Below the pieces are notes generated by a model that saw nothing but the letters and a program-made list of their open reading frames with translations, ran no database searches and was not told where the DNA came from. From NCBI GenBank assembly GCA_001798595.1, contig MGSS01000125.1, positions 4,322 to 58,314 on the forward strand: a stretch of 53,993 bases of DNA. The letters are read 5' to 3'. The DNA is from Deltaproteobacteria bacterium RIFCSPLOWO2_12_FULL_60_19 (GTDB lineage: Bacteria; Desulfobacterota; Binatia; UBA9968). The position numbers and the translations under genes are program-made. Below are positions 1-53,993 of the stretch, piece by piece. Position 1 is the first letter of the stretch, and each line of letters begins with the position of its first letter.

Positions 1-2
1 TC

Positions 3-725
3 GCCGGCACGTTCATGCGCCACTTCGGCGTTCTCGAAATCGCCGACGCCTGGACGCTCGCGAACTGGAGTCGCGTGTTGACGGATCCGCTTTTCTTGCG
101 CTCGGTTTGGAATACGCTGGTTATCTCTCTGGGCAGCGCCGTCGCGGCGGCGCTGGTCACTCCTCTTTTGGCTTACGGGATCGTCAGAAGCTCTTTTTTC
201 GCCCGCGACGCGCTGGACGTCGTTTCCTGGCTCCCCTACGCGATTCCCGGCATTTTACTGGGGCTGAGCTTCGTTTGGCTGCTGCTGGCAACGCCGGGTC
301 TCCGATGGATTTACGGGACCATTGCCGCGCTGGTGCTGATCAACGTCGTCAAGAGCATGCCTCTGGGGGTTCAGATCTTGAAAAGCAATTTCCTTCAGCT
401 CGGAAAAGAGCTCGAAGAGGCGTCCCGCATGGCCGGGGGCTCCTGGTGGTACACCTATCGCAAGGTGGTCATGCCTCTGGCCGCGCGCGCCGTGATCGTC
501 GTCGGCGTTTTGAATTTCATCTCCGGCGCCCGGGACATCGGCGCGGTGGTCCTGCTGGTCACTTCGCAGACGCGGCCGCTGTCGATCCTCATGCTCGACT
601 ATCTCATGGACGGGAGTTTCGAGGCGGCGACGGTGATCGCTTTGCTGGTGACGCTGCTCAGCACCGGTATCGCGTTTGGGGCGCGAGGCTTCGGGTTTCG
701 CATCGGAATCGGGGAACGTCATTGA
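3..725 (+). CDS. ABC transporter permease, C-terminal half (5' end outside window)
   Basis: This is the second half of a two-domain inner-membrane permease of the Fe(III)/thiamine/spermidine type; the reading frame is open to the window edge. Hydrophobic helices are evident throughout. The cytoplasmic EAA loop that docks on the ATPase is visible as ELEEASRMAGGSWWYTYRKV followed by a VMPL segment. It matches the C-terminal halves of the full-length permeases at 18.1-19.8, 26.9-28.6 and 29.7-31.4 kb. It ends 19 nt before the amidohydrolase gene, so it is probably the end of an importer feeding that operon. The transported substrate cannot be read from the sequence; iron is possible by family, an organic substrate is likelier by context. 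Confidence 0.85.
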   Translation, partial: AGTFMRHFGVLEIADAWTLANWSRVLTDPLFLRSVWNTLVISLGSAVAAALVTPLLAYGIVRSSFFARDALDVVSWLPYAIPGILLGLSFVWLLLATPGLRWIYGTIAALVLINVVKSMPLGVQILKSNFLQLGKELEEASRMAGGSWWYTYRKVVMPLAARAVIVVGVLNFISGARDIGAVVLLVTSQTRPLSILMLDYLMDGSFEAATVIALLVTLLSTGIAFGARGFGFRIGIGERH

Positions 726-744
726 CGAACGGATTGGAGTAGAC

Positions 745-2418
745 ATGGCAGCGCAGCAGGAATTTCCGATCGTGCTCGAAGGCGGGAAGCTGGTGGACGG
801 CACGGGAAACCCGCCCGTGGAGAACGCGACGGTGTTGATCGAGGGCAATCGGTTCAAGGCCGTTTCCCGGAAGGGACAGCTTTCGTACCCGAAAAACACG
901 AAAGTCATCAAAACCGAAGGCAAGACGCTGTTGCCGGGCTTGTGGGACACGCACGTGCATTATCGGGACTGGATGGCGGAGCTTTTCCTGGCCCACGGCG
1001 TGACCACGATTTTGGATCTAGGCAACCCCAGCACGTGGATCATGGCGCAGCGCGACGGAGTCGCGAAAGGGAAAATCAGGGCGCCGCGGATTTTCGCCTG
1101 CGGCGATCCGATAGGCGAAGGACATGGAAAGCGGGGCGACGTCAAAGACGTCGGCCAGGCGCACGCGCTGGTGCAGCGTCTTTTGTCCGAAGGTGTTGAC
1201 GCGGTCAAAGTGTGGGCGCACTGCACGGCGGAGATGCTCAAAGTCGTAGCGGAGGAAGCGCACGCGGCGGGACGAAAGGTGATCGGCCACCTCGGAGTGA
1301 TCACCGCGAGAGACGCGGTGTTGAACGGCTTGGATTGTCTGGCGCACGCCACCGGATTGCCGATGTCCGCGGTGAAAGATTCCGAGAAGGCGCAATGGAT
1401 GCTGAACCAGGAGATCCGACGCCTTCAGACGATGATCATCGGCGAACCCGGAATCACCGCCTGGGGACTCTTCGCGATGATGGAGGAGGACACGTTCGAC
1501 CAGGTCGCCGAGTTTTTGGTTTCGCGACGCATCCGGATCGAGCCGGACTTTGTCTACCGCTGGCAACTGGCGTCGCGCCGGAGAGAAGAGCGGGAGTATG
1601 AGGACTTCATCGTCTTCTCGGACCCGCGGCTCAGCTATATCCCGCCGGTGACGCTGACGCGAAACATGCGCGCGTGGCAGGTCTATCGACGCCTCAATGA
1701 GCAGCAGTTGACCGAGCTGAAGGAGGGCTACGACAAGTTCCAAAAATTTCTCCACCGCTTCGTGCGCGCCGGGGGCGAGGTCGATATCGGGACGGACACT
1801 TCGGAAGGGCGGATGCCCGGCAAAGGGGTCCACCGCGAGTTCGAGTTTTTGGTGGACGCCGGTTTTTCGCCCAGGGATATCATCGTCTGGGCGACCAAGG
1901 GCTCGGCGGAATTCATCGGCAAGGGAGACGAGCTGGGGACGGTCGAGGCGGGAAAGATCGCCGACGTCATCGTGGTGAACGGCGATCCGTTGGCGGACAT
2001 CAGGGCGCTGGGGAAAATCGAAACGGTGATCAAGAACGGCGAGATCGTGGACATCGCGTATCATCCCGACTACAGCAATCCGATTCCCCGACCCTATGAG
2101 CCTTCGCTTCATTCTTATCCCGTCCCGAAAATCGTCCGTGTCTCTCCGGTGATGGCGGTCGAGGGCAGCGGGCCGGTTACGCTCGCAATCGAAGGTGAAG
2201 GGTTTGTCCGCGGCTCCGTGGTTCAATTCGGCGGCGTCAGGGTTCCCACGAATTGCGTCAGCGGCAAAGAGCTCCAGGCGCAAATCCCGGCGCATTTATT
2301 GGCCCGGGTCGGCACGTATACGATCCTGGTGGCCAACCCCGGCCCGGTGGCGATCAAAGATCCCCTGCACGAGGACGAGCGGTCGAACCCGCAGTACTTC
2401 ATGGTCGGCTTTAGCTGA
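745..2418 (+). CDS. Amidohydrolase with C-terminal IPT/TIG domain (copy 1)
   Basis: A 557-residue metal-dependent hydrolase of the amidohydrolase superfamily (imidazolonepropionase/dihydroorotase-like), likely cleaving a C-N or lactone bond in a small cytoplasmic substrate. The metal-site HxH is at about 70-72 (DTHVHYRD), a candidate bridging lysine is in VKVWAH (~155), further histidines are in VIGHLG (~182) and LAHATG (~201), and the catalytic aspartate is probably in IGTDTSEG. The last ~90 residues form an IPT/TIG immunoglobulin-like fold (SPVMAVEGSGPVTLAIEGEG, then GFVRGSVVQFGG), which is unusual for this family. No signal peptide is seen. ATG 745 was chosen because GGAG lies 5 nt upstream and the start matches the paralogue at 3446. 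An earlier in-frame ATG at 676 would overlap the permease. The exact substrate is unknown. Confidence 0.9.
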   Translation: MAAQQEFPIVLEGGKLVDGTGNPPVENATVLIEGNRFKAVSRKGQLSYPKNTKVIKTEGKTLLPGLWDTHVHYRDWMAELFLAHGVTTILDLGNPSTWIMAQRDGVAKGKIRAPRIFACGDPIGEGHGKRGDVKDVGQAHALVQRLLSEGVDAVKVWAHCTAEMLKVVAEEAHAAGRKVIGHLGVITARDAVLNGLDCLAHATGLPMSAVKDSEKAQWMLNQEIRRLQTMIIGEPGITAWGLFAMMEEDTFDQVAEFLVSRRIRIEPDFVYRWQLASRRREEREYEDFIVFSDPRLSYIPPVTLTRNMRAWQVYRRLNEQQLTELKEGYDKFQKFLHRFVRAGGEVDIGTDTSEGRMPGKGVHREFEFLVDAGFSPRDIIVWATKGSAEFIGKGDELGTVEAGKIADVIVVNGDPLADIRALGKIETVIKNGEIVDIAYHPDYSNPIPRPYEPSLHSYPVPKIVRVSPVMAVEGSGPVTLAIEGEGFVRGSVVQFGGVRVPTNCVSGKELQAQIPAHLLARVGTYTILVANPGPVAIKDPLHEDERSNPQYFMVGFS

Positions 2419-2437
2419 AAGAGCGGCGGAGAAAATC

Positions 2438-3418
2438 ATGGCAAAAGTATCCTTCGATGTGGCGTTGTTTCCTGCCGAGCCGGCCGACGAGACGTTGCGC
2501 CTGGCCAAGCTCGCCGAGAAGCTCGGCTACGACGGCGTCTGGGTCGGCGATTCGCATATCATCTGGCGTGAAATGTACGTGCTTTTGGGTGCGATCGCGT
2601 CACAGACCCAACGGGTCAAGCTCGGCTCCGGCGTGACGCACCCGCTGGTAAGACACTTGAGCCTCACGGCCAGCAGCTTCGTGACCCTGTCGGAGCTGTC
2701 GGGCGGCCGCATGAGGATCGGCATCGGCATCGGCGCCAGCGGTCCGATCAACATCGGCGTCAAGCGGGCGGAGCGCAAAGAGCTCGGCGAGGCGGTATCG
2801 CATCTCAAAGCGTTGATCAAAGGCGAGCCGGTGAACCTCGATGGAAAAGAGATGCGGCTGATGTTCGCCGATCACGGGACCGTCCCGGTCTTCATGGCCG
2901 CGAGCACCAGCGGGACGCGCGATCTGGCGGCCGCCGTCGCGGATGGCGTGATCCACGGCGGGCGCGAGGACCTGCTCCAGCAATGGGTGAGCGCGTTCAG
3001 GCAGTCCGTCGGTGAATGCCGCCGCGAGCCGCGCTCGGTCCCGGTCGTGTCCTGGGTTCCCTGCTGCGTTTCGCGCGATGCCAAAGCGGCGAAGGAGTCG
3101 GTGAAGCCGCATATCGCCCGCAGCGGCTGGACCTCGTTCCTCAAGATGGTGAGCGAGGGAAAGCCGGTCGCTGAAGAGGACCGTTTGGCCGCGGAGAGGA
3201 TCGGCCGCGAGTACGACTTCTCGCATCACATGAGCCGCGAGCACAGCCATCTGGTGCCGGAACGCTGGGTCGATCTTTTCTCAGCCGCGGGAAGCCCGGA
3301 ACAGGTCAAGACGAGAATCGATCAGATCATTCAATGCGGAGTCGACGTGGTAACGATCGTTCCTTACGGCGACAAGGAATCGATCATCAAGCTGTTCGCC
3401 AAAACAGTTATCGGCTAG
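2438..3418 (+). CDS. LLM-class (luciferase-like) flavin-dependent oxidoreductase
   Basis: A 326-residue bacterial-luciferase-family TIM barrel, using FMN or F420 to oxidise or reduce a small organic substrate. Family features include the early ...LRLAKLAEKLGYDGVWVGD segment, the LGSGVTHPLVRH strand and the GGRMRIGIGIGASGP cofactor region. ATG 2438 is preceded by a purine-rich GGCGGAGA site, and the protein begins at the expected first strand (MAKVSFDVALFP). Upstream in-frame codons overlap the amidohydrolase gene and do not resemble the family. It sits between two near-identical amidohydrolases, 19 and 27 nt from them, so it probably acts on the same substrate or on their product. Whether it is a monooxygenase or an F420-dependent dehydrogenase cannot be decided from sequence. 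Confidence 0.88.
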   Translation: MAKVSFDVALFPAEPADETLRLAKLAEKLGYDGVWVGDSHIIWREMYVLLGAIASQTQRVKLGSGVTHPLVRHLSLTASSFVTLSELSGGRMRIGIGIGASGPINIGVKRAERKELGEAVSHLKALIKGEPVNLDGKEMRLMFADHGTVPVFMAASTSGTRDLAAAVADGVIHGGREDLLQQWVSAFRQSVGECRREPRSVPVVSWVPCCVSRDAKAAKESVKPHIARSGWTSFLKMVSEGKPVAEEDRLAAERIGREYDFSHHMSREHSHLVPERWVDLFSAAGSPEQVKTRIDQIIQCGVDVVTIVPYGDKESIIKLFAKTVIG

Positions 3419-3445
3419 TCGGATTCACACAACCGGAGGTGAGCT

Positions 3446-5107
3446 ATGGCAGTTCCGATCGTACTCGAAGGGGGAAAGCTGGTGGATTGCACGGGGGGCA
3501 GTCCGGTGGAAAACGCGCTCGTCTTGATCGAAGGCAACCGCTTCAAAACCATTTCGCAGAAAGGGAAGGTGCCTTATCCGAAAGAGGCGAAGGTCATCAA
3601 CACCGAAGGCAAAACCTTGCTGCCTGGTTTGTGGGACACCCATGTTCACTTTCGCGACTGGATGGCGGAGCTTTTCCTGGCGCACGGCGTGACGACGATC
3701 CTCGACCTGGGCAACTACAGCAAGTGGATTCTGGCGCAGCGCGACGGCGTCGAAAAGGGCCGGATCCGGGCGCCGCGGATTTTTGCCTGCGGCGAAGGCA
3801 TCGGCCATCCTCCGGGGAGGGGCGGTTACGTCAAGGACGCCAACGAGGCGCACGAGGAGGTCAAGCGTCTGTTGTCCGAGGGCGTCGACGCGATCAAGGT
3901 CTGGGCCTACTGCACGAACGAGATGTTGAAGCCGGTGGCGGAAGAAGCGCACCGGGCGGGAAGGAAAGTGATCGGGCACCTCGGTGTTATCACGGGCAGA
4001 GACGCGGTGCTGAACGGGCTCAACTGCCTCGCTCACGCCACCGGCCTGCCGATGAGCGTGGTCAAAGATCCGCAGAAAAGCCAATGGATGCTCGATCAGG
4101 AGATCAAACGCCTTCAGACGATGATCATCGGCGAGCCCGGAATTACGGCGTGGGGACTCTTCGCCATGATGGAGGAGGAGATGTTCGACGAGGCGGTGGA
4201 CTTCTTCGTCGAGAGGAAAGTCCGCATCGAGCCCGACTTTGTCTACCGCTGGCAGCTGGCGTCGCGCCGGAGAGAAGAGCGGGAATACGAAGACTTCATC
4301 ACGTTTTCGGACCCGCGCCTGAGCTACATCCCGGAGGTCACGCTGTCGCGCAACATGCGCGCTTGGCAGGTCTATCGCCGGCTGAACGAGCAGCAGTTGA
4401 AGGAGCTCAAAGAAGGATACGAAAAGTTCCAGAAATTCCTGCAGCGTTTCGTGCGGGCCGGAGGCGAGGTGGATATCGGCACGGACACTTCCGAGGGCCG
4501 GATGCCCGGCAAGGGAGTGCACCGGGAGCTGGAGTTTTTGGTGGACGCCGGTTTTTCGACGAAAGACGTTCTCATGTGGTGCACGAAGGGCAATGCCGAT
4601 TTCGTCGGCAAGGGCAAGGACCTGGGCACGGTTGAGGCGGGAAAAATCGCCGACATCATCGTGGTGAACGGCGATCCGCTGGCGGACATCAGGGCGCTGG
4701 GAAAAATCGAGACGGTGATCAAGAACGGCGAGATCCAAGACATCGGCTATCATCCGGATTACGGCAACCCGCTGCCCAAGCCTTTCGAAGGTGTGATTCA
4801 CGCCTACCCGCAGCCCAGGATCTCGGCGATTTCGCCCGTCATCGCGGTGGAAGATTCGGGTTCTGTGACTTTGACGGTGGATGGACAGGGCTTTGTCGCG
4901 GGATCGGTGGTGCAGGTGGGAGGGCTGAGGGTGCCGACCGAGCGCGTGAGCGCCACTCAGATCAAGGCGACGATTCCGGCCGATCAGGTCAAGAAAGTCG
5001 GGACGTACACGGTCCTGGTGGTCAATCCCAGGCCCGTGTCTCTCAAGGATCCGCTCCATGACGATGAGCGGTCGAACCCGAAGTACTTCATGGTCAAGTT
5101 CAAGTGA
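3446..5107 (+). CDS. Amidohydrolase with C-terminal IPT/TIG domain (copy 2)
   Basis: A 553-residue paralogue of the gene at 745, closely similar along its whole length. It keeps the same HxH (DTHVHFRD), lysine region (IKVWAY), VIGHLG, LAHATG and IGTDTSEG motifs and the same C-terminal IPT/TIG domain (~460-553). One visible difference is VKVWAH in copy 1 against IKVWAY here, next to the presumed metal-bridging lysine, which may shift specificity. The start is clear: a GGAGGTGA ribosome site lies 3 nt before ATG 3446. The two copies flanking one oxidoreductase imply tandem duplication followed by insertion or retention of the LLM gene. They may hydrolyse related substrates or form a hetero-oligomer. 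No secretion signal is present. Confidence 0.9.
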   Translation: MAVPIVLEGGKLVDCTGGSPVENALVLIEGNRFKTISQKGKVPYPKEAKVINTEGKTLLPGLWDTHVHFRDWMAELFLAHGVTTILDLGNYSKWILAQRDGVEKGRIRAPRIFACGEGIGHPPGRGGYVKDANEAHEEVKRLLSEGVDAIKVWAYCTNEMLKPVAEEAHRAGRKVIGHLGVITGRDAVLNGLNCLAHATGLPMSVVKDPQKSQWMLDQEIKRLQTMIIGEPGITAWGLFAMMEEEMFDEAVDFFVERKVRIEPDFVYRWQLASRRREEREYEDFITFSDPRLSYIPEVTLSRNMRAWQVYRRLNEQQLKELKEGYEKFQKFLQRFVRAGGEVDIGTDTSEGRMPGKGVHRELEFLVDAGFSTKDVLMWCTKGNADFVGKGKDLGTVEAGKIADIIVVNGDPLADIRALGKIETVIKNGEIQDIGYHPDYGNPLPKPFEGVIHAYPQPRISAISPVIAVEDSGSVTLTVDGQGFVAGSVVQVGGLRVPTERVSATQIKATIPADQVKKVGTYTVLVVNPRPVSLKDPLHDDERSNPKYFMVKFK

Positions 5108-5133
5108 GCATTTCGTTCAGGAGAACATAAAGC

Positions 5134-6315
5134 ATGGATCTCAGATTTTCCCCGGAAGAGGAAGCGTTCCGTACAGAGCTGGTGGAATTTCTCGGCGCGG
5201 AAGTGCCGCCGGAAATGGAAGCCGACTACGACGGCTTGGACCTCTCGCCGGAGCAGTTCGAATTCGCCGGCGCCTTCGACCGGAAGCTCGCCGCCAAGGG
5301 ATGGCTCTGCATGCACTGGCCCAAGGAGTACGGCGGCCAGGCGGCGTCGATCACCCGGCAGGTCGTCTTTAACGAAGAGATGGGGTACCGCCGGGTGCCC
5401 TCGCGCAGCAGCATGGGAATCAACATCGTCGGTCCGGCGATCATGCTCTACGGCAACGAAGAGCAAAAGAAGCGTTACCTCTCGGCGATCGCGCGCGGAG
5501 ACACGGAGTTTTGCCAAGGCTTCAGCGAACCCAATTCCGGCTCCGACCTGGCGTCGCTCAGGACCAAAGCCGTCGAGGACGGAGATTCTTACATCGTCAA
5601 CGGACAAAAGATCTGGTCCTCCAGAGCGCATCACGCCAGCTACTGTTGGTTGTTGGCGCGAACCGATCCGGAGGCGCCCAAACATAAAGGCTTGACCACT
5701 TTCGCGGTCGACATGAAAACTCCCGGCATCACGGTCCGCCCGATCGTTACGGTGCTCGGCTCGACGCATTTCTGCGAGATTTTTTTCGACAACGCGCGGG
5801 TGCCGAAAGACGCGCTGGTCGGGGAGAAAAACCGCGGTTGGTACCAGGCGATGGGGACTCTCAGCTTCGAGCGGTCGGGAATCGGCAGAGTCGCCAGCTC
5901 CCGAAGGGCGCTCGACGATCTCATCGTTTACGTCAAACAAACCCAGAGGAACGGTATACCGCTCAGCCAGGATCCGATCGTGCGCCAACAGCTGGCGGAG
6001 TTGCAGACCGAGATCGAGGTGGCGCGCCTGCTTTGCTATCGCGTGGCGTGGATGCAGAGCAAAGGCAAGGTGCCGAGCTACGAGTCGTCGATGGCGCGTG
6101 TTTTCGGCCAGGAGTTAAGCCAAAAGGTCATGCGCGTCGGAATGAAGATTCTCGGCCTCGCCGGTCAATTGCTCCACGGAGTTCCGGGCGCCCCCGTGAA
6201 TGGGAACGTCACGCGGGGCTTTCTCTCCACCATCTCGAACACGATCCGCTCGGGGACCTCGGAGATTCAACGAAACATCATCGCCCAGCGGGGGCTGGCG
6301 CTGCCGCGGAGGTAA
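5134..6315 (+). CDS. Acyl-CoA dehydrogenase (FadE29-like subunit)
   Basis: A 393-residue FAD-dependent acyl-CoA dehydrogenase introducing a 2,3-double bond into an acyl-CoA. FAD-contacting segments CQGFSEPNSGSDLASL and GTSEIQRNIIAQRGLALPRR (the C-terminal signature) are present, and STHFCEIFFDNARVP matches the FadE26/FadE29 class of heteromeric dehydrogenases used for bulky or branched CoA thioesters. AGGAG precedes ATG 5134 by 10 nt. The stop codon overlaps the ribosome-binding site of the next dehydrogenase. The 4 nt spacing between two dissimilar dehydrogenases suggests an alpha2-beta2 complex as known for actinobacterial sterol side-chain enzymes. Which subunit carries the catalytic base cannot be fixed by eye. 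Confidence 0.9.
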   Translation: MDLRFSPEEEAFRTELVEFLGAEVPPEMEADYDGLDLSPEQFEFAGAFDRKLAAKGWLCMHWPKEYGGQAASITRQVVFNEEMGYRRVPSRSSMGINIVGPAIMLYGNEEQKKRYLSAIARGDTEFCQGFSEPNSGSDLASLRTKAVEDGDSYIVNGQKIWSSRAHHASYCWLLARTDPEAPKHKGLTTFAVDMKTPGITVRPIVTVLGSTHFCEIFFDNARVPKDALVGEKNRGWYQAMGTLSFERSGIGRVASSRRALDDLIVYVKQTQRNGIPLSQDPIVRQQLAELQTEIEVARLLCYRVAWMQSKGKVPSYESSMARVFGQELSQKVMRVGMKILGLAGQLLHGVPGAPVNGNVTRGFLSTISNTIRSGTSEIQRNIIAQRGLALPRR

Positions 6316-6319
6316 GCCA

Positions 6320-7459
6320 ATGGATTTCGACTTGAACGAAGATCAGGAACTGCTCAAAAAGACGGCGCGAGAATTTTTAACCGCCGAGTGCCCGTCCCGG
6401 CTGGTTCGCGAGGTCGAGAAGGGAACCGGCTACAGCCGCGAGCTGTGGGAGAAGATGGCCGGCCTCGGTTGGGTGGGATTGCCGGTGGAAGAGGATCTCG
6501 GCGGCAGCGGCGCCGGTTTCCTCGATATGTGCCTGCTCGTCGAAGAGATCGGGCGGGCGTTGGCGCCGGTTCCGTTCATTTCCACCGCGCTCTGCGAGTA
6601 CGCCTTGATCGATGGAGGAAGCGCGGAGCAGAAGAAACGGCTCCTGCCGCGGATGGCTTCAGGTAAACTGATCATGACGCCGGCGCTGAACGACGCGACG
6701 CTCTCTTTTCATCCCGGGGCGATCGAGTGCGGCGCGGCCAAAAAAGGCGGCGGTTACGTGATCCGCGGCGCGAAACTGCTGGTACCTTACGGCGCGATCG
6801 CGGACGCCTATCTGGTCGCGACCCGCACCGGGGGCGCCGGCGAAAACGGCATCACTTTGTTCATCGTCGATCGTAACCACAAGGGAATCTCCGTTTCCCC
6901 CGTGCCGACGATCGCCTGCGACGCCCGGTGCCATGTGCAAATGGAAAGCGTCGAGGTAGGGCGCGAATCTCTTCTCGGCCGCGAGGGCGATGGATGGCCG
7001 CTGTTGAAAATGCTGCTGCGGCGCGGGGCGACGTTGACCTCGGCGGAGATGATCGGAGGCGCTCAGGCTGTGCTCGAGAGAACGGTCGCCTATGTGAAGG
7101 ACCGCGTGCAATTCGAGCGGCCGGTCGGCAGCTTCCAGGCGGTCCAGCACAAGTGCGCCAATATGGCGGGCGCTTGCGACGGCGCCAGATTCGTCACCTA
7201 TCAGGCGGCATGGCTGCTGAGCGAAAATCTACCCTGCGATCGCGAAGTGGCGATCGCGAAGGCGTGGACGAGCGACGCTTACACGCGGGTTTGTCTGGAT
7301 TCCCACCAGGCCCACGGCGCGATCGGTTTCACCAAGGAATACGACCTCCAGCTCTACACCAGGAGAGCCAAGGCGGCGGAGTTGGCGTACGGCGACACGC
7401 GGCATCATTCGGAGATGCTGGCCGATTTGATGGGGCTCGGCGTTTCCAAGAGTCTTTAG
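6320..7459 (+). CDS. Acyl-CoA dehydrogenase (FadE28-like partner)
   Basis: A 379-residue second acyl-CoA dehydrogenase, diverged from its upstream neighbour. The N-terminal region LVEEIGRALAPVPFISTAL is typical of the shorter partner subunits (FadE28/FadE34-like). The C-terminus (GAIGFTKEYDLQLYTRRAKA) lacks the usual GTSEIQRNIIA segment, consistent with a partner that contributes only part of the FAD or active site. ATG 6320 was chosen because GGAGG (6308-6312) lies 7 nt upstream, overlapping the end of the previous gene, and the protein starts at the family position (MDFDLNEDQELLKKTAREF). Translational coupling with the upstream gene is likely. It is expected to act in beta-oxidation of the product of this operon. 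Confidence 0.88.
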   Translation: MDFDLNEDQELLKKTAREFLTAECPSRLVREVEKGTGYSRELWEKMAGLGWVGLPVEEDLGGSGAGFLDMCLLVEEIGRALAPVPFISTALCEYALIDGGSAEQKKRLLPRMASGKLIMTPALNDATLSFHPGAIECGAAKKGGGYVIRGAKLLVPYGAIADAYLVATRTGGAGENGITLFIVDRNHKGISVSPVPTIACDARCHVQMESVEVGRESLLGREGDGWPLLKMLLRRGATLTSAEMIGGAQAVLERTVAYVKDRVQFERPVGSFQAVQHKCANMAGACDGARFVTYQAAWLLSENLPCDREVAIAKAWTSDAYTRVCLDSHQAHGAIGFTKEYDLQLYTRRAKAAELAYGDTRHHSEMLADLMGLGVSKSL

Positions 7460-7471
7460 CAGGGGCCGGTC

Positions 7472-9574
7472 ATGGAGCAAAGCTTGGATCTGAATTCCCT
7501 TTTCAATCCGAAAAACATCGCGATCGTAGGCGCCTCTTCCAATCCCGGGAGCATATCCGGACAGTTCTTGCGCTACTTGAAGCGCTACGAGTTCAAGGGG
7601 CCGATCTATCCGGTGAATCCGCGCCATCAGGAGATCTCCGGTCTCCCGTGTTTTCCGAGCGTCTCGGCGATTCCGGAACGGGTGGACCTCGCGATCTGCG
7701 TGGTTCCCAATCAAGGCGTGACTCAGGTGGTCGAGGAATGCACGGAAAAAGGCGTCGGTTATCTGATGATTCCTTCGACCGGGTTTGCCGAAGCAAGCGC
7801 CGAAGGAGCGCGGCTGCAAAAACGGCTCACCGAAATCGCGCGCTCCGGCCGCACGAGATTGTTGGGTCCCAACTGCATGGGGTTCATCAACTTCAAAGAC
7901 GGCGTCGTGGCGAGCTTCGGCGCGTTTCTCGAGAGCCCTAAAGATCTCGGCGCCGGCAACATAGCGTTCGTCTCTCAGAGCGGCCTCTTGGGCGCGCGGG
8001 TCGTGCGCCGGTGCGTGAGCCGCGGGCTCGGCCTCACGTACGAGGTCAGCACCGGCAACGAAGCGGATATCGAGAGCCTCGACTTTATCGAGTATCTGCT
8101 CGGCGATCCGCAGACGAAGGTCATCGGCGCGTTGATCGAAAGCGTCAAGAGCGGTCCCCGGCTTCTGGCCTTGGGACGGCGCGCTCAGGAGCTCGGAAAG
8201 ATCATCGTCGTTCTCAAAGCGGGGAAATCGAGCGTGGGATTGGAGGCGATCTCGTCGCATACCGGGAGACTGTCGAGCGCGGCGCAGATTTACCGCGGCG
8301 TTTTTCGCCAGGCGGGAATCGTCGAGGCGCGCACGTTCAATGAATTGTGCCTTGCCTTGGAAGCGTTCTCGACTCTGGAAAAACTTCCCGAGGAAGTCCG
8401 CCTCGCCGTAGTCGTCGGCTCGGGAGGCAACGGCGTTCTGATCGCCGATCTGGCGGAAGAGTTGGGCGTCGCTTTGGCCGAGCTTCCCGCCGAGACCCAG
8501 GCTTCGATTGCCTCTTTGATCCCCGAGGCCGGTTCGTGCCGCAACCCGATCGACGTCACCGCGCAAGTGACCCACAATCAACCGGACAAACTACGGCAGG
8601 TGGTCGAATTACTGGCGCAGGAAAAAAGCGTCACATCGATGATCGTCGGCGTTAATCACCGCTGTCTTTCACAGTGCTGGACCGATCTCATCCGCATCGC
8701 CGAAGCCAGCGGGAAGCTCATGGGCGTCACGGTCTCTTCGGACGTTCCGACCGAGATCAAAGAGGGCTTGAAAAAAAGCGGGCGCATCCTCTTGTCCGAA
8801 GACGCCGAGGAGCTCCTGTCAATGTTCAAACCGGTGAGCGACCGCGCCAAACTTGTGAGGAGGGGCTCTGAGCACGCTCCGGAAAGCTGGCAGGAAAAGA
8901 ATTACGCGCTCGCCGCCTTGACCGGCGCGGAGACGACGGAATTTCGCGTCAAAAAACTTTTGTCTCCATATGTTCCGGTGCCGCGCGGCGACCTTGCCCG
9001 CTCCGCGGACGAAGCGGTCGCCATCGCCGAGCGCCTCGGCTATCCCGTCGCCATGAAGCTCTCCGCGCCGGGTCTCCGCCACAAGACCGAAGCGGGAGCG
9101 GTGAAGTTGAACGTCGGCGGTGCAACCGAAGTCGGGCGGATTTTTGCCGAGTTGAAAGACGGCCGTGCTTCGTTTGGCCCCGGTTCGGGAGTCTTGGTCG
9201 AGGAGATGGCGGGTAGCGGGGTAGAGGTGATCGTCGGCTTTTTACGCTCCAAGGAGCTGGGTCCGATCGTGATGTTCGGGTCGGGAGGCATTTTGGTCGA
9301 GCTGGTGCGCGACACGACTTACCGGGCGATACCTCTGGCTCGCGCGGAGGCTGAAGCCATGATCGAGGAAAGCCTGTGCTTCAAACTGTTGAAAGGATTC
9401 CGGGGCCAAACCGCCAAGGACCTGAACGCGCTCGCCGACGGCATCGTTCAGGCCTCGAGAATTTTTTTGGCCAATCCATGGATCAACGAGATGGAGTTCA
9501 ATCCGGTCGCCGTCCTCGACGAGGGACGGGGAATCAAGATTCTCGACGCGCTGGTGGTACCGGGGGACGGATAA
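7472..9574 (+). CDS. ADP-forming acyl-CoA synthetase (acetate--CoA ligase family)
   Basis: A 700-residue single-chain NDP-forming acyl-CoA synthetase, converting a carboxylic acid, CoA and ATP to acyl-CoA, ADP and phosphate (or the reverse). Domains in order: CoA-binding Rossmann domain (~10-140, AIVGASSNPGSISGQF), succinyl-CoA-ligase-like domains (~150-460) with the phosphorylatable histidine in ISSHTGRLSSAAQ (~258), and a C-terminal ATP-grasp domain (~480-700, GYPVAMKLSAPGLRHKTEAG). The length is normal for the fused alpha-beta type. It lies 12 nt after the acyl-CoA dehydrogenases. It could activate the acid released by the amidohydrolases or recover ATP from a final acyl-CoA. The start has only a modest GGGG site. 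Confidence 0.9.
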   Translation: MEQSLDLNSLFNPKNIAIVGASSNPGSISGQFLRYLKRYEFKGPIYPVNPRHQEISGLPCFPSVSAIPERVDLAICVVPNQGVTQVVEECTEKGVGYLMIPSTGFAEASAEGARLQKRLTEIARSGRTRLLGPNCMGFINFKDGVVASFGAFLESPKDLGAGNIAFVSQSGLLGARVVRRCVSRGLGLTYEVSTGNEADIESLDFIEYLLGDPQTKVIGALIESVKSGPRLLALGRRAQELGKIIVVLKAGKSSVGLEAISSHTGRLSSAAQIYRGVFRQAGIVEARTFNELCLALEAFSTLEKLPEEVRLAVVVGSGGNGVLIADLAEELGVALAELPAETQASIASLIPEAGSCRNPIDVTAQVTHNQPDKLRQVVELLAQEKSVTSMIVGVNHRCLSQCWTDLIRIAEASGKLMGVTVSSDVPTEIKEGLKKSGRILLSEDAEELLSMFKPVSDRAKLVRRGSEHAPESWQEKNYALAALTGAETTEFRVKKLLSPYVPVPRGDLARSADEAVAIAERLGYPVAMKLSAPGLRHKTEAGAVKLNVGGATEVGRIFAELKDGRASFGPGSGVLVEEMAGSGVEVIVGFLRSKELGPIVMFGSGGILVELVRDTTYRAIPLARAEAEAMIEESLCFKLLKGFRGQTAKDLNALADGIVQASRIFLANPWINEMEFNPVAVLDEGRGIKILDALVVPGDG

Positions 9575-9622
9575 ATTTTTTTCGGCAAACGGCAAATTCA
9601 GACTAGAGGAGGGAAAATCGCA

Positions 9623-10411
9623 ATGGCTTACCAGGCAATTATCTACGAAAAGAAGAACCGTATCGCCTATCTGACGCTCAATCGCCCGCACAGGGGCAAC
9701 AGCTACGATAAGGTGATGGAGAACGAAGTGCTCTCGGTCTGGCAGGACGTCAAGCAGGATGACGACGTTTGGGGCGTCATCGTCACCGGTGGGGGAGACA
9801 AATTTTTCTGCACCGGCATCGATCAAAGAGCCGCGTACGAGGAGGATACCTTCCACAAGAAGGGGGGATCCAATCCGTCGAACTTCCCCAACCGTCCCAA
9901 AGGCATGTGGAAACCGGTGCTGGTTGCGGTGAACGGCATCTGCTGCGGCGCCGGCGTCCACTGGATCTGGCAAAACGACATCATCATCTGCTCGGATCAG
10001 GCGACGTTCTTCGATCCTCACGTGACGCGCGGTTGGGTGCCGGTGAGAGAAATGCTGGGAATGGCAACCCGCTTGCCGTTCGCCGTTGTCATGCGCATGG
10101 CGATCATGGGCACGACGGAACGGGTCGATGCCAAACGGGCTTACGACCTCGGTTTGGTCACGGAGGTCGTGCCGCATGACCGGTTGATCCCGCGGGCGAC
10201 GGAAATTATGGAGCAGGTTTTCGAGCAGTCTCCCCTGGCCGTCCGGGCGATCATAGAAACTCTGCACCGGGGGATGGGGTTGGAATATCACTACAAGGAC
10301 GCCGAGGACATGGGAGTGCTCATTCGCAACCCGATCCAGACGACGGAGGACCGCAGGGAGGGAACCCGGGCCTTCGCGGAAAAAAGAAAGCCCGTCTGGA
10401 AGGCGAGGTAA
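9623..10411 (+). CDS. Enoyl-CoA hydratase/isomerase family protein
   Basis: A 262-residue crotonase-fold protein that probably hydrates or isomerises the enoyl-CoA made by the upstream dehydrogenases. Features include TLNRPHRGNSYDKVM near the start, the first oxyanion strand WGVIVTGGGDKFFCTGID, and the second oxyanion region VLVAVNGICCGAGVHWIW where hydratases usually have GGG. Both glutamates of classical enoyl-CoA hydratase are hard to place: the second-half segment reads FFDPHVTRGWVPVREML, so it may be an isomerase, hydrolase or C-C lyase instead. GAGGAGGG precedes ATG 9623. The 48 nt gap after the synthetase is the largest in this operon but contains no clear promoter. Confidence 0.85.
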   Translation: MAYQAIIYEKKNRIAYLTLNRPHRGNSYDKVMENEVLSVWQDVKQDDDVWGVIVTGGGDKFFCTGIDQRAAYEEDTFHKKGGSNPSNFPNRPKGMWKPVLVAVNGICCGAGVHWIWQNDIIICSDQATFFDPHVTRGWVPVREMLGMATRLPFAVVMRMAIMGTTERVDAKRAYDLGLVTEVVPHDRLIPRATEIMEQVFEQSPLAVRAIIETLHRGMGLEYHYKDAEDMGVLIRNPIQTTEDRREGTRAFAEKRKPVWKAR

Positions 10412-10425
10412 GATGGGGGACGAGT

Positions 10426-10857
10426 ATGGAAATCAAAGAAATCACGCCGTCGGAATACAAGGTGCCCAAGCGCTACTGGCGCGGCGTCGTGGTCGGCGAC
10501 CTTGTCCTCCTTTCGGGAACCGGCGGGATCGATCCGGAGACGGACACGGTTCTGCCCACCATCGAAGAGCAGGCGGAGATGGTCTTTCAGCGTATCGTGA
10601 GATCCCTGAAAGTAGCGGGCACGTCGCCGGAATACGTGATTCGCCGCACCACGTATCTCGTCGATCCGCTCAAAAATATCCGCGTCGTCGGGGAGATCGA
10701 GAAAAAGTATCTCCCGTATCCGAAGGCGAGTTCCACGGTCGGGGTGACGGCGCTCGCCAGACCCGGCATGCTCATCGAGGTCGACATCATGGCGATCAAG
10801 CCGAAGACGCGCAAGTCGACTCGAGGCAAAGCTCGGCGCGGCCGGAGGAAACAATAG
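10426..10857 (+). CDS. RidA-family (YjgF/YER057c/UK114) protein
   Basis: A 143-residue small trimeric-type RidA protein. Canonical members deaminate reactive enamine/imine intermediates; many operon-linked relatives act on pathway intermediates. The fold is recognisable from VVVGDLVLLSGTGGIDPET, the EEQAEMVFQRIVRSLKVAG helix and the ASSTVGVTALARPGMLIEVD strand. In the archetype the catalytic arginine lies in a VARLP-type motif; here ALARPGMLIEVD supplies an arginine nearby. The C-terminal tail is Arg/Lys-rich (~130-143). It is the last gene of the plus-strand operon, 14 nt after the hydratase, with GGGGGA upstream. Linkage to amidohydrolases suggests it clears an enamine intermediate. Confidence 0.85.
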   Translation: MEIKEITPSEYKVPKRYWRGVVVGDLVLLSGTGGIDPETDTVLPTIEEQAEMVFQRIVRSLKVAGTSPEYVIRRTTYLVDPLKNIRVVGEIEKKYLPYPKASSTVGVTALARPGMLIEVDIMAIKPKTRKSTRGKARRGRRKQ

Positions 10858-10890
10858 TAGAAAGGCCCGGAGCGGCCGGGACGACTTAGA

Positions 10891-11095
10891 GCTCGCGACG
10901 ACGGCTCGCCGGCGTCTTTACTCGCCAGCTCCTGGTAGCGCAGCGCCGGGACTTCAACTTGAATGTCGATTCGATCGAGCAACGGGCCGGAGACGCGGGA
11001 GCGGTAGCGCTGGATCTGCGGCGGCGTACAGCCGCATTCTTTCTGCGGATCGGTGAAGAAGCCGCAGGGACACTCCCGCGTTGCCTTTTTGCCGT
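10891..11095 (-). pseudogene. comM: comM (YifB, Mg-chelatase-like ATPase) fragment, copy 1
   Basis: Reading the minus strand gives about 60 codons of the post-ATPase region of Com[18 protein letters not shown], then [20 protein letters not shown], then [20 protein letters not shown]. ComM is a ring ATPase helping natural-transformation recombination. Only this internal piece survives. The N-terminal ~300 residues and the C-terminal ~120 residues are absent, and the frame runs off into unrelated sequence (SRALSRPGRSG). By eye about 187 of 195 nt match the longer fragment at 51.9-52.4 kb, in the same orientation. Both copies begin at the same ComM position. It is certainly non-functional as ComM and may be a repeat arm. 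Confidence 0.75.
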
Positions 11096-11150
11096 GCTCG
11101 GCTGAAGAGTTCGAAGCCCAAACCTGAAAAGTATCCCCGTAACCTCAATA

Positions 11151-11170
11151 CCTTAGCTGATCATCTAAGG
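11151..11170. repeat. 20-nt near-perfect palindrome
   Basis: CCTTAGCTGATCATCTAAGG is symmetric except for one position pair (C7/T14), centred on TGATCA. A further half-site CTAAGG follows at about 11184-11189. Related CCTTAG/CTAAGG half-sites occur at about 52457 and around 52634-52668. It could be a protein-binding dyad or part of the comM-linked repeat. There is no U-tract to make it a terminator. Confidence 0.5.
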
Positions 11171-11200
11171 AAAAGACGGATTGACTAAGGATGAATTCAC

Positions 11201-11527
11201 TTATTCCCTTTTTTCTGCCGCGGCGCGCAGGGCTGTAAAAAAGTCGCGGTAAGCCTGGCCCGGAAGCTCGATGGGGAGCTCGTGGAGGATTTTGATTCCC
11301 CTTGGCTCCGGAAGGAGAATGCCCACGACCGTGCGCACGCGCAGGATATCCATTTGCGGCAGATCCTCCTTCTTTTGGCTGACTATGGCTACCACGTGGC
11401 GCATCCCGTACTTTCGACGCCCCGGATTGAGGTCCCTGAGGACGAGAGGAGTCTCCGCTCCTTCCGCCAGATCTGTCGGGCGCCGCACAAAAGTTTCCCA
11501 GATCTTTGGCTCATTGGTTGAAGCCAT
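11201..11527 (-). CDS. Small conserved-looking protein of unknown function
   Basis: A 108-residue protein I do not recognise. ATG 11527 is chosen because a strong GGAGGGG site precedes it by a few nucleotides; it overlaps the end of the upstream UbiD gene by 17 nt. The chain is soluble and charged, begins MASTNEPKIWETF, contains an Arg/Lys-rich middle (LNPGRRKYGMRHVVAIVSQK) and ends with an amphipathic helix (RDFFTALRAAAEKRE). No signal peptide, cysteine motif or membrane segment is seen. The tight overlap with ubiD suggests it is co-translated with it and could be a partner subunit, as some UbiD-type decarboxylases have small accessory subunits, but it does not resemble VdcD/BsdD by eye. Confidence 0.7.
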   Translation of the reverse strand: MASTNEPKIWETFVRRPTDLAEGAETPLVLRDLNPGRRKYGMRHVVAIVSQKKEDLPQMDILRVRTVVGILLPEPRGIKILHELPIELPGQAYRDFFTALRAAAEKRE

Positions 11528-12941
11528 AACCCCTCCATCGCTCAAGCACCTTCTGACGAATAGACTCCGGGAAGATCGAGTCAAAGGTGGCCTTCACCGG
11601 GACCTCCCATTGTCTCGACCACTCGCCGGGCCAGGTGCAATCGAACAGCACGGTCGCCCCTTTTTGGGCGGCGCGCTCGCCTTGACTGTAGCAGGGAGTC
11701 AAGGTATTGGCCCGCCCTTCATAATGGACCGCGTGAACACCATGGGCGGGATGGCATTTGGTGGAAAAGGCGTGGAGCACCTTGCCGATATCGAAGATAT
11801 CCACATCCGTCTCCACCATGAAAATCTTGGAGAGCAGCGCCCTCCTTGAAGTCAGAGTCTCCAGAATTTTGCGCGCTATTTCCTTCCCGCCAAACTGGAC
11901 TCCTATCACCGCCAAGTGCACGGCTCCCTCCGGCGGGACGTAGACATCGACCACGGGGACGCCATGGCGCTCGAGCCGGCGCTTGATAGCCACGGCGCCT
12001 GACATGGCGGTGATGGTGGAGCTGTCGTCCTTGTAACCCGTTGCGTCCACGGTAAGAATGGGACGGCGCCGGTGCGTGAAGGCGGTAGCCCGAAAAAGGA
12101 TGCCGTTTCCCATCTCCCCGGTTCGGTAGCCGGGGTATTCTCCGTAAGGCCCCTCGAGGGCCACTCGATCGGGCAGCACCTCGCCCTCAATCACAATCTC
12201 TGCCCTTGCCGGCACGAGGAGATCGCTGGTCTCGCAGCGGATCAACTCCACCGGACTTCCCCTGAGACCGCCGGCAAGTGCGGCCTCGTCGCCCCCGAGG
12301 TGGTAAGTCGCCGCGGCGGCAAAATGAGAGAGCGGGTCCGCGCCGATCACGATCGCCAGCGGCATGGCTTTGCCCTTGGTGACGTAATGATCCTGGAACA
12401 CCTTCCCCAGATGGCTCGTAGGGCGGGGGAAGCCGGTCAGATGGGTTGAATCATAAACCATAAAACGATACATGCCCCAATTGACCCAGCCGGTGTTTGG
12501 GTCGCGGGAGACCGCGAGATCCCACGTGCCGATATAGCGTCCACCGTCCCCGTCGTGCAACATGGGAGCGGGGAGATTGAACAGGTCGAGCGTGTCTCCC
12601 ACCCATCGCACTTCCTTGCACGGGCCCTGATCGACGGTCACAGGGGGAATCAGTTTCCCCTCGCGCCTTTCATACTCCTGATAAATCTCCTTGACCGAAG
12701 AGGTCGGCGCGACTCCGAAAGCGGCGGCGACACGACGCCATGTCGCCATGGGATTGACAAACACGGACACGTCCTCTGGGTAATCGGCGATGCTCTTGAA
12801 CCATAGAGCCGGCCCGTCCTTTTCGCACGCCAACCTGCTGATCGCCCCCAACTCCATATCCCAGCTCACCTCTTCATCGATCTCCAGCAGATCGCCCGTG
12901 GAGCGCAGGGTTTCGATAAATTCCCGGGTGTCGTCAGACAT
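11511..12941 (-). CDS. UbiD-family decarboxylase (canonical active site)
   Basis: A 476-residue UbiD-family (de)carboxylase, using prenylated FMN for reversible decarboxylation of aromatic or unsaturated acids. The catalytic triad is intact: Arg in NWGMYRF (~159) and two glutamates in EGPYGEYPGY (~263 and ~268). The Arg region (MYRFMVYDSTHLTGF) looks more like the Fdc1/AroY branch than like UbiD proper. ATG 12941 is preferred over GTG 12950 because GAGAGGTG is correctly spaced for it. The start overlaps the end of the PaaK-like gene by 8 nt. No ubiX (prFMN synthase) is in the window, so the cofactor must be made elsewhere. Linkage to a CoA ligase suggests aromatic acid metabolism. Confidence 0.9.
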   Translation of the reverse strand: MSDDTREFIETLRSTGDLLEIDEEVSWDMELGAISRLACEKDGPALWFKSIADYPEDVSVFVNPMATWRRVAAAFGVAPTSSVKEIYQEYERREGKLIPPVTVDQGPCKEVRWVGDTLDLFNLPAPMLHDGDGGRYIGTWDLAVSRDPNTGWVNWGMYRFMVYDSTHLTGFPRPTSHLGKVFQDHYVTKGKAMPLAIVIGADPLSHFAAAATYHLGGDEAALAGGLRGSPVELIRCETSDLLVPARAEIVIEGEVLPDRVALEGPYGEYPGYRTGEMGNGILFRATAFTHRRRPILTVDATGYKDDSSTITAMSGAVAIKRRLERHGVPVVDVYVPPEGAVHLAVIGVQFGGKEIARKILETLTSRRALLSKIFMVETDVDIFDIGKVLHAFSTKCHPAHGVHAVHYEGRANTLTPCYSQGERAAQKGATVLFDCTWPGEWSRQWEVPVKATFDSIFPESIRQKVLERWRGYGFNQ

Positions 12942-14301
12942 CGTTTTCACCTCTCCTGTCCCAAATTCTTTTTGCTTTGATCCTCTCCTCGATTTTCAAG
13001 GAGCGCGCCAGTTCGCCCGGCGCGAGGAGTTCGGCCGCTATGGAAAGCCCGGTGGTCGCCTTCAGCTCCCTTTCCAGCGTTTCTTTAATGGACGCTCTAG
13101 CCGCGCCATCCAGGCGGCATTCCACCTGCACCGTCACCTTATCCTGTTGGCCTATGCGATCCAAGATGACGAAATATTCGCGCATCAATTCGGGCAGTCT
13201 CTCGAGAACCGTCTCGACCATCGTCGGATAAAAAGCGACGCCGCGGATTTTTACCATCTCACTTACCCGCCCTTTGACCTTGGCGAGTCTCCTGGTGCTC
13301 CGGCCGCAGGGGCAGGGCCCTTCCAAAAAAGCGCTGATGTCTTCCAGACTGTAGCGGATGACCGGGGCGGCCTCTTTGAACAGGCTGGTCACGACCAGGA
13401 CTCCATCCTGCCCGGCGGCTACCGGTTCGTAGTTCTCCGGGTCGAGGACTTCGAAGATGTAGCCATCCTCATTGATGTGGTAGCCGTTTTTCTCCCGGCA
13501 CTCAAACGTCGGCGCCCCGGTCTCAACGCTCCCGAAATTGTCATAAGCCTGGACCCCCCACCTTTCTTCGATCGCGCGGCGCGCCGGCTCGGTCAAGGGC
13601 TCCGAGGTGTGAATCGTCAAGCGCAGCCGGAAATCTTTCCGCGTGTCCAGACCCATCCTCTCGGCGACATCGGCCAGATGCAAAACGTAAGAGGGAGTCC
13701 CCACCAGAACCGTCGTCCCCCAGTCATGGGCGATTTTTAATTGCCTTTCGCTTGGCGTGACCGCGCCGCTTCCCGTGGGGACCACCAAGGCGCCCAACTT
13801 CATGGCCCCTTCGGTTGACGTGAAGCCGACGATGAACAGGGAATAGGCAAGCACGACCTGAAGAACATCCCCCCTTTGAACTCCCTGCGCGTGAAGCCGC
13901 CGGGCCGAAAAATTGGCGATAACCTGCCAGTCGCGCAGGGTATGGAAAAAGGGTTTGGGCTGGCCCGTGCTGCCCGAGCTTGCCTGGATGCGCACCGCAG
14001 GGAAGTCGCCCTGGTAGTTGCCAAAGGGCGGATGGCGAAGGAGACTCTCTTCAAGGTCTCTCTTGCAAACGACGGGCAGCTTGCCGAGATCGCCGCGCCC
14101 CTGGATATCGTTGGGATGAATCCCTTGAGCCTCCCAACGCTCGCGGTAGAAAGGGATGTGGTCCCAGGCCCTTTGGATGAGACGCTTCAATCCCAGATCC
14201 TGGATTTTCTCCAGCTGTTCTCTGGGAGCGGTTTCGATCTCCCAACTGAGAGGCGGGGGCGGGTAGGGCTCGCCGAGTTCTAACCTGGCGCGGTCACTCA
14301 T
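12934..14301 (-). CDS. Phenylacetate-CoA ligase-like AMP-forming enzyme
   Basis: A 455-residue PaaK-type adenylate-forming ligase, expected to activate an aryl or arylacetic acid to its CoA thioester (ATP to AMP + PPi). The P-loop-like motif SSGSTGQPKPFFHT (~110-123) is present. EVLDPENYEPVAAGQDGVLV and VIRYSLEDISAFLEG contain the adenylate-binding and hinge segments, followed by the Cys-containing CPCGRSTRRLAKVKGRVSEM and the C-terminal domain. The length is typical. Its start codon overlaps the previous gene's stop as ATGA (14298-14301). Among homologues the substrate ranges over phenylacetate, benzoates and anthranilate; the flanking UbiD and dihydroxyphthalate-decarboxylase-like genes favour a benzoate-type acid. 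Confidence 0.9.
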   Translation of the reverse strand: MSDRARLELGEPYPPPPLSWEIETAPREQLEKIQDLGLKRLIQRAWDHIPFYRERWEAQGIHPNDIQGRGDLGKLPVVCKRDLEESLLRHPPFGNYQGDFPAVRIQASSGSTGQPKPFFHTLRDWQVIANFSARRLHAQGVQRGDVLQVVLAYSLFIVGFTSTEGAMKLGALVVPTGSGAVTPSERQLKIAHDWGTTVLVGTPSYVLHLADVAERMGLDTRKDFRLRLTIHTSEPLTEPARRAIEERWGVQAYDNFGSVETGAPTFECREKNGYHINEDGYIFEVLDPENYEPVAAGQDGVLVVTSLFKEAAPVIRYSLEDISAFLEGPCPCGRSTRRLAKVKGRVSEMVKIRGVAFYPTMVETVLERLPELMREYFVILDRIGQQDKVTVQVECRLDGAARASIKETLERELKATTGLSIAAELLAPGELARSLKIEERIKAKRIWDRRGENDV

Positions 14302-15287
14302 GCGGCACGCTCCAGAGTATTCGGCGCGAAAAGCTCGTGCAGCGAAAGAAGTCTGTCAATGGCGCCCTGCTCGAAGGCGTAGCGAATAAGGGTCTCCAGC
14401 GTCAAGCGATTTGCCTCGATTCCCTGAGGCCACAGTCCCTCCCCAAAAATCCGTTGCTCCTCCTCCACCTCGGCTAGAAACCAGTGGAGGGGATAACGCG
14501 GCGCGCTGCTCTGCCGCAGGGAACGAAAGCAGAGGCGCTCCGCCTCTTCAAAGGCCTCGGTCAGGCAGGACGCCACCCAGGGATGCCGTTCGTAAATATC
14601 TCTGCGCAGAACCAGAATGTGCATAATGGGGATGACCTTGGTCTTGAGGTAGTATTCCTTTTCCGTCTCCTTGTAGTTGGGAAAGAGACGCTTCACGTTC
14701 GGGGCCCCTGCGGCAAACGACGACGGGATGGGAAGGCTTACCAGCGCGTCGAGTTCTCCTCGGAGCAACATGTCGTTCAAGTTTTTTTCCGGCGGGATTT
14801 CCTCCACGCAGACTCCGTCCGGGCATGAAAAGGACCGATAGCTCCCGTGCTTTCCGCTCTCCAACGCTCCCGTGTGCCACCGGACCTCCTTCGGGGCAAC
14901 CCCGTAGTCGTGTTCGAGGAAGCCGCGTATCCATATGGCGGCGGTTGAAAAGTAGTCGTGGATGCCCACACGTTTGCCCTTGAGATCCCCGGCTCTTTCG
15001 ATGCCGGAATCGTCCCGCACATACAGGTTGGAGTGCCGAAAGCTCCTGAGCGGGAAGATCGGCATGGCAATGAAGGGAGGAGCGGGCCGGCAAAGGGTCG
15101 CCAGATAGGCCGACAACGATAGCTCGGAAGCCTCAAAGGACTTGAAGCGCAGCATCTCGGGGAAGAGGCGCGAGGGTTCCATGACGATATAGTTGAGATC
15201 GATCCGTTGGGGTTTGACCCGGCCGTCGCGCAGCGGCAGCGTTCGGTCGTAATCCCCGCAAGCGATCGTAATCCTCAGCGGCTCCAT
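14298..15287 (-). CDS. 4,5-dihydroxyphthalate decarboxylase-like protein (copy 1)
   Basis: A 329-residue protein of the Pht5/4,5-dihydroxyphthalate decarboxylase family, which has a periplasmic-binding-protein-like two-lobe fold. It starts MEPLRITIACGDYDRTLPLR with no signal peptide, so it is probably cytoplasmic and enzymatic rather than a transport receptor. Family-like segments are FEASELSLSAYLATL, the GDLKGKRVGIHDYFSTAAIW hinge and LFPNYKETEKEYYLKTKVIP with IMHILVLRR. The C-terminal LFAPNTLE motif is shared with the copy at 52.9 kb. It sits between two UbiD genes and overlaps the PaaK-like gene, supporting a role in decarboxylation of an aromatic diacid. Many such relatives are of unproven activity. 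Confidence 0.8.
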   Translation of the reverse strand: MEPLRITIACGDYDRTLPLRDGRVKPQRIDLNYIVMEPSRLFPEMLRFKSFEASELSLSAYLATLCRPAPPFIAMPIFPLRSFRHSNLYVRDDSGIERAGDLKGKRVGIHDYFSTAAIWIRGFLEHDYGVAPKEVRWHTGALESGKHGSYRSFSCPDGVCVEEIPPEKNLNDMLLRGELDALVSLPIPSSFAAGAPNVKRLFPNYKETEKEYYLKTKVIPIMHILVLRRDIYERHPWVASCLTEAFEEAERLCFRSLRQSSAPRYPLHWFLAEVEEEQRIFGEGLWPQGIEANRLTLETLIRYAFEQGAIDRLLSLHELFAPNTLERAA

Positions 15288-15300
15288 GGTTCACACCCTG

Positions 15301-16899
15301 TCATGTCTTCAACCGTGTCCGGCGCTTCGCCATCTTCTCTCCCAGCTTTAAGTATTCGCCCGCAACGATCAGGCGCGCGTTTTCCTCTTCCTCCTTTTCC
15401 CAGGGCCCCAGCGTGTAACCGTACCAGGGAGACTTCAGGCGGAGAGCGGGGAGTTTTTCCTCCTGCCAGATTTTTAGCGCGCGCTCCATGAACTCTTTCT
15501 TGGGAAGCGCGACGGGCGGGTAGGGCCATTTTCGCGTCGCGTCGATCAAAAGAACCGAAGTGCCGTTAGGGGGAGGAAAACTCCGTTCCCGCGCTCCCGC
15601 GAGCGTAGGCGGGGCGCCCGAGGGATCCAAGCGTGGCACGCGGCCCTCGAGGATCTCCACGTCGCGGTGGGGTTGCATCGAAAAGCTGAGCGCCCAGTTG
15701 ACCATCTCCGGATCTTTGGGATTAATGTCATCGTCCACCACGATGATGACCTTTCCGCCGGAGTCCTGGCCGGCGGCGGCATAGAGGACTTGTCTCGGCT
15801 GGCTGGGATGGCTCTTCTTGATCCGGATGACCCAGAAGTTCCATCCTCCGCCCGCTTCCGGGCAGCAGACCTCCTGCACCACCGGGAGGTTGCAGTAGTA
15901 TTTGAGAAAGTTGTAGAGAATCATCTCACGACAGGTGCGTGAAATGCAGTTCGACTCGCTGGGCGGAAGTCCGACGAGGATGGGAGTGAAGATCGCGTCC
16001 TTGCGGTGCGTGATGGCGGTGACTTTAATGACCGCGTTGGATTTGTTTTCCGCCGCCATATAGCCCGGGTATTCTCCATAAGCCGAGTAGGGCTCCTGCC
16101 ATTCGGTGGAGAGCTCTCCCTCAATCACGATTTCGGCCGTGGCAGGGACTTCCAGGGGAACGGTCTTGCACCGGACCAGCTCCACGGCCCTCCCGGCAAT
16201 CCCCCCGGCGACGGCCAGCTCATCGGTTCCGTAAGGGATATTCGCCGAGCCCACCGCGACGATGTTGGGCGTGGTCCCGACCGTGATCGCTACCGGCAGC
16301 GGCTCCTTGCGGCTTCTGGCGCTGCGCCAGTGGTAGATCATCGCATGATGGACCGTCCCGATCCCCGCCATCATACGATCCGGCGCGCGGAAATGGCCGC
16401 TGTAGGTCCCCACATTACGGACGCCGGTGTCGGGATCTCGGGTGATAAAAGGCGTGGTGGTGCGAATCGTGCCGCTAAAACCGGGCTCCTCCACCGGCGC
16501 GGGAAGCTCGCTAAGACCCATCTCCTGAATCTCTTGGCCCAGGTGGATCTCCTCGTGAACCGGTCCCGACGAAATCACGACCGGCTCGATCGGGTGGTTC
16601 ACGGCGTGGTGCCACTTTTCGTAGACCTCCTCCGGGCTTTCGCATCCCATGCCCAGGGCAAAGATCTCGCGTGACGCGCCGTAGCTCCCGGCCAGCACCT
16701 GCATCGTGAGGCTTCGACCCTGGACGTCGCGGACTCTTTCAAAGAGGAAGGCTTTGCGCTCTTCTTCCGCCAGGCCGCGAAACTGGAGACGAAAGAGCGG
16801 CATGAGTTCCGTGTCTTTGCACACGGGCCGCTTCCATCTGAGCAACTTTCCCCGCCGTTCCAACTCACCGATAAACTCGCGTAGGTCGTGGTAGTACAC
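15301..16899 (-). CDS. UbiD-family protein with altered catalytic residues
   Basis: A 532-residue UbiD-fold protein, about 60 residues longer than its four relatives here, with an Arg/Lys-rich C-terminal extension. The fold is clear (ITRDPDTGVRNVGTY, AEIVIEGEL, VIVVDDDINPKDPEMVNWAL). However, the catalytic arginine of the YR motif is Ser (TYSGHF, ~167), and the EGPxGE motif is replaced by WQEPYSAYGEYPGY. Only the second glutamate (~276) is in register; the first position is Tyr (~271). Decarboxylation by the standard Arg-Glu-Glu mechanism is therefore doubtful. GTG 16899 is the start, preceded by GGAAGGAGAAG. It lies 13 nt from the dihydroxyphthalate-decarboxylase-like gene. Confidence 0.85.
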   Translation of the reverse strand: MYYHDLREFIGELERRGKLLRWKRPVCKDTELMPLFRLQFRGLAEEERKAFLFERVRDVQGRSLTMQVLAGSYGASREIFALGMGCESPEEVYEKWHHAVNHPIEPVVISSGPVHEEIHLGQEIQEMGLSELPAPVEEPGFSGTIRTTTPFITRDPDTGVRNVGTYSGHFRAPDRMMAGIGTVHHAMIYHWRSARSRKEPLPVAITVGTTPNIVAVGSANIPYGTDELAVAGGIAGRAVELVRCKTVPLEVPATAEIVIEGELSTEWQEPYSAYGEYPGYMAAENKSNAVIKVTAITHRKDAIFTPILVGLPPSESNCISRTCREMILYNFLKYYCNLPVVQEVCCPEAGGGWNFWVIRIKKSHPSQPRQVLYAAAGQDSGGKVIIVVDDDINPKDPEMVNWALSFSMQPHRDVEILEGRVPRLDPSGAPPTLAGARERSFPPPNGTSVLLIDATRKWPYPPVALPKKEFMERALKIWQEEKLPALRLKSPWYGYTLGPWEKEEEENARLIVAGEYLKLGEKMAKRRTRLKT

Positions 16900-16992
16900 C
16901 GCGCAGCTTCTCCTTCCTTCCGCTTCACCCTTGGGGCCGGTATGGGCTCTTCAAGCTCAGCCGATTCCTCCGATGTTCGTAGCTGACGTGGT

Positions 16993-18093
16993 TCATCTTC
17001 GAATGGCCCGGCAGCGTTGGGGCGGGAGATAGAGCCACACCTTCTGACCCCTGGAGAGATCAACGTCAGGATGAAGTTTCATGCGGACGATCTGCGAGTC
17101 GACCATGACCTGGCAATCCAACGAGTCGCCCATGAAGGCGACAATCTCCACTCTGCCAGGCAGGACGTTTTCTTGCGTGGTGGAACGGTCGTGACAGAGC
17201 GTTATATCTTCAGGCCGCACCAAGATCAGCACCGAATCCCCGCAAGCCGACCCGCTCGGCAGGAGGCAACGGAGCCGCCCGCTTGCCGTCTTTACCTGAC
17301 CGGTCGCGCCATTTTCTTCGCCCGGAGATTCAACGCTTCCTTCGATGAAGTTGGCCATGCCGATAAAATCGGCCACGAAGCGCTCGCGGGGCGACTGGTA
17401 AATTTCCTTCGGAGGCCCTTCCTGGACGATGACCCCCATGCTCATCACCGCCACAACATCCGACATCACCAGGGCCTCGATCTGATCGTGCGTAACGTAG
17501 AGAGTCGTAATGCCTAGTTGCTTCACCAGGTCGCAAATCTCCAGGCGAGTCTCCTCGCGCAACTTGGCGTCGAGGTTGCTCAGCGGCTCGTCCAAAAGGA
17601 GGACGTGGGGCTCCCGGGCCAAGGCTCGAGCCAAGGCCAGCCTCTGCTGCTGTCCGCCGCTTAAGAAAGGGGCCGGGCGCTTCTCCAGATCTCCCAACTT
17701 GACCAGGTGCAGCGCGCCCCTTACCTTTTCCTCGATCTCTTTCCCGCTGTAGCTCTTCTTCCCCTCGCGCAACGGAAGGGCGACGTTGTCAAAGACGTTC
17801 AAGTGGGGCCAGATGGCGTAGGACTGGAAAACCATGCCGACATCGCGCCGGTGAGCGGGGACGTGGATGGCTTGCCGGGAGGAAAAGACAATATGGTCGC
17901 CGATGCCGATCTCTCCGCTGGTCGGTTTTTCCAGACCGGCCACGCAGCGGAGCGTGGTCGTTTTGCCACAGCCGCTGGGACCGAGAAGCGTATAAAATTG
18001 TCCCTCGGCGACCTGAAGGCTGACCCCGCGAACGGCATCGACTTCCCCCTGTGCCGACCGATAGCGCATGTGGAGGTTCTCGATGCGGATCAT
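16993..18093 (-). CDS. ABC transporter ATP-binding protein (Fe(III)/spermidine type)
   Basis: A 366-residue ATPase that powers the importer encoded just upstream. Walker A GPSGCGKTT (~38-46), signature LSGGQQQRLALARAL, Walker B VLLLDEPLSNLDAKLREE and switch YVTHDQ are all present. A C-terminal TOBE-like regulatory domain follows (~270-366, LVRPEDITLC). The start ATG overlaps the permease stop as ATGA (18090-18093), so translation is coupled. The closest families are FbpC/PotA/CysA. A 93 nt gap separates it from the UbiD gene downstream; no promoter or terminator is evident there. The substrate is not predictable from the ATPase. Confidence 0.95.
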   Translation of the reverse strand: MIRIENLHMRYRSAQGEVDAVRGVSLQVAEGQFYTLLGPSGCGKTTTLRCVAGLEKPTSGEIGIGDHIVFSSRQAIHVPAHRRDVGMVFQSYAIWPHLNVFDNVALPLREGKKSYSGKEIEEKVRGALHLVKLGDLEKRPAPFLSGGQQQRLALARALAREPHVLLLDEPLSNLDAKLREETRLEICDLVKQLGITTLYVTHDQIEALVMSDVVAVMSMGVIVQEGPPKEIYQSPRERFVADFIGMANFIEGSVESPGEENGATGQVKTASGRLRCLLPSGSACGDSVLILVRPEDITLCHDRSTTQENVLPGRVEIVAFMGDSLDCQVMVDSQIVRMKLHPDVDLSRGQKVWLYLPPQRCRAIRR

Positions 18094-19841
18094 CTTCCAC
18101 CCACATCGGCCCTCTGTGTCCTGAAACCGACAGAGCGCACGAGCAAAGTCAGGAGAAGGAGAGAAAGCATGAGCAACGTGCCGATGGCGGCGGCCGCAGG
18201 AATATAGCCTTCATCCCACATATTCCAGATGAGGATCGCCAGCACCTGGTTTTGGGATCCCTCGTAGAGCATAAGAGGCATCCCGGCGATGCGCACGGCG
18301 TGCAGCACCACCCATATCCAGACGCCCGCGAAGGTGGGCATCATGAGAGGCAAAAAGATTCGCCGCATGGTGCGCCACGGCGGGAGGCCGCTGACATAGG
18401 CCGCCTCCTCGAGCTCTTTGTGGATCTGCAGCAAGGATGCGTTCATGGCGCGCGTCCCGTACGAGATAAAATTCGTGGTAAAGCCGATGACCATGGCCCA
18501 GATCGTCCCGTAGATGGGGAGAAAGTCGAGCCTCAGGAACACCCATACGAAAGCCAGGCCCATGACGATGCCGGGGATGGCGTGGGGAGCGAATGCAAGC
18601 TGATCCAGCAGCTTGCGGCCCCAGAAGCGGCTGCGCACGATCACCAGCGAGATGAAGAACGAGAGCAGCGTGGTGGCCGTGGCGGTCACCACGACCATGA
18701 TCGCGGTATTTTTCAGCGCCGATCCGACTTCCCCATAGGTCGCCAGGAGGCGATAGTTTTTTAGCGTGAAACTTTTCAGCGCTGCCGCCGAGGGTATCTG
18801 AAGATAGGGCAGGAAGGAGGCGTAGAGGAAAACCAGGAAGGGCAGCACGACCGCGAGCAAGAGATAGAGCGAGGCGACCGCCAGCGCGGGAATTTTCCAT
18901 GCGCCAAGCTCCTGCGGGCGAGGGCGGTAGCCTTTCCCGGTGATGATGGCGAAGCGCTCAGCGCGGCCGATCATGCGGCTGTAAAAGTAAGTAGTAACGA
19001 CGGCGATCAGGAGATAAATCATAGCCAGAGCGTTGGCCTGGCCGTAGACCGGCATGAGCGTGGCGGAATGGATGATCGCGTATATCTTCGTGCTGAAAAC
19101 GAAAATTCTTGAAGGCAGCCCCAAGATGCCCGGTACCTCGAATATCTCCAGGGCCGTCATCGCCTGATAGACCATGACAGCGAAGAGGCCTGGGGCGAGG
19201 AGGCGCAGGGTGACCTTGCGGATGGTGGCGCTGGGATTTATCCCGGAGGTGGCTGCCGCCTCTTCCAGCGCGGGATCCATGCTGCGGAGCAGGGGGATCA
19301 ACATCAAAAAGGCCGTCGGCACCAGGCGCAAGCCCTCGACAAAGATCATCCCGCCGAGGGAATAGATGTTGATGGGGGCCTCTGCCAAACCCAGAGATTC
19401 CATCAGCCCTCGGTTGATCATCCCGATGCGCGGACTCAAAAGCAGGACCCAGGCCATCGCCTGAAGCATGCCCGGAACCGCCAGCGTCATCGGCACTCCG
19501 GCATAGATCAGAATCTTTGCGGGCATATCGGTGCGCTCCACCAGCCAGGCCAGGGTCAGGGCCAGGCTGATACCCAGGGCGACGCTGCCGGAAACGTAGA
19601 TGACGGTATTTCCCATCAGCTCATAGGTGAGCGGGTCGAGATAGACCTTGAGATAGTTTTGCAGACCCGTTTGCGCGAGGCTGAAATCCGTCGGCAGGCG
19701 GGCGGTGCTGAAGCTGCCGAGAACGAGAAGGGAGAGTGGCGCCAGCACCAGGAAGGAGACCAAACCCAAGACAAGGTAAGGCCACGGATTGATATCCATA
19801 GCCCTCAGCCAAGGAACTCTGATCGCTTCTACCCTGAACAT
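18090..19841 (-). CDS. ABC transporter two-domain permease (Fe(III) type)
   Basis: A 583-residue fused permease with about 12 membrane helices in two homologous halves. Each half carries an EAA loop: PALEEAAATSGINPSATIRK in the first and ELEEAAYVSGLPPWRTMRRI in the second. Such FbpB/ThiP-type fusions import iron, thiamine or organic ligands. The start is uncertain: ATG 19841 has a weak AAGG site, and an in-frame ATG at 19799 (MDINPWPYLVLG) would begin just before the first helix. It is separated from the binding-protein gene by 67 nt holding a strong stem-loop, and overlaps the ATPase gene by 4 nt. Confidence 0.93.
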   Translation of the reverse strand: MFRVEAIRVPWLRAMDINPWPYLVLGLVSFLVLAPLSLLVLGSFSTARLPTDFSLAQTGLQNYLKVYLDPLTYELMGNTVIYVSGSVALGISLALTLAWLVERTDMPAKILIYAGVPMTLAVPGMLQAMAWVLLLSPRIGMINRGLMESLGLAEAPINIYSLGGMIFVEGLRLVPTAFLMLIPLLRSMDPALEEAAATSGINPSATIRKVTLRLLAPGLFAVMVYQAMTALEIFEVPGILGLPSRIFVFSTKIYAIIHSATLMPVYGQANALAMIYLLIAVVTTYFYSRMIGRAERFAIITGKGYRPRPQELGAWKIPALAVASLYLLLAVVLPFLVFLYASFLPYLQIPSAAALKSFTLKNYRLLATYGEVGSALKNTAIMVVVTATATTLLSFFISLVIVRSRFWGRKLLDQLAFAPHAIPGIVMGLAFVWVFLRLDFLPIYGTIWAMVIGFTTNFISYGTRAMNASLLQIHKELEEAAYVSGLPPWRTMRRIFLPLMMPTFAGVWIWVVLHAVRIAGMPLMLYEGSQNQVLAILIWNMWDEGYIPAAAAIGTLLMLSLLLLTLLVRSVGFRTQRADVGGR

Positions 19842-19852
19842 TAACCTTCAAA

Positions 19853-19900
19853 CGGCTCAAAGCGTTCAAAACGTTTTCTACATCTTGAACGCCTTGAACG
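19853..19900 (-). promoter_or_regulatory. Stem-loop between binding-protein and permease genes
   Basis: Arms 19853-19869 and 19885-19900 form an imperfect ~16 bp stem (8 bp core GCGTTCAA/TTGAACGC) around a ~15 nt loop. The arms are built of repeated GTTCAA-type units. In ABC operons a stable hairpin after the binding-protein gene protects the upstream mRNA and lowers permease expression; that is the probable role here. No strong U-tract follows, so it is not a simple terminator. Confidence 0.55.
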
Positions 19901-19908
19901 AAGTCTTG

Positions 19909-21069
19909 CTACCGTTTCTTTCCTCCCCCTCTCAGCCAGAGCTCATCCCACAACTCCAGGAGCTTGGGCTGGATCTCGATTTCGATGGCCGGATCTCTGA
20001 AAACGGTTTCTTTGCCGAAAATCTGGTCGCCAAACGGAACCAGCTCCTTGCGCTGCATCCCTTTGTGGACCGGCGGCGCATAGTCGGCATAGTACTGGGC
20101 GAGCTGCCCCTCTTTGGAGAGGAACCAGTTGACGAACAGAAAGGCGCCGTTGATGTTAGGCGCCCCTTTGAGAATGCCCATCTCGGAGACGGCGGCCGGC
20201 ACCGGTTCGGGGCACGCGTAACTCACGGGGCCTCCCTGCAGCACCTTCTGATAGGTGCGATACTCAGCGCTCGGGACCGTGGCGTGAAACTCTCCCGCCA
20301 CTAACAGCTCCAGCATGGCGTTCATCCCCTCTTTGCGGATTTGCGGTTTTACCTCCGAGAATAGGCGGCCAAGAAAATCCCTGAGCCATTTCTCCCCTCT
20401 GGCCTTCCACAGTTGCAGAGCCCAGAGCTGAGGACGGTTGCCCAGGGCGAGATTGCCGCCGCGCCATCTGGGGTTGGTCAGGAAATCTTCCCACTTCTTG
20501 GGGACCTCCTCTTTTTTTACCAGCTTGGTGTTGTAGGCCATGCACCAGTAGCGCATATGCATCCCTGCCCATAACCCCTCAGGGTCGCTGGTGTCCGGGG
20601 GGTTGTTTTTCCAATTGGGGAGGTGGCGCATGTCCTCCAAAGCGCCGGCCTCCTTGTACATGAAAAAGCTCCCCCCGATGCCGGTCAGGACATCGGTTAC
20701 ACTTCGCTTGTTCTTGAAGGCCACGATAGTTTTGACGGCGCGGTCTTCATGGCTGGCCCGGGAATATTCGATGGCGATGAAAGGGTAGCGTTCTTTGAAA
20801 GGCGTGAACATCTTTTCCGTCTGGGGCGGATCCCAGGTGGAAAAGATGCGCAGCTTGCCCTCTTTTTTCGCCCCGTCCGTCCATGCCTTGGGAACCGCCG
20901 TCTCCTTGTCCAATCCCTGGAGGATAGAGGGATCGAGCTTGAGCTCTTTCAGCATCTGCTGGGTGGACTTGGGCAGAGAAGTCGGGAGCTGAGCCCGGCC
21001 GTCGGACGGCAGTATGGCCGACACGAGACTGATACCTAGAGCCAGGAAGAAAAGTTTTCTCTTATGCAT
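19909..21069 (-). CDS. ABC transporter extracellular substrate-binding protein
   Basis: A 386-residue periplasmic binding protein of the Fe(III)/spermidine-putrescine class. A signal peptide is visible (MHKRKLFFLALGISLVSA, cleavage after about GRA at 26). Mature-chain hallmarks are KEGKLRIFSTWDPPQTEKMF, ALEDMRHLPNWKNNPPDTSD and YNTKLVKKEEVPKKWEDFL. ATG 21069 is chosen because AGGAGAAGG precedes it and the signal sequence starts there; a longer frame from 21102 has no such site. Downstream are its permease and ATPase. The binding pocket lacks an evident conserved Tyr-Tyr pair of ferric-binding proteins, so an organic acid ligand is plausible but unproven. Confidence 0.92.
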   Translation of the reverse strand: MHKRKLFFLALGISLVSAILPSDGRAQLPTSLPKSTQQMLKELKLDPSILQGLDKETAVPKAWTDGAKKEGKLRIFSTWDPPQTEKMFTPFKERYPFIAIEYSRASHEDRAVKTIVAFKNKRSVTDVLTGIGGSFFMYKEAGALEDMRHLPNWKNNPPDTSDPEGLWAGMHMRYWCMAYNTKLVKKEEVPKKWEDFLTNPRWRGGNLALGNRPQLWALQLWKARGEKWLRDFLGRLFSEVKPQIRKEGMNAMLELLVAGEFHATVPSAEYRTYQKVLQGGPVSYACPEPVPAAVSEMGILKGAPNINGAFLFVNWFLSKEGQLAQYYADYAPPVHKGMQRKELVPFGDQIFGKETVFRDPAIEIEIQPKLLELWDELWLRGGGKKR

Positions 21070-21092
21070 GGGCCTTCTCCTTTTAGACGACT

Positions 21093-23402
21093 TTACGAAC
21101 AAGCCCTTTTTTCCTTGAGCGCCGCGAGAATCTTCTCCGGCGTGATCGGCAAGCTTTTGATCTGTACACCGATGGCGTCATAGATTGCGTTGGCGATGGC
21201 CGGCGAGGTCGGGACCAACGTCATCTCGCCGATGCCCTTGGCTCCATGCGGTCCCTCGGGGTCTATCGTTTGAATCAGGTGCGACTCGACCGGCGGCATA
21301 TCTCTAACCGAGGGGATCTTGTACGCGGAGAAAGAAGCATTTACAGTTTGCCCCTCCTCCATAACCAAATCCTCGTAGAGCGCCTGCCCGAGCCCCATCG
21401 AGACCGATCCTTCGATCTGTCCCTCCGTGGCCATTGGGTTGATAGCGAAGCCGCAGTCTTGCGCCGCCACCAAGTTGATGACTCGAACCTCGCCGGTCTC
21501 GGGGTTGACCTCCACCTCCGCGCTCTGAGCCGCGAAGCTGTAAGCCGCGGAGACGTTGCCCCGTCTGGTTCTGGGGTCATAGTCGGTGGGAGGATTATAA
21601 TAGCCCCGGCCCATAATGGACTTTCCATCGGGAGAGTTAAGAGCCGCGGAGACAGCCGCTTGGAAAGTCATACCTCTTTGCGGCGAGCCTTTGACGCAGA
21701 TCCAACGCTCTCTGATTTCAAGATCGGCGCTATCGGCCTCCAGCCTCTCGGCCGCGACTTCAAGCACCTGCTTCTTGGCATCGCGGGCGGCGGCTAAAAC
21801 CGCGTTCCCCGCGACGAAGGTGGTGCGGCTGCCGTAAGCCCCAAGGTCCATCGGCGTGGTGTCGGTATCGGCGCTCACGACCCTCATATCCTCAAAAGCG
21901 ATCCCCAGCTCCTCCGCTACCAGTTGAGCCAGAACTGTGTTGGATCCCTGGCCGATGTCGGAAGCGCCGGTGAGGAGGCACACGCTGCCGTCCTCCTCGA
22001 GCTTTACGATGGCCGCGGAGGAGTCGTGCTCGAAGAAGAGCTTGCAGCCGCTGATGTAAGCGGCCGAGGCGACGCCGAAGCCCCGTAGGAGAGCCTGGCG
22101 CCCATTTCCACCTGAGCCATTCTGCGCCCGTTTTTTATGAAGACCGCCTCGCTCTGCCACCTTCTCAATGCATTCCGGCAGCCCGCAGGTGGTTACTTTT
22201 GCGCCCATGAGACTGGTCTCTCCGGGCCGGCGGACGTTTTTGAGACGCAGCTCCACCGGGTCTATGCCCAGCTCTTTGGCCATGCGCTCCATCATGCTGT
22301 CATCGGCAAAGCGGATCTGATTGTTGCCGAAGCCGCGCATCGAAGAGGTGACCGGATTATTAGTGTAGACGTGGTGGCCCTCGAAAAGGAAGTGCGGGAA
22401 GCGGTAAACCAGAGTCATTTGGCTTGCGCCCGAGGCCACGATCATGGGCCCCCGACCGTTGTAGGCTCCGCCGTCGGCAATCACGCGGCAGCGCTTCGCC
22501 ACCAGAGTGCCGTCCTTCATCACGCCGGCCTTTAAATAGATTTTCATCGGCACGCGACGGCGCGTGGCCGAGAACTCTTCCTCACGGTCATAGGCAATCT
22601 TCACCGGACGGCTCGTTTTTACGGCCAGAAGCGCGGCGCAGAAATCGCCCGCCGTCATCTCGCGCTTGCCGCCGAATCCGCCGCCGACAAAGGGCTTGAT
22701 CACGCGGATCTTGGACGAGGGCAGCTTCAGAGTGAGAGAGAGATCGCGGCGCAGATAGAAGGGTCCCTGGGTTGAAGACCACAGGACGATCTGTCCCCCA
22801 TCGCAGGCAGCCAAAGAGATATGCGGCTCGAGCGGGCAGTGAGCCACGCACTGGGTCTCAAAGGAATCTTCGAAGATAAAGTCGGATCGGGCAAAGCCCG
22901 CCTCCACATCGCCGAGGGGGATGTGAAGGGAGAGGCTTACGTTGTTTTCCACATGATCGTGGATGCGCGGCGCGCCGGGCCTCATGGCTTCCTCGGTGGT
23001 GAAGACGGCAGGCAGTGGCTCATACTCGACGTCGATCAGATCCAGCGCCTCGCGCGCCGTCTCCTCATCTACTGCGGCGACCGCCGCGACTTCGTCACCG
23101 ATGTAGCGTACCTTGTCCGTGGCAAGAGCGGCTTCGTCTCTCAGGTGCTCCAGCGCCCCGTACTTGACTCCGGCGGTATCCTTTCCGGTGACCACGGCCC
23201 GAACCCCGGCATGCTTCAAGGCTCGACTTGCATCGATATTCAAGATGCGGGCGTGAGGATAAGGACTCCGGAGAATGGCCCCGATGAGCATTCCCGGGAC
23301 GAACAGATCTCCGGTGAATTTGGCTTCACCGGTGACTTTCGTCACGGCATCGATCAGCGGGAGCCTCTTACCGATGACAGAGTAATTTGCGCAGTCTTTC
23401 AA
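21093..23402 (-). CDS. Xanthine-dehydrogenase-family molybdopterin-binding subunit (operon 1)
   Basis: A ~769-residue large subunit of a molybdenum hydroxylase, which hydroxylates aromatic N-heterocycles, purines, aldehydes or related substrates with water. Visible are the N-terminal YSVIGKRLPLIDAVTKVTGE, the GAYGSRTTF and GQALYEDLVMEEGQ segments, and the C-terminal GAKGIGEMTLVPTSPAIANA with the catalytic glutamate in GIGE. The CO-dehydrogenase loop AYxCSFR is absent. The start is set at TTG 23402, overlapping the stop of the 2Fe-2S gene as TTGA. Longer reading into the neighbouring gene gives nonsense for this family. It belongs to an FAD/2Fe-2S/Mo trio transcribed leftwards from 24789. Confidence 0.9.
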   Translation of the reverse strand: MKDCANYSVIGKRLPLIDAVTKVTGEAKFTGDLFVPGMLIGAILRSPYPHARILNIDASRALKHAGVRAVVTGKDTAGVKYGALEHLRDEAALATDKVRYIGDEVAAVAAVDEETAREALDLIDVEYEPLPAVFTTEEAMRPGAPRIHDHVENNVSLSLHIPLGDVEAGFARSDFIFEDSFETQCVAHCPLEPHISLAACDGGQIVLWSSTQGPFYLRRDLSLTLKLPSSKIRVIKPFVGGGFGGKREMTAGDFCAALLAVKTSRPVKIAYDREEEFSATRRRVPMKIYLKAGVMKDGTLVAKRCRVIADGGAYNGRGPMIVASGASQMTLVYRFPHFLFEGHHVYTNNPVTSSMRGFGNNQIRFADDSMMERMAKELGIDPVELRLKNVRRPGETSLMGAKVTTCGLPECIEKVAERGGLHKKRAQNGSGGNGRQALLRGFGVASAAYISGCKLFFEHDSSAAIVKLEEDGSVCLLTGASDIGQGSNTVLAQLVAEELGIAFEDMRVVSADTDTTPMDLGAYGSRTTFVAGNAVLAAARDAKKQVLEVAAERLEADSADLEIRERWICVKGSPQRGMTFQAAVSAALNSPDGKSIMGRGYYNPPTDYDPRTRRGNVSAAYSFAAQSAEVEVNPETGEVRVINLVAAQDCGFAINPMATEGQIEGSVSMGLGQALYEDLVMEEGQTVNASFSAYKIPSVRDMPPVESHLIQTIDPEGPHGAKGIGEMTLVPTSPAIANAIYDAIGVQIKSLPITPEKILAALKEKRACS

Positions 23403-23860
23403 GTTTTTGCCGTTTCCATGATCGCTTCGACAATCTTTACATAGCCGGTGCAACGGCAAAGGTTGCCGCTTAGAGCTTCTTTCACCTCGGCTTCCGTAGG
23501 GCGCGGGTTGCGGTCCAAAAGAGCTTTGGCCGAAAGGATCATTCCCGGAGTGCAGAAGCCGCACTGCACTGCCCCGTGTTGCACGAAAGATTCCTGAATC
23601 GGGTGGAGCTTGCCGTTTTGCGACAGCCCCTCGATGGTCAGGATCTCCCGCCCTTGAGCCTCCACGGCCAGAACCAGACAGGAAAGAAAGGGCTTGCCAT
23701 CGAGCAATACGGTGCAACTGCCGCAATCGCCGAGATTGCAACCCTCCTTGGCGCCCGTGAGGCCCAACTGCTCCCGCAGAACCTCGAGGAGAGTCCGGTG
23801 CGGATCGACGAGAAGCTCGTGGCTCTGGCCGTTAACCGTGAGTTCCAAGCTTTGCTTCAT
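23399..23860 (-). CDS. 2Fe-2S subunit of xanthine-dehydrogenase-family enzyme (operon 1)
   Basis: A 153-residue small subunit transferring electrons from the Mo centre to FAD. All eight cluster cysteines are visible: the plant-ferredoxin-type set in EGCNLGDCGSCTVLLDG and a following FLSC (N-terminal half), then the CGFCTPG and NLCRCTGYVKIV motifs (C-terminal half). Length and order match CoxS/XdhC-type subunits. It is 35 nt downstream of the FAD-subunit gene and overlaps the large-subunit start. The ribosome site is weak, so translational coupling is probable. Confidence 0.95.
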   Translation of the reverse strand: MKQSLELTVNGQSHELLVDPHRTLLEVLREQLGLTGAKEGCNLGDCGSCTVLLDGKPFLSCLVLAVEAQGREILTIEGLSQNGKLHPIQESFVQHGAVQCGFCTPGMILSAKALLDRNPRPTEAEVKEALSGNLCRCTGYVKIVEAIMETAKT

Positions 23861-23895
23861 GAGTCGGCCGTAGTAGTCAGGGAGCCGCCGGCGGG

Positions 23896-24789
23896 CTAGT
23901 TGCCGAGAGCTTCCGTCAGCGCCTTCCGCACCAGATACGAGGTCATCAGCCGGCGGTAGTCTGAGCGGGATCGGGGCGAAGTCTCGGCTGCGACTGTTTC
24001 GGAAATTTTTTGGATGAGAGCTTCATCCAATTTTTTTCCTTGGGTCATGCTCTCCGATTCAAGAGCCCTCGACGGTCTTGGCGCCACCGAGCCCAAGGCT
24101 ATCCTCGCCCGCCGCACCGTCTTATCTCTATCGGCGAATTCGAGTAGCACCGCGACAACCACCAAGGCCTCGTCCTCCGCGGTTCTCTTGGTTGTTCTCT
24201 GATAGGACCAACCATAGGGCTCGGCTGGCTGCGGAATTTTGAGTTCGGCCACGAGCTCGTCCTCTTTCAGCACGGTCGTGAAAGGGGCCGAGCAAAACTC
24301 CTCCACCGGGACCTCCCTCTCCGCTCTCGCGCTGATGACCCTTGCTTTGGCGCCCAGCGCGATCAGAGGGGGAACGATGTCCGCGGAAGGTGAGCCATTG
24401 CAGAGGTTGCCGACAAGCGTGCCTGCGGAGCGGATCTGTGGGCGGGAGAAGGTGCGACAGGCCTGCCACAAAAGCGGATAACTTTCCTTGACGATGGTTG
24501 AATCGGCCACATCGGCGTAGCTTGTGATGGGGCCTACGCTCAAGGTTTCTCCTGGAGAATATTTGAGGCGGGTCAATCCGGTTACCCCTTTAAGGCCTAT
24601 CACATAACAAGGGCCGCGCTCTTTCTTGCCCCACCGTCGAGATCCCTGGATCGAAGATCTTTTCTTGAGGTCGACCAGGAGATCCGTTCCTCCGGCCAAA
24701 ATCTTGGCCTGGTTTCCATATGTCCCAAGAAGAGCGGTCGCTTCTTCAAGGGTTTTGGGACTCAGATATTCGAAACGCGGAAGTCTCAT
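23896..24789 (-). CDS. FAD-binding subunit of xanthine-dehydrogenase-family enzyme (operon 1)
   Basis: A 297-residue medium subunit binding FAD (vanillyl-alcohol-oxidase fold). FAD motifs AKILAGGTDLLVDLKK (~30-45) and AGTLVGNLCNGSPSADIVPP (~120-140) are clear, followed by the C-terminal CO-dehydrogenase flavoprotein domain. It lacks the extra four-cysteine insert of 4-hydroxybenzoyl-CoA reductase beta subunits, arguing against that reductase. AAGGAG directly abuts ATG 24789, an unusually short spacing. It is the first gene of the long minus-strand operon and lies about 55 nt from the predicted start of a sigma-54 promoter. Confidence 0.92.
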   Translation of the reverse strand: MRLPRFEYLSPKTLEEATALLGTYGNQAKILAGGTDLLVDLKKRSSIQGSRRWGKKERGPCYVIGLKGVTGLTRLKYSPGETLSVGPITSYADVADSTIVKESYPLLWQACRTFSRPQIRSAGTLVGNLCNGSPSADIVPPLIALGAKARVISARAEREVPVEEFCSAPFTTVLKEDELVAELKIPQPAEPYGWSYQRTTKRTAEDEALVVVAVLLEFADRDKTVRRARIALGSVAPRPSRALESESMTQGKKLDEALIQKISETVAAETSPRSRSDYRRLMTSYLVRKALTEALGN

Positions 24790-24855
24790 CTCCTTTTGCG
24801 TCTTTCAGATAGATCCCTGGACCATCAGGGGGGGAGAAGATGAATTGCGTAAGGC

Positions 24856-24871
24856 TGCAAGGCACGTGCCA
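24856..24871 (-). promoter_or_regulatory. Sigma-54 promoter for XDH/ABC/UbiD operon
   Basis: On the minus strand TGGCACGTGCCTTGCA matches the sigma-54 consensus (TGGCACG-N4-TTGCW) at every conserved position, with the -24 GG and -12 GC separated by exactly 10 nt. The predicted transcription start is near 24845, about 55 nt before ATG 24789. Sigma-54 promoters require an ATP-dependent enhancer-binding activator; none is encoded in the window. Confidence 0.8.
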
Positions 24872-24945
24872 GGCAGACTATGAAACAAGGAGTGCTACAC
24901 GGCCCGCTCTTAAGGTTGTTTTAAATCGTCTATACGCCGTATCCT

Positions 24946-24993
24946 TTTCTTAGATTTGATAAAAACCCCGCATATTTTCCTACTGTCAAGAGG
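24946..24993 (+). repeat. Shared upstream element, copy A (putative activator site)
   Basis: About 48 nt starting TTTCTTAGATTTGATAAAAA and ending CAAGAGG align without large gaps to 34928-34978. TTTCTTA, TGATAAAAACC, a central AT.TTCC and the closing AAGAGG are shared. It lies 75 nt above the minus promoter and 143 nt above the plus promoter, a normal distance for enhancer sites. Confidence 0.55.
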
Positions 24994-25079
24994 AAGCAGG
25001 CGGTCTGGCTTTCCTGTCATCGGGAAGAGCGGTTGCCCAGCCGGCCTTGAACCGAACAGAGACTCCTGCGAGCCCTTAA

Positions 25080-25089
25080 GGTCGCGACC
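25080..25089. promoter_or_regulatory. Perfect 10-nt palindrome upstream of plus sigma-54 promoter
   Basis: GGTCGCGACC is a perfect dyad 46 nt upstream of the -24 element and overlaps one of two CTTAAGGT repeats. It is a candidate operator; a chance palindrome cannot be excluded. Confidence 0.35.
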
Positions 25090-25134
25090 GATTGCCTGCA
25101 GATCCGGTTGGGCCGGCGGCACGAGTCCTGCTGA

Positions 25135-25150
25135 TGGCATCTAAATTGCT
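25135..25150 (+). promoter_or_regulatory. Sigma-54 promoter for rightward ABC operon
   Basis: TGGCATCTAAATTGCT fits TGGCAYN-N4-TTGCW with 10 nt between GG and GC. The expected transcription start is near 25160, 40-45 nt before the ATG of a collapsed binding-protein gene at 25204. It should drive the transporter genes downstream. Confidence 0.72.
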
Positions 25151-25203
25151 CCCCCCTCTGCCGACAATCATCTTTCCCATCTGCCAGTCCGTGAGTGGAG
25201 AAA

Positions 25204-25604
25204 ATGAGAAGACTCACGCTCCGTCGCTGCTACTTTTTCGTCACGCTCTTGGTGATTCCCGCCGAACGATCCGTGAGGACAGAGACGGGCTGGTCCAATA
25301 TATGAAGGCTCACCTGGAAGGGATCAAGGCATTTAAATCCCAGAAGGAGCTGATCCTCAACGTCATGGCCAAGTACCTGAAGATCGACGATCGCAAGCTT
25401 CTGGAAGAGTCCTATGGCCTCTATGCTCCGGACTTCATACCTGTGCCATATCCAAATACCGAAGGGATGAAGATCAGTTTTGAATATGTGGCCGTGACCA
25501 AACCTGAGATCATGAAGCACAGAGCTGAAGAGTTTGTGGACATGAGCTTCGTAGCCGACCTTGATGAAGGCGGGTTCATCCAGAAGTTGTACAGTGGAAA
25601 GTAG
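25204..25604 (+). pseudogene. Collapsed ABC substrate-binding protein gene (NMT1/SsuA-like)
   Basis: The gene has a proper start (GGAG then ATG 25204) and a signal-peptide-like beginning, MRRLTLRRCYFFVTLLVIPA. That frame stops at about 25305. A different frame, from about 25265 to TAG 25604, encodes only the last ~110 residues of a nitrate/sulfonate/taurine-type binding protein (DRDGLVQYMKAHLEGIKAFK, then SQKELILNVMAKYLKIDDRK). Some 200 middle codons are missing and the junction is out of frame, so this is an internal deletion. The sigma-54 promoter and ribosome site remain intact, so the remnant is probably transcribed as the operon leader. Confidence 0.75.
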
Positions 25605-25617
25605 AAGGGAACAGCAG

Positions 25618-26712
25618 ATGATCCACGAAAGACCGAGCGAGAGTGGTCATTGCTGGCGATTTGTCGGATCGGCCTGGCTTGTTGTCTTGTCGGTCTCGGG
25701 TCTCTTTCCGGGGAATGGCAACGCAATCACACCTACACAGGCGGAGAGACTGCCGCGACTCATTGAGGCGGCGCGCCGGGAAGGGGAGATCGATTTTGCA
25801 GGGCCTTCTTCGTTGACTCCAAAAGGGGCGCAGGCTCTGATTGCCGCTCTAAACAAGAAAAACGGTCTGGCGCTGAAGCTGAACTATGTCCCTTCAACCA
25901 ACTATCCGGCGGTGGTTTCCAGGGTTATCACGGAGATTCAAGCGGGGCAGGCTCCTACCTTCGACGCGGTCTACCTCACGGAATTCAACATGGCCAAGCT
26001 CCACAGCAGGGGCTTCCTTGATCCCTTCGACTGGCGCGGGATCTTTAACTACGTGACCAGAGACTCGATCCACTTCGATGACGGCGGGATTCTGATCGCC
26101 ACCATTTTCACCCTTCCCGTGTACAACACGAACCTGATAAAGAGCCAGGACTTACCTAAGCAATGGGAGGACCTCGTCTCCCCCAGGTGGAAGAAGAAAT
26201 TGGTGGTGGCCAAGTATGTCCAGCACTGGGTCTCTCTTTCCGAGGTCTGGGGAGAAGAAAAGAGCGTTGAGTTTCTCAAGAGGCTCCGGGCGCAGGAGCC
26301 TCTCTACGCGCTCTATCCGGAAATCCAGACCCGGTTGGCCTCAGGTGAGTACGCCCTGGCCGCTAGCCAGGTCTCACCGTTCGTGGAGGTCGCAAGACAG
26401 CGGGGTATGCCCATTGACTATGTGGACGGGGTGACGCCGGTTCCGGTGCTCTTCGACATGATGGGAGTGCCGAAAAGGTCGCGCCATCCTAATGCCGCCC
26501 GGCTCTTCGTCGCCTTTTCTCTTACGCCCGAAGGGCAGGCGGTCTGGGCCGATTTCACCGGCAGGTCCTCTCTCTTTATCCCGGGCACGCCCGCGGCGAA
26601 ATTCGGGCGCGGGAAAAAGCTCCTTATGAGGAACATGAAAGCCCTCGTGGAAAATCCCGAACGGTTTGAAAAACTGGAGAATAAGTTTGCCGATGCGCTG
26701 GGCATAAAATAG
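25618..26712 (+). CDS. ABC transporter extracellular substrate-binding protein
   Basis: A 364-residue Fe(III)-type periplasmic binding protein. ATG 25618 follows AAGGGA, and the N-terminus carries a signal sequence with an unusually long polar region before the hydrophobic core (FVGSAWLVVLSVSGLFPGNG, cleavage near GNA). Mature motifs include EGEIDFAGPSSLTPKGAQAL, VYNTNLIKSQDLPKQWEDLV and RSRHPNAARLFVAFSLTPEG. It precedes a dedicated two-domain permease (26866). The gene stops at TAG 26710-26712, but the same frame stays open with protein-like sequence to 26853, so the original protein may have been longer. Confidence 0.9.
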   Translation: MIHERPSESGHCWRFVGSAWLVVLSVSGLFPGNGNAITPTQAERLPRLIEAARREGEIDFAGPSSLTPKGAQALIAALNKKNGLALKLNYVPSTNYPAVVSRVITEIQAGQAPTFDAVYLTEFNMAKLHSRGFLDPFDWRGIFNYVTRDSIHFDDGGILIATIFTLPVYNTNLIKSQDLPKQWEDLVSPRWKKKLVVAKYVQHWVSLSEVWGEEKSVEFLKRLRAQEPLYALYPEIQTRLASGEYALAASQVSPFVEVARQRGMPIDYVDGVTPVPVLFDMMGVPKRSRHPNAARLFVAFSLTPEGQAVWADFTGRSSLFIPGTPAAKFGRGKKLLMRNMKALVENPERFEKLENKFADALGIK

Positions 26713-26853
26713 CCGCGAGCTTCCGTCCAGGAAACTCCGGCGTGGAGGACCGCCCGAGGCAACGAGATCCTTTTTAGCGAAATGGATTTTATATTGCGGA
26801 GAGAACCGGAACTCACTCAGCGCTACGGAAGGATCATCGGCCTGAGAAGATAG
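26713..26853 (+). other. In-frame coding-like extension beyond the binding-protein stop
   Basis: Reading on in the same frame past TAG 26710-26712 gives 46 codons of credible protein (ARGNEILFSEMDFILRREPE, then LTQRYGRIIGLRR) before TAG 26851-26853. The ending resembles the C-terminus of the binding protein at 28611 (AQDYRRIFIERR). It could be a premature amber stop in an originally longer gene, readthrough, or a leftover of another binding-protein gene. Otherwise the 153 nt gap to the permease is empty. Confidence 0.4.
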
Positions 26854-26865
26854 GAAGCAGAGTCC

Positions 26866-28608
26866 ATGCGAGCGGGGGTCATGCGGGCTTTGACATGGCG
26901 AGCGCCGGAGATCCGGTTGCGGAATCCGGGTCTTTGGGCGATCGGGTCGATGTCTTTAGTGGCTTCCTTTTTCATCATCCTTCCTGTCCTCACCATTATT
27001 CTCTCCAGTTTTCGCGTCGGCCTTCCCGGGGAGTTCTCTCCTCTAACCCTCGCAAATTATCGCGAAGCGTTTTTCGATCCTTTCACCTGGCAGGTGCTGG
27101 TGAACACACTCTTCTTCGCCTTAGGCACCGTTGTTGTCATTCTCTTCTTCGCGGTTCCGTCCGCCTGGCTCATTCAAAGAACCGATATCCCGCTTAAAAA
27201 GCTTTGGCTCACCCTGCTGGCGCTCGGAATCGTCATCCCGACTTTTCTCAAGGCGATCGCCTGGATCCTGCTTTTGAGCCCGCAAATCGGCATCGTCAAC
27301 AGGCTGTTGATAGACGCCTTTGGCCTCAGTGGTCCGCCTTTCAACATTTACAACATATGGGGCATGTCCTTCGTCCAGGGCGTCATTCTGACTCCTCCCG
27401 CCTTCTTTATGATTGCCGCGGCTTACAAATCGATGGATCCAAGCTTGGAGGAGGCTTCCTATGCGAGCGGTGCGAGCGGCCTTGTGACCTTCATTCGTAT
27501 TAATTTCCCGCTTAGTCTACCCGCGATCATTGCCGCTACACTCTATCTGTTTATCACTGCCATCGAGGTTTTTGAGGTTCCGGGCCTCATCGGTGCACCG
27601 GCGCGCATCTTTGTCTTCAGCACTCTCATTTACTATGCCACCCATCCTGAGGTGGGACTTCCCAAGTACGGTCTGGCCGGCGGCTATGGCATGATCGTTC
27701 TGGTCTTGGCTTTACTTGGCAGCTACTTTTATTATCGCGTCATCCGCCAGAGTCACAAGTATGAGGTGGTCACAGGAAAGGGGTACCGGCCAAAACTGGT
27801 CGAGCTTGGGCGATTGCGAGGCTTGGCGATTCTTTTCCTTCTTATTTATTTCACTCTCGAAATCTTTCTCCCTTTCCTTACCCTGGTCTGGGCTTCATTG
27901 GTGCCCTATATCCAGGTTCCATCCGCGGAGGCGTTTACTAAGGTCACTCTGGCCAACTATCTCAAGGTTCCCGACTATGCTGGCCTCAGGCCTTTTTTAA
28001 ACACCGCGCTCCTCATGCTGATTGCTCCGACCATCAGCATGGTCTTTAGCCTGATTCTCTCTTGGGTTGTGATTCGCTCTAAGGTCAAGGGACGCTACGT
28101 GCTGGACGGAGTCGCCTTTCTTCCTCACGCAGTGCCCAGCATTCTGTTCGCCGTGGCGCTCTCGTACTTAGCTCTCGCCTACCGGGAGTTTTTCCCCGTT
28201 TACGGTACGTTAACCATCATCGTTTTGGCCAACTCCATCAAATACATCAGCTTCGGTACCCGTACGGTCAACGGAGCGCTGATCCAGATCCACCACGACC
28301 TGGAAGAGGCTGCTGAGGTTTCGGGCGCCTCCAAGGTAAAGGTTTTGTCTTCGATTATCACTCCTCTGCTTGGTTCGGCCCTGCTCAACGGTTGGCTGTG
28401 GATCTCCCTTCTTGCGTTCCGGGAAGTGACGATGGCTTTGACGCTGAGCTCGCCGAAAAATGTGATGCTCTCCACGTTGGTGTGGAACCTGTGGAGTGCT
28501 GGTTACGTGCCCGAAGCGGCGGCCTTGGGGGTTATGATGGTATTTGTATTGGGTGGCTTTTTGGTGCTGGCACGAAAATTGGGCGAGAAAGTAATTGGAG
28601 GCTTATGA
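26866..28608 (+). CDS. ABC transporter two-domain permease (Fe(III) type)
   Basis: A 580-residue fused permease with two sets of about six helices. The EAA loops are PSLEEASYASGASGLVTFIR and DLEEAAEVSGASKVKVLSSI. It is paired with the binding protein at 25618 and followed directly by another binding-protein/permease pair, with only one ATPase (31430) for both. Its TGA overlaps the next gene's possible start as ATGA. Two start candidates, ATG 26866 and ATG 26881, differ by five residues; neither has a strong ribosome site. Confidence 0.93.
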   Translation: MRAGVMRALTWRAPEIRLRNPGLWAIGSMSLVASFFIILPVLTIILSSFRVGLPGEFSPLTLANYREAFFDPFTWQVLVNTLFFALGTVVVILFFAVPSAWLIQRTDIPLKKLWLTLLALGIVIPTFLKAIAWILLLSPQIGIVNRLLIDAFGLSGPPFNIYNIWGMSFVQGVILTPPAFFMIAAAYKSMDPSLEEASYASGASGLVTFIRINFPLSLPAIIAATLYLFITAIEVFEVPGLIGAPARIFVFSTLIYYATHPEVGLPKYGLAGGYGMIVLVLALLGSYFYYRVIRQSHKYEVVTGKGYRPKLVELGRLRGLAILFLLIYFTLEIFLPFLTLVWASLVPYIQVPSAEAFTKVTLANYLKVPDYAGLRPFLNTALLMLIAPTISMVFSLILSWVVIRSKVKGRYVLDGVAFLPHAVPSILFAVALSYLALAYREFFPVYGTLTIIVLANSIKYISFGTRTVNGALIQIHHDLEEAAEVSGASKVKVLSSIITPLLGSALLNGWLWISLLAFREVTMALTLSSPKNVMLSTLVWNLWSAGYVPEAAALGVMMVFVLGGFLVLARKLGEKVIGGL

Positions 28609-28610
28609 TT

Positions 28611-29690
28611 ATGACGGATTACAAAAAAGCTTCGCTGCGAATTTTGGCAGGGTCGATCTTTTTCGCTCTCTTGCCCTCCTCGGCCTATCCGCAAAGCCCC
28701 GAGGAGATTTATGCCGCGCTGGCGAAGTTGCCTCCCCAAGAGCGCCAACAGAGACTCATCGCAGGGGCGAAGCGGGAGGGAGTCGTGGTGGTGTACGATA
28801 CCAGCGCGCGGCAAGAGCTTCGCGAATTCGAGACGGCGCTCAGGACGAAATACCCTTTTCTCAAGGTCGAAGCCGTGACCGCCAGCCGGGGCAAGCTCCT
28901 GGAGCGCGTCTTGACCGAAAGCCGCGTCGGCCGGCATCTCGCCGATATCATCGGGATCGGCTCCACGGAAGACGCAGTCCTGATTCAGAACGGGATTCTC
29001 GCCCGTTATTCGTCGCCCGAGTTTCAATATCTTCACTCCGGCCTGGCGGGCCGGGACGGCTACTGGGTCGCCACCCGGCTCAGGACTTATCACATCGCCT
29101 ACAACACCAAGATCGTGCGCAAAGAGCAGGCGCCGAAGCGCTGGGAAGATCTGCTCGACCCCCGGTGGAAGGGAAAACTTGGAATGGCCGATGACGCTTA
29201 CTTTTGGTTCGGAGCGCTCGAGAATTTCTGGGGGAAAGAAAAGGCCCACGATTTTTTCCGTCGGCTCGCCGAGCAGCAGTTGCTGATCCGCAAGGGCCAT
29301 AGCCTTTTGGCGGAGCTCCTCGCCGGGGGTGAGTTCCCGGTGGTGGTGGGAATGTATGGCCACCGCGTCGCTCTTGTGAAGAAAAGAGGAGCGCCCGTGG
29401 AGATGGTCAATCCGGACCCGGTTGTCGGCATCGTCGGGACCGTCGGCGTTGCCAAGCGCGCCCCTCATCCCCACGCGGCGGCGCTGACGGTGGATTTCAC
29501 CATCTCCGAGGAAGGACAGAAGCTGAATGTGGAGCAGATGCGTGGAGCGAGCCGCAAGGGCGTCCCCCACCCCTACCTGGAGCGCATCGAGGCCCTCCGC
29601 ATCCAGTACGACACGCCGGATCTTTACCCGCCGGGGCGTTACGAGCAGATCGCTCAGGACTACCGCCGGATCTTTATCGAAAGGCGTTGA
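28611..29690 (+). CDS. ABC transporter extracellular substrate-binding protein
   Basis: A 359-residue periplasmic binding protein with signal peptide MTDYKKASLRILAGSIFFAL (cleavage near AYPQ). Motifs include GAKREGVVVVYDTSARQELR, YNTKIVRKEQAPKRWEDLLD and HPHAAALTVDFTISEEGQKL, typical of Fe(III)/2-aminoethylphosphonate-type receptors. GGAGG (28597-28601) lies 9 nt before ATG 28611; an alternative ATG at 28605 overlaps the permease stop as ATGA but leaves only 3 nt. The end overlaps the TTG start of the next permease. It probably supplies ligand to the permease at 29687. Confidence 0.92.
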   Translation: MTDYKKASLRILAGSIFFALLPSSAYPQSPEEIYAALAKLPPQERQQRLIAGAKREGVVVVYDTSARQELREFETALRTKYPFLKVEAVTASRGKLLERVLTESRVGRHLADIIGIGSTEDAVLIQNGILARYSSPEFQYLHSGLAGRDGYWVATRLRTYHIAYNTKIVRKEQAPKRWEDLLDPRWKGKLGMADDAYFWFGALENFWGKEKAHDFFRRLAEQQLLIRKGHSLLAELLAGGEFPVVVGMYGHRVALVKKRGAPVEMVNPDPVVGIVGTVGVAKRAPHPHAAALTVDFTISEEGQKLNVEQMRGASRKGVPHPYLERIEALRIQYDTPDLYPPGRYEQIAQDYRRIFIERR

Positions 29691-31426
29691 GCGGCTTGGA
29701 CGTATCGAGCGGGACAAAACAGAGACGGTTCTGGGACTGGAAATGGCTGATCCTCGGCCTGGTAACTCTTATCCTCCTCTATCAGGTTCTTGTCCCGCTC
29801 TTCTTCCTCGTATTCGGGAGCTTTAAGACCGTTCCTCCGGGTCACCCCGACTATCTCAGTCTCAAGTTGAGCCTGGCCAACTATGCCCGCGCTTATGGGA
29901 GCGCGGGCTTCTGGCAGGCCACGCAGAACTCCTTCATTTTTGCCGCCTGCGTAAGCACCCTGGCCTTCATTGTGGGCTCTTTTCTCGCCTGGATCACCGA
30001 GCGGTCCAACACACCGCTCAGAAAGCTGATTTTTCTCCTTGCAGTGGTCCGGGTCATCATGCCGGGAATCCTCATTACGATCTCTTGGGTGCTGCTTTTG
30101 AGTCCTGAGATCGGCATCCTCAACCAGATCTTCCAACGGCTCTTCGATTTGGCGAGCCCACCGTTCAATATTTACAGCCTGGCTGGGATGATTTGGGTCG
30201 AGACGGTTGAAGTTATTCCCCTGGCATTTCTCCTCATGGCCGGAACTTTCCGCTCTATGGACCCCAATCTGGAAGAAGCCTCTCTTACCTGCCGCACGGG
30301 GGTTTTCGCCACCTTTCGCCGCGTCACGTTGCCTCTGGCTTTGCCTTCGATCCTTTCAGTCTACATTCTCCTGTTTCTCCGCGTGATCGACGCCTTTGAG
30401 GTGCCTGCGATCATCGGAATGCCGGCGGGGATCCACGTCTATTCCACCAAGATCTATCTTACGGCGACCTCGGCCCCTGCGGACCACGGCCTGGCGGGCG
30501 CTTATGCGATGACCCTCCTTCTTCTCTCCGCTTTCCTGGTCTCTCTTTATATCAGGCTCACCGGTGAGGGGGCCAGGTTTGTCACGATCACCGGCAAGGC
30601 CTACCGCCCTCGAGCCTTCGACCTGGGATCCTGGAAATACGCGACCTGCGTCTCGTCGCTGCTCCTCGTCTTCGGCACTTTCGGTTTGGCCTTTTTCGTC
30701 ATCGTCTGGTCGTCCCTTTTGCCCTTTTATCAGAGCCCTTCCTGGGAAAGCTTTGCTTTGGTCGGCCTGCGGAATTACCACGAGTTGTGGAACTACCCGT
30801 TTGCTCTGAATGCGCTCAAGAACAGCGCGATCCTCGGCTTGGGGAGCGCGACGGTCGTGATGCTGCTGGCGGCGCTGGTCTCCTACATCGTTGTCAAAAC
30901 CCGACTTCGTGGAAGAGCGCTCCTGGACATACTCGCGTTTTCTCCCATTGCCATTCCGGGGATGACGTTGGCCCTTGCGGTCATGTGGGTCTATCTCGTT
31001 ATCCCCATCCCGGTTTACGGCACCCTATGGATCATCTTCCTCGCCTACGTCACAAAATATATGGATGTCTCCACCAGGATCATGTCAGCCTCCTTTAAGC
31101 AGCTCTCCAACGAACTGGAGGAGGCCTCGCTGGTTTGCCGCGCAAGCTGGCGCAGGACCTTTTTTGTCGTCCTGCTGCCGCTTCTCAAGCCGGGCTTTAT
31201 GGCGGGTTGGATCTGGATCATCATCCACGCGTTCCGTGAGCTCTCCATCGCCATGATGCTCTACTATTCCGGCACCGAGCCCATTTCGGTGGCGATCTTC
31301 GATCTCTGGGAGGGAGGGTCCTACGGCGTGCTGGCCGCCTTGGGCGTCGTGGTTTTCGCGATCATGTCGTTTCTGGTCACGATCTCGAAAAAAATCAGCG
31401 AGCGGTTCGGGGTGAGGGAGGCGTAG
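29687..31426 (+). CDS. ABC transporter two-domain permease (Fe(III) type)
   Basis: A 579-residue fused permease with EAA loops PNLEEASLTCRTGVFATFRR and ELEEASLVCRASWRRTFFVV. In both loops the usual SG after the EAA core is replaced by CR, a feature not shared by the permease at 26866, so the two contact the common ATPase slightly differently. The start is taken as TTG 29687, overlapping the previous stop (TTGA) and preceded by AAGG; TTG 29696 is an alternative. The ATPase gene follows 3 nt after the stop. Confidence 0.92.
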   Translation: MSGLDVSSGTKQRRFWDWKWLILGLVTLILLYQVLVPLFFLVFGSFKTVPPGHPDYLSLKLSLANYARAYGSAGFWQATQNSFIFAACVSTLAFIVGSFLAWITERSNTPLRKLIFLLAVVRVIMPGILITISWVLLLSPEIGILNQIFQRLFDLASPPFNIYSLAGMIWVETVEVIPLAFLLMAGTFRSMDPNLEEASLTCRTGVFATFRRVTLPLALPSILSVYILLFLRVIDAFEVPAIIGMPAGIHVYSTKIYLTATSAPADHGLAGAYAMTLLLLSAFLVSLYIRLTGEGARFVTITGKAYRPRAFDLGSWKYATCVSSLLLVFGTFGLAFFVIVWSSLLPFYQSPSWESFALVGLRNYHELWNYPFALNALKNSAILGLGSATVVMLLAALVSYIVVKTRLRGRALLDILAFSPIAIPGMTLALAVMWVYLVIPIPVYGTLWIIFLAYVTKYMDVSTRIMSASFKQLSNELEEASLVCRASWRRTFFVVLLPLLKPGFMAGWIWIIIHAFRELSIAMMLYYSGTEPISVAIFDLWEGGSYGVLAALGVVVFAIMSFLVTISKKISERFGVREA

Positions 31427-31429
31427 CTT

Positions 31430-32539
31430 ATGTCCGTTGAGATCCGCAACCTAACCAAAGTATTCGGCGTCGGGGAGAAAGGAGTCTTTGCCGTGCGCGG
31501 GGTGAGCCTCACGGTGGAAAAGGGGGCCTTTCTCACTCTTTTGGGTCCGAGCGGCTGCGGCAAGACCACCACGCTTCGCTGTCTTGCCGGTCTGGAGCGT
31601 CCCGATGAGGGCGAGATCATTCTCTCCGGTCAGGTCGTAGTCTCTACGAGCAGAGGAATCTACATGCCCGTGAACCAGAGACCGATCGGCATGGTGTTTC
31701 AATCGTATGCCATCTGGCCCCATATGACGGTATTCCGAAATGTCGCCTATCCCCTTCAGAGCATGGGCATCGCTAAGGGCGAGATCCGCCGCAGGGTTGA
31801 GCACTGCCTTGAGCTGGTTGGGTTAGGTCGCCTGGAGCAACGCCTTGCCCCGAATTTGAGCGGCGGAGAGCAGCAGCGCGTCGCTCTGGCGCGCGCCCTG
31901 GTCATGGAACCTGAGGTCCTTCTGCTCGACGAGCCGCTCTCCAACCTCGATGCCAAGCTGCGCGAAGGGATGCGGGTGGAGATCCGCCGGCTCCAACGTC
32001 AGTTAGGGATCACCACGGTTTATGTGACTCACGATCAAGTGGAGGCGCTCAGTATGTCCGACATGGTCGGCGTCATGCACAATGGAAGGCTCGTGGAGCT
32101 GGACACGCCGCGAGGGGTTTATGAGCGCCCGCGCACGAGATTCGGGGCTGAATTTATCGGCACGGCCAACCTGGTTCGCGGCCGCCGGAGCGGGCTAAGC
32201 GAGGGAGGATGGAAAGCGGCGGAGACGGAGCTGGGAACCCTGTGCTATGCCTCACCCGGCTGCTCCGAGCCGGCCGGCGAGGAGGTAGATTTCCTCATTC
32301 GTCCCGAGGATATCTGCGTCAGCCCGCACTCTGCGGCCGGGCCTGAATCGAACATGCCCAATCGATGGCGCGGGGAAGTGACGCAAGCGATCTTTCTCGG
32401 CCCCGATCTCGACTGCGAGGTGAGCGTGAGCGGGGTTCGACTGCGCGCGCGCCTGACCCGCTCGCACGAGCTTAAGGCCGGCGATCAGGTTGACGTCTGT
32501 ATCGATCCGCAAAACATCAAGCCCTTGATGCGTTATTGA
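31430..32539 (+). CDS. ABC transporter ATP-binding protein shared by two permeases
   Basis: A 369-residue ATPase with Walker A GPSGCGKTT, signature LSGGEQQRVALARAL, Walker B VLLLDEPLSNLDAKLREG, switch YVTHDQ and a C-terminal TOBE region (FLIRPEDICVSP). GGGAGG precedes ATG 31430. It is the only ATPase for the two permease/binding-protein pairs upstream, so it presumably energises both, as multitask ATPases do in some sugar systems. It belongs to the same family as the ATPase at 16993 but is clearly diverged. Confidence 0.94.
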   Translation: MSVEIRNLTKVFGVGEKGVFAVRGVSLTVEKGAFLTLLGPSGCGKTTTLRCLAGLERPDEGEIILSGQVVVSTSRGIYMPVNQRPIGMVFQSYAIWPHMTVFRNVAYPLQSMGIAKGEIRRRVEHCLELVGLGRLEQRLAPNLSGGEQQRVALARALVMEPEVLLLDEPLSNLDAKLREGMRVEIRRLQRQLGITTVYVTHDQVEALSMSDMVGVMHNGRLVELDTPRGVYERPRTRFGAEFIGTANLVRGRRSGLSEGGWKAAETELGTLCYASPGCSEPAGEEVDFLIRPEDICVSPHSAAGPESNMPNRWRGEVTQAIFLGPDLDCEVSVSGVRLRARLTRSHELKAGDQVDVCIDPQNIKPLMRY

Positions 32540-32594
32540 CGCGTTATTGATGAGTTACTAGGAGCGGCGAAAACAAGAAGAGGAGGCGCATGAA

Positions 32595-33623
32595 ATGGTT
32601 GCGATCGGCTTTGCGTTGCCCGTAGGTTCGGGAATTCCAGCCGCCGTGCGCTGGGAATTTGCCGAAGAAATAGAAAGGCTCGGTTACGAGTCTTTCTGGT
32701 ACCCGCATTACGTCTCCCGGGATATCCACGGCTTTGACGCTCTGGACGTCCTGTGCGCCGTGGCGGTCCGCACCAGGCGCATCCTGCTCGGCACCTGCGT
32801 GCTCCAGGCGCCTCTGTATCATCCGATCGATCTTGCCCGCCGGGTGGTCACGCTCGACCACATTTCGAATGGCCGCTACCTCTTCGGCATCGGCATCGGT
32901 TGGATTCCGCGGGAATTTGAAAACCTCGGGTTGCCTTTCAAAGAACGCTCCGGCCGCACCACCGAGTCGCTTGAGCTGATGACGCGGCTGTGGACCGAGG
33001 AGGAGGTAACATACGAGGGAAAATACTATCAGGTCAAAGAGGTCGTTCTGCTCCCCAAGCCCATCACTAAGCCCTACCCAAAAATCTTTATCGGCGGCGG
33101 ATACCACACCACGCAGCGCGGCTCGCCCGACGCCCCGCGCAAGCCGGGCTTCGCTCCGCTGGCGATCAAAAGGATCGGCCGCTTCGGCGACGGCTGGATC
33201 CCGGCGGGAGAAATCGCCGGAAGGCCGGCGGCGTTGAGAGAAGGAATAGACAAGATCAAAGCGGCCGGCAAAGCCGTCGGGCGCGATATTGACGAGGCGA
33301 GCTTCGAGCTCAGCGTGGTGAACTATTCCGGGATCAATATCGACGATGACTGGGCTCAAGCCGAAAAAGAGGCGCAGAAGTTTTACGCCAGCCGGGAGCG
33401 CAGGGGATTTTACCAGGTGCAGGGCAATCCGAGCTTCGATTCCCTGCGCGAGGGCGGCAGCTTCGGCCCGCCGGAGCGGGTCGGCGCCAGGGTGCGCCAG
33501 TGGACGGCGGGGAGCGACGTGGTGCGGATCAAGCGGATCGTCATCATGTTCGCTTCGCTCGATCCCCTGGAGCAACTAAGGCGCTTTCACGAAAAAGTCC
33601 GGCCGGTACTGGAGACTATTTGA
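32595..33623 (+). CDS. LLM-class flavin-dependent oxidoreductase (F420-type candidate)
   Basis: A 342-residue luciferase-like barrel protein. Recognisable are FAEEIERLGYESFWYPHYVS near the N-terminus, LDHISNGRYLFGIGIGWIPR (cofactor region), TEEEVTYEGKYYQVKEV and PKIFIGGG. The pattern HISNGRYLFGIGIGW with EFENLGLPFKERSGRT is common in the subfamily predicted to use coenzyme F420. GAGGAGG lies upstream of ATG 32595. It differs from the LLM protein at 2438. It sits after the transporter genes, so it may begin catabolism of the imported compound. Confidence 0.88.
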   Translation: MVAIGFALPVGSGIPAAVRWEFAEEIERLGYESFWYPHYVSRDIHGFDALDVLCAVAVRTRRILLGTCVLQAPLYHPIDLARRVVTLDHISNGRYLFGIGIGWIPREFENLGLPFKERSGRTTESLELMTRLWTEEEVTYEGKYYQVKEVVLLPKPITKPYPKIFIGGGYHTTQRGSPDAPRKPGFAPLAIKRIGRFGDGWIPAGEIAGRPAALREGIDKIKAAGKAVGRDIDEASFELSVVNYSGINIDDDWAQAEKEAQKFYASRERRGFYQVQGNPSFDSLREGGSFGPPERVGARVRQWTAGSDVVRIKRIVIMFASLDPLEQLRRFHEKVRPVLETI

Positions 33624-33665
33624 ACGTCGTGTTCGGTTCGATTCATTTCTGCGCGAGGTGAGCTT

Positions 33666-34916
33666 ATGTCTGCCGCGGAATTTCCTGAATTGTCGCTAAC
33701 AGAGCGCGATGGCCGCTGGGCGCGCGTGCGCGCCTTCATGAGAGAAAGAGGTCTCGACGCTCTGATCGCGTTCGGGCTGAAGGGCCGGGAACAGGTCGAC
33801 CACTATCTCACCAACGACCGCACCGGCGGGATCGTGGTTTTTCCGTTGGACGGCGCGTTGGTCCATCTAACGTGGACCAACTTCGACATCGCCGCCCATT
33901 CGGAGAGCGCGCTAAGAGGGGAGCCTTCCTGGGTGGAGGACGTAAGAGTGGGAGCGAGCGGCGCCGGTGTCGTGAAGGTCTTGCGTGAAAAGGGACTGGA
34001 CAAAGGCTGCGTCGGCGTGTTGGGCCTCGACGCGGAACTCCCCGGCGAGTCTGAAGGTTGGGTGCCGTACAAAACCTGGACTCGTATCCTTGAACAGTTG
34101 CCCGGAGCAAAATGGATCGAGGCTTCAGCGGACTTCTTCAGGCTTATGTTGGTCAAAAGCAAGGAAGAGCTCAAGCTTTTGCGCAAAGCTGCGGCGATCG
34201 GGGAGTTTGCCTGTGAAACGATGCTGGAGACAGCTCGGCCCGGCGTGAGCGAGAGCGAAGTGTACGCTGCGGTGATGGCCACGCTCTACCGCTGCGGCGC
34301 GCGTGGCAGCGTCTCTCCCTATATCACGCCGTTAATCCTTCAGTCGGGCGCCGACAACCCCGGCTGGGGGGCGCCGATGTGGCTCATGCGCGGGCAGCGG
34401 CCGAGAACCCTTCAAGCAGGCGATCTGATCCAAGCGGAGATCTTTTCCGCCTACGGCAGCCTCGAGAGCCAACAGCAGATGTCCGTGGCGCTGAAGCCTC
34501 TCCACCCGATCAATAAGGAATGCGCTCAGGTGGCTCGCGCTGCTTACGAGGTCGGCTTGAGGACGCTCAAGCCCGGCATGACTTTCGGCCGGGTCGCGGA
34601 GGCGATGGAAGCGCCGCTCGCAGATGCCGACTGCTGGCATCTCACCCCTCTGATTCACAGTCTCAACCCGCTTGCGGTCGTGAGCGCGACCGGCGTGCGG
34701 ATGCGGGAGAAGATGTCCGGCAGTGAAAAATACGTGGGAATTCAGTCTCGGCCGGCTAAAGAAGGAGAGCTCGTCATCCAACCGGGAATGGTTTTTGCGT
34801 TCGAGCCCAACGCCTGCAAGGGAAGACGCCGCGTGAACATCGGCGGAACCGTGATCGTGACTGAAAACGGAGTAGAGGAACTCAACAAACTCGCGGCGGA
34901 GATGCGGGTGAAATAA
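33666..34916 (+). CDS. M24 (creatinase/aminopeptidase P-fold) protein with incomplete metal site
   Basis: A 416-residue pita-bread-fold protein. An N-terminal creatinase-like domain (~1-165) precedes the M24 domain (~170-416). In metal-using members five ligands are D, D, H, E, E. Here the first lies in GDLIQAEIF (Asp to Glu), the second position reads Q or S (SLESQQQ), one glutamate is kept in FAFEPN, and the last is Gly (NIGGTVIVTENG). It is therefore likely a metal-free creatinase-like C-N hydrolase rather than a prolidase, or an impaired enzyme. GAGGTGA precedes ATG 33666. It is the last gene before the sigma-54 promoter at 35.0 kb. Confidence 0.8.
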   Translation: MSAAEFPELSLTERDGRWARVRAFMRERGLDALIAFGLKGREQVDHYLTNDRTGGIVVFPLDGALVHLTWTNFDIAAHSESALRGEPSWVEDVRVGASGAGVVKVLREKGLDKGCVGVLGLDAELPGESEGWVPYKTWTRILEQLPGAKWIEASADFFRLMLVKSKEELKLLRKAAAIGEFACETMLETARPGVSESEVYAAVMATLYRCGARGSVSPYITPLILQSGADNPGWGAPMWLMRGQRPRTLQAGDLIQAEIFSAYGSLESQQQMSVALKPLHPINKECAQVARAAYEVGLRTLKPGMTFGRVAEAMEAPLADADCWHLTPLIHSLNPLAVVSATGVRMREKMSGSEKYVGIQSRPAKEGELVIQPGMVFAFEPNACKGRRRVNIGGTVIVTENGVEELNKLAAEMRVK

Positions 34917-34927
34917 TCGCATCGCCG

Positions 34928-34978
34928 TTTCTTAAACGTGATAAAAACCTCACCGATATTCCGACCGGTAAGAAGAGG
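34928..34978 (+). repeat. Shared upstream element, copy B (putative activator site)
   Basis: This is the counterpart of 24946-24993: TTTCTTAAACGTGATAAAAA, then ACCTCACCGATATTCCGACC, then a closing TAAGAAGAGGG. Its ends form an inverted repeat TTCTTA/TAAGAA. It ends ~40 nt above the -24 box of the promoter at 35018. Conservation between two non-homologous intergenic regions supports a common activator. Confidence 0.55.
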
Positions 34979-35017
34979 GATCCGGCAAAGTAGTCGCAAA
35001 TAAGAAAGTCCGGTGCG

Positions 35018-35033
35018 TGGCATGAGAATTGCG
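35018..35033 (+). promoter_or_regulatory. Sigma-54 promoter for M29-like/Hyu/XDH/UbiD operon
   Basis: TGGCATGAGAATTGCG has the invariant GG and GC separated by 10 nt and both flanking consensus blocks. The predicted start is near 35044, about 25 nt before ATG 35070. It probably drives the ~15 kb gene run to 50.4 kb. Confidence 0.75.
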
Positions 35034-35069
35034 GCTTAACATCGGCAAATTACACGCAAGGAGTTCCTA

Positions 35070-36389
35070 ATGGATCAGGAATCGGCTCGATTGTCCCTGG
35101 ACTTGGAGGCTCTGCTCCCGTTTGCCCGCCATCTCGTCAAGGGTCCGTCCGTGCGCCGCAGCTTGCCGGCCGGCTACGGCATCCGTGCGGGTGAGAAGGT
35201 TTTAGTTGCGGTTGACAGTTGGCAGGATCCTCTTCTCGTGCAGGCCATCGTCCAGGCGATACGGGAGGAGGGGGCCACCGCGGATCTTGTGACGATGGAC
35301 ATGGGCCCGGATCGTGAACTAGACGAGCACGATGAAATCCGGACATTCATGGGCAACACGCCCTGGGGTAAAGAGCCTATGGAGCCGCCGACCTGGCGCA
35401 CGGACATCGAGGCTTTCACCGAGAAGATGGGATACCACCTCCTGATCCGCGGCCTCGGCGGTCCTACCCCAAAGACGAACTTTCGGTACGAAGGAATTCC
35501 TTGGATCAGTCGGGAGATTTTTGCCAGTCAAGCGGTGACCTTCCCTTATGACCTTTGGGGTTTGCTGCAAAAGAAGAGTTGGGACACTATTTGGAAAAAC
35601 GCCCGAGGGGGTAGAGTGCGGGTCACCGACCCCGAGGGAACGGACTACAGTTTCACCTTTTTAGAAGAGCATTTCGACAAACCGAGATACGGCTTTACCT
35701 CGGAGCCTTTTTGGGGTCACCTCCACGGCCATCCTCTTCCGCCCTATTCCGGTGGCGAGGATGCCGCGGGCGTGGTGGCGGGAACTTTGAACCATTGGGG
35801 CCGTCCTTTTTCCCATATCAAAGTCCATGTTGAAAAAGGCCAGGTGCAGCGGGTAGAGGGAGGCGGAAAATACGGCGAGGCCTGGCGGCAGTTGCTGGAG
35901 GCGACGAAAAATATCACCTACCCCGATTACCCTCGCTCCGGACTTTTCTGGCTGTGGGAGACGGCGATAGGGACCAATCCAAAGTTTTTCCGGCCGTACA
36001 ACGTTCTCAATCGCTCTAGAGGGACGGTTTATGAGCGGCTTCGCTCCGGTATTATCCACGTGGGCTTTGGCACCAGAATCCTCAGTCCCTCGGAAGATTG
36101 GGCGAGAGAGAAGGGAGTCTCCTTCGGCCACATTCACGTCCACCTGAATTTTGCCACTTATGAGCTGACGACCAAGAGCGGACAAAAGTTCAAGATCATC
36201 GACCGTGGCCATTTGACCTCTCTCGACGATCCGGAGGTGATCGCTCTGGCGAAAAAATTCGGCGATCCGAAGGAGCTTCTCAAAGAAGCCTGGATTCCCC
36301 AGGTCCCTGGGATCAGTTCGGAGGGCGATTACTGGAAAGATTACGCTCCTAATCCGGCCGCCTGGATCAAGGCGCACGAGGCGCGTTGA
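35070..36389 (+). CDS. M29 (leucyl/aminopeptidase T)-like protein
   Basis: A 439-residue cytoplasmic protein that most resembles the M29 thermophilic aminopeptidase family and related catabolic-operon proteins. The N-terminal domain begins at GEKVLVAVDSWQDPLLVQAI, as in AmpS/PepS. Candidate metal residues are in YSGGEDAAGVV, GGGKYGEAW and VSFGHIHVHLNFATYEL. I cannot confirm the full ligand set. GGAG lies just before ATG 35070, and the gene is the first after a sigma-54 promoter. Its TGA overlaps an upstream TTG of the hyuB-like gene. It may remove an amide or peptide moiety from the pathway substrate; other hydrolytic roles are open. Confidence 0.6.
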   Translation: MDQESARLSLDLEALLPFARHLVKGPSVRRSLPAGYGIRAGEKVLVAVDSWQDPLLVQAIVQAIREEGATADLVTMDMGPDRELDEHDEIRTFMGNTPWGKEPMEPPTWRTDIEAFTEKMGYHLLIRGLGGPTPKTNFRYEGIPWISREIFASQAVTFPYDLWGLLQKKSWDTIWKNARGGRVRVTDPEGTDYSFTFLEEHFDKPRYGFTSEPFWGHLHGHPLPPYSGGEDAAGVVAGTLNHWGRPFSHIKVHVEKGQVQRVEGGGKYGEAWRQLLEATKNITYPDYPRSGLFWLWETAIGTNPKFFRPYNVLNRSRGTVYERLRSGIIHVGFGTRILSPSEDWAREKGVSFGHIHVHLNFATYELTTKSGQKFKIIDRGHLTSLDDPEVIALAKKFGDPKELLKEAWIPQVPGISSEGDYWKDYAPNPAAWIKAHEAR

Positions 36390-36406
36390 GGCGGAAAGAG
36401 CAGGAG

Positions 36407-38170
36407 ATGAAAAAGATCGATCCGACTACGCTGGCAGTGCTGCGCGACGCCTTTGTCAGCATCGCGCAGGACATGAGCCAACTCCTGATCCGCACGTGCG
36501 GCAACTACATCACCTCCCAACTTCGCGACCATCACACAGGGGTTTACGATCCGAACGGTAGGGTGATCGCATCTGCCTTGACTTTGCCTGCACTGGCGGG
36601 CGCCGGCCGCTTTCAGGCTCAACTGGTGGCGAAAAAATTCAAGGGAAATATCTATCCGGGGGACGAGTTCATCATGAATTGTCCCTACACTGCTTACGGA
36701 ACGCATATTCCCGACTGGACCTTCATTCGCCCGATCTTTTATAAGGGGGAGCTGGTTTTTTTCTCTTTCTCCAAGGCTCACCAGTTGGATTCAAGTGGGG
36801 CCTATCCTGGAGGCTACTTTCCCGGGGCCTACGACATCCATGCCGAGGGGCTCATGATTCCGGCCATCAAGTGGTCTGAGAAGGGAAGACCGATCCCGCA
36901 TGTGCAGGATCTCATCCTGAACAACATCCGTTACAAGGACCGGCAGAAACTGGACATCGATGCGATGTTTGCCTCTTTAAAGCTCTGCGAGGAGCGCTGC
37001 ATCAGGCTCCTGGAGCGGTACGGCAGGGATACGGTGCGCCGTTCGGTCGATCTGATGATCGAGGTCATGCACCGGGCGGTGAAGGCCGAAATCAAAAAGA
37101 TGCCTGACGGTATTTACTCGGGCGAGTCAGCGGCCGATGACGACGGGACGCACCCCGATCGCCCGATCTGGGTGCGCTGCAAGGCGAGCATCAAGAAAGA
37201 TGATCTCTTTTTTGATTTTACCGGCAGCGACCCGCAAACCAATTATGTCTCCAGCCCATGGGCCAACACTCACCCCCGCGTGGCCGCGGCCTTCTTCACG
37301 ACTTTAGATCCAAGCCTCGCCTTTTATCACAATGAAGGCAGCTACCTTGCCTTTCGCGTCTTCGCGCCCGAAGGCTCCGTCGTCAATTCCAAATACCCCA
37401 CCACAGTGGGGGCGTGTCCTGTCAATGTCGGGCTGCAGATATTTGAGAGCGTGCTTAAATGTCTAGGCCAGGCCGTCCCCGAGCAGGTGACCTCGGGCTG
37501 GGCGAGGCAGCTCGCCTTCGATGAGTTTGGGGTCGACCGCGCCGGCAAGCGATTCTTCACGGCGCAATTCAGCTCTCATGGAGGCTCGGGCGCCATGTGG
37601 GGACACGATGGCTGGCCCCATCTCGGCATGTTCTCCTCGCTTGGCGCGCTCAGGAAAGGGAACGTGGAGACAATTGAGAGCCGCTATGCCTGGAGGATCT
37701 TGAAATATGACATGCGACGGGACAGCGCGGGGGATGGCCGCTGGCGCGGCGGGCTGGGGGTTCACATAGAGTGGCTCAATGATACAGCCAAGGAGCATGC
37801 TTTCACGACCGGCAACGCGGACGGAATCCTCACGGACATCTACGCGATTAAAGGGGGCCGCATTCCCGAGCGCAATCAGCAGTACCTGCTTAAGAAAAAG
37901 AGCAACGAGAAAGTCTTCCTTTATACCAAGCGCGGTCCGTTTTTTATGGAAGAGGGGGATGTGCTCGTGCAGATGTCTCAGGGAGGGGCGGGCGTGGGAG
38001 ATCCGGCTGAGCGGGATCCGGAGAAGGTTAGATGGGATGTGATGAATGAGTATGTTTCGATCGAGAAAGCGCGCAACGTTTACCAAGTAGTCATCGACCC
38101 CGAGACATTCGAAATCGATTGCCGGGAAACCCAAAAACTGCGCGGCGGGAAGGTTGGATGTATCGCGTAG
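36407..38170 (+). CDS. hyuB: Hydantoinase B/oxoprolinase-family subunit
   Basis: A 587-residue HyuB-family subunit that pairs with HyuA (next gene) in ATP-dependent enzymes: N-methylhydantoinase, 5-oxoprolinase, or the acetone/acetophenone carboxylases. It starts MKKIDPTTLAVLRDAF as expected, and includes DHHTGVYDPNGRVIA, GDEFIMNCPYTAYGTHIPDW and GGSGAMWGHDGWPHLG. ATG 36407 is chosen by family length and GGAAAGAG 7 nt upstream; a TTG at 36386 overlapping the previous stop is possible. Given the UbiD and CoA-ligase context, an aromatic ketone carboxylase-like role is an alternative to lactam hydrolysis. It overlaps hyuA by 13 nt. Confidence 0.9.
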   Translation: MKKIDPTTLAVLRDAFVSIAQDMSQLLIRTCGNYITSQLRDHHTGVYDPNGRVIASALTLPALAGAGRFQAQLVAKKFKGNIYPGDEFIMNCPYTAYGTHIPDWTFIRPIFYKGELVFFSFSKAHQLDSSGAYPGGYFPGAYDIHAEGLMIPAIKWSEKGRPIPHVQDLILNNIRYKDRQKLDIDAMFASLKLCEERCIRLLERYGRDTVRRSVDLMIEVMHRAVKAEIKKMPDGIYSGESAADDDGTHPDRPIWVRCKASIKKDDLFFDFTGSDPQTNYVSSPWANTHPRVAAAFFTTLDPSLAFYHNEGSYLAFRVFAPEGSVVNSKYPTTVGACPVNVGLQIFESVLKCLGQAVPEQVTSGWARQLAFDEFGVDRAGKRFFTAQFSSHGGSGAMWGHDGWPHLGMFSSLGALRKGNVETIESRYAWRILKYDMRRDSAGDGRWRGGLGVHIEWLNDTAKEHAFTTGNADGILTDIYAIKGGRIPERNQQYLLKKKSNEKVFLYTKRGPFFMEEGDVLVQMSQGGAGVGDPAERDPEKVRWDVMNEYVSIEKARNVYQVVIDPETFEIDCRETQKLRGGKVGCIA

Positions 38171-40194
38171 CTATCGACGTTGGAGGGACCCATACCGATT
38201 CCATTGCGGTTGACAACCGCGGGCAACTCCTCATTGCCAAGGCAGAGACCACTCCTGACGATTTAACCCGGGGAGTGCTGGCCTCGTGCGCGAAGCTGGC
38301 CGGCCAAGCGGGCAAGATTCTCCGGGAGCTGTTGGCCGAAACCGAGCTTTTTCTTCACGGCACCACCGTGGGCACGAATGCCGTGATTCAGGGGAAAGGT
38401 CCCAAGGTGGGCTGTCTGGTGACCCAGGGCTTCAGAGATATTGTGGAGCTGCGCCGGGGTGCCAGGGATACCCTTTATAACCTCAAGGTGGATTATCCTC
38501 CGCTGCTCTCACCGCGCCACCTTCGGGCCGAGGTGCGGGAACGCGTCTCTTACACGGGAGCGGTGCTCGAGGCTGTGGACGAGCAGGGATGCCGCCAGGC
38601 CGTGCGCCTTCTCAAGGCGCGCGGGGCCGAATCGATCGCGATCACCTTTCTCTTCTCCTTTCTGAACTCCGCTCATGAGAAGCGCGCGCGGGAGATCGTG
38701 CGCGAGGAATGGCCGGAGGCGCCTGTTTCCCTTTCCTCAGAGGTGCTGCCCCGCATCGAGGAATTCGAGCGCTTTAGCACCACTGTATTAGACGCCTTTA
38801 CCACCCCGTCGGTAGGCGCCTATCTTAAGACTCTAAATGAAAAGCTCCACGCTCAAGGGTTCAGAGGACGGCTGCTGATCGGTCAAGCCAATGGCAGCGT
38901 GGCTACTCCCGAGGTCGTGCTTACGAGGCCCGTCTGGACTCTCTCGTCCGGTCCGGCCGCCGCTGCCCCTGCGGGCCTTTATTTCGGAAAACTGTTCCGG
39001 TCGAAGAATATCATCTCGGTGGACATGGGGGGCACGAGCTTCGATGTTCTGTTGATCGTTGACAACGAAGCCCAGGTGACCACCGAGGAGTGGGTCGGCC
39101 CTTACCGCTTGGCCGTTCCTCTGGTCAAGGTGCGGTCGATAGGCGCGGGCGGAGGCAGCGTTGCGTGGGTGGATCCGGCGGGCGTTTTGCGCGTAGGTCC
39201 GCAAAGCGCCGGAGCGGCGCCGGGGCCGGCTTGTTATGCCAAAGAGGGACTGGAACCGACCGTTACCGATGCCGATCTGATCCTGGGTTATCTCAATCCC
39301 GCCAACTTTCTCGGCGGAGAGCGGCGTCTGGATTCACAACTCGCGGAAAAGGCTCTGCGCGACAAGATCGCCGCTCCATTGAAGGTGAGCTTGAAGGAGG
39401 CGGCCAGCGGGGTCATTGCAGTCCTGGTGCACCAGTCGGCGGAGGCCATTCGCCGGGAGTGCATGGAGCGTGGAGCTGACCCGAGGGATTTCACCCTCAT
39501 AGCTGGGGGCGGGGCCGGCCCTACGCACGCGGCGTTTGTCGCCGAGGAGTTGGGCCTCTCTCAGGTCGTGATCCCCAACTTGGCCGGCGCCTACTGCGCT
39601 TTCGGTTGGCTGCGCTCGGATATGACTCTCGATTTCGTCCGCTCCAGAGTGATGGCCTCGGCGCAGGCCGATCTCCAGTGGCTCGCTGCTGCTTATCGCG
39701 AGATGGAAGAAGAGGCCAAGAGCACTTTGGGCAACGGCCGCGTCTCTTTGCAGCGGCTTGTAGAGGCGCGCTACTACGGGCAGTTTCATGAGACCGAGGT
39801 GGAGGTTCCCGCCGGACGGTTGGGGTCTCGAGAGATCAAGGCGGTCACGGAGGCGTTTCACCGCCGCCACGAGCGTCTTTTTCATTTTCGAGTGCCGGAT
39901 ATGGAGCTGGAGTTCATCCATTATCGCGTGCGGGCCTCTCTGCTCATGGATAAACCCGTGCTTCGGCCTCGGAAGGCCAAGAAAGGCGCATTGCGCGAGG
40001 CTCAGGCGGGGACGAGGGAATGTTGCTTCGGGAAGCGGTCGGTGAAAACGCCGATCTTTGCCGGTTCTCAGTTGAGCCCCGGCGCAAGGCTCAGAGGTCC
40101 GGCGATCATTGAAGAAGGGATTACGACGCTGGTCGTTCCTCCTTCGTTTCATTGTCAGGTAGACCGGCTCGGCAACTATCTTCTTGAGGCTTAA
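38158..40194 (+). CDS. hyuA: Hydantoinase A/oxoprolinase-family subunit
   Basis: A 678-residue ATP-binding partner of the preceding HyuB protein. Actin-like ATPase phosphate loops are visible as AIDVGGTHTDSIAVD (start) and SVDMGGTSFDVLLI (~300). The glycine-rich linkers GAGGGSVAWVD and LIAGGGAGPTHAAFVAEELG and the C-terminal LRGPAIIEEGITTLVVPP follow. ATG 38158 is selected because it matches the family start (MYRVAIDVGG) and has GGAAGG upstream; the longer frame from 38119 lies in hyuB. The 13 nt overlap with hyuB implies a stoichiometric complex. The molybdoenzyme genes follow 9 nt later. Confidence 0.92.
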   Translation: MYRVAIDVGGTHTDSIAVDNRGQLLIAKAETTPDDLTRGVLASCAKLAGQAGKILRELLAETELFLHGTTVGTNAVIQGKGPKVGCLVTQGFRDIVELRRGARDTLYNLKVDYPPLLSPRHLRAEVRERVSYTGAVLEAVDEQGCRQAVRLLKARGAESIAITFLFSFLNSAHEKRAREIVREEWPEAPVSLSSEVLPRIEEFERFSTTVLDAFTTPSVGAYLKTLNEKLHAQGFRGRLLIGQANGSVATPEVVLTRPVWTLSSGPAAAAPAGLYFGKLFRSKNIISVDMGGTSFDVLLIVDNEAQVTTEEWVGPYRLAVPLVKVRSIGAGGGSVAWVDPAGVLRVGPQSAGAAPGPACYAKEGLEPTVTDADLILGYLNPANFLGGERRLDSQLAEKALRDKIAAPLKVSLKEAASGVIAVLVHQSAEAIRRECMERGADPRDFTLIAGGGAGPTHAAFVAEELGLSQVVIPNLAGAYCAFGWLRSDMTLDFVRSRVMASAQADLQWLAAAYREMEEEAKSTLGNGRVSLQRLVEARYYGQFHETEVEVPAGRLGSREIKAVTEAFHRRHERLFHFRVPDMELEFIHYRVRASLLMDKPVLRPRKAKKGALREAQAGTRECCFGKRSVKTPIFAGSQLSPGARLRGPAIIEEGITTLVVPPSFHCQVDRLGNYLLEA

Positions 40195-40203
40195 GTCCTG
40201 ATT

Positions 40204-42597
40204 ATGATCGGTGAGCGTATAAAACGTAGAGAGGATCCCCGCCTGCTGACCGGGAAAGGCCAATATATGGCGGACCTGGTTATCCACGGTATGCTGCACG
40301 CGGCGCTGCTCAGAAGCCCCCACGCTCACGCGCGAATTAAACGGATCGACCCGAGCGGCGCGCTCAAAGTTCCCGGCGCCGTCGCCGTCTTCACCGGGGC
40401 AGATCTCAAGCAGCATCTGGAGCCGCTGGCCTCCTGGTACAACTTCGCGGGAAAGCAGGCCCCGACTCAGCCTCACGATTATCCCCTGGCGGTTTCCAAG
40501 GTGCGCTACATGGGAGAGCCGGTGGCTGTGGTCGTTGCTTCGGACCGCTACGTGGCCGAGGATGCCATGGAGCAGATCGAGGTCGAGTACGAGCCTCTGC
40601 CGGTGGTGGTTGACGCCGAGGAAGCTATGAAAGAGAACGCGCCCCTGTTGTTCGAGGAAGCCGGCAGCAATATTTACTGGCAGGGAAGCTTCCAGTACGG
40701 CGCGGTCGAGCAGGCCTTCGCCGAGGCCGACCTGGTGGTTAAAGACAAGCTCTACTTCCACCGTTTTAGCTCCACTCCCATGGAAGGATATGCGATACTT
40801 GCCAACTACCAATCGGTCGACCACAGCATCACGATCTGGGGCAATTTCCAAAGTCCGGCCATCTTTCGCCTGCGCATCGCCCATTCTTTAGGAATCCCGA
40901 TGAACCGGGTGCGCCTGATTACGCCGCCGGACATAGGCGGCGGATTCGGCTTGAAGATGCCGTTGCATCCCTGGGCGATCCTGGTCGCCTTTGTCTCCAT
41001 GAAGGTGATGCGGCCGGTGAAATGGGTCGAGGACCGTCTCGAGCACCAGGCCGCCAGCCACCACGGATCCGAGCAGACTTCCTATGTGGAGTTTGCCGCC
41101 AAAAAAGACGGCACGATCCTGGGACTCCGCGCCAAGATCATTCACAACGCGGGGGCCTATGTCCACATGCCTGAGCCTTTGGGGATGGTGGAATGGTCTC
41201 ATATCCCTCAGGGTTGCTATCGCTTTCGCAACGTCGCCATGGAGTGTTATTCGGTGCTGACCAACAAGTGTCCGGTGGCGCCGAACCGTGGTTATGGCCG
41301 TATGCAGCATCAATTTCTCATCGAGAGGATGATGGACCGGGTGGCCCAAGAGCTCAAGATGGACCCGGTCGACCTGCGCCTGAAGAATTTCATCCGCCCG
41401 GAAGAGTTTCCCTATGAATCGACCAACGGCGCGCTGTACGACAGCGGCCAGTACGCCGCGTGCGTGCACAAGGCCCAGGAGACTTTGGACTGGGAGCGCT
41501 GGAAAAAAGAGCAGGCCAAGGCGCGCGAACAGGGGCGCTACATCGGACTCGGCCTGGTCAGCATCATGGATCCCGGGGTGACCAACATGGCCATGGTGGG
41601 GCTGTTCGACAAGAGCCTCAAGATGTCCACCACCGGCGAGGCCGCGTCGCTGACCATCGATCCCAGCGGCACGATCACCGTCCTCACGGGATCCTGGGGG
41701 CAAGGTCACGAGACCACCTGCGCGCAAGTCGTGGCGTACGAGTTCGGCATCCCCTTTGAGGATGTCTACGTCGTTCCCGGGATCGACACGGCAACCCACC
41801 CCGTGGCCGGGAGTTCCGGAACCTACGCCAGCCGTTTCGCCGCGATGGCGTCGGGCGCGCTCCAGGGCGCCGCGGCCGAGCTCAAAGAAAAAATGATTCG
41901 CATCGCCGCCCATCTCTGGAGGACGGATGCGGAGAAGTTGGAATTCTCCGAGGGCAAGGTCAGGGAAAAAGGCGGCGCCGGCAAGTTCATGCCCCTGGCC
42001 CAACTTGCAGCCCTGGCAACCTATTCTCCGGCGAAGCTGCCTCCGGGTGTGAAGCCGGGGATGGAATCCACCTTCATTTATAATTACCCCAAGGCTAATG
42101 AAATGGACGATTCCGGACGGGCCAATTTTGCCGCCACCTACGCGAACGTGGTCCACGCCGTGGCCCTGGAGGTAAATCCTCACACAGGTCAATACGAGAT
42201 TCTCAAGTATGTGGTGGTGCACGACGCCGGCACGCTGATCAACCCCTTGATTGCCGACGGGCAAGTCCATGGCGCGGTCGCTCACAGTTTGGGGGCCGCG
42301 ATGCTGGAAGAGTTTATTTACAACGACGAGGGACAGCTTCTTAATGGAAGCTGGGTCGACTACCTCTGCCCTAAAGCAACCGATATCCCCGACATCGAGG
42401 TCGAGCACATCGTCACGCCCTCGCCCTTTACCGCCTATGGGGTCAAAGGGATGGGTGAAGGGAGCGGCCCGGTCCCCGCCCTGTTGGCCCAGGCATTGGA
42501 GGATGCTCTGAGCCCGTTAAAACAGTTCCGCATCACCTGGTCGCGCCACACGCCGGAAAAAGTTCTCTCCATGTTGCGGGAGGCGCGCGCCGGGTAA
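40204..42597 (+). CDS. Xanthine-dehydrogenase-family molybdopterin-binding subunit (operon 2)
   Basis: A 797-residue molybdenum hydroxylase large subunit, the second such enzyme in the window. It begins MIGERIKRREDPRLLTGKGQ, carries ITPPDIGGGFGLKM, the GSSGTYASRFAAM loop and the catalytic glutamate in GVKGMGEGSGPVPA. This is the CoxL-like subfamily by N-terminus, but the CO-dehydrogenase loop AYxCSFR is replaced (PVAPNRGYGRM), so CO is not the substrate. Only a poor ribosome site precedes ATG 40204, suggesting coupling to hyuA. Subunit order here is large-medium-small, unlike medium-small-large in operon 1. Confidence 0.92.
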   Translation: MIGERIKRREDPRLLTGKGQYMADLVIHGMLHAALLRSPHAHARIKRIDPSGALKVPGAVAVFTGADLKQHLEPLASWYNFAGKQAPTQPHDYPLAVSKVRYMGEPVAVVVASDRYVAEDAMEQIEVEYEPLPVVVDAEEAMKENAPLLFEEAGSNIYWQGSFQYGAVEQAFAEADLVVKDKLYFHRFSSTPMEGYAILANYQSVDHSITIWGNFQSPAIFRLRIAHSLGIPMNRVRLITPPDIGGGFGLKMPLHPWAILVAFVSMKVMRPVKWVEDRLEHQAASHHGSEQTSYVEFAAKKDGTILGLRAKIIHNAGAYVHMPEPLGMVEWSHIPQGCYRFRNVAMECYSVLTNKCPVAPNRGYGRMQHQFLIERMMDRVAQELKMDPVDLRLKNFIRPEEFPYESTNGALYDSGQYAACVHKAQETLDWERWKKEQAKAREQGRYIGLGLVSIMDPGVTNMAMVGLFDKSLKMSTTGEAASLTIDPSGTITVLTGSWGQGHETTCAQVVAYEFGIPFEDVYVVPGIDTATHPVAGSSGTYASRFAAMASGALQGAAAELKEKMIRIAAHLWRTDAEKLEFSEGKVREKGGAGKFMPLAQLAALATYSPAKLPPGVKPGMESTFIYNYPKANEMDDSGRANFAATYANVVHAVALEVNPHTGQYEILKYVVVHDAGTLINPLIADGQVHGAVAHSLGAAMLEEFIYNDEGQLLNGSWVDYLCPKATDIPDIEVEHIVTPSPFTAYGVKGMGEGSGPVPALLAQALEDALSPLKQFRITWSRHTPEKVLSMLREARAG

Positions 42598-42609
42598 GCG
42601 TGGGCGAAA

Positions 42610-43485
42610 ATGAAGCCGGCACCTTTTGACTACTATGCCCCCTCCACGCTGGAGGAGGTTTTGGCTCTCCTGGGACAACACGGCGACGAGGCCAAACTCC
42701 TCGCCGGAGGGCAGAGCCTCATGCCGCTCATCAATATGCGCTTGGCCAGGCCGGCGGTGCTGGTGGATATCAACCGTCTCCCTGGTCTGGACTACATCCG
42801 GGAAGACGACGGGATGATCGCTATCGGAGCGCTTACGCGCCACGCGAGCGTCGCTTCCTCGAACGTCCTTAAGAAAAGTTGTCCCATGCTGCCCCACGCG
42901 GCGCAATTTGTCGGCGATCTTCAGGTTAGGAATCGGGGCACTTTTGGCGGCAGCATCGCGCACGCAGATCCGGCGTCGGAGTTCTGCGCCGTGGTTTATA
43001 CTCTCGGAGGTGAGATCGTAGCGCGCCATGCCGGCGGCTCACGCGTCATTCCCGTAGAAGAATTCTTTGAGGCGCCCCTGACAACCGCCTTGACGCCCCG
43101 GGAAATTGCGACTGAGGTGCGGGTGGCGCGAATCAAGGGAGCCGCCTGGTCCTTTCGCGGCATCGCTCCGCGCTTTGGCGACTTTGTCCTCGCCGGCGTA
43201 GGGATCGCCTTGGATTTTGACGGGGAGGGCAGGTGCGGGGCTTGCCGTGTAGGGATGTTCGGTGTCGGTCCCACACCGCTCAGGGCTTACAAAGCGGAGC
43301 AAAGCTGTGTCGGAAATCGGCTCGATGAGAAGCTCATTGTGGAGTTGGCCGAGCTGGCGGCGACCGAGGCTGATCCTTCCTCCGATGTTCATGCCTCTGC
43401 CGGTTACCGCCGCGAGCTGCTCCGGTGGCTGGTGGGATGGAACCTCCGCAATGCGAGTCGCAAACATCAAGAGGAGATGAAGTGA
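42610..43485 (+). CDS. FAD-binding subunit of xanthine-dehydrogenase-family enzyme (operon 2)
   Basis: A 291-residue CoxM-like flavoprotein subunit. FAD motifs AKLLAGGQSLMPLINMRLAR (~32-51) and RNRGTFGGSIAHADPASEF (~103-122) are canonical. It starts MKPAPFDYYAPSTLEEVLAL, the usual family N-terminus. No extra Fe-S insert is seen. The gene is 12 nt after the large subunit, and its TGA overlaps the GTG start of the small subunit as GTGA (43482-43485). Confidence 0.95.
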   Translation: MKPAPFDYYAPSTLEEVLALLGQHGDEAKLLAGGQSLMPLINMRLARPAVLVDINRLPGLDYIREDDGMIAIGALTRHASVASSNVLKKSCPMLPHAAQFVGDLQVRNRGTFGGSIAHADPASEFCAVVYTLGGEIVARHAGGSRVIPVEEFFEAPLTTALTPREIATEVRVARIKGAAWSFRGIAPRFGDFVLAGVGIALDFDGEGRCGACRVGMFGVGPTPLRAYKAEQSCVGNRLDEKLIVELAELAATEADPSSDVHASAGYRRELLRWLVGWNLRNASRKHQEEMK

Positions 43486-43967
43486 CCAGGCATATCATCA
43501 CGGTTACGGTTAACGGGACTCTCTATACGCGTGAGATGGATGCGCGCAAGCTGCTCTCCGATTTCATCCGCGAGGATTTGGGTCTTACCGGGACCCATTT
43601 GGGATGCGAGCACGGTCAGTGCGGCACGTGCACGATTCTCTTTAACGGAGTGAGCATGAAGTCCTGTCTGCTTCTGGCGACGCAGGCGGACGGGGCGAAG
43701 ATCATGACGGTCGAGGGGTTGGCCAAGGACGGAGTCCTGCACCCCCTGCAGGAATCTTTCTGGGAGCACCACGGGCTTCAGTGCGGATTCTGCACGCCGG
43801 GGATGCTGATGAACGCGCTTTATTTTCTTACCGTCAATCCCAGGCCCACCGATTTAGAAATCCGCCGCGGAATAGCCGGGAACCTTTGCCGCTGCACGGG
43901 GTACGTCAACATCGTCAAGGCGATCAAAGCGGCGGCGGAAAAGATGGCGCAGAACAAAGGGGCTTAA
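43482..43967 (+). CDS. 2Fe-2S subunit of xanthine-dehydrogenase-family enzyme (operon 2)
   Basis: A 161-residue CoxS-like electron-transfer subunit. The cysteine motifs GCEHGQCGTCTILFNG with KSC, then CGFCTPGMLM and NLCRCTGYVNIVKAI give two 2Fe-2S clusters. GTG 43482 is chosen: GAGGAGATGAA sits just upstream and the protein begins in the first beta strand (TRHIITVTVNGTLY). A longer frame from 43425 lies inside the FAD-subunit gene. It completes the L-M-S enzyme; the first of three UbiD genes follows after 31 nt. Confidence 0.94.
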   Translation: MTRHIITVTVNGTLYTREMDARKLLSDFIREDLGLTGTHLGCEHGQCGTCTILFNGVSMKSCLLLATQADGAKIMTVEGLAKDGVLHPLQESFWEHHGLQCGFCTPGMLMNALYFLTVNPRPTDLEIRRGIAGNLCRCTGYVNIVKAIKAAAEKMAQNKGA

Positions 43968-43998
43968 GCGCAGGCAAGTTTATCCATTTAGGCAAGTC

Positions 43999-45459
43999 AT
44001 GGCTTACAAGGATCTACGCCAATATCTGGAGCGGCTAGAGGTGAAGGGGCTCCTTAAGTGGATCGAAAGGGAGGTGGATCCCGAGTGGGAGATCTCTTGC
44101 ATGAATCGTTCGGTCCTGCACGGCTTACCCGAGGGAAAACGCTTTGCCCTGGGCTTTCGCCGCGTTAAGGGATTTCCAGGGAAGGCTCTGGTGGTCGGGG
44201 CGGTCGGGATCTCTCTCGCGCATGTCGCTGCGGCTATGGAGACGACGTCGGAAGGGGAAGCTCTTTTGCAGAAGATGAGCGCCGGCCTCTCGCATCCCAT
44301 CGCCCCCAAGATCGTTGCGCGCGGTCCGTGCAAAGAGGTTATTTGTAAGGGAGACGATGTGGATGTCCGCCGCTTTCCCGCGGTGGTGTGGAGTCCGGGG
44401 AAGGACGCCGGCCCTTATTTTACGCCCATGTGGTTTACTCGCGATCCGGAAACGGGCCGGCGCAACATCGGCATCTACCGCTCGCAAGTCAAGGGGCGGC
44501 ACAAGTTGGCCATCTGGACTCCACAGGATGCGCAGCGCAATATCTCCCGCTGGTTTGCTCAGGGCAAACCCTGCCCCGCGGCTCTTGTCATCGGGGCGGA
44601 TCCGGCCTTCTATCTGGCTGCGGGCTCCAAGATGCCCTATGGATTTGACGAGAGCGAGGCGGCAGGGGGACTGCGCGGCGAAGCCGTGGAGCTGATTTCA
44701 TGTGAGACCGTGCCGCTGGAGGTTCCCGCGACCGCCGAGATCGTCATTGAAGGCGAGTTCCACCCTGGAGATCTGGAGCCGGAGGGACCCTTTGGTGAAT
44801 TCACCGGTTATATGGCGGCGTCCTCTGTGCCAATGCCGGTTCTCACCGTTACCTGCATCACCCATCGGCGCGATCCCATCGCCCTCGGACTTAGCGCCCA
44901 GTTTCCTTTGAGTGAAAGCTCTATCCTGCGCCAGGCCACGCGCGAGGCTTCGGTTTTCAAGCACATGCGCCATGAGTTGATGTTTGATTGGGTGCGTGAT
45001 TTTCATTTTCCCGTCTCCGGCGGGACCTGGGGATGGAGCTGGATCAAGATCCGCAAAATAGGCGGGCCACAGGTGGAGCGGGCGGTGGCGGCTTTGATCG
45101 CCTATATGGGAACCGGGGCGGGAAAGTGGATCGTGGTTTGCGATGATGACGTGGATATCCGCGATCCTTTCGCGCGCGAATGGGTGCTCTCCTATCGCGT
45201 CCGGCCGGAGCATGACATCAGAGTCGTAGATGGGGTCGATGCCATGCCTTTGGATCCCTCAGCCGGATCGCCGGAGGAGACGGCCAAGAGGGGCCGGGGC
45301 GGACTCAGCGGCCGTGTCGTCATCGACGCGACCTATAAGTGGCGCTATCCGGAGATCTCCCTGCCGCCGCGGGAGATGCTTCAGCAGGTCCGTCAGCGAT
45401 GGCAGGAGGATGGCCTGCCGCCGCTGGGAGAATTATGGTTTCCCTGCGAGTGGCGCTAG
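43999..45459 (+). CDS. UbiD-family decarboxylase (right cluster, 1 of 3)
   Basis: A 486-residue prFMN-type (de)carboxylase. The catalytic residues are intact: Arg in NIGIYRSQ (~161) and glutamates in EGPFGEFTGY (~262 and ~267). The family metal/cofactor region (ITCxxVPLEVPATAEIVIEG-like) is present, and the end is the usual LPPREMLQQVRQRW with a short tail. The N-terminus MAYKDLRQYLERLEVKGLL is shared with its two neighbours, which therefore arose by tandem duplication. The ribosome site is weak (AGGCAAG). The substrate is unknown; the acid could be a hydroxybenzoate, phthalate or furan-type acid. Confidence 0.92.
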   Translation: MAYKDLRQYLERLEVKGLLKWIEREVDPEWEISCMNRSVLHGLPEGKRFALGFRRVKGFPGKALVVGAVGISLAHVAAAMETTSEGEALLQKMSAGLSHPIAPKIVARGPCKEVICKGDDVDVRRFPAVVWSPGKDAGPYFTPMWFTRDPETGRRNIGIYRSQVKGRHKLAIWTPQDAQRNISRWFAQGKPCPAALVIGADPAFYLAAGSKMPYGFDESEAAGGLRGEAVELISCETVPLEVPATAEIVIEGEFHPGDLEPEGPFGEFTGYMAASSVPMPVLTVTCITHRRDPIALGLSAQFPLSESSILRQATREASVFKHMRHELMFDWVRDFHFPVSGGTWGWSWIKIRKIGGPQVERAVAALIAYMGTGAGKWIVVCDDDVDIRDPFAREWVLSYRVRPEHDIRVVDGVDAMPLDPSAGSPEETAKRGRGGLSGRVVIDATYKWRYPEISLPPREMLQQVRQRWQEDGLPPLGELWFPCEWR

Positions 45460-45494
45460 GGAGTCGAAATTTATCGTAAGGGGCGAAGCGAAAA

Positions 45495-46901
45495 ATGGCC
45501 TTTAAAGATTTGCGCGAATTTATTGCCGAGTTAGAGAAGCGCAGTCTCCTCAGCCGGGTAAAGAAAGAGGTGGACTGGAATCTGGAAGTCGGCGCTATCA
45601 TGAAGCGCGTCTTCGACGCCGGCGGTCCGGCCGTTGTCTTTGAACGGGTCAAGGACAGCGACGTTCCCCTCCTCTCCGGCGCCATGGGGACTTATGAGCG
45701 GTACGCGATCGGCATCGATTGCGCCAACGACATCCGCTCTATCCTGGCGAAAATACTAGACGCTGTTGGAAAACCGACGGTGCCGGTCGCCGCCGCTCGC
45801 GGCGCCTGCCAGGAGAACGTCCTGCGGGGGAAAGAGATCGATCTCTATCGCTTTCCCACGCCCCACTGGCATCCCCTGGACGGCGGCCGCTTCATCGGGA
45901 CTTTGGGTGTCGTAATCACAAGGGACCCGGAAACTGGAAAGCGCAACATGGGAATCTACCGGGAGCAGATATTGGATCGGGACAAGACCGGCCTCCTTGC
46001 CGCCCAGCACGTTGGGATTACGCTTCAGAAATACCGGGCCATGAAGCGGCCCATGCCGATCGCCACCTGCATCGGCGTGGACCCTGCTATTCTGGCGGCA
46101 AGTTGTCTACAGCTCCCGCTGGGTGAAGACGAGTTGGGCATCGCCGGCGCCCTTCGAGGCGAGCCGGTGGAGTTGGTCCAGTGCAAGACCGTCGATCTCC
46201 AGGTGCCGGCGTCGGCCGAGATCGTCCTTGAGGGAAGCATCCCGCCTGACGATGCGCAGTGGATGGAGGAGGGACCCTTCGGAGAATTCACCGGCTACTA
46301 CGGCGGCGATCGAATGAAACGCCCGACCATCTACCTCAGTGCCGTGACCCATCGCGATCGTCCCATCTATCAGGGAACCTTTGAAGACGCCCCTCCGAAC
46401 GAGAGCGCGGTGCTGCGCACCATCGGTCACACCGCCGGCCTTTGGGAGAAGTTAAAAAAGACCGGCGTGCCCGGGATCAAGGATGTTTTTCTGCGTGGCT
46501 GCGCCTCCTTTATCGCCGTTATCTCTCTTGAGCGGCAGTATTACGGCGGCCATGCAAGACAGGTGATCGATGCGGTTTGGGCGGTGGCTGGCGGCGTCAA
46601 GTGGGTGATCGTCGTGGACGGGGACATCGACGTCTTCGATTGGGAGCAGGTGGAGTGGGCCTTGTCGACCCGCGTGCAGCCTCACCGGGACATCGTCATC
46701 AGCGACGAACGGGAGCGTGGGCTTCATTTGGATCCCTCCATCCCGCCGGAGGTTCGCCCATATCCGATCAATCAGAGCTCCCGCATCGGCATCGATGCCA
46801 CGACGCAGTTCAAGGGCTTCGCGTGGCCTGACCCGGTCCAATCGACGGCGGAGACAATGGCCGCGGTCAAGGCGCGGTGGAAGGAATATGGAATTTCTTA
46901 G
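45495..46901 (+). CDS. UbiD-family decarboxylase (right cluster, 2 of 3)
   Basis: A 468-residue UbiD protein with intact catalytic triad: Arg in NMGIYREQ (~156) and glutamates in EGPFGEFTGY (~259 and ~264). It is the most diverged of the three tandem copies. It lacks the CKEVICKG-type segment in favour of CQENVLRGKEIDLYRFPTPH, has YYGGDRMKRPTIYLSA after the active site, and resembles the phthalate or gallate-type decarboxylase branches by feel only. AAGGGG precedes ATG 45495, 35 nt after the previous gene. Three adjacent UbiD paralogues suggest hetero-oligomers or a set of enzymes with graded specificity. Confidence 0.92.
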   Translation: MAFKDLREFIAELEKRSLLSRVKKEVDWNLEVGAIMKRVFDAGGPAVVFERVKDSDVPLLSGAMGTYERYAIGIDCANDIRSILAKILDAVGKPTVPVAAARGACQENVLRGKEIDLYRFPTPHWHPLDGGRFIGTLGVVITRDPETGKRNMGIYREQILDRDKTGLLAAQHVGITLQKYRAMKRPMPIATCIGVDPAILAASCLQLPLGEDELGIAGALRGEPVELVQCKTVDLQVPASAEIVLEGSIPPDDAQWMEEGPFGEFTGYYGGDRMKRPTIYLSAVTHRDRPIYQGTFEDAPPNESAVLRTIGHTAGLWEKLKKTGVPGIKDVFLRGCASFIAVISLERQYYGGHARQVIDAVWAVAGGVKWVIVVDGDIDVFDWEQVEWALSTRVQPHRDIVISDERERGLHLDPSIPPEVRPYPINQSSRIGIDATTQFKGFAWPDPVQSTAETMAAVKARWKEYGIS

Positions 46902-46947
46902 GACCGAACAACCAATCGCGCTGGTAGTTTAACAGGGGAAGATAGCT

Positions 46948-48375
46948 ATGGCTTATGCCGACCTGAGAGAATATCTCGCCGCTTTGGAAAAACGGGGAAA
47001 GTTTCACCATGTAAAGGCCGAGGTCGATAAAGATTGGGAGATAGCCGCAGTCTGCCGGCGGGTCTTTCAAAAAATTCCATCGGCGAAGCGCCCCGTAATG
47101 CTCTTCGATCGGGTGAAGGGGTTTAGTATTCCAATTCTGGTGGGATCGCTGGGGGCTTCTCCTGAAGTTTACTCGATAGCCCTTCAGTGTCCGGTTGAGG
47201 AGATCGGGAAGCGGTGGGAGGAGGCCCAACTCCACCCCATCAAACCTGTTCGGGTCTCAAACGGCCCGTGCAAGGAGAAAATCCTTAAAGGCGAAGAAGC
47301 CGACCTGACGATTTTTCCTCATCCCATCTGGACCGTTGAGCACGATCCGGGTCCGTATATCACCGCCCCGTGCATCGTCAGCAAAGACCCGGATACCGGG
47401 ATCACCAACGTGGGCACTTATCGGTTGCAGGTTAAGGAGAAAAGGAAGCTCGGCCTCTGGGCTGCTGAAGCGCAGCATCTCTCCGCGCATCGGCGCAAGC
47501 ATGAAGCTAAGAAGCAGTCGATGCCGGTGGCGGTGGTGTTGGGGGCGGAGCCGACGATCGAGATGGTTTCGGTGACCAAGTTCAGCCCTACCATCGGCGA
47601 GTTCGACATCGCCGGAGGGCTCAGGAGAGAAGCCGTGCCTTTGGTGCCCTGTGAGACAGTGCCTTTGGAGGTTCCAGCCAGTGCCGAGATCGTCATCGAG
47701 GGAGAGATCCCGTATGGCGTGCGCGAGCCCGAAGGGCCTTTTGGCGAGTACACCGGCTACATGGGCGCCGGCGGTGACCTGCCCATTATCCAGGTGACCT
47801 GCATCACCCACCGCAATCGCCCTATTTACCGCGCTTTCTTCAGTCAGATGCCGCCATCGGAGTCGAGCTGCATCCGGCGCACCGGATGGGAACAATCCAT
47901 GCTCAAGCACTTGAAGGGCGATTTGGGCCTTCCGGTTTGCGATCTCCACCTGCCCGAGAGCAGCGGGGCAGCCGGATGGATGATTGTCTCGATAAAAAAA
48001 GCTCTTCCCTGGCAGGTCAAAGAGGTGGTCCACGCGGCCATGGGATTCGCTTCGCCCTTCGGCAAGTTCATCGTGGTGGTGGATGACGATGTGGATGTGC
48101 GCGATCACGCCCAGGTGGAATGGGCCATGAGCTTTCACGTTCAGCCGGAAAAGGATATCGACATCGTGCGCGGCGTGAAGGCGATCGGTCTGGATCCATC
48201 GCAGGCCCCGCCCGACGTGCCGCAGGGACATCCCTCACGCTTGACAAGCTCTAAGGCGATTATCGATGCGACCCGCAAGCATGCGTTTCCCCCCTTGGCC
48301 CTTCCTCCCGATGGACACTTACGCACGGTGGATGCGCAATGGGAGAAGTATGGATTGCCGCCGCAGGAGGTTTAA
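46948..48375 (+). CDS. UbiD-family decarboxylase (right cluster, 3 of 3)
   Basis: A 475-residue UbiD protein with catalytic Arg in NVGTYRLQ (~159) and glutamates in EGPFGEYTGY (~262 and ~267). It is more similar to the copy at 43999 than to that at 45495 (shared GPCKEkIlKG, WTVEHDPGPY and the C-terminal LPPDGHLRTVDAQWEKYGLP). AGGGGAAG precedes ATG 46948. It is followed after 30 nt by a 4,5-dihydroxyphthalate-decarboxylase-like gene, repeating the ubiD/decarboxylase-like pairing of the left operon. Confidence 0.92.
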   Translation: MAYADLREYLAALEKRGKFHHVKAEVDKDWEIAAVCRRVFQKIPSAKRPVMLFDRVKGFSIPILVGSLGASPEVYSIALQCPVEEIGKRWEEAQLHPIKPVRVSNGPCKEKILKGEEADLTIFPHPIWTVEHDPGPYITAPCIVSKDPDTGITNVGTYRLQVKEKRKLGLWAAEAQHLSAHRRKHEAKKQSMPVAVVLGAEPTIEMVSVTKFSPTIGEFDIAGGLRREAVPLVPCETVPLEVPASAEIVIEGEIPYGVREPEGPFGEYTGYMGAGGDLPIIQVTCITHRNRPIYRAFFSQMPPSESSCIRRTGWEQSMLKHLKGDLGLPVCDLHLPESSGAAGWMIVSIKKALPWQVKEVVHAAMGFASPFGKFIVVVDDDVDVRDHAQVEWAMSFHVQPEKDIDIVRGVKAIGLDPSQAPPDVPQGHPSRLTSSKAIIDATRKHAFPPLALPPDGHLRTVDAQWEKYGLPPQEV

Positions 48376-48405
48376 AACGTTCGAGCCGTTCAACAGGAGG
48401 AATTC

Positions 48406-49371
48406 ATGTCGGTAAATCAGCGCGCCTCCATGACCATCGGCGTTGCCTATCGCCCGTCGCTCCGGGGGCTGATCGACGGCACGGTGAAACCCGAGGGCAT
48501 CGATCTCACTTGCGTCACCGACTTTCCCGAACCCTCGACCATCGTCCGGCATGATCGCATCCTCGAAGGCAAGCTCGACGGTGGAGAGCTTTCCATGTCA
48601 TTCTACATCGAAGCTAAAACACGAGGAGCGCCGCTCATCGGCATTCCCGTCTATCCCAATCGCTCTTTCCGCCATCGAAGCATCTACTGCCGGGACAGCG
48701 CAGGCATTAAGAAGCCTTCGGATCTGAAGGGGAAGAGGGTGGGGCTTCACGTCTATGCGGCCTCCACGATGATATGGGTCCGGGGTATCCTGCGCGACGA
48801 GTTCGGCATTCATCCTCAGGATATTCAGTGGCACACGTTGAGCACCCAGGGCGCCGAGGGCGCGATTCAAGCCGGTGTTTCGATCACGCTCATCCCGTCG
48901 CCGGGTGCCGCCGATTTCAACGAATACATCGCCCAAATGGTCCTGCGCGGCGAGTTGGACGCGGCCGTAGGTCCGGTCAACATTACGCGGCCGGGCATCT
49001 CCCGCCTCTTTTCAAACTTCGCCGAGGTCGAGACCGAGTACTACCGCAGGACCAGCATCTATCCCATCATTCACACGGCAGTTGTCAACGAGCGCATCGC
49101 CCGCGATAATCCCTGGGTGCCGCGAAATCTTCTCGAAGCCTTGCGAAAGGCGGCAGCCCTGACGCCGCAGTATGCGGCCTTAGGAAAGCTGCCCCAGGGC
49201 GACAAAGAGATATGGGAACAGGACAGACCTATCCTGGGAGGAGACGATCCCTACGCCTGGGTGATGGGGGCAAAAGAGCGGCGGGCGATCGAGGCTTTCC
49301 TGGATTACCTTGTTCTCGACGGCGTGATTCAAACAAAGCCCAGCGTGGACTCCCTCTTTCCGATCACTTAG
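48406..49371 (+). CDS. 4,5-dihydroxyphthalate decarboxylase-like protein (copy 2)
   Basis: A 321-residue protein related to the genes at 14298 and 52899. It has no signal peptide (MSVNQRASMTIGVAYRPSLR), a two-lobe binding-protein-like fold with SDLKGKRVGLHVYAASTMIW at the hinge, and FSNFAEVETEYYRRTSIYPI. It carries an extra segment (~150-165, AIQAGVSITLIPSPG) and ends in LDGVIQTKPSVDSLFPIT rather than LFAPNTLE, so it is the more diverged copy. A near-ideal AGGAGGAATTC ribosome site precedes ATG 48406, implying strong translation. It may decarboxylate an aromatic diacid or bind it in the cytoplasm. Confidence 0.8.
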   Translation: MSVNQRASMTIGVAYRPSLRGLIDGTVKPEGIDLTCVTDFPEPSTIVRHDRILEGKLDGGELSMSFYIEAKTRGAPLIGIPVYPNRSFRHRSIYCRDSAGIKKPSDLKGKRVGLHVYAASTMIWVRGILRDEFGIHPQDIQWHTLSTQGAEGAIQAGVSITLIPSPGAADFNEYIAQMVLRGELDAAVGPVNITRPGISRLFSNFAEVETEYYRRTSIYPIIHTAVVNERIARDNPWVPRNLLEALRKAAALTPQYAALGKLPQGDKEIWEQDRPILGGDDPYAWVMGAKERRAIEAFLDYLVLDGVIQTKPSVDSLFPIT

Positions 49372-49423
49372 TCCCGGCAGGATTGTACGATGACCAGCCA
49401 CGTTGGAAGGGCAGCTTAGTTTT

Positions 49424-50422
49424 ATGGCCCTGATCCTGAATGACGCAGACGTAAAGGCATTGAATCCGCCGATGGACGGAGCGATCAAGGTCATCGAGAG
49501 ATGTTTTCAACTCCAGGCATCGGGAGAGGTCACCAACCATCCGCGCGTGCACCTGCCGTATCCACCCAGCGGCCATTCTGAGCGGCGCGCGGGTTTTGGC
49601 GAGCGCACACTGCGCGTATTGCCGGCGATTGTGCCGGCCTTCGACGCCGCGGGTTTTCGCACCTATGCCATCGGGCCGAGAAAAAGCGGCGAAGCCAGCG
49701 CCTTGCTCGTTCTTTTTAGTTTTGAAGACATGACGCTTAAAGCCATCATCAACGACACCTGGCTCCATTACATCCGCACCGGTGCGCCGGCCGGGGTGGC
49801 GGCGAAGTACCTGTCCCGCTCCAGCATCGACACCCTGGGGGTCATCGGCACGGGACGGATCGCGCGCCGGGCGGCGGAGGCGGTAGCCTGCGTGCGTAAA
49901 TTTCGGCGCATCAAAGTTTACAGCCCGAGCCCGGAGCATCGTCTGAGCTATGCCAGGGATATCGGAGAACTCCTTCGTGTCGAGGTGGAGTCGGAGGAAA
50001 GTCCCAGGACAGTTGTGGAGAGCGCGGATATTCTCATCACGGCGACCAACGCGCATCGTCCGGTTTACGACGGCGACTGGCTTGAACCCGGCGTGCTCGT
50101 GATCTCGCTGGCGCCGGGCGAAGTGGATGTGAAGACCTTGGAACGGGGGCGTTTTTTCTCGACCTGGAAAGAGCAGGCGCTCCACGATCGACCCTCCCGG
50201 GAACCCTTCAAAACTTTGGAGGCCCAGGGCCGGCTTGTCGAGTTTGAAGAGAAATGCCAGGAGTTCCACGACGTGGTTAGCGGCACTCTGCCGGGTCGGA
50301 CAAACGATGAGGAGATTATCACCTGCCTGGTGCCGGCTTCTTCCGTCTGGGATCCGGCTATGGCCTCGTGGGTTTACGGACTTGCGCGAGCGAAAGGCAT
50401 CGGCACGGAGATGTCGATATAA
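49424..50422 (+). CDS. Ornithine cyclodeaminase/mu-crystallin family protein
   Basis: A 332-residue NAD(P)-dependent enzyme family member (ornithine cyclodeaminase, alanine dehydrogenase, ketimine reductase, or lysine cyclodeaminase). The Rossmann motif GVIGTGRIARRAAEA (~145-159) is clear, with VKALNPPMDGAIKVIERCF at the N-terminus and LVISLAPGEVDVKTLERG late in the chain. The substrate-binding region differs from classical OCD (no clear KxxxG...R pair seen by eye). ATG 49424 is used; a TTG at 49403 is the only other in-frame option. It is the last gene of the rightward operon and may reduce an imine or recycle ammonia. Confidence 0.85.
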   Translation: MALILNDADVKALNPPMDGAIKVIERCFQLQASGEVTNHPRVHLPYPPSGHSERRAGFGERTLRVLPAIVPAFDAAGFRTYAIGPRKSGEASALLVLFSFEDMTLKAIINDTWLHYIRTGAPAGVAAKYLSRSSIDTLGVIGTGRIARRAAEAVACVRKFRRIKVYSPSPEHRLSYARDIGELLRVEVESEESPRTVVESADILITATNAHRPVYDGDWLEPGVLVISLAPGEVDVKTLERGRFFSTWKEQALHDRPSREPFKTLEAQGRLVEFEEKCQEFHDVVSGTLPGRTNDEEIITCLVPASSVWDPAMASWVYGLARAKGIGTEMSI

Positions 50423-50439
50423 AATCCTGAAATTCAATC

Positions 50440-50470
50440 TGGTGCGCCCGCCGAGAATCGAACTCTAACC
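50440..50470 (-). other. tRNA 3'-end-like remnant (T-arm, acceptor, CCA)
   Basis: Reading the minus strand, the segment ends with GAGTTCGATTCTC (T-arm: GAG stem, TTCGATT loop, CTC stem) and GGCGGGCGCACCA (acceptor 3' strand, discriminator and encoded CCA). No matching 5' acceptor strand or clear anticodon arm is found within 90 nt, so this is only the 3' part of a tRNA gene. Such stubs are typical attachment-site scars left by integrative elements. The isotype cannot be assigned. Confidence 0.45.
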
Positions 50471-50496
50471 CGTTGAGATTCCGAAACTTCGACCTT

Positions 50497-50586
50497 TCAA
50501 GTGTGGAAGTTGACCTGCGCCTCCGCTGGAGGAGCGAAAAGGCAGGAGAGAGTAACCAGCAGTGCCGCAAAGAATTTACTTTTCAT
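50497..50586 (-). pseudogene. Truncated exported-protein gene (signal peptide only)
   Basis: A 29-codon frame from ATG 50586 encodes a textbook signal peptide, MKSKFFAALLVTLSCLFAPP followed by AEAQ, and only five further residues (VNFHT) before TGA. It resembles the first codons of a periplasmic binding protein whose remainder was lost at about 50497, right beside the tRNA-like stub. It lies 16 nt downstream of the MFS gene in the same direction, so it was probably its operon partner. Confidence 0.55.
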
Positions 50587-50602
50587 AGAACGCCATTTGT
50601 GG

Positions 50603-51805
50603 CTATGGCCTTCTACGGGGTAGCAATACGGCCATCAAAGCAACGCTGACAAAAGAGAGCAGACCGAGAAGCCAGAATATCGTGGAGAGTTCCGCCATTA
50701 GTAAGAGCAGGCCGACAACGGAGGTCGAGACGGTCTTCGACACTTCTTGAAGGAGCCGATCGAAGGAGACGATTCCCCCACGCAGCTCCGGCGGCGTATT
50801 CTGTGTCAGGAGACTCTTCTGCATGGGCGAGATCACGCCATTGGCAAGACCGTAAAAGAAAAGCGCGGTACCGACGAGCCATACGCCCGGCATGAACGGG
50901 ACGGCGACTAGGGCGATGCCGCTGACCACAAACGCAAGGAACAGGAGCCGTGCCTTGTCATGGCCGGTGGCCAAACGGCCCGCCTGACTCGATGTCAGCA
51001 TGGCTCCGGCTGCAAAGAAGGCGTAAAGCAATCCTGCCGTGGCAGTGCTGATCCCGTGGCTGCGCACTAAGAAGAGGGGAAAGTAGGTGAGAAAACCGTA
51101 GTCAAGAAAGAAGCGGAGAAAACCGGCAGAGAATGCGACTAACAGACGCGGGTGACGGGTGAGGCGGAGCATGTATCCAAGGTAAGTCCAGGTTCCGCTA
51201 TTCACACTTCCCTTTGTCTCAGGCATCCACAATAAAACCATCAGCCCAAGGGGAACCACGAGAATATAGAGGACGAACGGCCAGAACCAGGCGATCGCGG
51301 CTAATATTCCGCCCAGGGGAGGAAAGACCAAGTAGGCCACTCGGTCGAGGAAGACCTTGAGCCCTTGGCCGCCTACCTCGTTGTCGCCTTCCAGGAGGTC
51401 GCCGATGAGGACTACGGTTAGAGGGATGACCGCGCTGAAGCCTATCCCTTGAACGGCCCTGAGTATGAGAACCCAACCGAATGTCGGCGCGAAGGCAATA
51501 GCCGCTCCACTGAAGCCAAAAAGGAGAAGGCCCCCTGCGAGTAGGAGCCGCCGCCCGTAGAGGTCAGCAACGATACCAAAAAGAGGCGCGAGGATAATCG
51601 CGGGCCCCGTGTATACCGTCATGACCAAGCTCAGGGCCGAGTCGCTTATTCCAAGCGGCTCTATCATTGCCGGAAGCCCCGGCTGGATGAAGTTGACGCC
51701 CATCATCAGCGCCATGCTCGAAGCAAAAACCAGCGTAAGGGCTCTGCGCTTCGCTGGTGCCAGCTCGCCTAGACCGAAAAGAACGGCGATGGACGGCGCC
51801 TGCAT
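50603..51805 (-). CDS. Major facilitator superfamily transporter
   Basis: A 400-residue MFS protein with about 12 membrane helices, probably a drug/organic-solute exporter. The loop 2-3 motif appears as LFGIVADLYGRRLLLAGGLL (~75-95), and motif-C-like glycine/proline residues occur in helix 5 (VIPLTVVLIGDLLEGD nearby). ATG 51805 is used: it lacks a ribosome site but sits 7 nt after a good -10 box, consistent with a leaderless mRNA. A TTG at 51841 would overlap the -35 box. It is transcribed against the preceding rightward operon and followed by a truncated secretion-signal gene. Confidence 0.88.
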   Translation of the reverse strand: MQAPSIAVLFGLGELAPAKRRALTLVFASSMALMMGVNFIQPGLPAMIEPLGISDSALSLVMTVYTGPAIILAPLFGIVADLYGRRLLLAGGLLLFGFSGAAIAFAPTFGWVLILRAVQGIGFSAVIPLTVVLIGDLLEGDNEVGGQGLKVFLDRVAYLVFPPLGGILAAIAWFWPFVLYILVVPLGLMVLLWMPETKGSVNSGTWTYLGYMLRLTRHPRLLVAFSAGFLRFFLDYGFLTYFPLFLVRSHGISTATAGLLYAFFAAGAMLTSSQAGRLATGHDKARLLFLAFVVSGIALVAVPFMPGVWLVGTALFFYGLANGVISPMQKSLLTQNTPPELRGGIVSFDRLLQEVSKTVSTSVVGLLLLMAELSTIFWLLGLLSFVSVALMAVLLPRRRP

Positions 51806-51812
51806 GGCTGCA

Positions 51813-51841
51813 AATCTAGTGTAGGGCCGTTTTCGAGTCAA
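51813..51841 (-). promoter_or_regulatory. Sigma-70-type promoter of MFS gene (possibly leaderless)
   Basis: On the minus strand TTGACT (-35) and TAGATT (-10) are separated by exactly 17 nt. Only 7 nt lie between the -10 box and ATG 51805, so transcription would begin at or within a few bases of the start codon. Confidence 0.5.
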
Positions 51842-51904
51842 TGATGTGTCTTTGAGAATCTCGAAGTATTCTAGACGGTCGTGCGCGCCACTCGGCTTTT
51901 TCCT

Positions 51905-52408
51905 TCATAATCGCCGATCCAAACTCCGATACTGGATCGCCTCGGAGACGTGGGCGGGCTGGATGTCTTCGGAGCCTGCGAGGTCGGCGATGGTGCGGGC
52001 GACTTTTAAGACGCGGCTGTAGGCGCGGGCGCTTAAGCCCAGTTTATTGATCGCCACTTCCAGCAATTTTTCCGCTTCCTGTTTCACGGCGCAGTAGCGC
52101 TTGATGTCCCGCGTTCCCATCTGCGCGTTGGCGTGGAGGCCCTTTTTCTGAAACCGGGCGAGCTGGACCAGGCGGGCGCGGTTAACGCGCTCGCGGATCG
52201 CCGACGACGGCTCGCTGGCGTCTTTACTTGCAAGCTCCTGGTAGCGCAGCGCCGGGACTTCAACTTGAATGTCGATTCGATCGAGCAACGGGCCGGAGAC
52301 GCGCGAGCGATAGCGTTGAATCTGCGGCGGCGTACAGCCGCATTCTTTCTGTGGATCGGTGAAGAAGCCGCAGGGACACTCCCGCGTTGCCTTTTTGCCA
52401 TCTGACCC
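51905..52408 (-). pseudogene. comM: comM (YifB) C-terminal fragment, copy 2
   Basis: About 165 codons of ComM from the CPCGF motif ([16 protein letters not shown]) through [40 protein letters not shown] and the natural C-terminal end [10 protein letters not shown]. The whole N-terminal region with Walker A/B is missing, so it cannot work as the transformation helicase. The missing part starts at precisely the same ComM residue as in the shorter fragment at 10.9 kb. The two share ~96% nucleotide identity over ~195 nt in direct orientation. An open frame is retained, which is odd for a dead gene and may mean recent origin or reuse. Confidence 0.78.
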
Positions 52409-52682
52409 TGAAGGTCCCAAAACCTTTACCTCCGAAATATCCCAGGACTCTCAAGACCTTAGGGTGCCATATTAGGAAGCGGAGATTAGAGCCAGGACTC
52501 CTCTAAAAAGACGTTGCCAACGCGATAGGGGTTAGAGTCATTTGCTCCAATAAAGGAGAAAAAAGCGGGCGCTTTTCCTACTTTTGAAATCCATAGGCGC
52601 TTTCGTTACGCGCCCTATAGGCCTCTCAAAAACCTTTAGAAATCCGTAGATTAGTCATGGTCTAAGGAAGATCGTTCGTACA
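52409..52682. promoter_or_regulatory. A+T-richer control region with several dyads
   Basis: This gene-free stretch contains the palindrome AAAAGCG-GG-CGCTTTT (52561-52576), a second dyad with arms ATAGGCGC and GCGCCCTAT (about 52591-52621), and CCTTTAG/CTAAGG half-sites (about 52634-52668). AAAAACCT (about 52628-52635) recalls the TAAAAACC core of the elements at 24.9 and 34.9 kb. These are candidate activator or IHF sites for the promoter at 52683. Confidence 0.4.
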
Positions 52683-52698
52683 TGGCACGGAGATTGCG
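52683..52698 (+). promoter_or_regulatory. Sigma-54 promoter for third dihydroxyphthalate-decarboxylase-like gene
   Basis: TGGCACGGAGATTGCG matches the sigma-54 consensus fully at TGGCACG and TTGC, with GG-N10-GC spacing. The predicted start is near 52709, leaving an unusually long ~190 nt leader before GTG 52899. I see no riboswitch or small gene in that leader. Confidence 0.75.
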
Positions 52699-52898
52699 CG
52701 ATGATAGGCAGCAAGCCGTGACAAGATTGGACTTGTGAATCTAGCACTCACAATTTGGTGTGGATTGGCTCGTTAGAGTCCACTTAGAGGAGTCGCCCAA
52801 TAAACACAGATACTCTCTCGTAGTCGATCACCTTGACAACCTTTGAGCTTGGTGCTTCGAGTCGAGATGAGTCGAATCATCCATGAGATTCGGTCTTT

Positions 52899-53888
52899 GT
52901 GGCCAAACTTAAAATTACATTCGCATGTTGGGATCATCCTCGCCTTCGCCCCATCATCGACGGGTTGATTCAAGCTGAGGGGATCGATCTCAACTGTCTC
53001 TCCCTTTCTCCAGTCGAGATCTTTTGGCGCATGCTCAAATATGAGGATTTTGATGCCTCGGAGATATCTTTATCCGCCTACATCATTGACCAATGTTCCG
53101 CGAGGCCTCGTTTTATTGCGCTCCCATTCTTTCCCCTGCGCGTGTTCAGACATTCGGCTCTTTTTATAAACAGAAATGCCGGGATCCGAACTCCTGAGGA
53201 TCTCAAGGGTAAAAAGATCGGCGTCCCAGAGTATCATCTAACAGCAGCGCTCTGGGTAAGGGGTTTCCTCCAACATGATTATGGTGTCTCTCCTGAGGAT
53301 GTCGAATGGTACCTGGGCGGGCTAGAGGAAACCGGAAGGAAGAAGCGGATCGAAGAGGAACTCCCGAAAAGGATCCGCGTCCATGAAATCCCACCGGATC
53401 AAACACTCAGTGATATGCTTGAACGGGGCCTGATTAGCGCGCTTATCAGTCCCCACAGGCCCCTTTGTTTCCTGAAAAACACCGGCAATGTTGGTCTTCT
53501 CTTCCCGAATTTCAAAGAAGTTGAAATGGACTATTTTCGCAGAACCGGTATTCTCCCGATCATGCATACGGTTGTGATGAAGCGAGAGATATACGAGAGA
53601 GAACCCTGGGTTACGCAGAGTTTGTACAAAGCGTTGGTGAAAGCGTCGTCTTCTGTTGAATCGACCCTGTTTCACAGCGCGTTGAGATATACGCTTCCTT
53701 GGGTGCAACAAGATTGGGAGGAAGCTCAAAAGCTTTTTGGCACGGAGATCTTTCCTTCAGGAGCGGCGTCTAACTGGAAGACGCTGGAAGCAGCAGCCCT
53801 GTACTCCTACGAGCAAGGCCTGGCGACCCGCAAGCTTAGACCGGCAGAGCTTTTCGCGCCCAACACTTTGGAGCAATGCAAAGACTGA
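52899..53888 (+). CDS. 4,5-dihydroxyphthalate decarboxylase-like protein (copy 3)
   Basis: A 329-residue protein closely related to copy 1 (14298): same length, FDASEISLSAYIIDQCSARP, FFPLRVFRHSALFINRNAGI, LLFPNFKEVEMDYFRRTGIL, and the C-terminal LFAPNTLEQC. It has no signal peptide. GTG 52899 is the only start available before an in-frame stop at 52884, and it has no clear ribosome-binding site. The gene is visibly richer in A+T than most of the window. It has its own sigma-54 promoter and precedes an exported-protein gene, so a transporter or further pathway genes probably follow beyond the window. Confidence 0.8.
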   Translation: MAKLKITFACWDHPRLRPIIDGLIQAEGIDLNCLSLSPVEIFWRMLKYEDFDASEISLSAYIIDQCSARPRFIALPFFPLRVFRHSALFINRNAGIRTPEDLKGKKIGVPEYHLTAALWVRGFLQHDYGVSPEDVEWYLGGLEETGRKKRIEEELPKRIRVHEIPPDQTLSDMLERGLISALISPHRPLCFLKNTGNVGLLFPNFKEVEMDYFRRTGILPIMHTVVMKREIYEREPWVTQSLYKALVKASSSVESTLFHSALRYTLPWVQQDWEEAQKLFGTEIFPSGAASNWKTLEAAALYSYEQGLATRKLRPAELFAPNTLEQCKD

Positions 53889-53919
53889 CGAGAATGGCTT
53901 ACAGAAAGGCACGGACACA

Positions 53920-53993
53920 ATGTCTTACTTTTCGATATTCACAGCGGTAACCCTTATTTTGGCGCTTTTTCCTCCGGTTTCGGCAAAAGAGCC
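53920..53993 (+). CDS. N-terminus of exported protein (continues past window)
   Basis: The 24 visible codons encode a clear Sec signal peptide, MSYFSIFTAVTLILALFPPV followed by SAKE, with a likely cleavage after VSA. By position and by analogy with the other operons it is probably another ABC binding protein, but nothing of the mature chain is visible. It begins 31 nt after the preceding gene; AAAGG upstream is a weak ribosome site. Confidence 0.6.
   Translation, partial: MSYFSIFTAVTLILALFPPVSAKE

Follow-up and report, generated by a model that had tools for sequence, protein, structure and literature searches.

Aromatic-sensing enhancer-binding proteins (bEBPs) of the XylR/DmpR type act from an upstream dyad to switch on aromatic catabolic operons through sigma-54, and the enhancer (UAS) bound by a bEBP is a dyad some 70-200 nt upstream. 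The orange-protein paper is reportedly that of Fievet 2011. Sections of a study of Desulfovibrio vulgaris describe divergent sigma-54 operons with a common predicted bEBP motif, as well as sigma-54 operons with a cognate bEBP, namely those of the T3SS, ohc and the orange protein complex (PMC4641369). The same sections give tGGcacg/tTGCt as the promoter consensus and report that bEBP genes often lie divergently from their targets, as do 6 of 13 one-component bEBPs (PMC4641369). For anaerobic aromatic degradation in Geobacter/Geotalea, parts of the published accounts report sigma-54 as necessary for the bss operon, and a rise of the BamW protein (BamVW) with aromatic substrates (PMC11497800, PMC7324539). 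Among the open-licence papers searched, none joined sigma-54, UbiD and "enhancer binding protein".

The window, by which we mean the whole stretch of 53,993 nucleotides that was analysed, covers contig C125 from position 4322 to the contig end at 58314, in a genome of 4.19 Mb and 162 contigs. A first-pass annotation had reported two divergent sigma-54 promoters with GG-N10-GC, 40-60 nt ahead of operons that face away from each other. Both elements agree exactly with the sequence in position and strand, both precede genes in the right direction, and the count of 11 leftward genes is correct. The spacing holds on the right (53 nt from the motif to ATG 25204) but not on the left (66 nt to ATG 24789). 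Transporter genes are indeed present rightward, but the first gene there, entered by a frame of 33 codons at ATG 25204, is a deletion remnant that had gone unseen. The main features are as follows.

24856-24871, minus strand: left promoter, sigma-54 -24/-12 element TGGCACGTGCCTTGCA (exact sequence; matrix score 17.82)
25135-25150, plus strand: right promoter, sigma-54 -24/-12 element TGGCATCTAAATTGCT (exact sequence; matrix score 19.83, the window's top)
35018-35033, plus strand: third sigma-54 element TGGCATGAGAATTGCG (matrix score 17.85, second in the window)
52683-52698, plus strand: fourth, sigma-54-like element TGGCACGGAGATTGCG (matrix score 16.96, near noise level)
11201-24789, minus strand: left operon, 11 genes (family matches)
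25204-25604, plus strand: deletion remnant of a TauT/NMT1-type binding protein (frames and alignment to relatives)
25618-34916, plus strand: right operon, first part (family matches; start read from sequence)
35070-50422, plus strand: right operon, second part, behind the 35018 element (family matches)

Both members of the pair satisfy TGGCAC-N5-TTGCW with GG-N10-GC; the final base of the 35018 and 52683 elements is G, which places them outside the strict W pattern and in the wider pattern only. Downstream of the 35018 element, an ATG follows after 36 nt (35070), preceded by AAGGAG, and the 52683 element lies about 200 nt ahead of an NMT1-like binding-protein frame (52899). A called reading frame was found downstream of 47 of 55 genomic sigma-54 sites, with a median of 67 nt from motif end to start, so the spacings of the left and right promoters fit the genome. 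These two values were read directly from the sequence, while an automated start rule returned 312 and 151 nt (internal or wrong starts) owing to the simplicity of the rule, the cut locus and the remnant.

The left operon encodes FAD, 2Fe-2S and molybdopterin subunits (4-hydroxybenzoyl-CoA reductase/XDH-like), an ABC transporter composed of SBP, permease and ATPase, and further UbiD, a gene with a sub-threshold SBP match, a PaaK-like AMP-binding ligase, another UbiD and a phenylphosphate carboxylase gamma-like protein. Its large subunit was best matched by 4-hydroxybenzoyl-CoA reductase alpha, at 785 bits and thus below the cut-off of 995. Two SBP/permease sets, an ABC ATPase, a luciferase-like monooxygenase and an M24 peptidase-like protein make up the first part of the right operon. 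The second part is headed by a 439-aa protein (35070-36389) with no Pfam or NCBIfam match, and includes hydantoinase B and A, Mo-hydroxylase subunits, three UbiD, an NMT1-type SBP and an ornithine cyclodeaminase-like protein; hydantoinase A is nearest to caprolactamase alpha (645 bits, under the 1000-bit cut-off). Both gene blocks look built for the uptake and breakdown of aromatic compounds. Among the window proteins scanned, no regulator or bEBP gene was recognised. The UbiD family has 64 matches in the 4.19-Mb genome, several of them clustered on contig C14 and five in the window (11511-12950, 15301-16899 and 43999-48375).

The first-pass annotation had seen room for one shared enhancer between the two promoters, and a specific candidate was found in that interval, a dyad of the architecture TTTTCTTA-N4-TGATAAAA. 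A second copy, whose core differs from it at one position, precedes the 35018 element; no dyad was found near the 52683 element.

24945-24964, no strand assigned: enhancer-like 20-bp dyad TTTTCTTAGATTTGATAAAA, 73 nt from the left -24 and 170 nt from the right -24
34927-34946, no strand assigned: second dyad copy GTTTCTTAAACGTGATAAAA, 71 nt upstream of the 35018 element
24943-24994, plus strand: 52-bp block, 38/52 identical to 34925-34976 without gaps (local alignment)

The alignment of the 52-bp block scored 34, a value that none of 3000 Markov shuffles reached (largest 26). Across the whole genome, the pattern describing the two copies, TTTCTTANANNTGATAAAAACC, was matched with 0 mismatches only at these two positions. 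A third match, with 2 mismatches, lies on contig C71 about 1.3 kb from that contig's only sigma-54 site scoring at least 14.5, and was rejected. So was a near-match on contig C99 (1-2 mismatches, depending on the pattern), which by reading falls inside an ABC-ATPase-like frame; within 1.5 kb of it, no sigma-54 site scores 12 or higher.

Both dyad regions were then matched against the sequence upstream of 55 sigma-54 sites, skipping those of the window. The best result came from contig C154, with a score of 29 to the 35018 region and 25 to the intergenic region (next best 25). The C154 copy, TTTTCTTATACTAGATAAAA, lies 83 nt from the sigma-54 element TGGCATCGTAATTGCG, from which the operon reads: a 322-aa SBP-like frame, UbiD, SBP, UbiD, HydA and HydB (all but the first named by similarity to window proteins). 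The three-copy consensus core, TTTCTTANAYKWGATAAAA, occurs exactly at these three places, with no fourth in the 4.19-Mb genome, and each copy lies 71, 73 or 83 nt from the sigma-54 -24 element of a UbiD-bearing operon. The dyad is shared by these promoters at near-constant spacing. Allowing up to 3 mismatches, the three-copy consensus gave 9 matches in total against 17 in the control. In an all-against-all comparison of 46 sigma-54 upstream regions, the best 20-mer triple consisted of the left promoter, 35018 and C154 (15/20 columns; two triples reached this value, of which this one was identified), and a triple as good arose in 1 of 40 Markov null sets. The real regions held more similar pairs than the null (585 against a mean of 391), indicating that the null is somewhat easy, and the best-triple result alone is only modestly significant.

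Contig C122 has a divergent layout of the same kind, in which TTTTCTTAAATGTCGGAAAA lies 70 nt and 85 nt from two sigma-54 sites: the former is the promoter of an aldehyde dehydrogenase, the latter a weak plus-strand site, TGGCCCGCTTATTGCT (score 13.4), before UbiD. This copy carries 3 mismatches, a level at which matches are expected by chance, and has GGCGGCGTTTTCTTA in common with the C154 copy. All of the spacings suit the UAS range, both for the exact core (71, 73, 83 and 170 nt) and for the weaker C122 copy (70 and 85 nt). The IHF consensus WATCARNNNNTTR was absent from the three exact-dyad intervals. A wider class, TTTTC-N8/N10-GAAAA with up to 1 mismatch, looks overrepresented ahead of sigma-54 sites, though its spacing varies: among 85 regions, 8 have the N10 form and 7 the N8 form, compared with 0-4 for other spacers from 4 to 16.

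Our reading is that these UbiD-type catabolic operons form a small sigma-54 regulon under a single putative activator. In the mechanism that we propose, sigma-54 RNA polymerase would be positioned at 24871 (minus) and 25135 (plus), and an oligomeric enhancer-binding protein on the dyad at 24945-24964 would loop and activate both promoters, the left one at a distance as in the other copies and the right one further off. Through the second dyad copy, the same activator would turn on the 35018 promoter, so that the left operon would be on together with the two parts of the right operon and with the related C154 and C122 operons. Judging from the sequence, we consider it rather likely that this is a divergent sigma-54 control region at which one activator, bound at the dyad copies, co-activates all of these operons. 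We infer that the dyad would be the activator site, that one protein would bind all copies, and that the signal would be an aromatic or heteroaromatic substrate. The promoter pair, initially viewed as a unit, is part of a larger sigma-54 set: its two members do look like other sigma-54 sites of the genome by score and start distance, but the set also takes in 35018, C154 and C122.

Alternatively, the sigma-54 promoters of the window may be real while the dyad is the operator of another regulator or a leftover of duplication, each promoter having its own activator. We consider this unlikely, though several observations would agree with it. The similarity of the window copies (52 bp) reaches beyond the dyad and could reflect duplication, the C154 copy somewhat resembles the 35018 copy in one flank as well (21 nt), and the operons are partly related. 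By contrast, the alignment of the C154 and intergenic copies is confined to the 20-nt dyad and yet the promoter distances are comparable, and spacings of 70, 71, 73 and 83 nt suit an enhancer. Other genomes speak to both sides. Relatives of the first left gene are too distant for direct footprinting of the intergenic region (best 44% identity; 11 loci at 32-35% in one contig scan), and a search of 28 relatives showed no enrichment of the full dyad (up to 2 mismatches) over the reversed control, as the duplication or foreign-operator reading would have it. Across 25 family genomes, 15 sigma-54 elements have the half-site TAAGAAAA 62-90 nt upstream: 3 in the genome studied here and 12 in 10 of the 24 relatives searched, where roughly 1-2 would be expected (scaled, assuming 71 sigma-54 sites per genome). 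Six of these 12 sites precede catabolic or uptake genes, the first genes being two amidohydrolase_2, a BamA-type hydrolase (TIGR03200, 525 bits against a cut-off of 464), an NMT1 SBP, an ABC permease beside UbiD and a PaaA-like gene (below cut-off). At the other six, the first genes encode an AAA_22 protein, a hemerythrin, NapD and one protein without a family, and two sites have no called gene.

The shared-activator reading includes the right promoter, whose first gene is damaged. The remnant consists of a signal-peptide-like start (33 codons) followed, in a different frame, by the C-terminal third alone, and its alignment with seven full-length relatives (332-346 aa; 52-56% identity) begins at their residues 217-234 and extends almost to their ends. 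Such TauT/NMT1-type C-termini are abundant, with 42 matches in the same genome and about 290 first-look candidates in each of the relatives G008 and G020 (82 scored, 82 matched). If only the left and 35018 promoters mattered, the 25135 element would be a relic of the lost binding-protein gene and the transporters would be expressed from another promoter; the retention of only about the last third of the protein and the distance of 170 nt to the dyad, against 71-83 nt elsewhere, are consistent with this. We nevertheless find it quite improbable, given that the right site has the best matrix score of the window, that the ATG of the next binding-protein gene (25618) follows the remnant stop by 13 nt, and that no sigma-70-like site was found in 24700-25900 (0.6 expected).

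If one protein acts at all dyad copies, which one could it be? The scan covered 17 bEBP proteins, including one fragment; 10 have a receiver domain above cut-off, and none has a XylR_N or V4R domain (E <= 1e-3). The divergent neighbour of the C154 operon is a bEBP gene of about 315 aa (L014:1477-2424), whose product, in a Pfam scan with a longer start, had no receiver or sensor domain. Full-length orthologues exist in 14 of 22 same-family genomes (77-81% identity), and 2 further genomes gave partial matches. In its own genome and at 4 of the 14 orthologue loci, this bEBP is followed by a sigma-54 site and an AAA_33 gene. In G018 and G022, which belong to another genus, the opposite strand carries a sigma-54 element and a UbiD gene some 0.7 kb past the start of the bEBP, from which a further small frame apparently separates them, and the dyad half TTTTCTTAAATTTAGC is found 40 nt ahead of the element (from the 20-mer end). 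This UbiD arrangement may be taken as a lead, not as proof. At the 14 full-length orthologue loci, some of which end at contig ends, the dyad had 0 matches within 3 mismatches and 2 at 4. From its position divergent to a dyad-bearing UbiD operon, we tentatively propose the sensorless C154 bEBP as the best candidate activator. It is more speculative still that this protein was co-opted in the lineage as the regulator of UbiD decarboxylase, Mo-hydroxylase and lactamase-like genes at several loci, via the TTTTCTTA-N4-TGATAAAA enhancer.

Of the two signals suggested by the first-pass annotation, nitrogen is not favoured. Control by NtrC would be compatible with the use of sigma-54, and the hydantoinase/caprolactamase-like and Mo-hydroxylase genes could release nitrogen; however, neither control interval contains the NtrC-type dyad consensus, TGCACY-N5-RGTGCA, even with 3 mismatches allowed, and the window is not enriched in it (43 found, 50.9 expected), which makes such control very improbable. 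Some other sigma-54 sites of the genome do precede catabolic genes (among genes of other kinds). The scan of the 17 bEBP proteins gave no aromatic sensor of the classical XylR/DmpR type.

The checks proposed with the first-pass annotation included a -24/-12 matrix scan and a search for rpoN and bEBP genes. The genome has one rpoN (E 6.5e-62) and 21 matches to the bEBP AAA+ domain, 16 of them full and strong, hence at least 16 full bEBP domains. Genome-wide, TGGCAYNNNNNTTGCW was matched 46 times against 5 with the reversed control, both pair sites included (terminal A occurs in 4 of the 46, one being the left site), and TGGCAYNNNNNTTGCS 25 times against 5. In the window, the consensus with 2 mismatches was not enriched (18 found, 19.5 expected), so that only stricter tests are informative. 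A weight matrix built from 52 other sigma-54 sites of the same genome ranked the pair among the window's top four, in the order 25135, 35018, 24871 and 52683, with the fifth at 14.16. The two best scores of the reversed matrix were 16.67 and 15.6, which puts 52683 near noise and the first three above it. In 100 first-order Markov simulations of the window, scores of 17.84 or more (corresponding to the 35018 site and slightly exceeding the left one) arose at 0.03 sites per window, and 19.83 was never reached (highest single peak 19.74). That the elements are chance matches and a housekeeping sigma factor drives the operons is hardly credible: the unenriched 2-mismatch consensus would agree with it, but the strict pattern is strongly enriched genome-wide and the window's four top matrix sites all precede correctly oriented genes.

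Divergent sigma-54 pairs are not unique to the window, as further ones lie at C153:10713-10876 (spacing 132 nt) and C154:43596-43773 (spacing 146 nt). C110 (L063) and C141 (L057) carry several sigma-54 sites, for the most part TGGCACGYGCCTTGCT, and the 200-nt upstream regions of these are alike (best stretch 20-24/24) and have GGGTAACCGAT in common; C141 also encodes an 877-aa bEBP without recognised sensor domain. When 20 first genes were scanned, other genomic sigma-54 sites were found to precede three HGD-D genes and an aldehyde dehydrogenase, and also VIT-family, cytochrome c, nucleotidyl transferase, polysaccharide deacetylase and other genes. HGD-D is the 2-hydroxyglutaryl-CoA dehydratase family, to which benzoyl-CoA reductases belong. 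Few of the genome's 64 UbiD matches have an upstream sigma-54 site: by the position lists, only C125, C154 and C17 have one on the same strand within about 15 kb, that on C17 lying about 8 kb upstream.

The original observation of a promoter pair is real and better supported than could be known at first reading, and its interpretation is partly supported. What was a pair becomes a concrete proposed regulon, comprising five or six promoters, an enhancer-like sequence that can be named and a candidate activator. Which of the 64 UbiD matches are co-switched, and by what, offers a route to their substrates.

How does this putative regulon relate to the described systems? Compared with the Desulfovibrio vulgaris operons, the cargo differs, consisting here of UbiD, Mo-hydroxylase and ABC uptake genes; no bEBP gene was recognised in the window, and our system is a prediction from sequence. 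The activator here is a candidate, unlike in the bss/BamVW systems of Geobacter/Geotalea, and UbiD/hydantoinase operons do not figure in the cited parts of those accounts, with no match for UbiD in PMC11497800. With the XylR/DmpR systems, the locus shares sigma-54, catabolic operons and an upstream dyad (here a candidate), but it differs from them in that XylR_N/V4R are absent from the 17 bEBP proteins scanned. The mechanism is ordinary, textbook sigma-54 control; the novelty lies in this particular dyad and in a proposed UbiD regulon spread over several loci.
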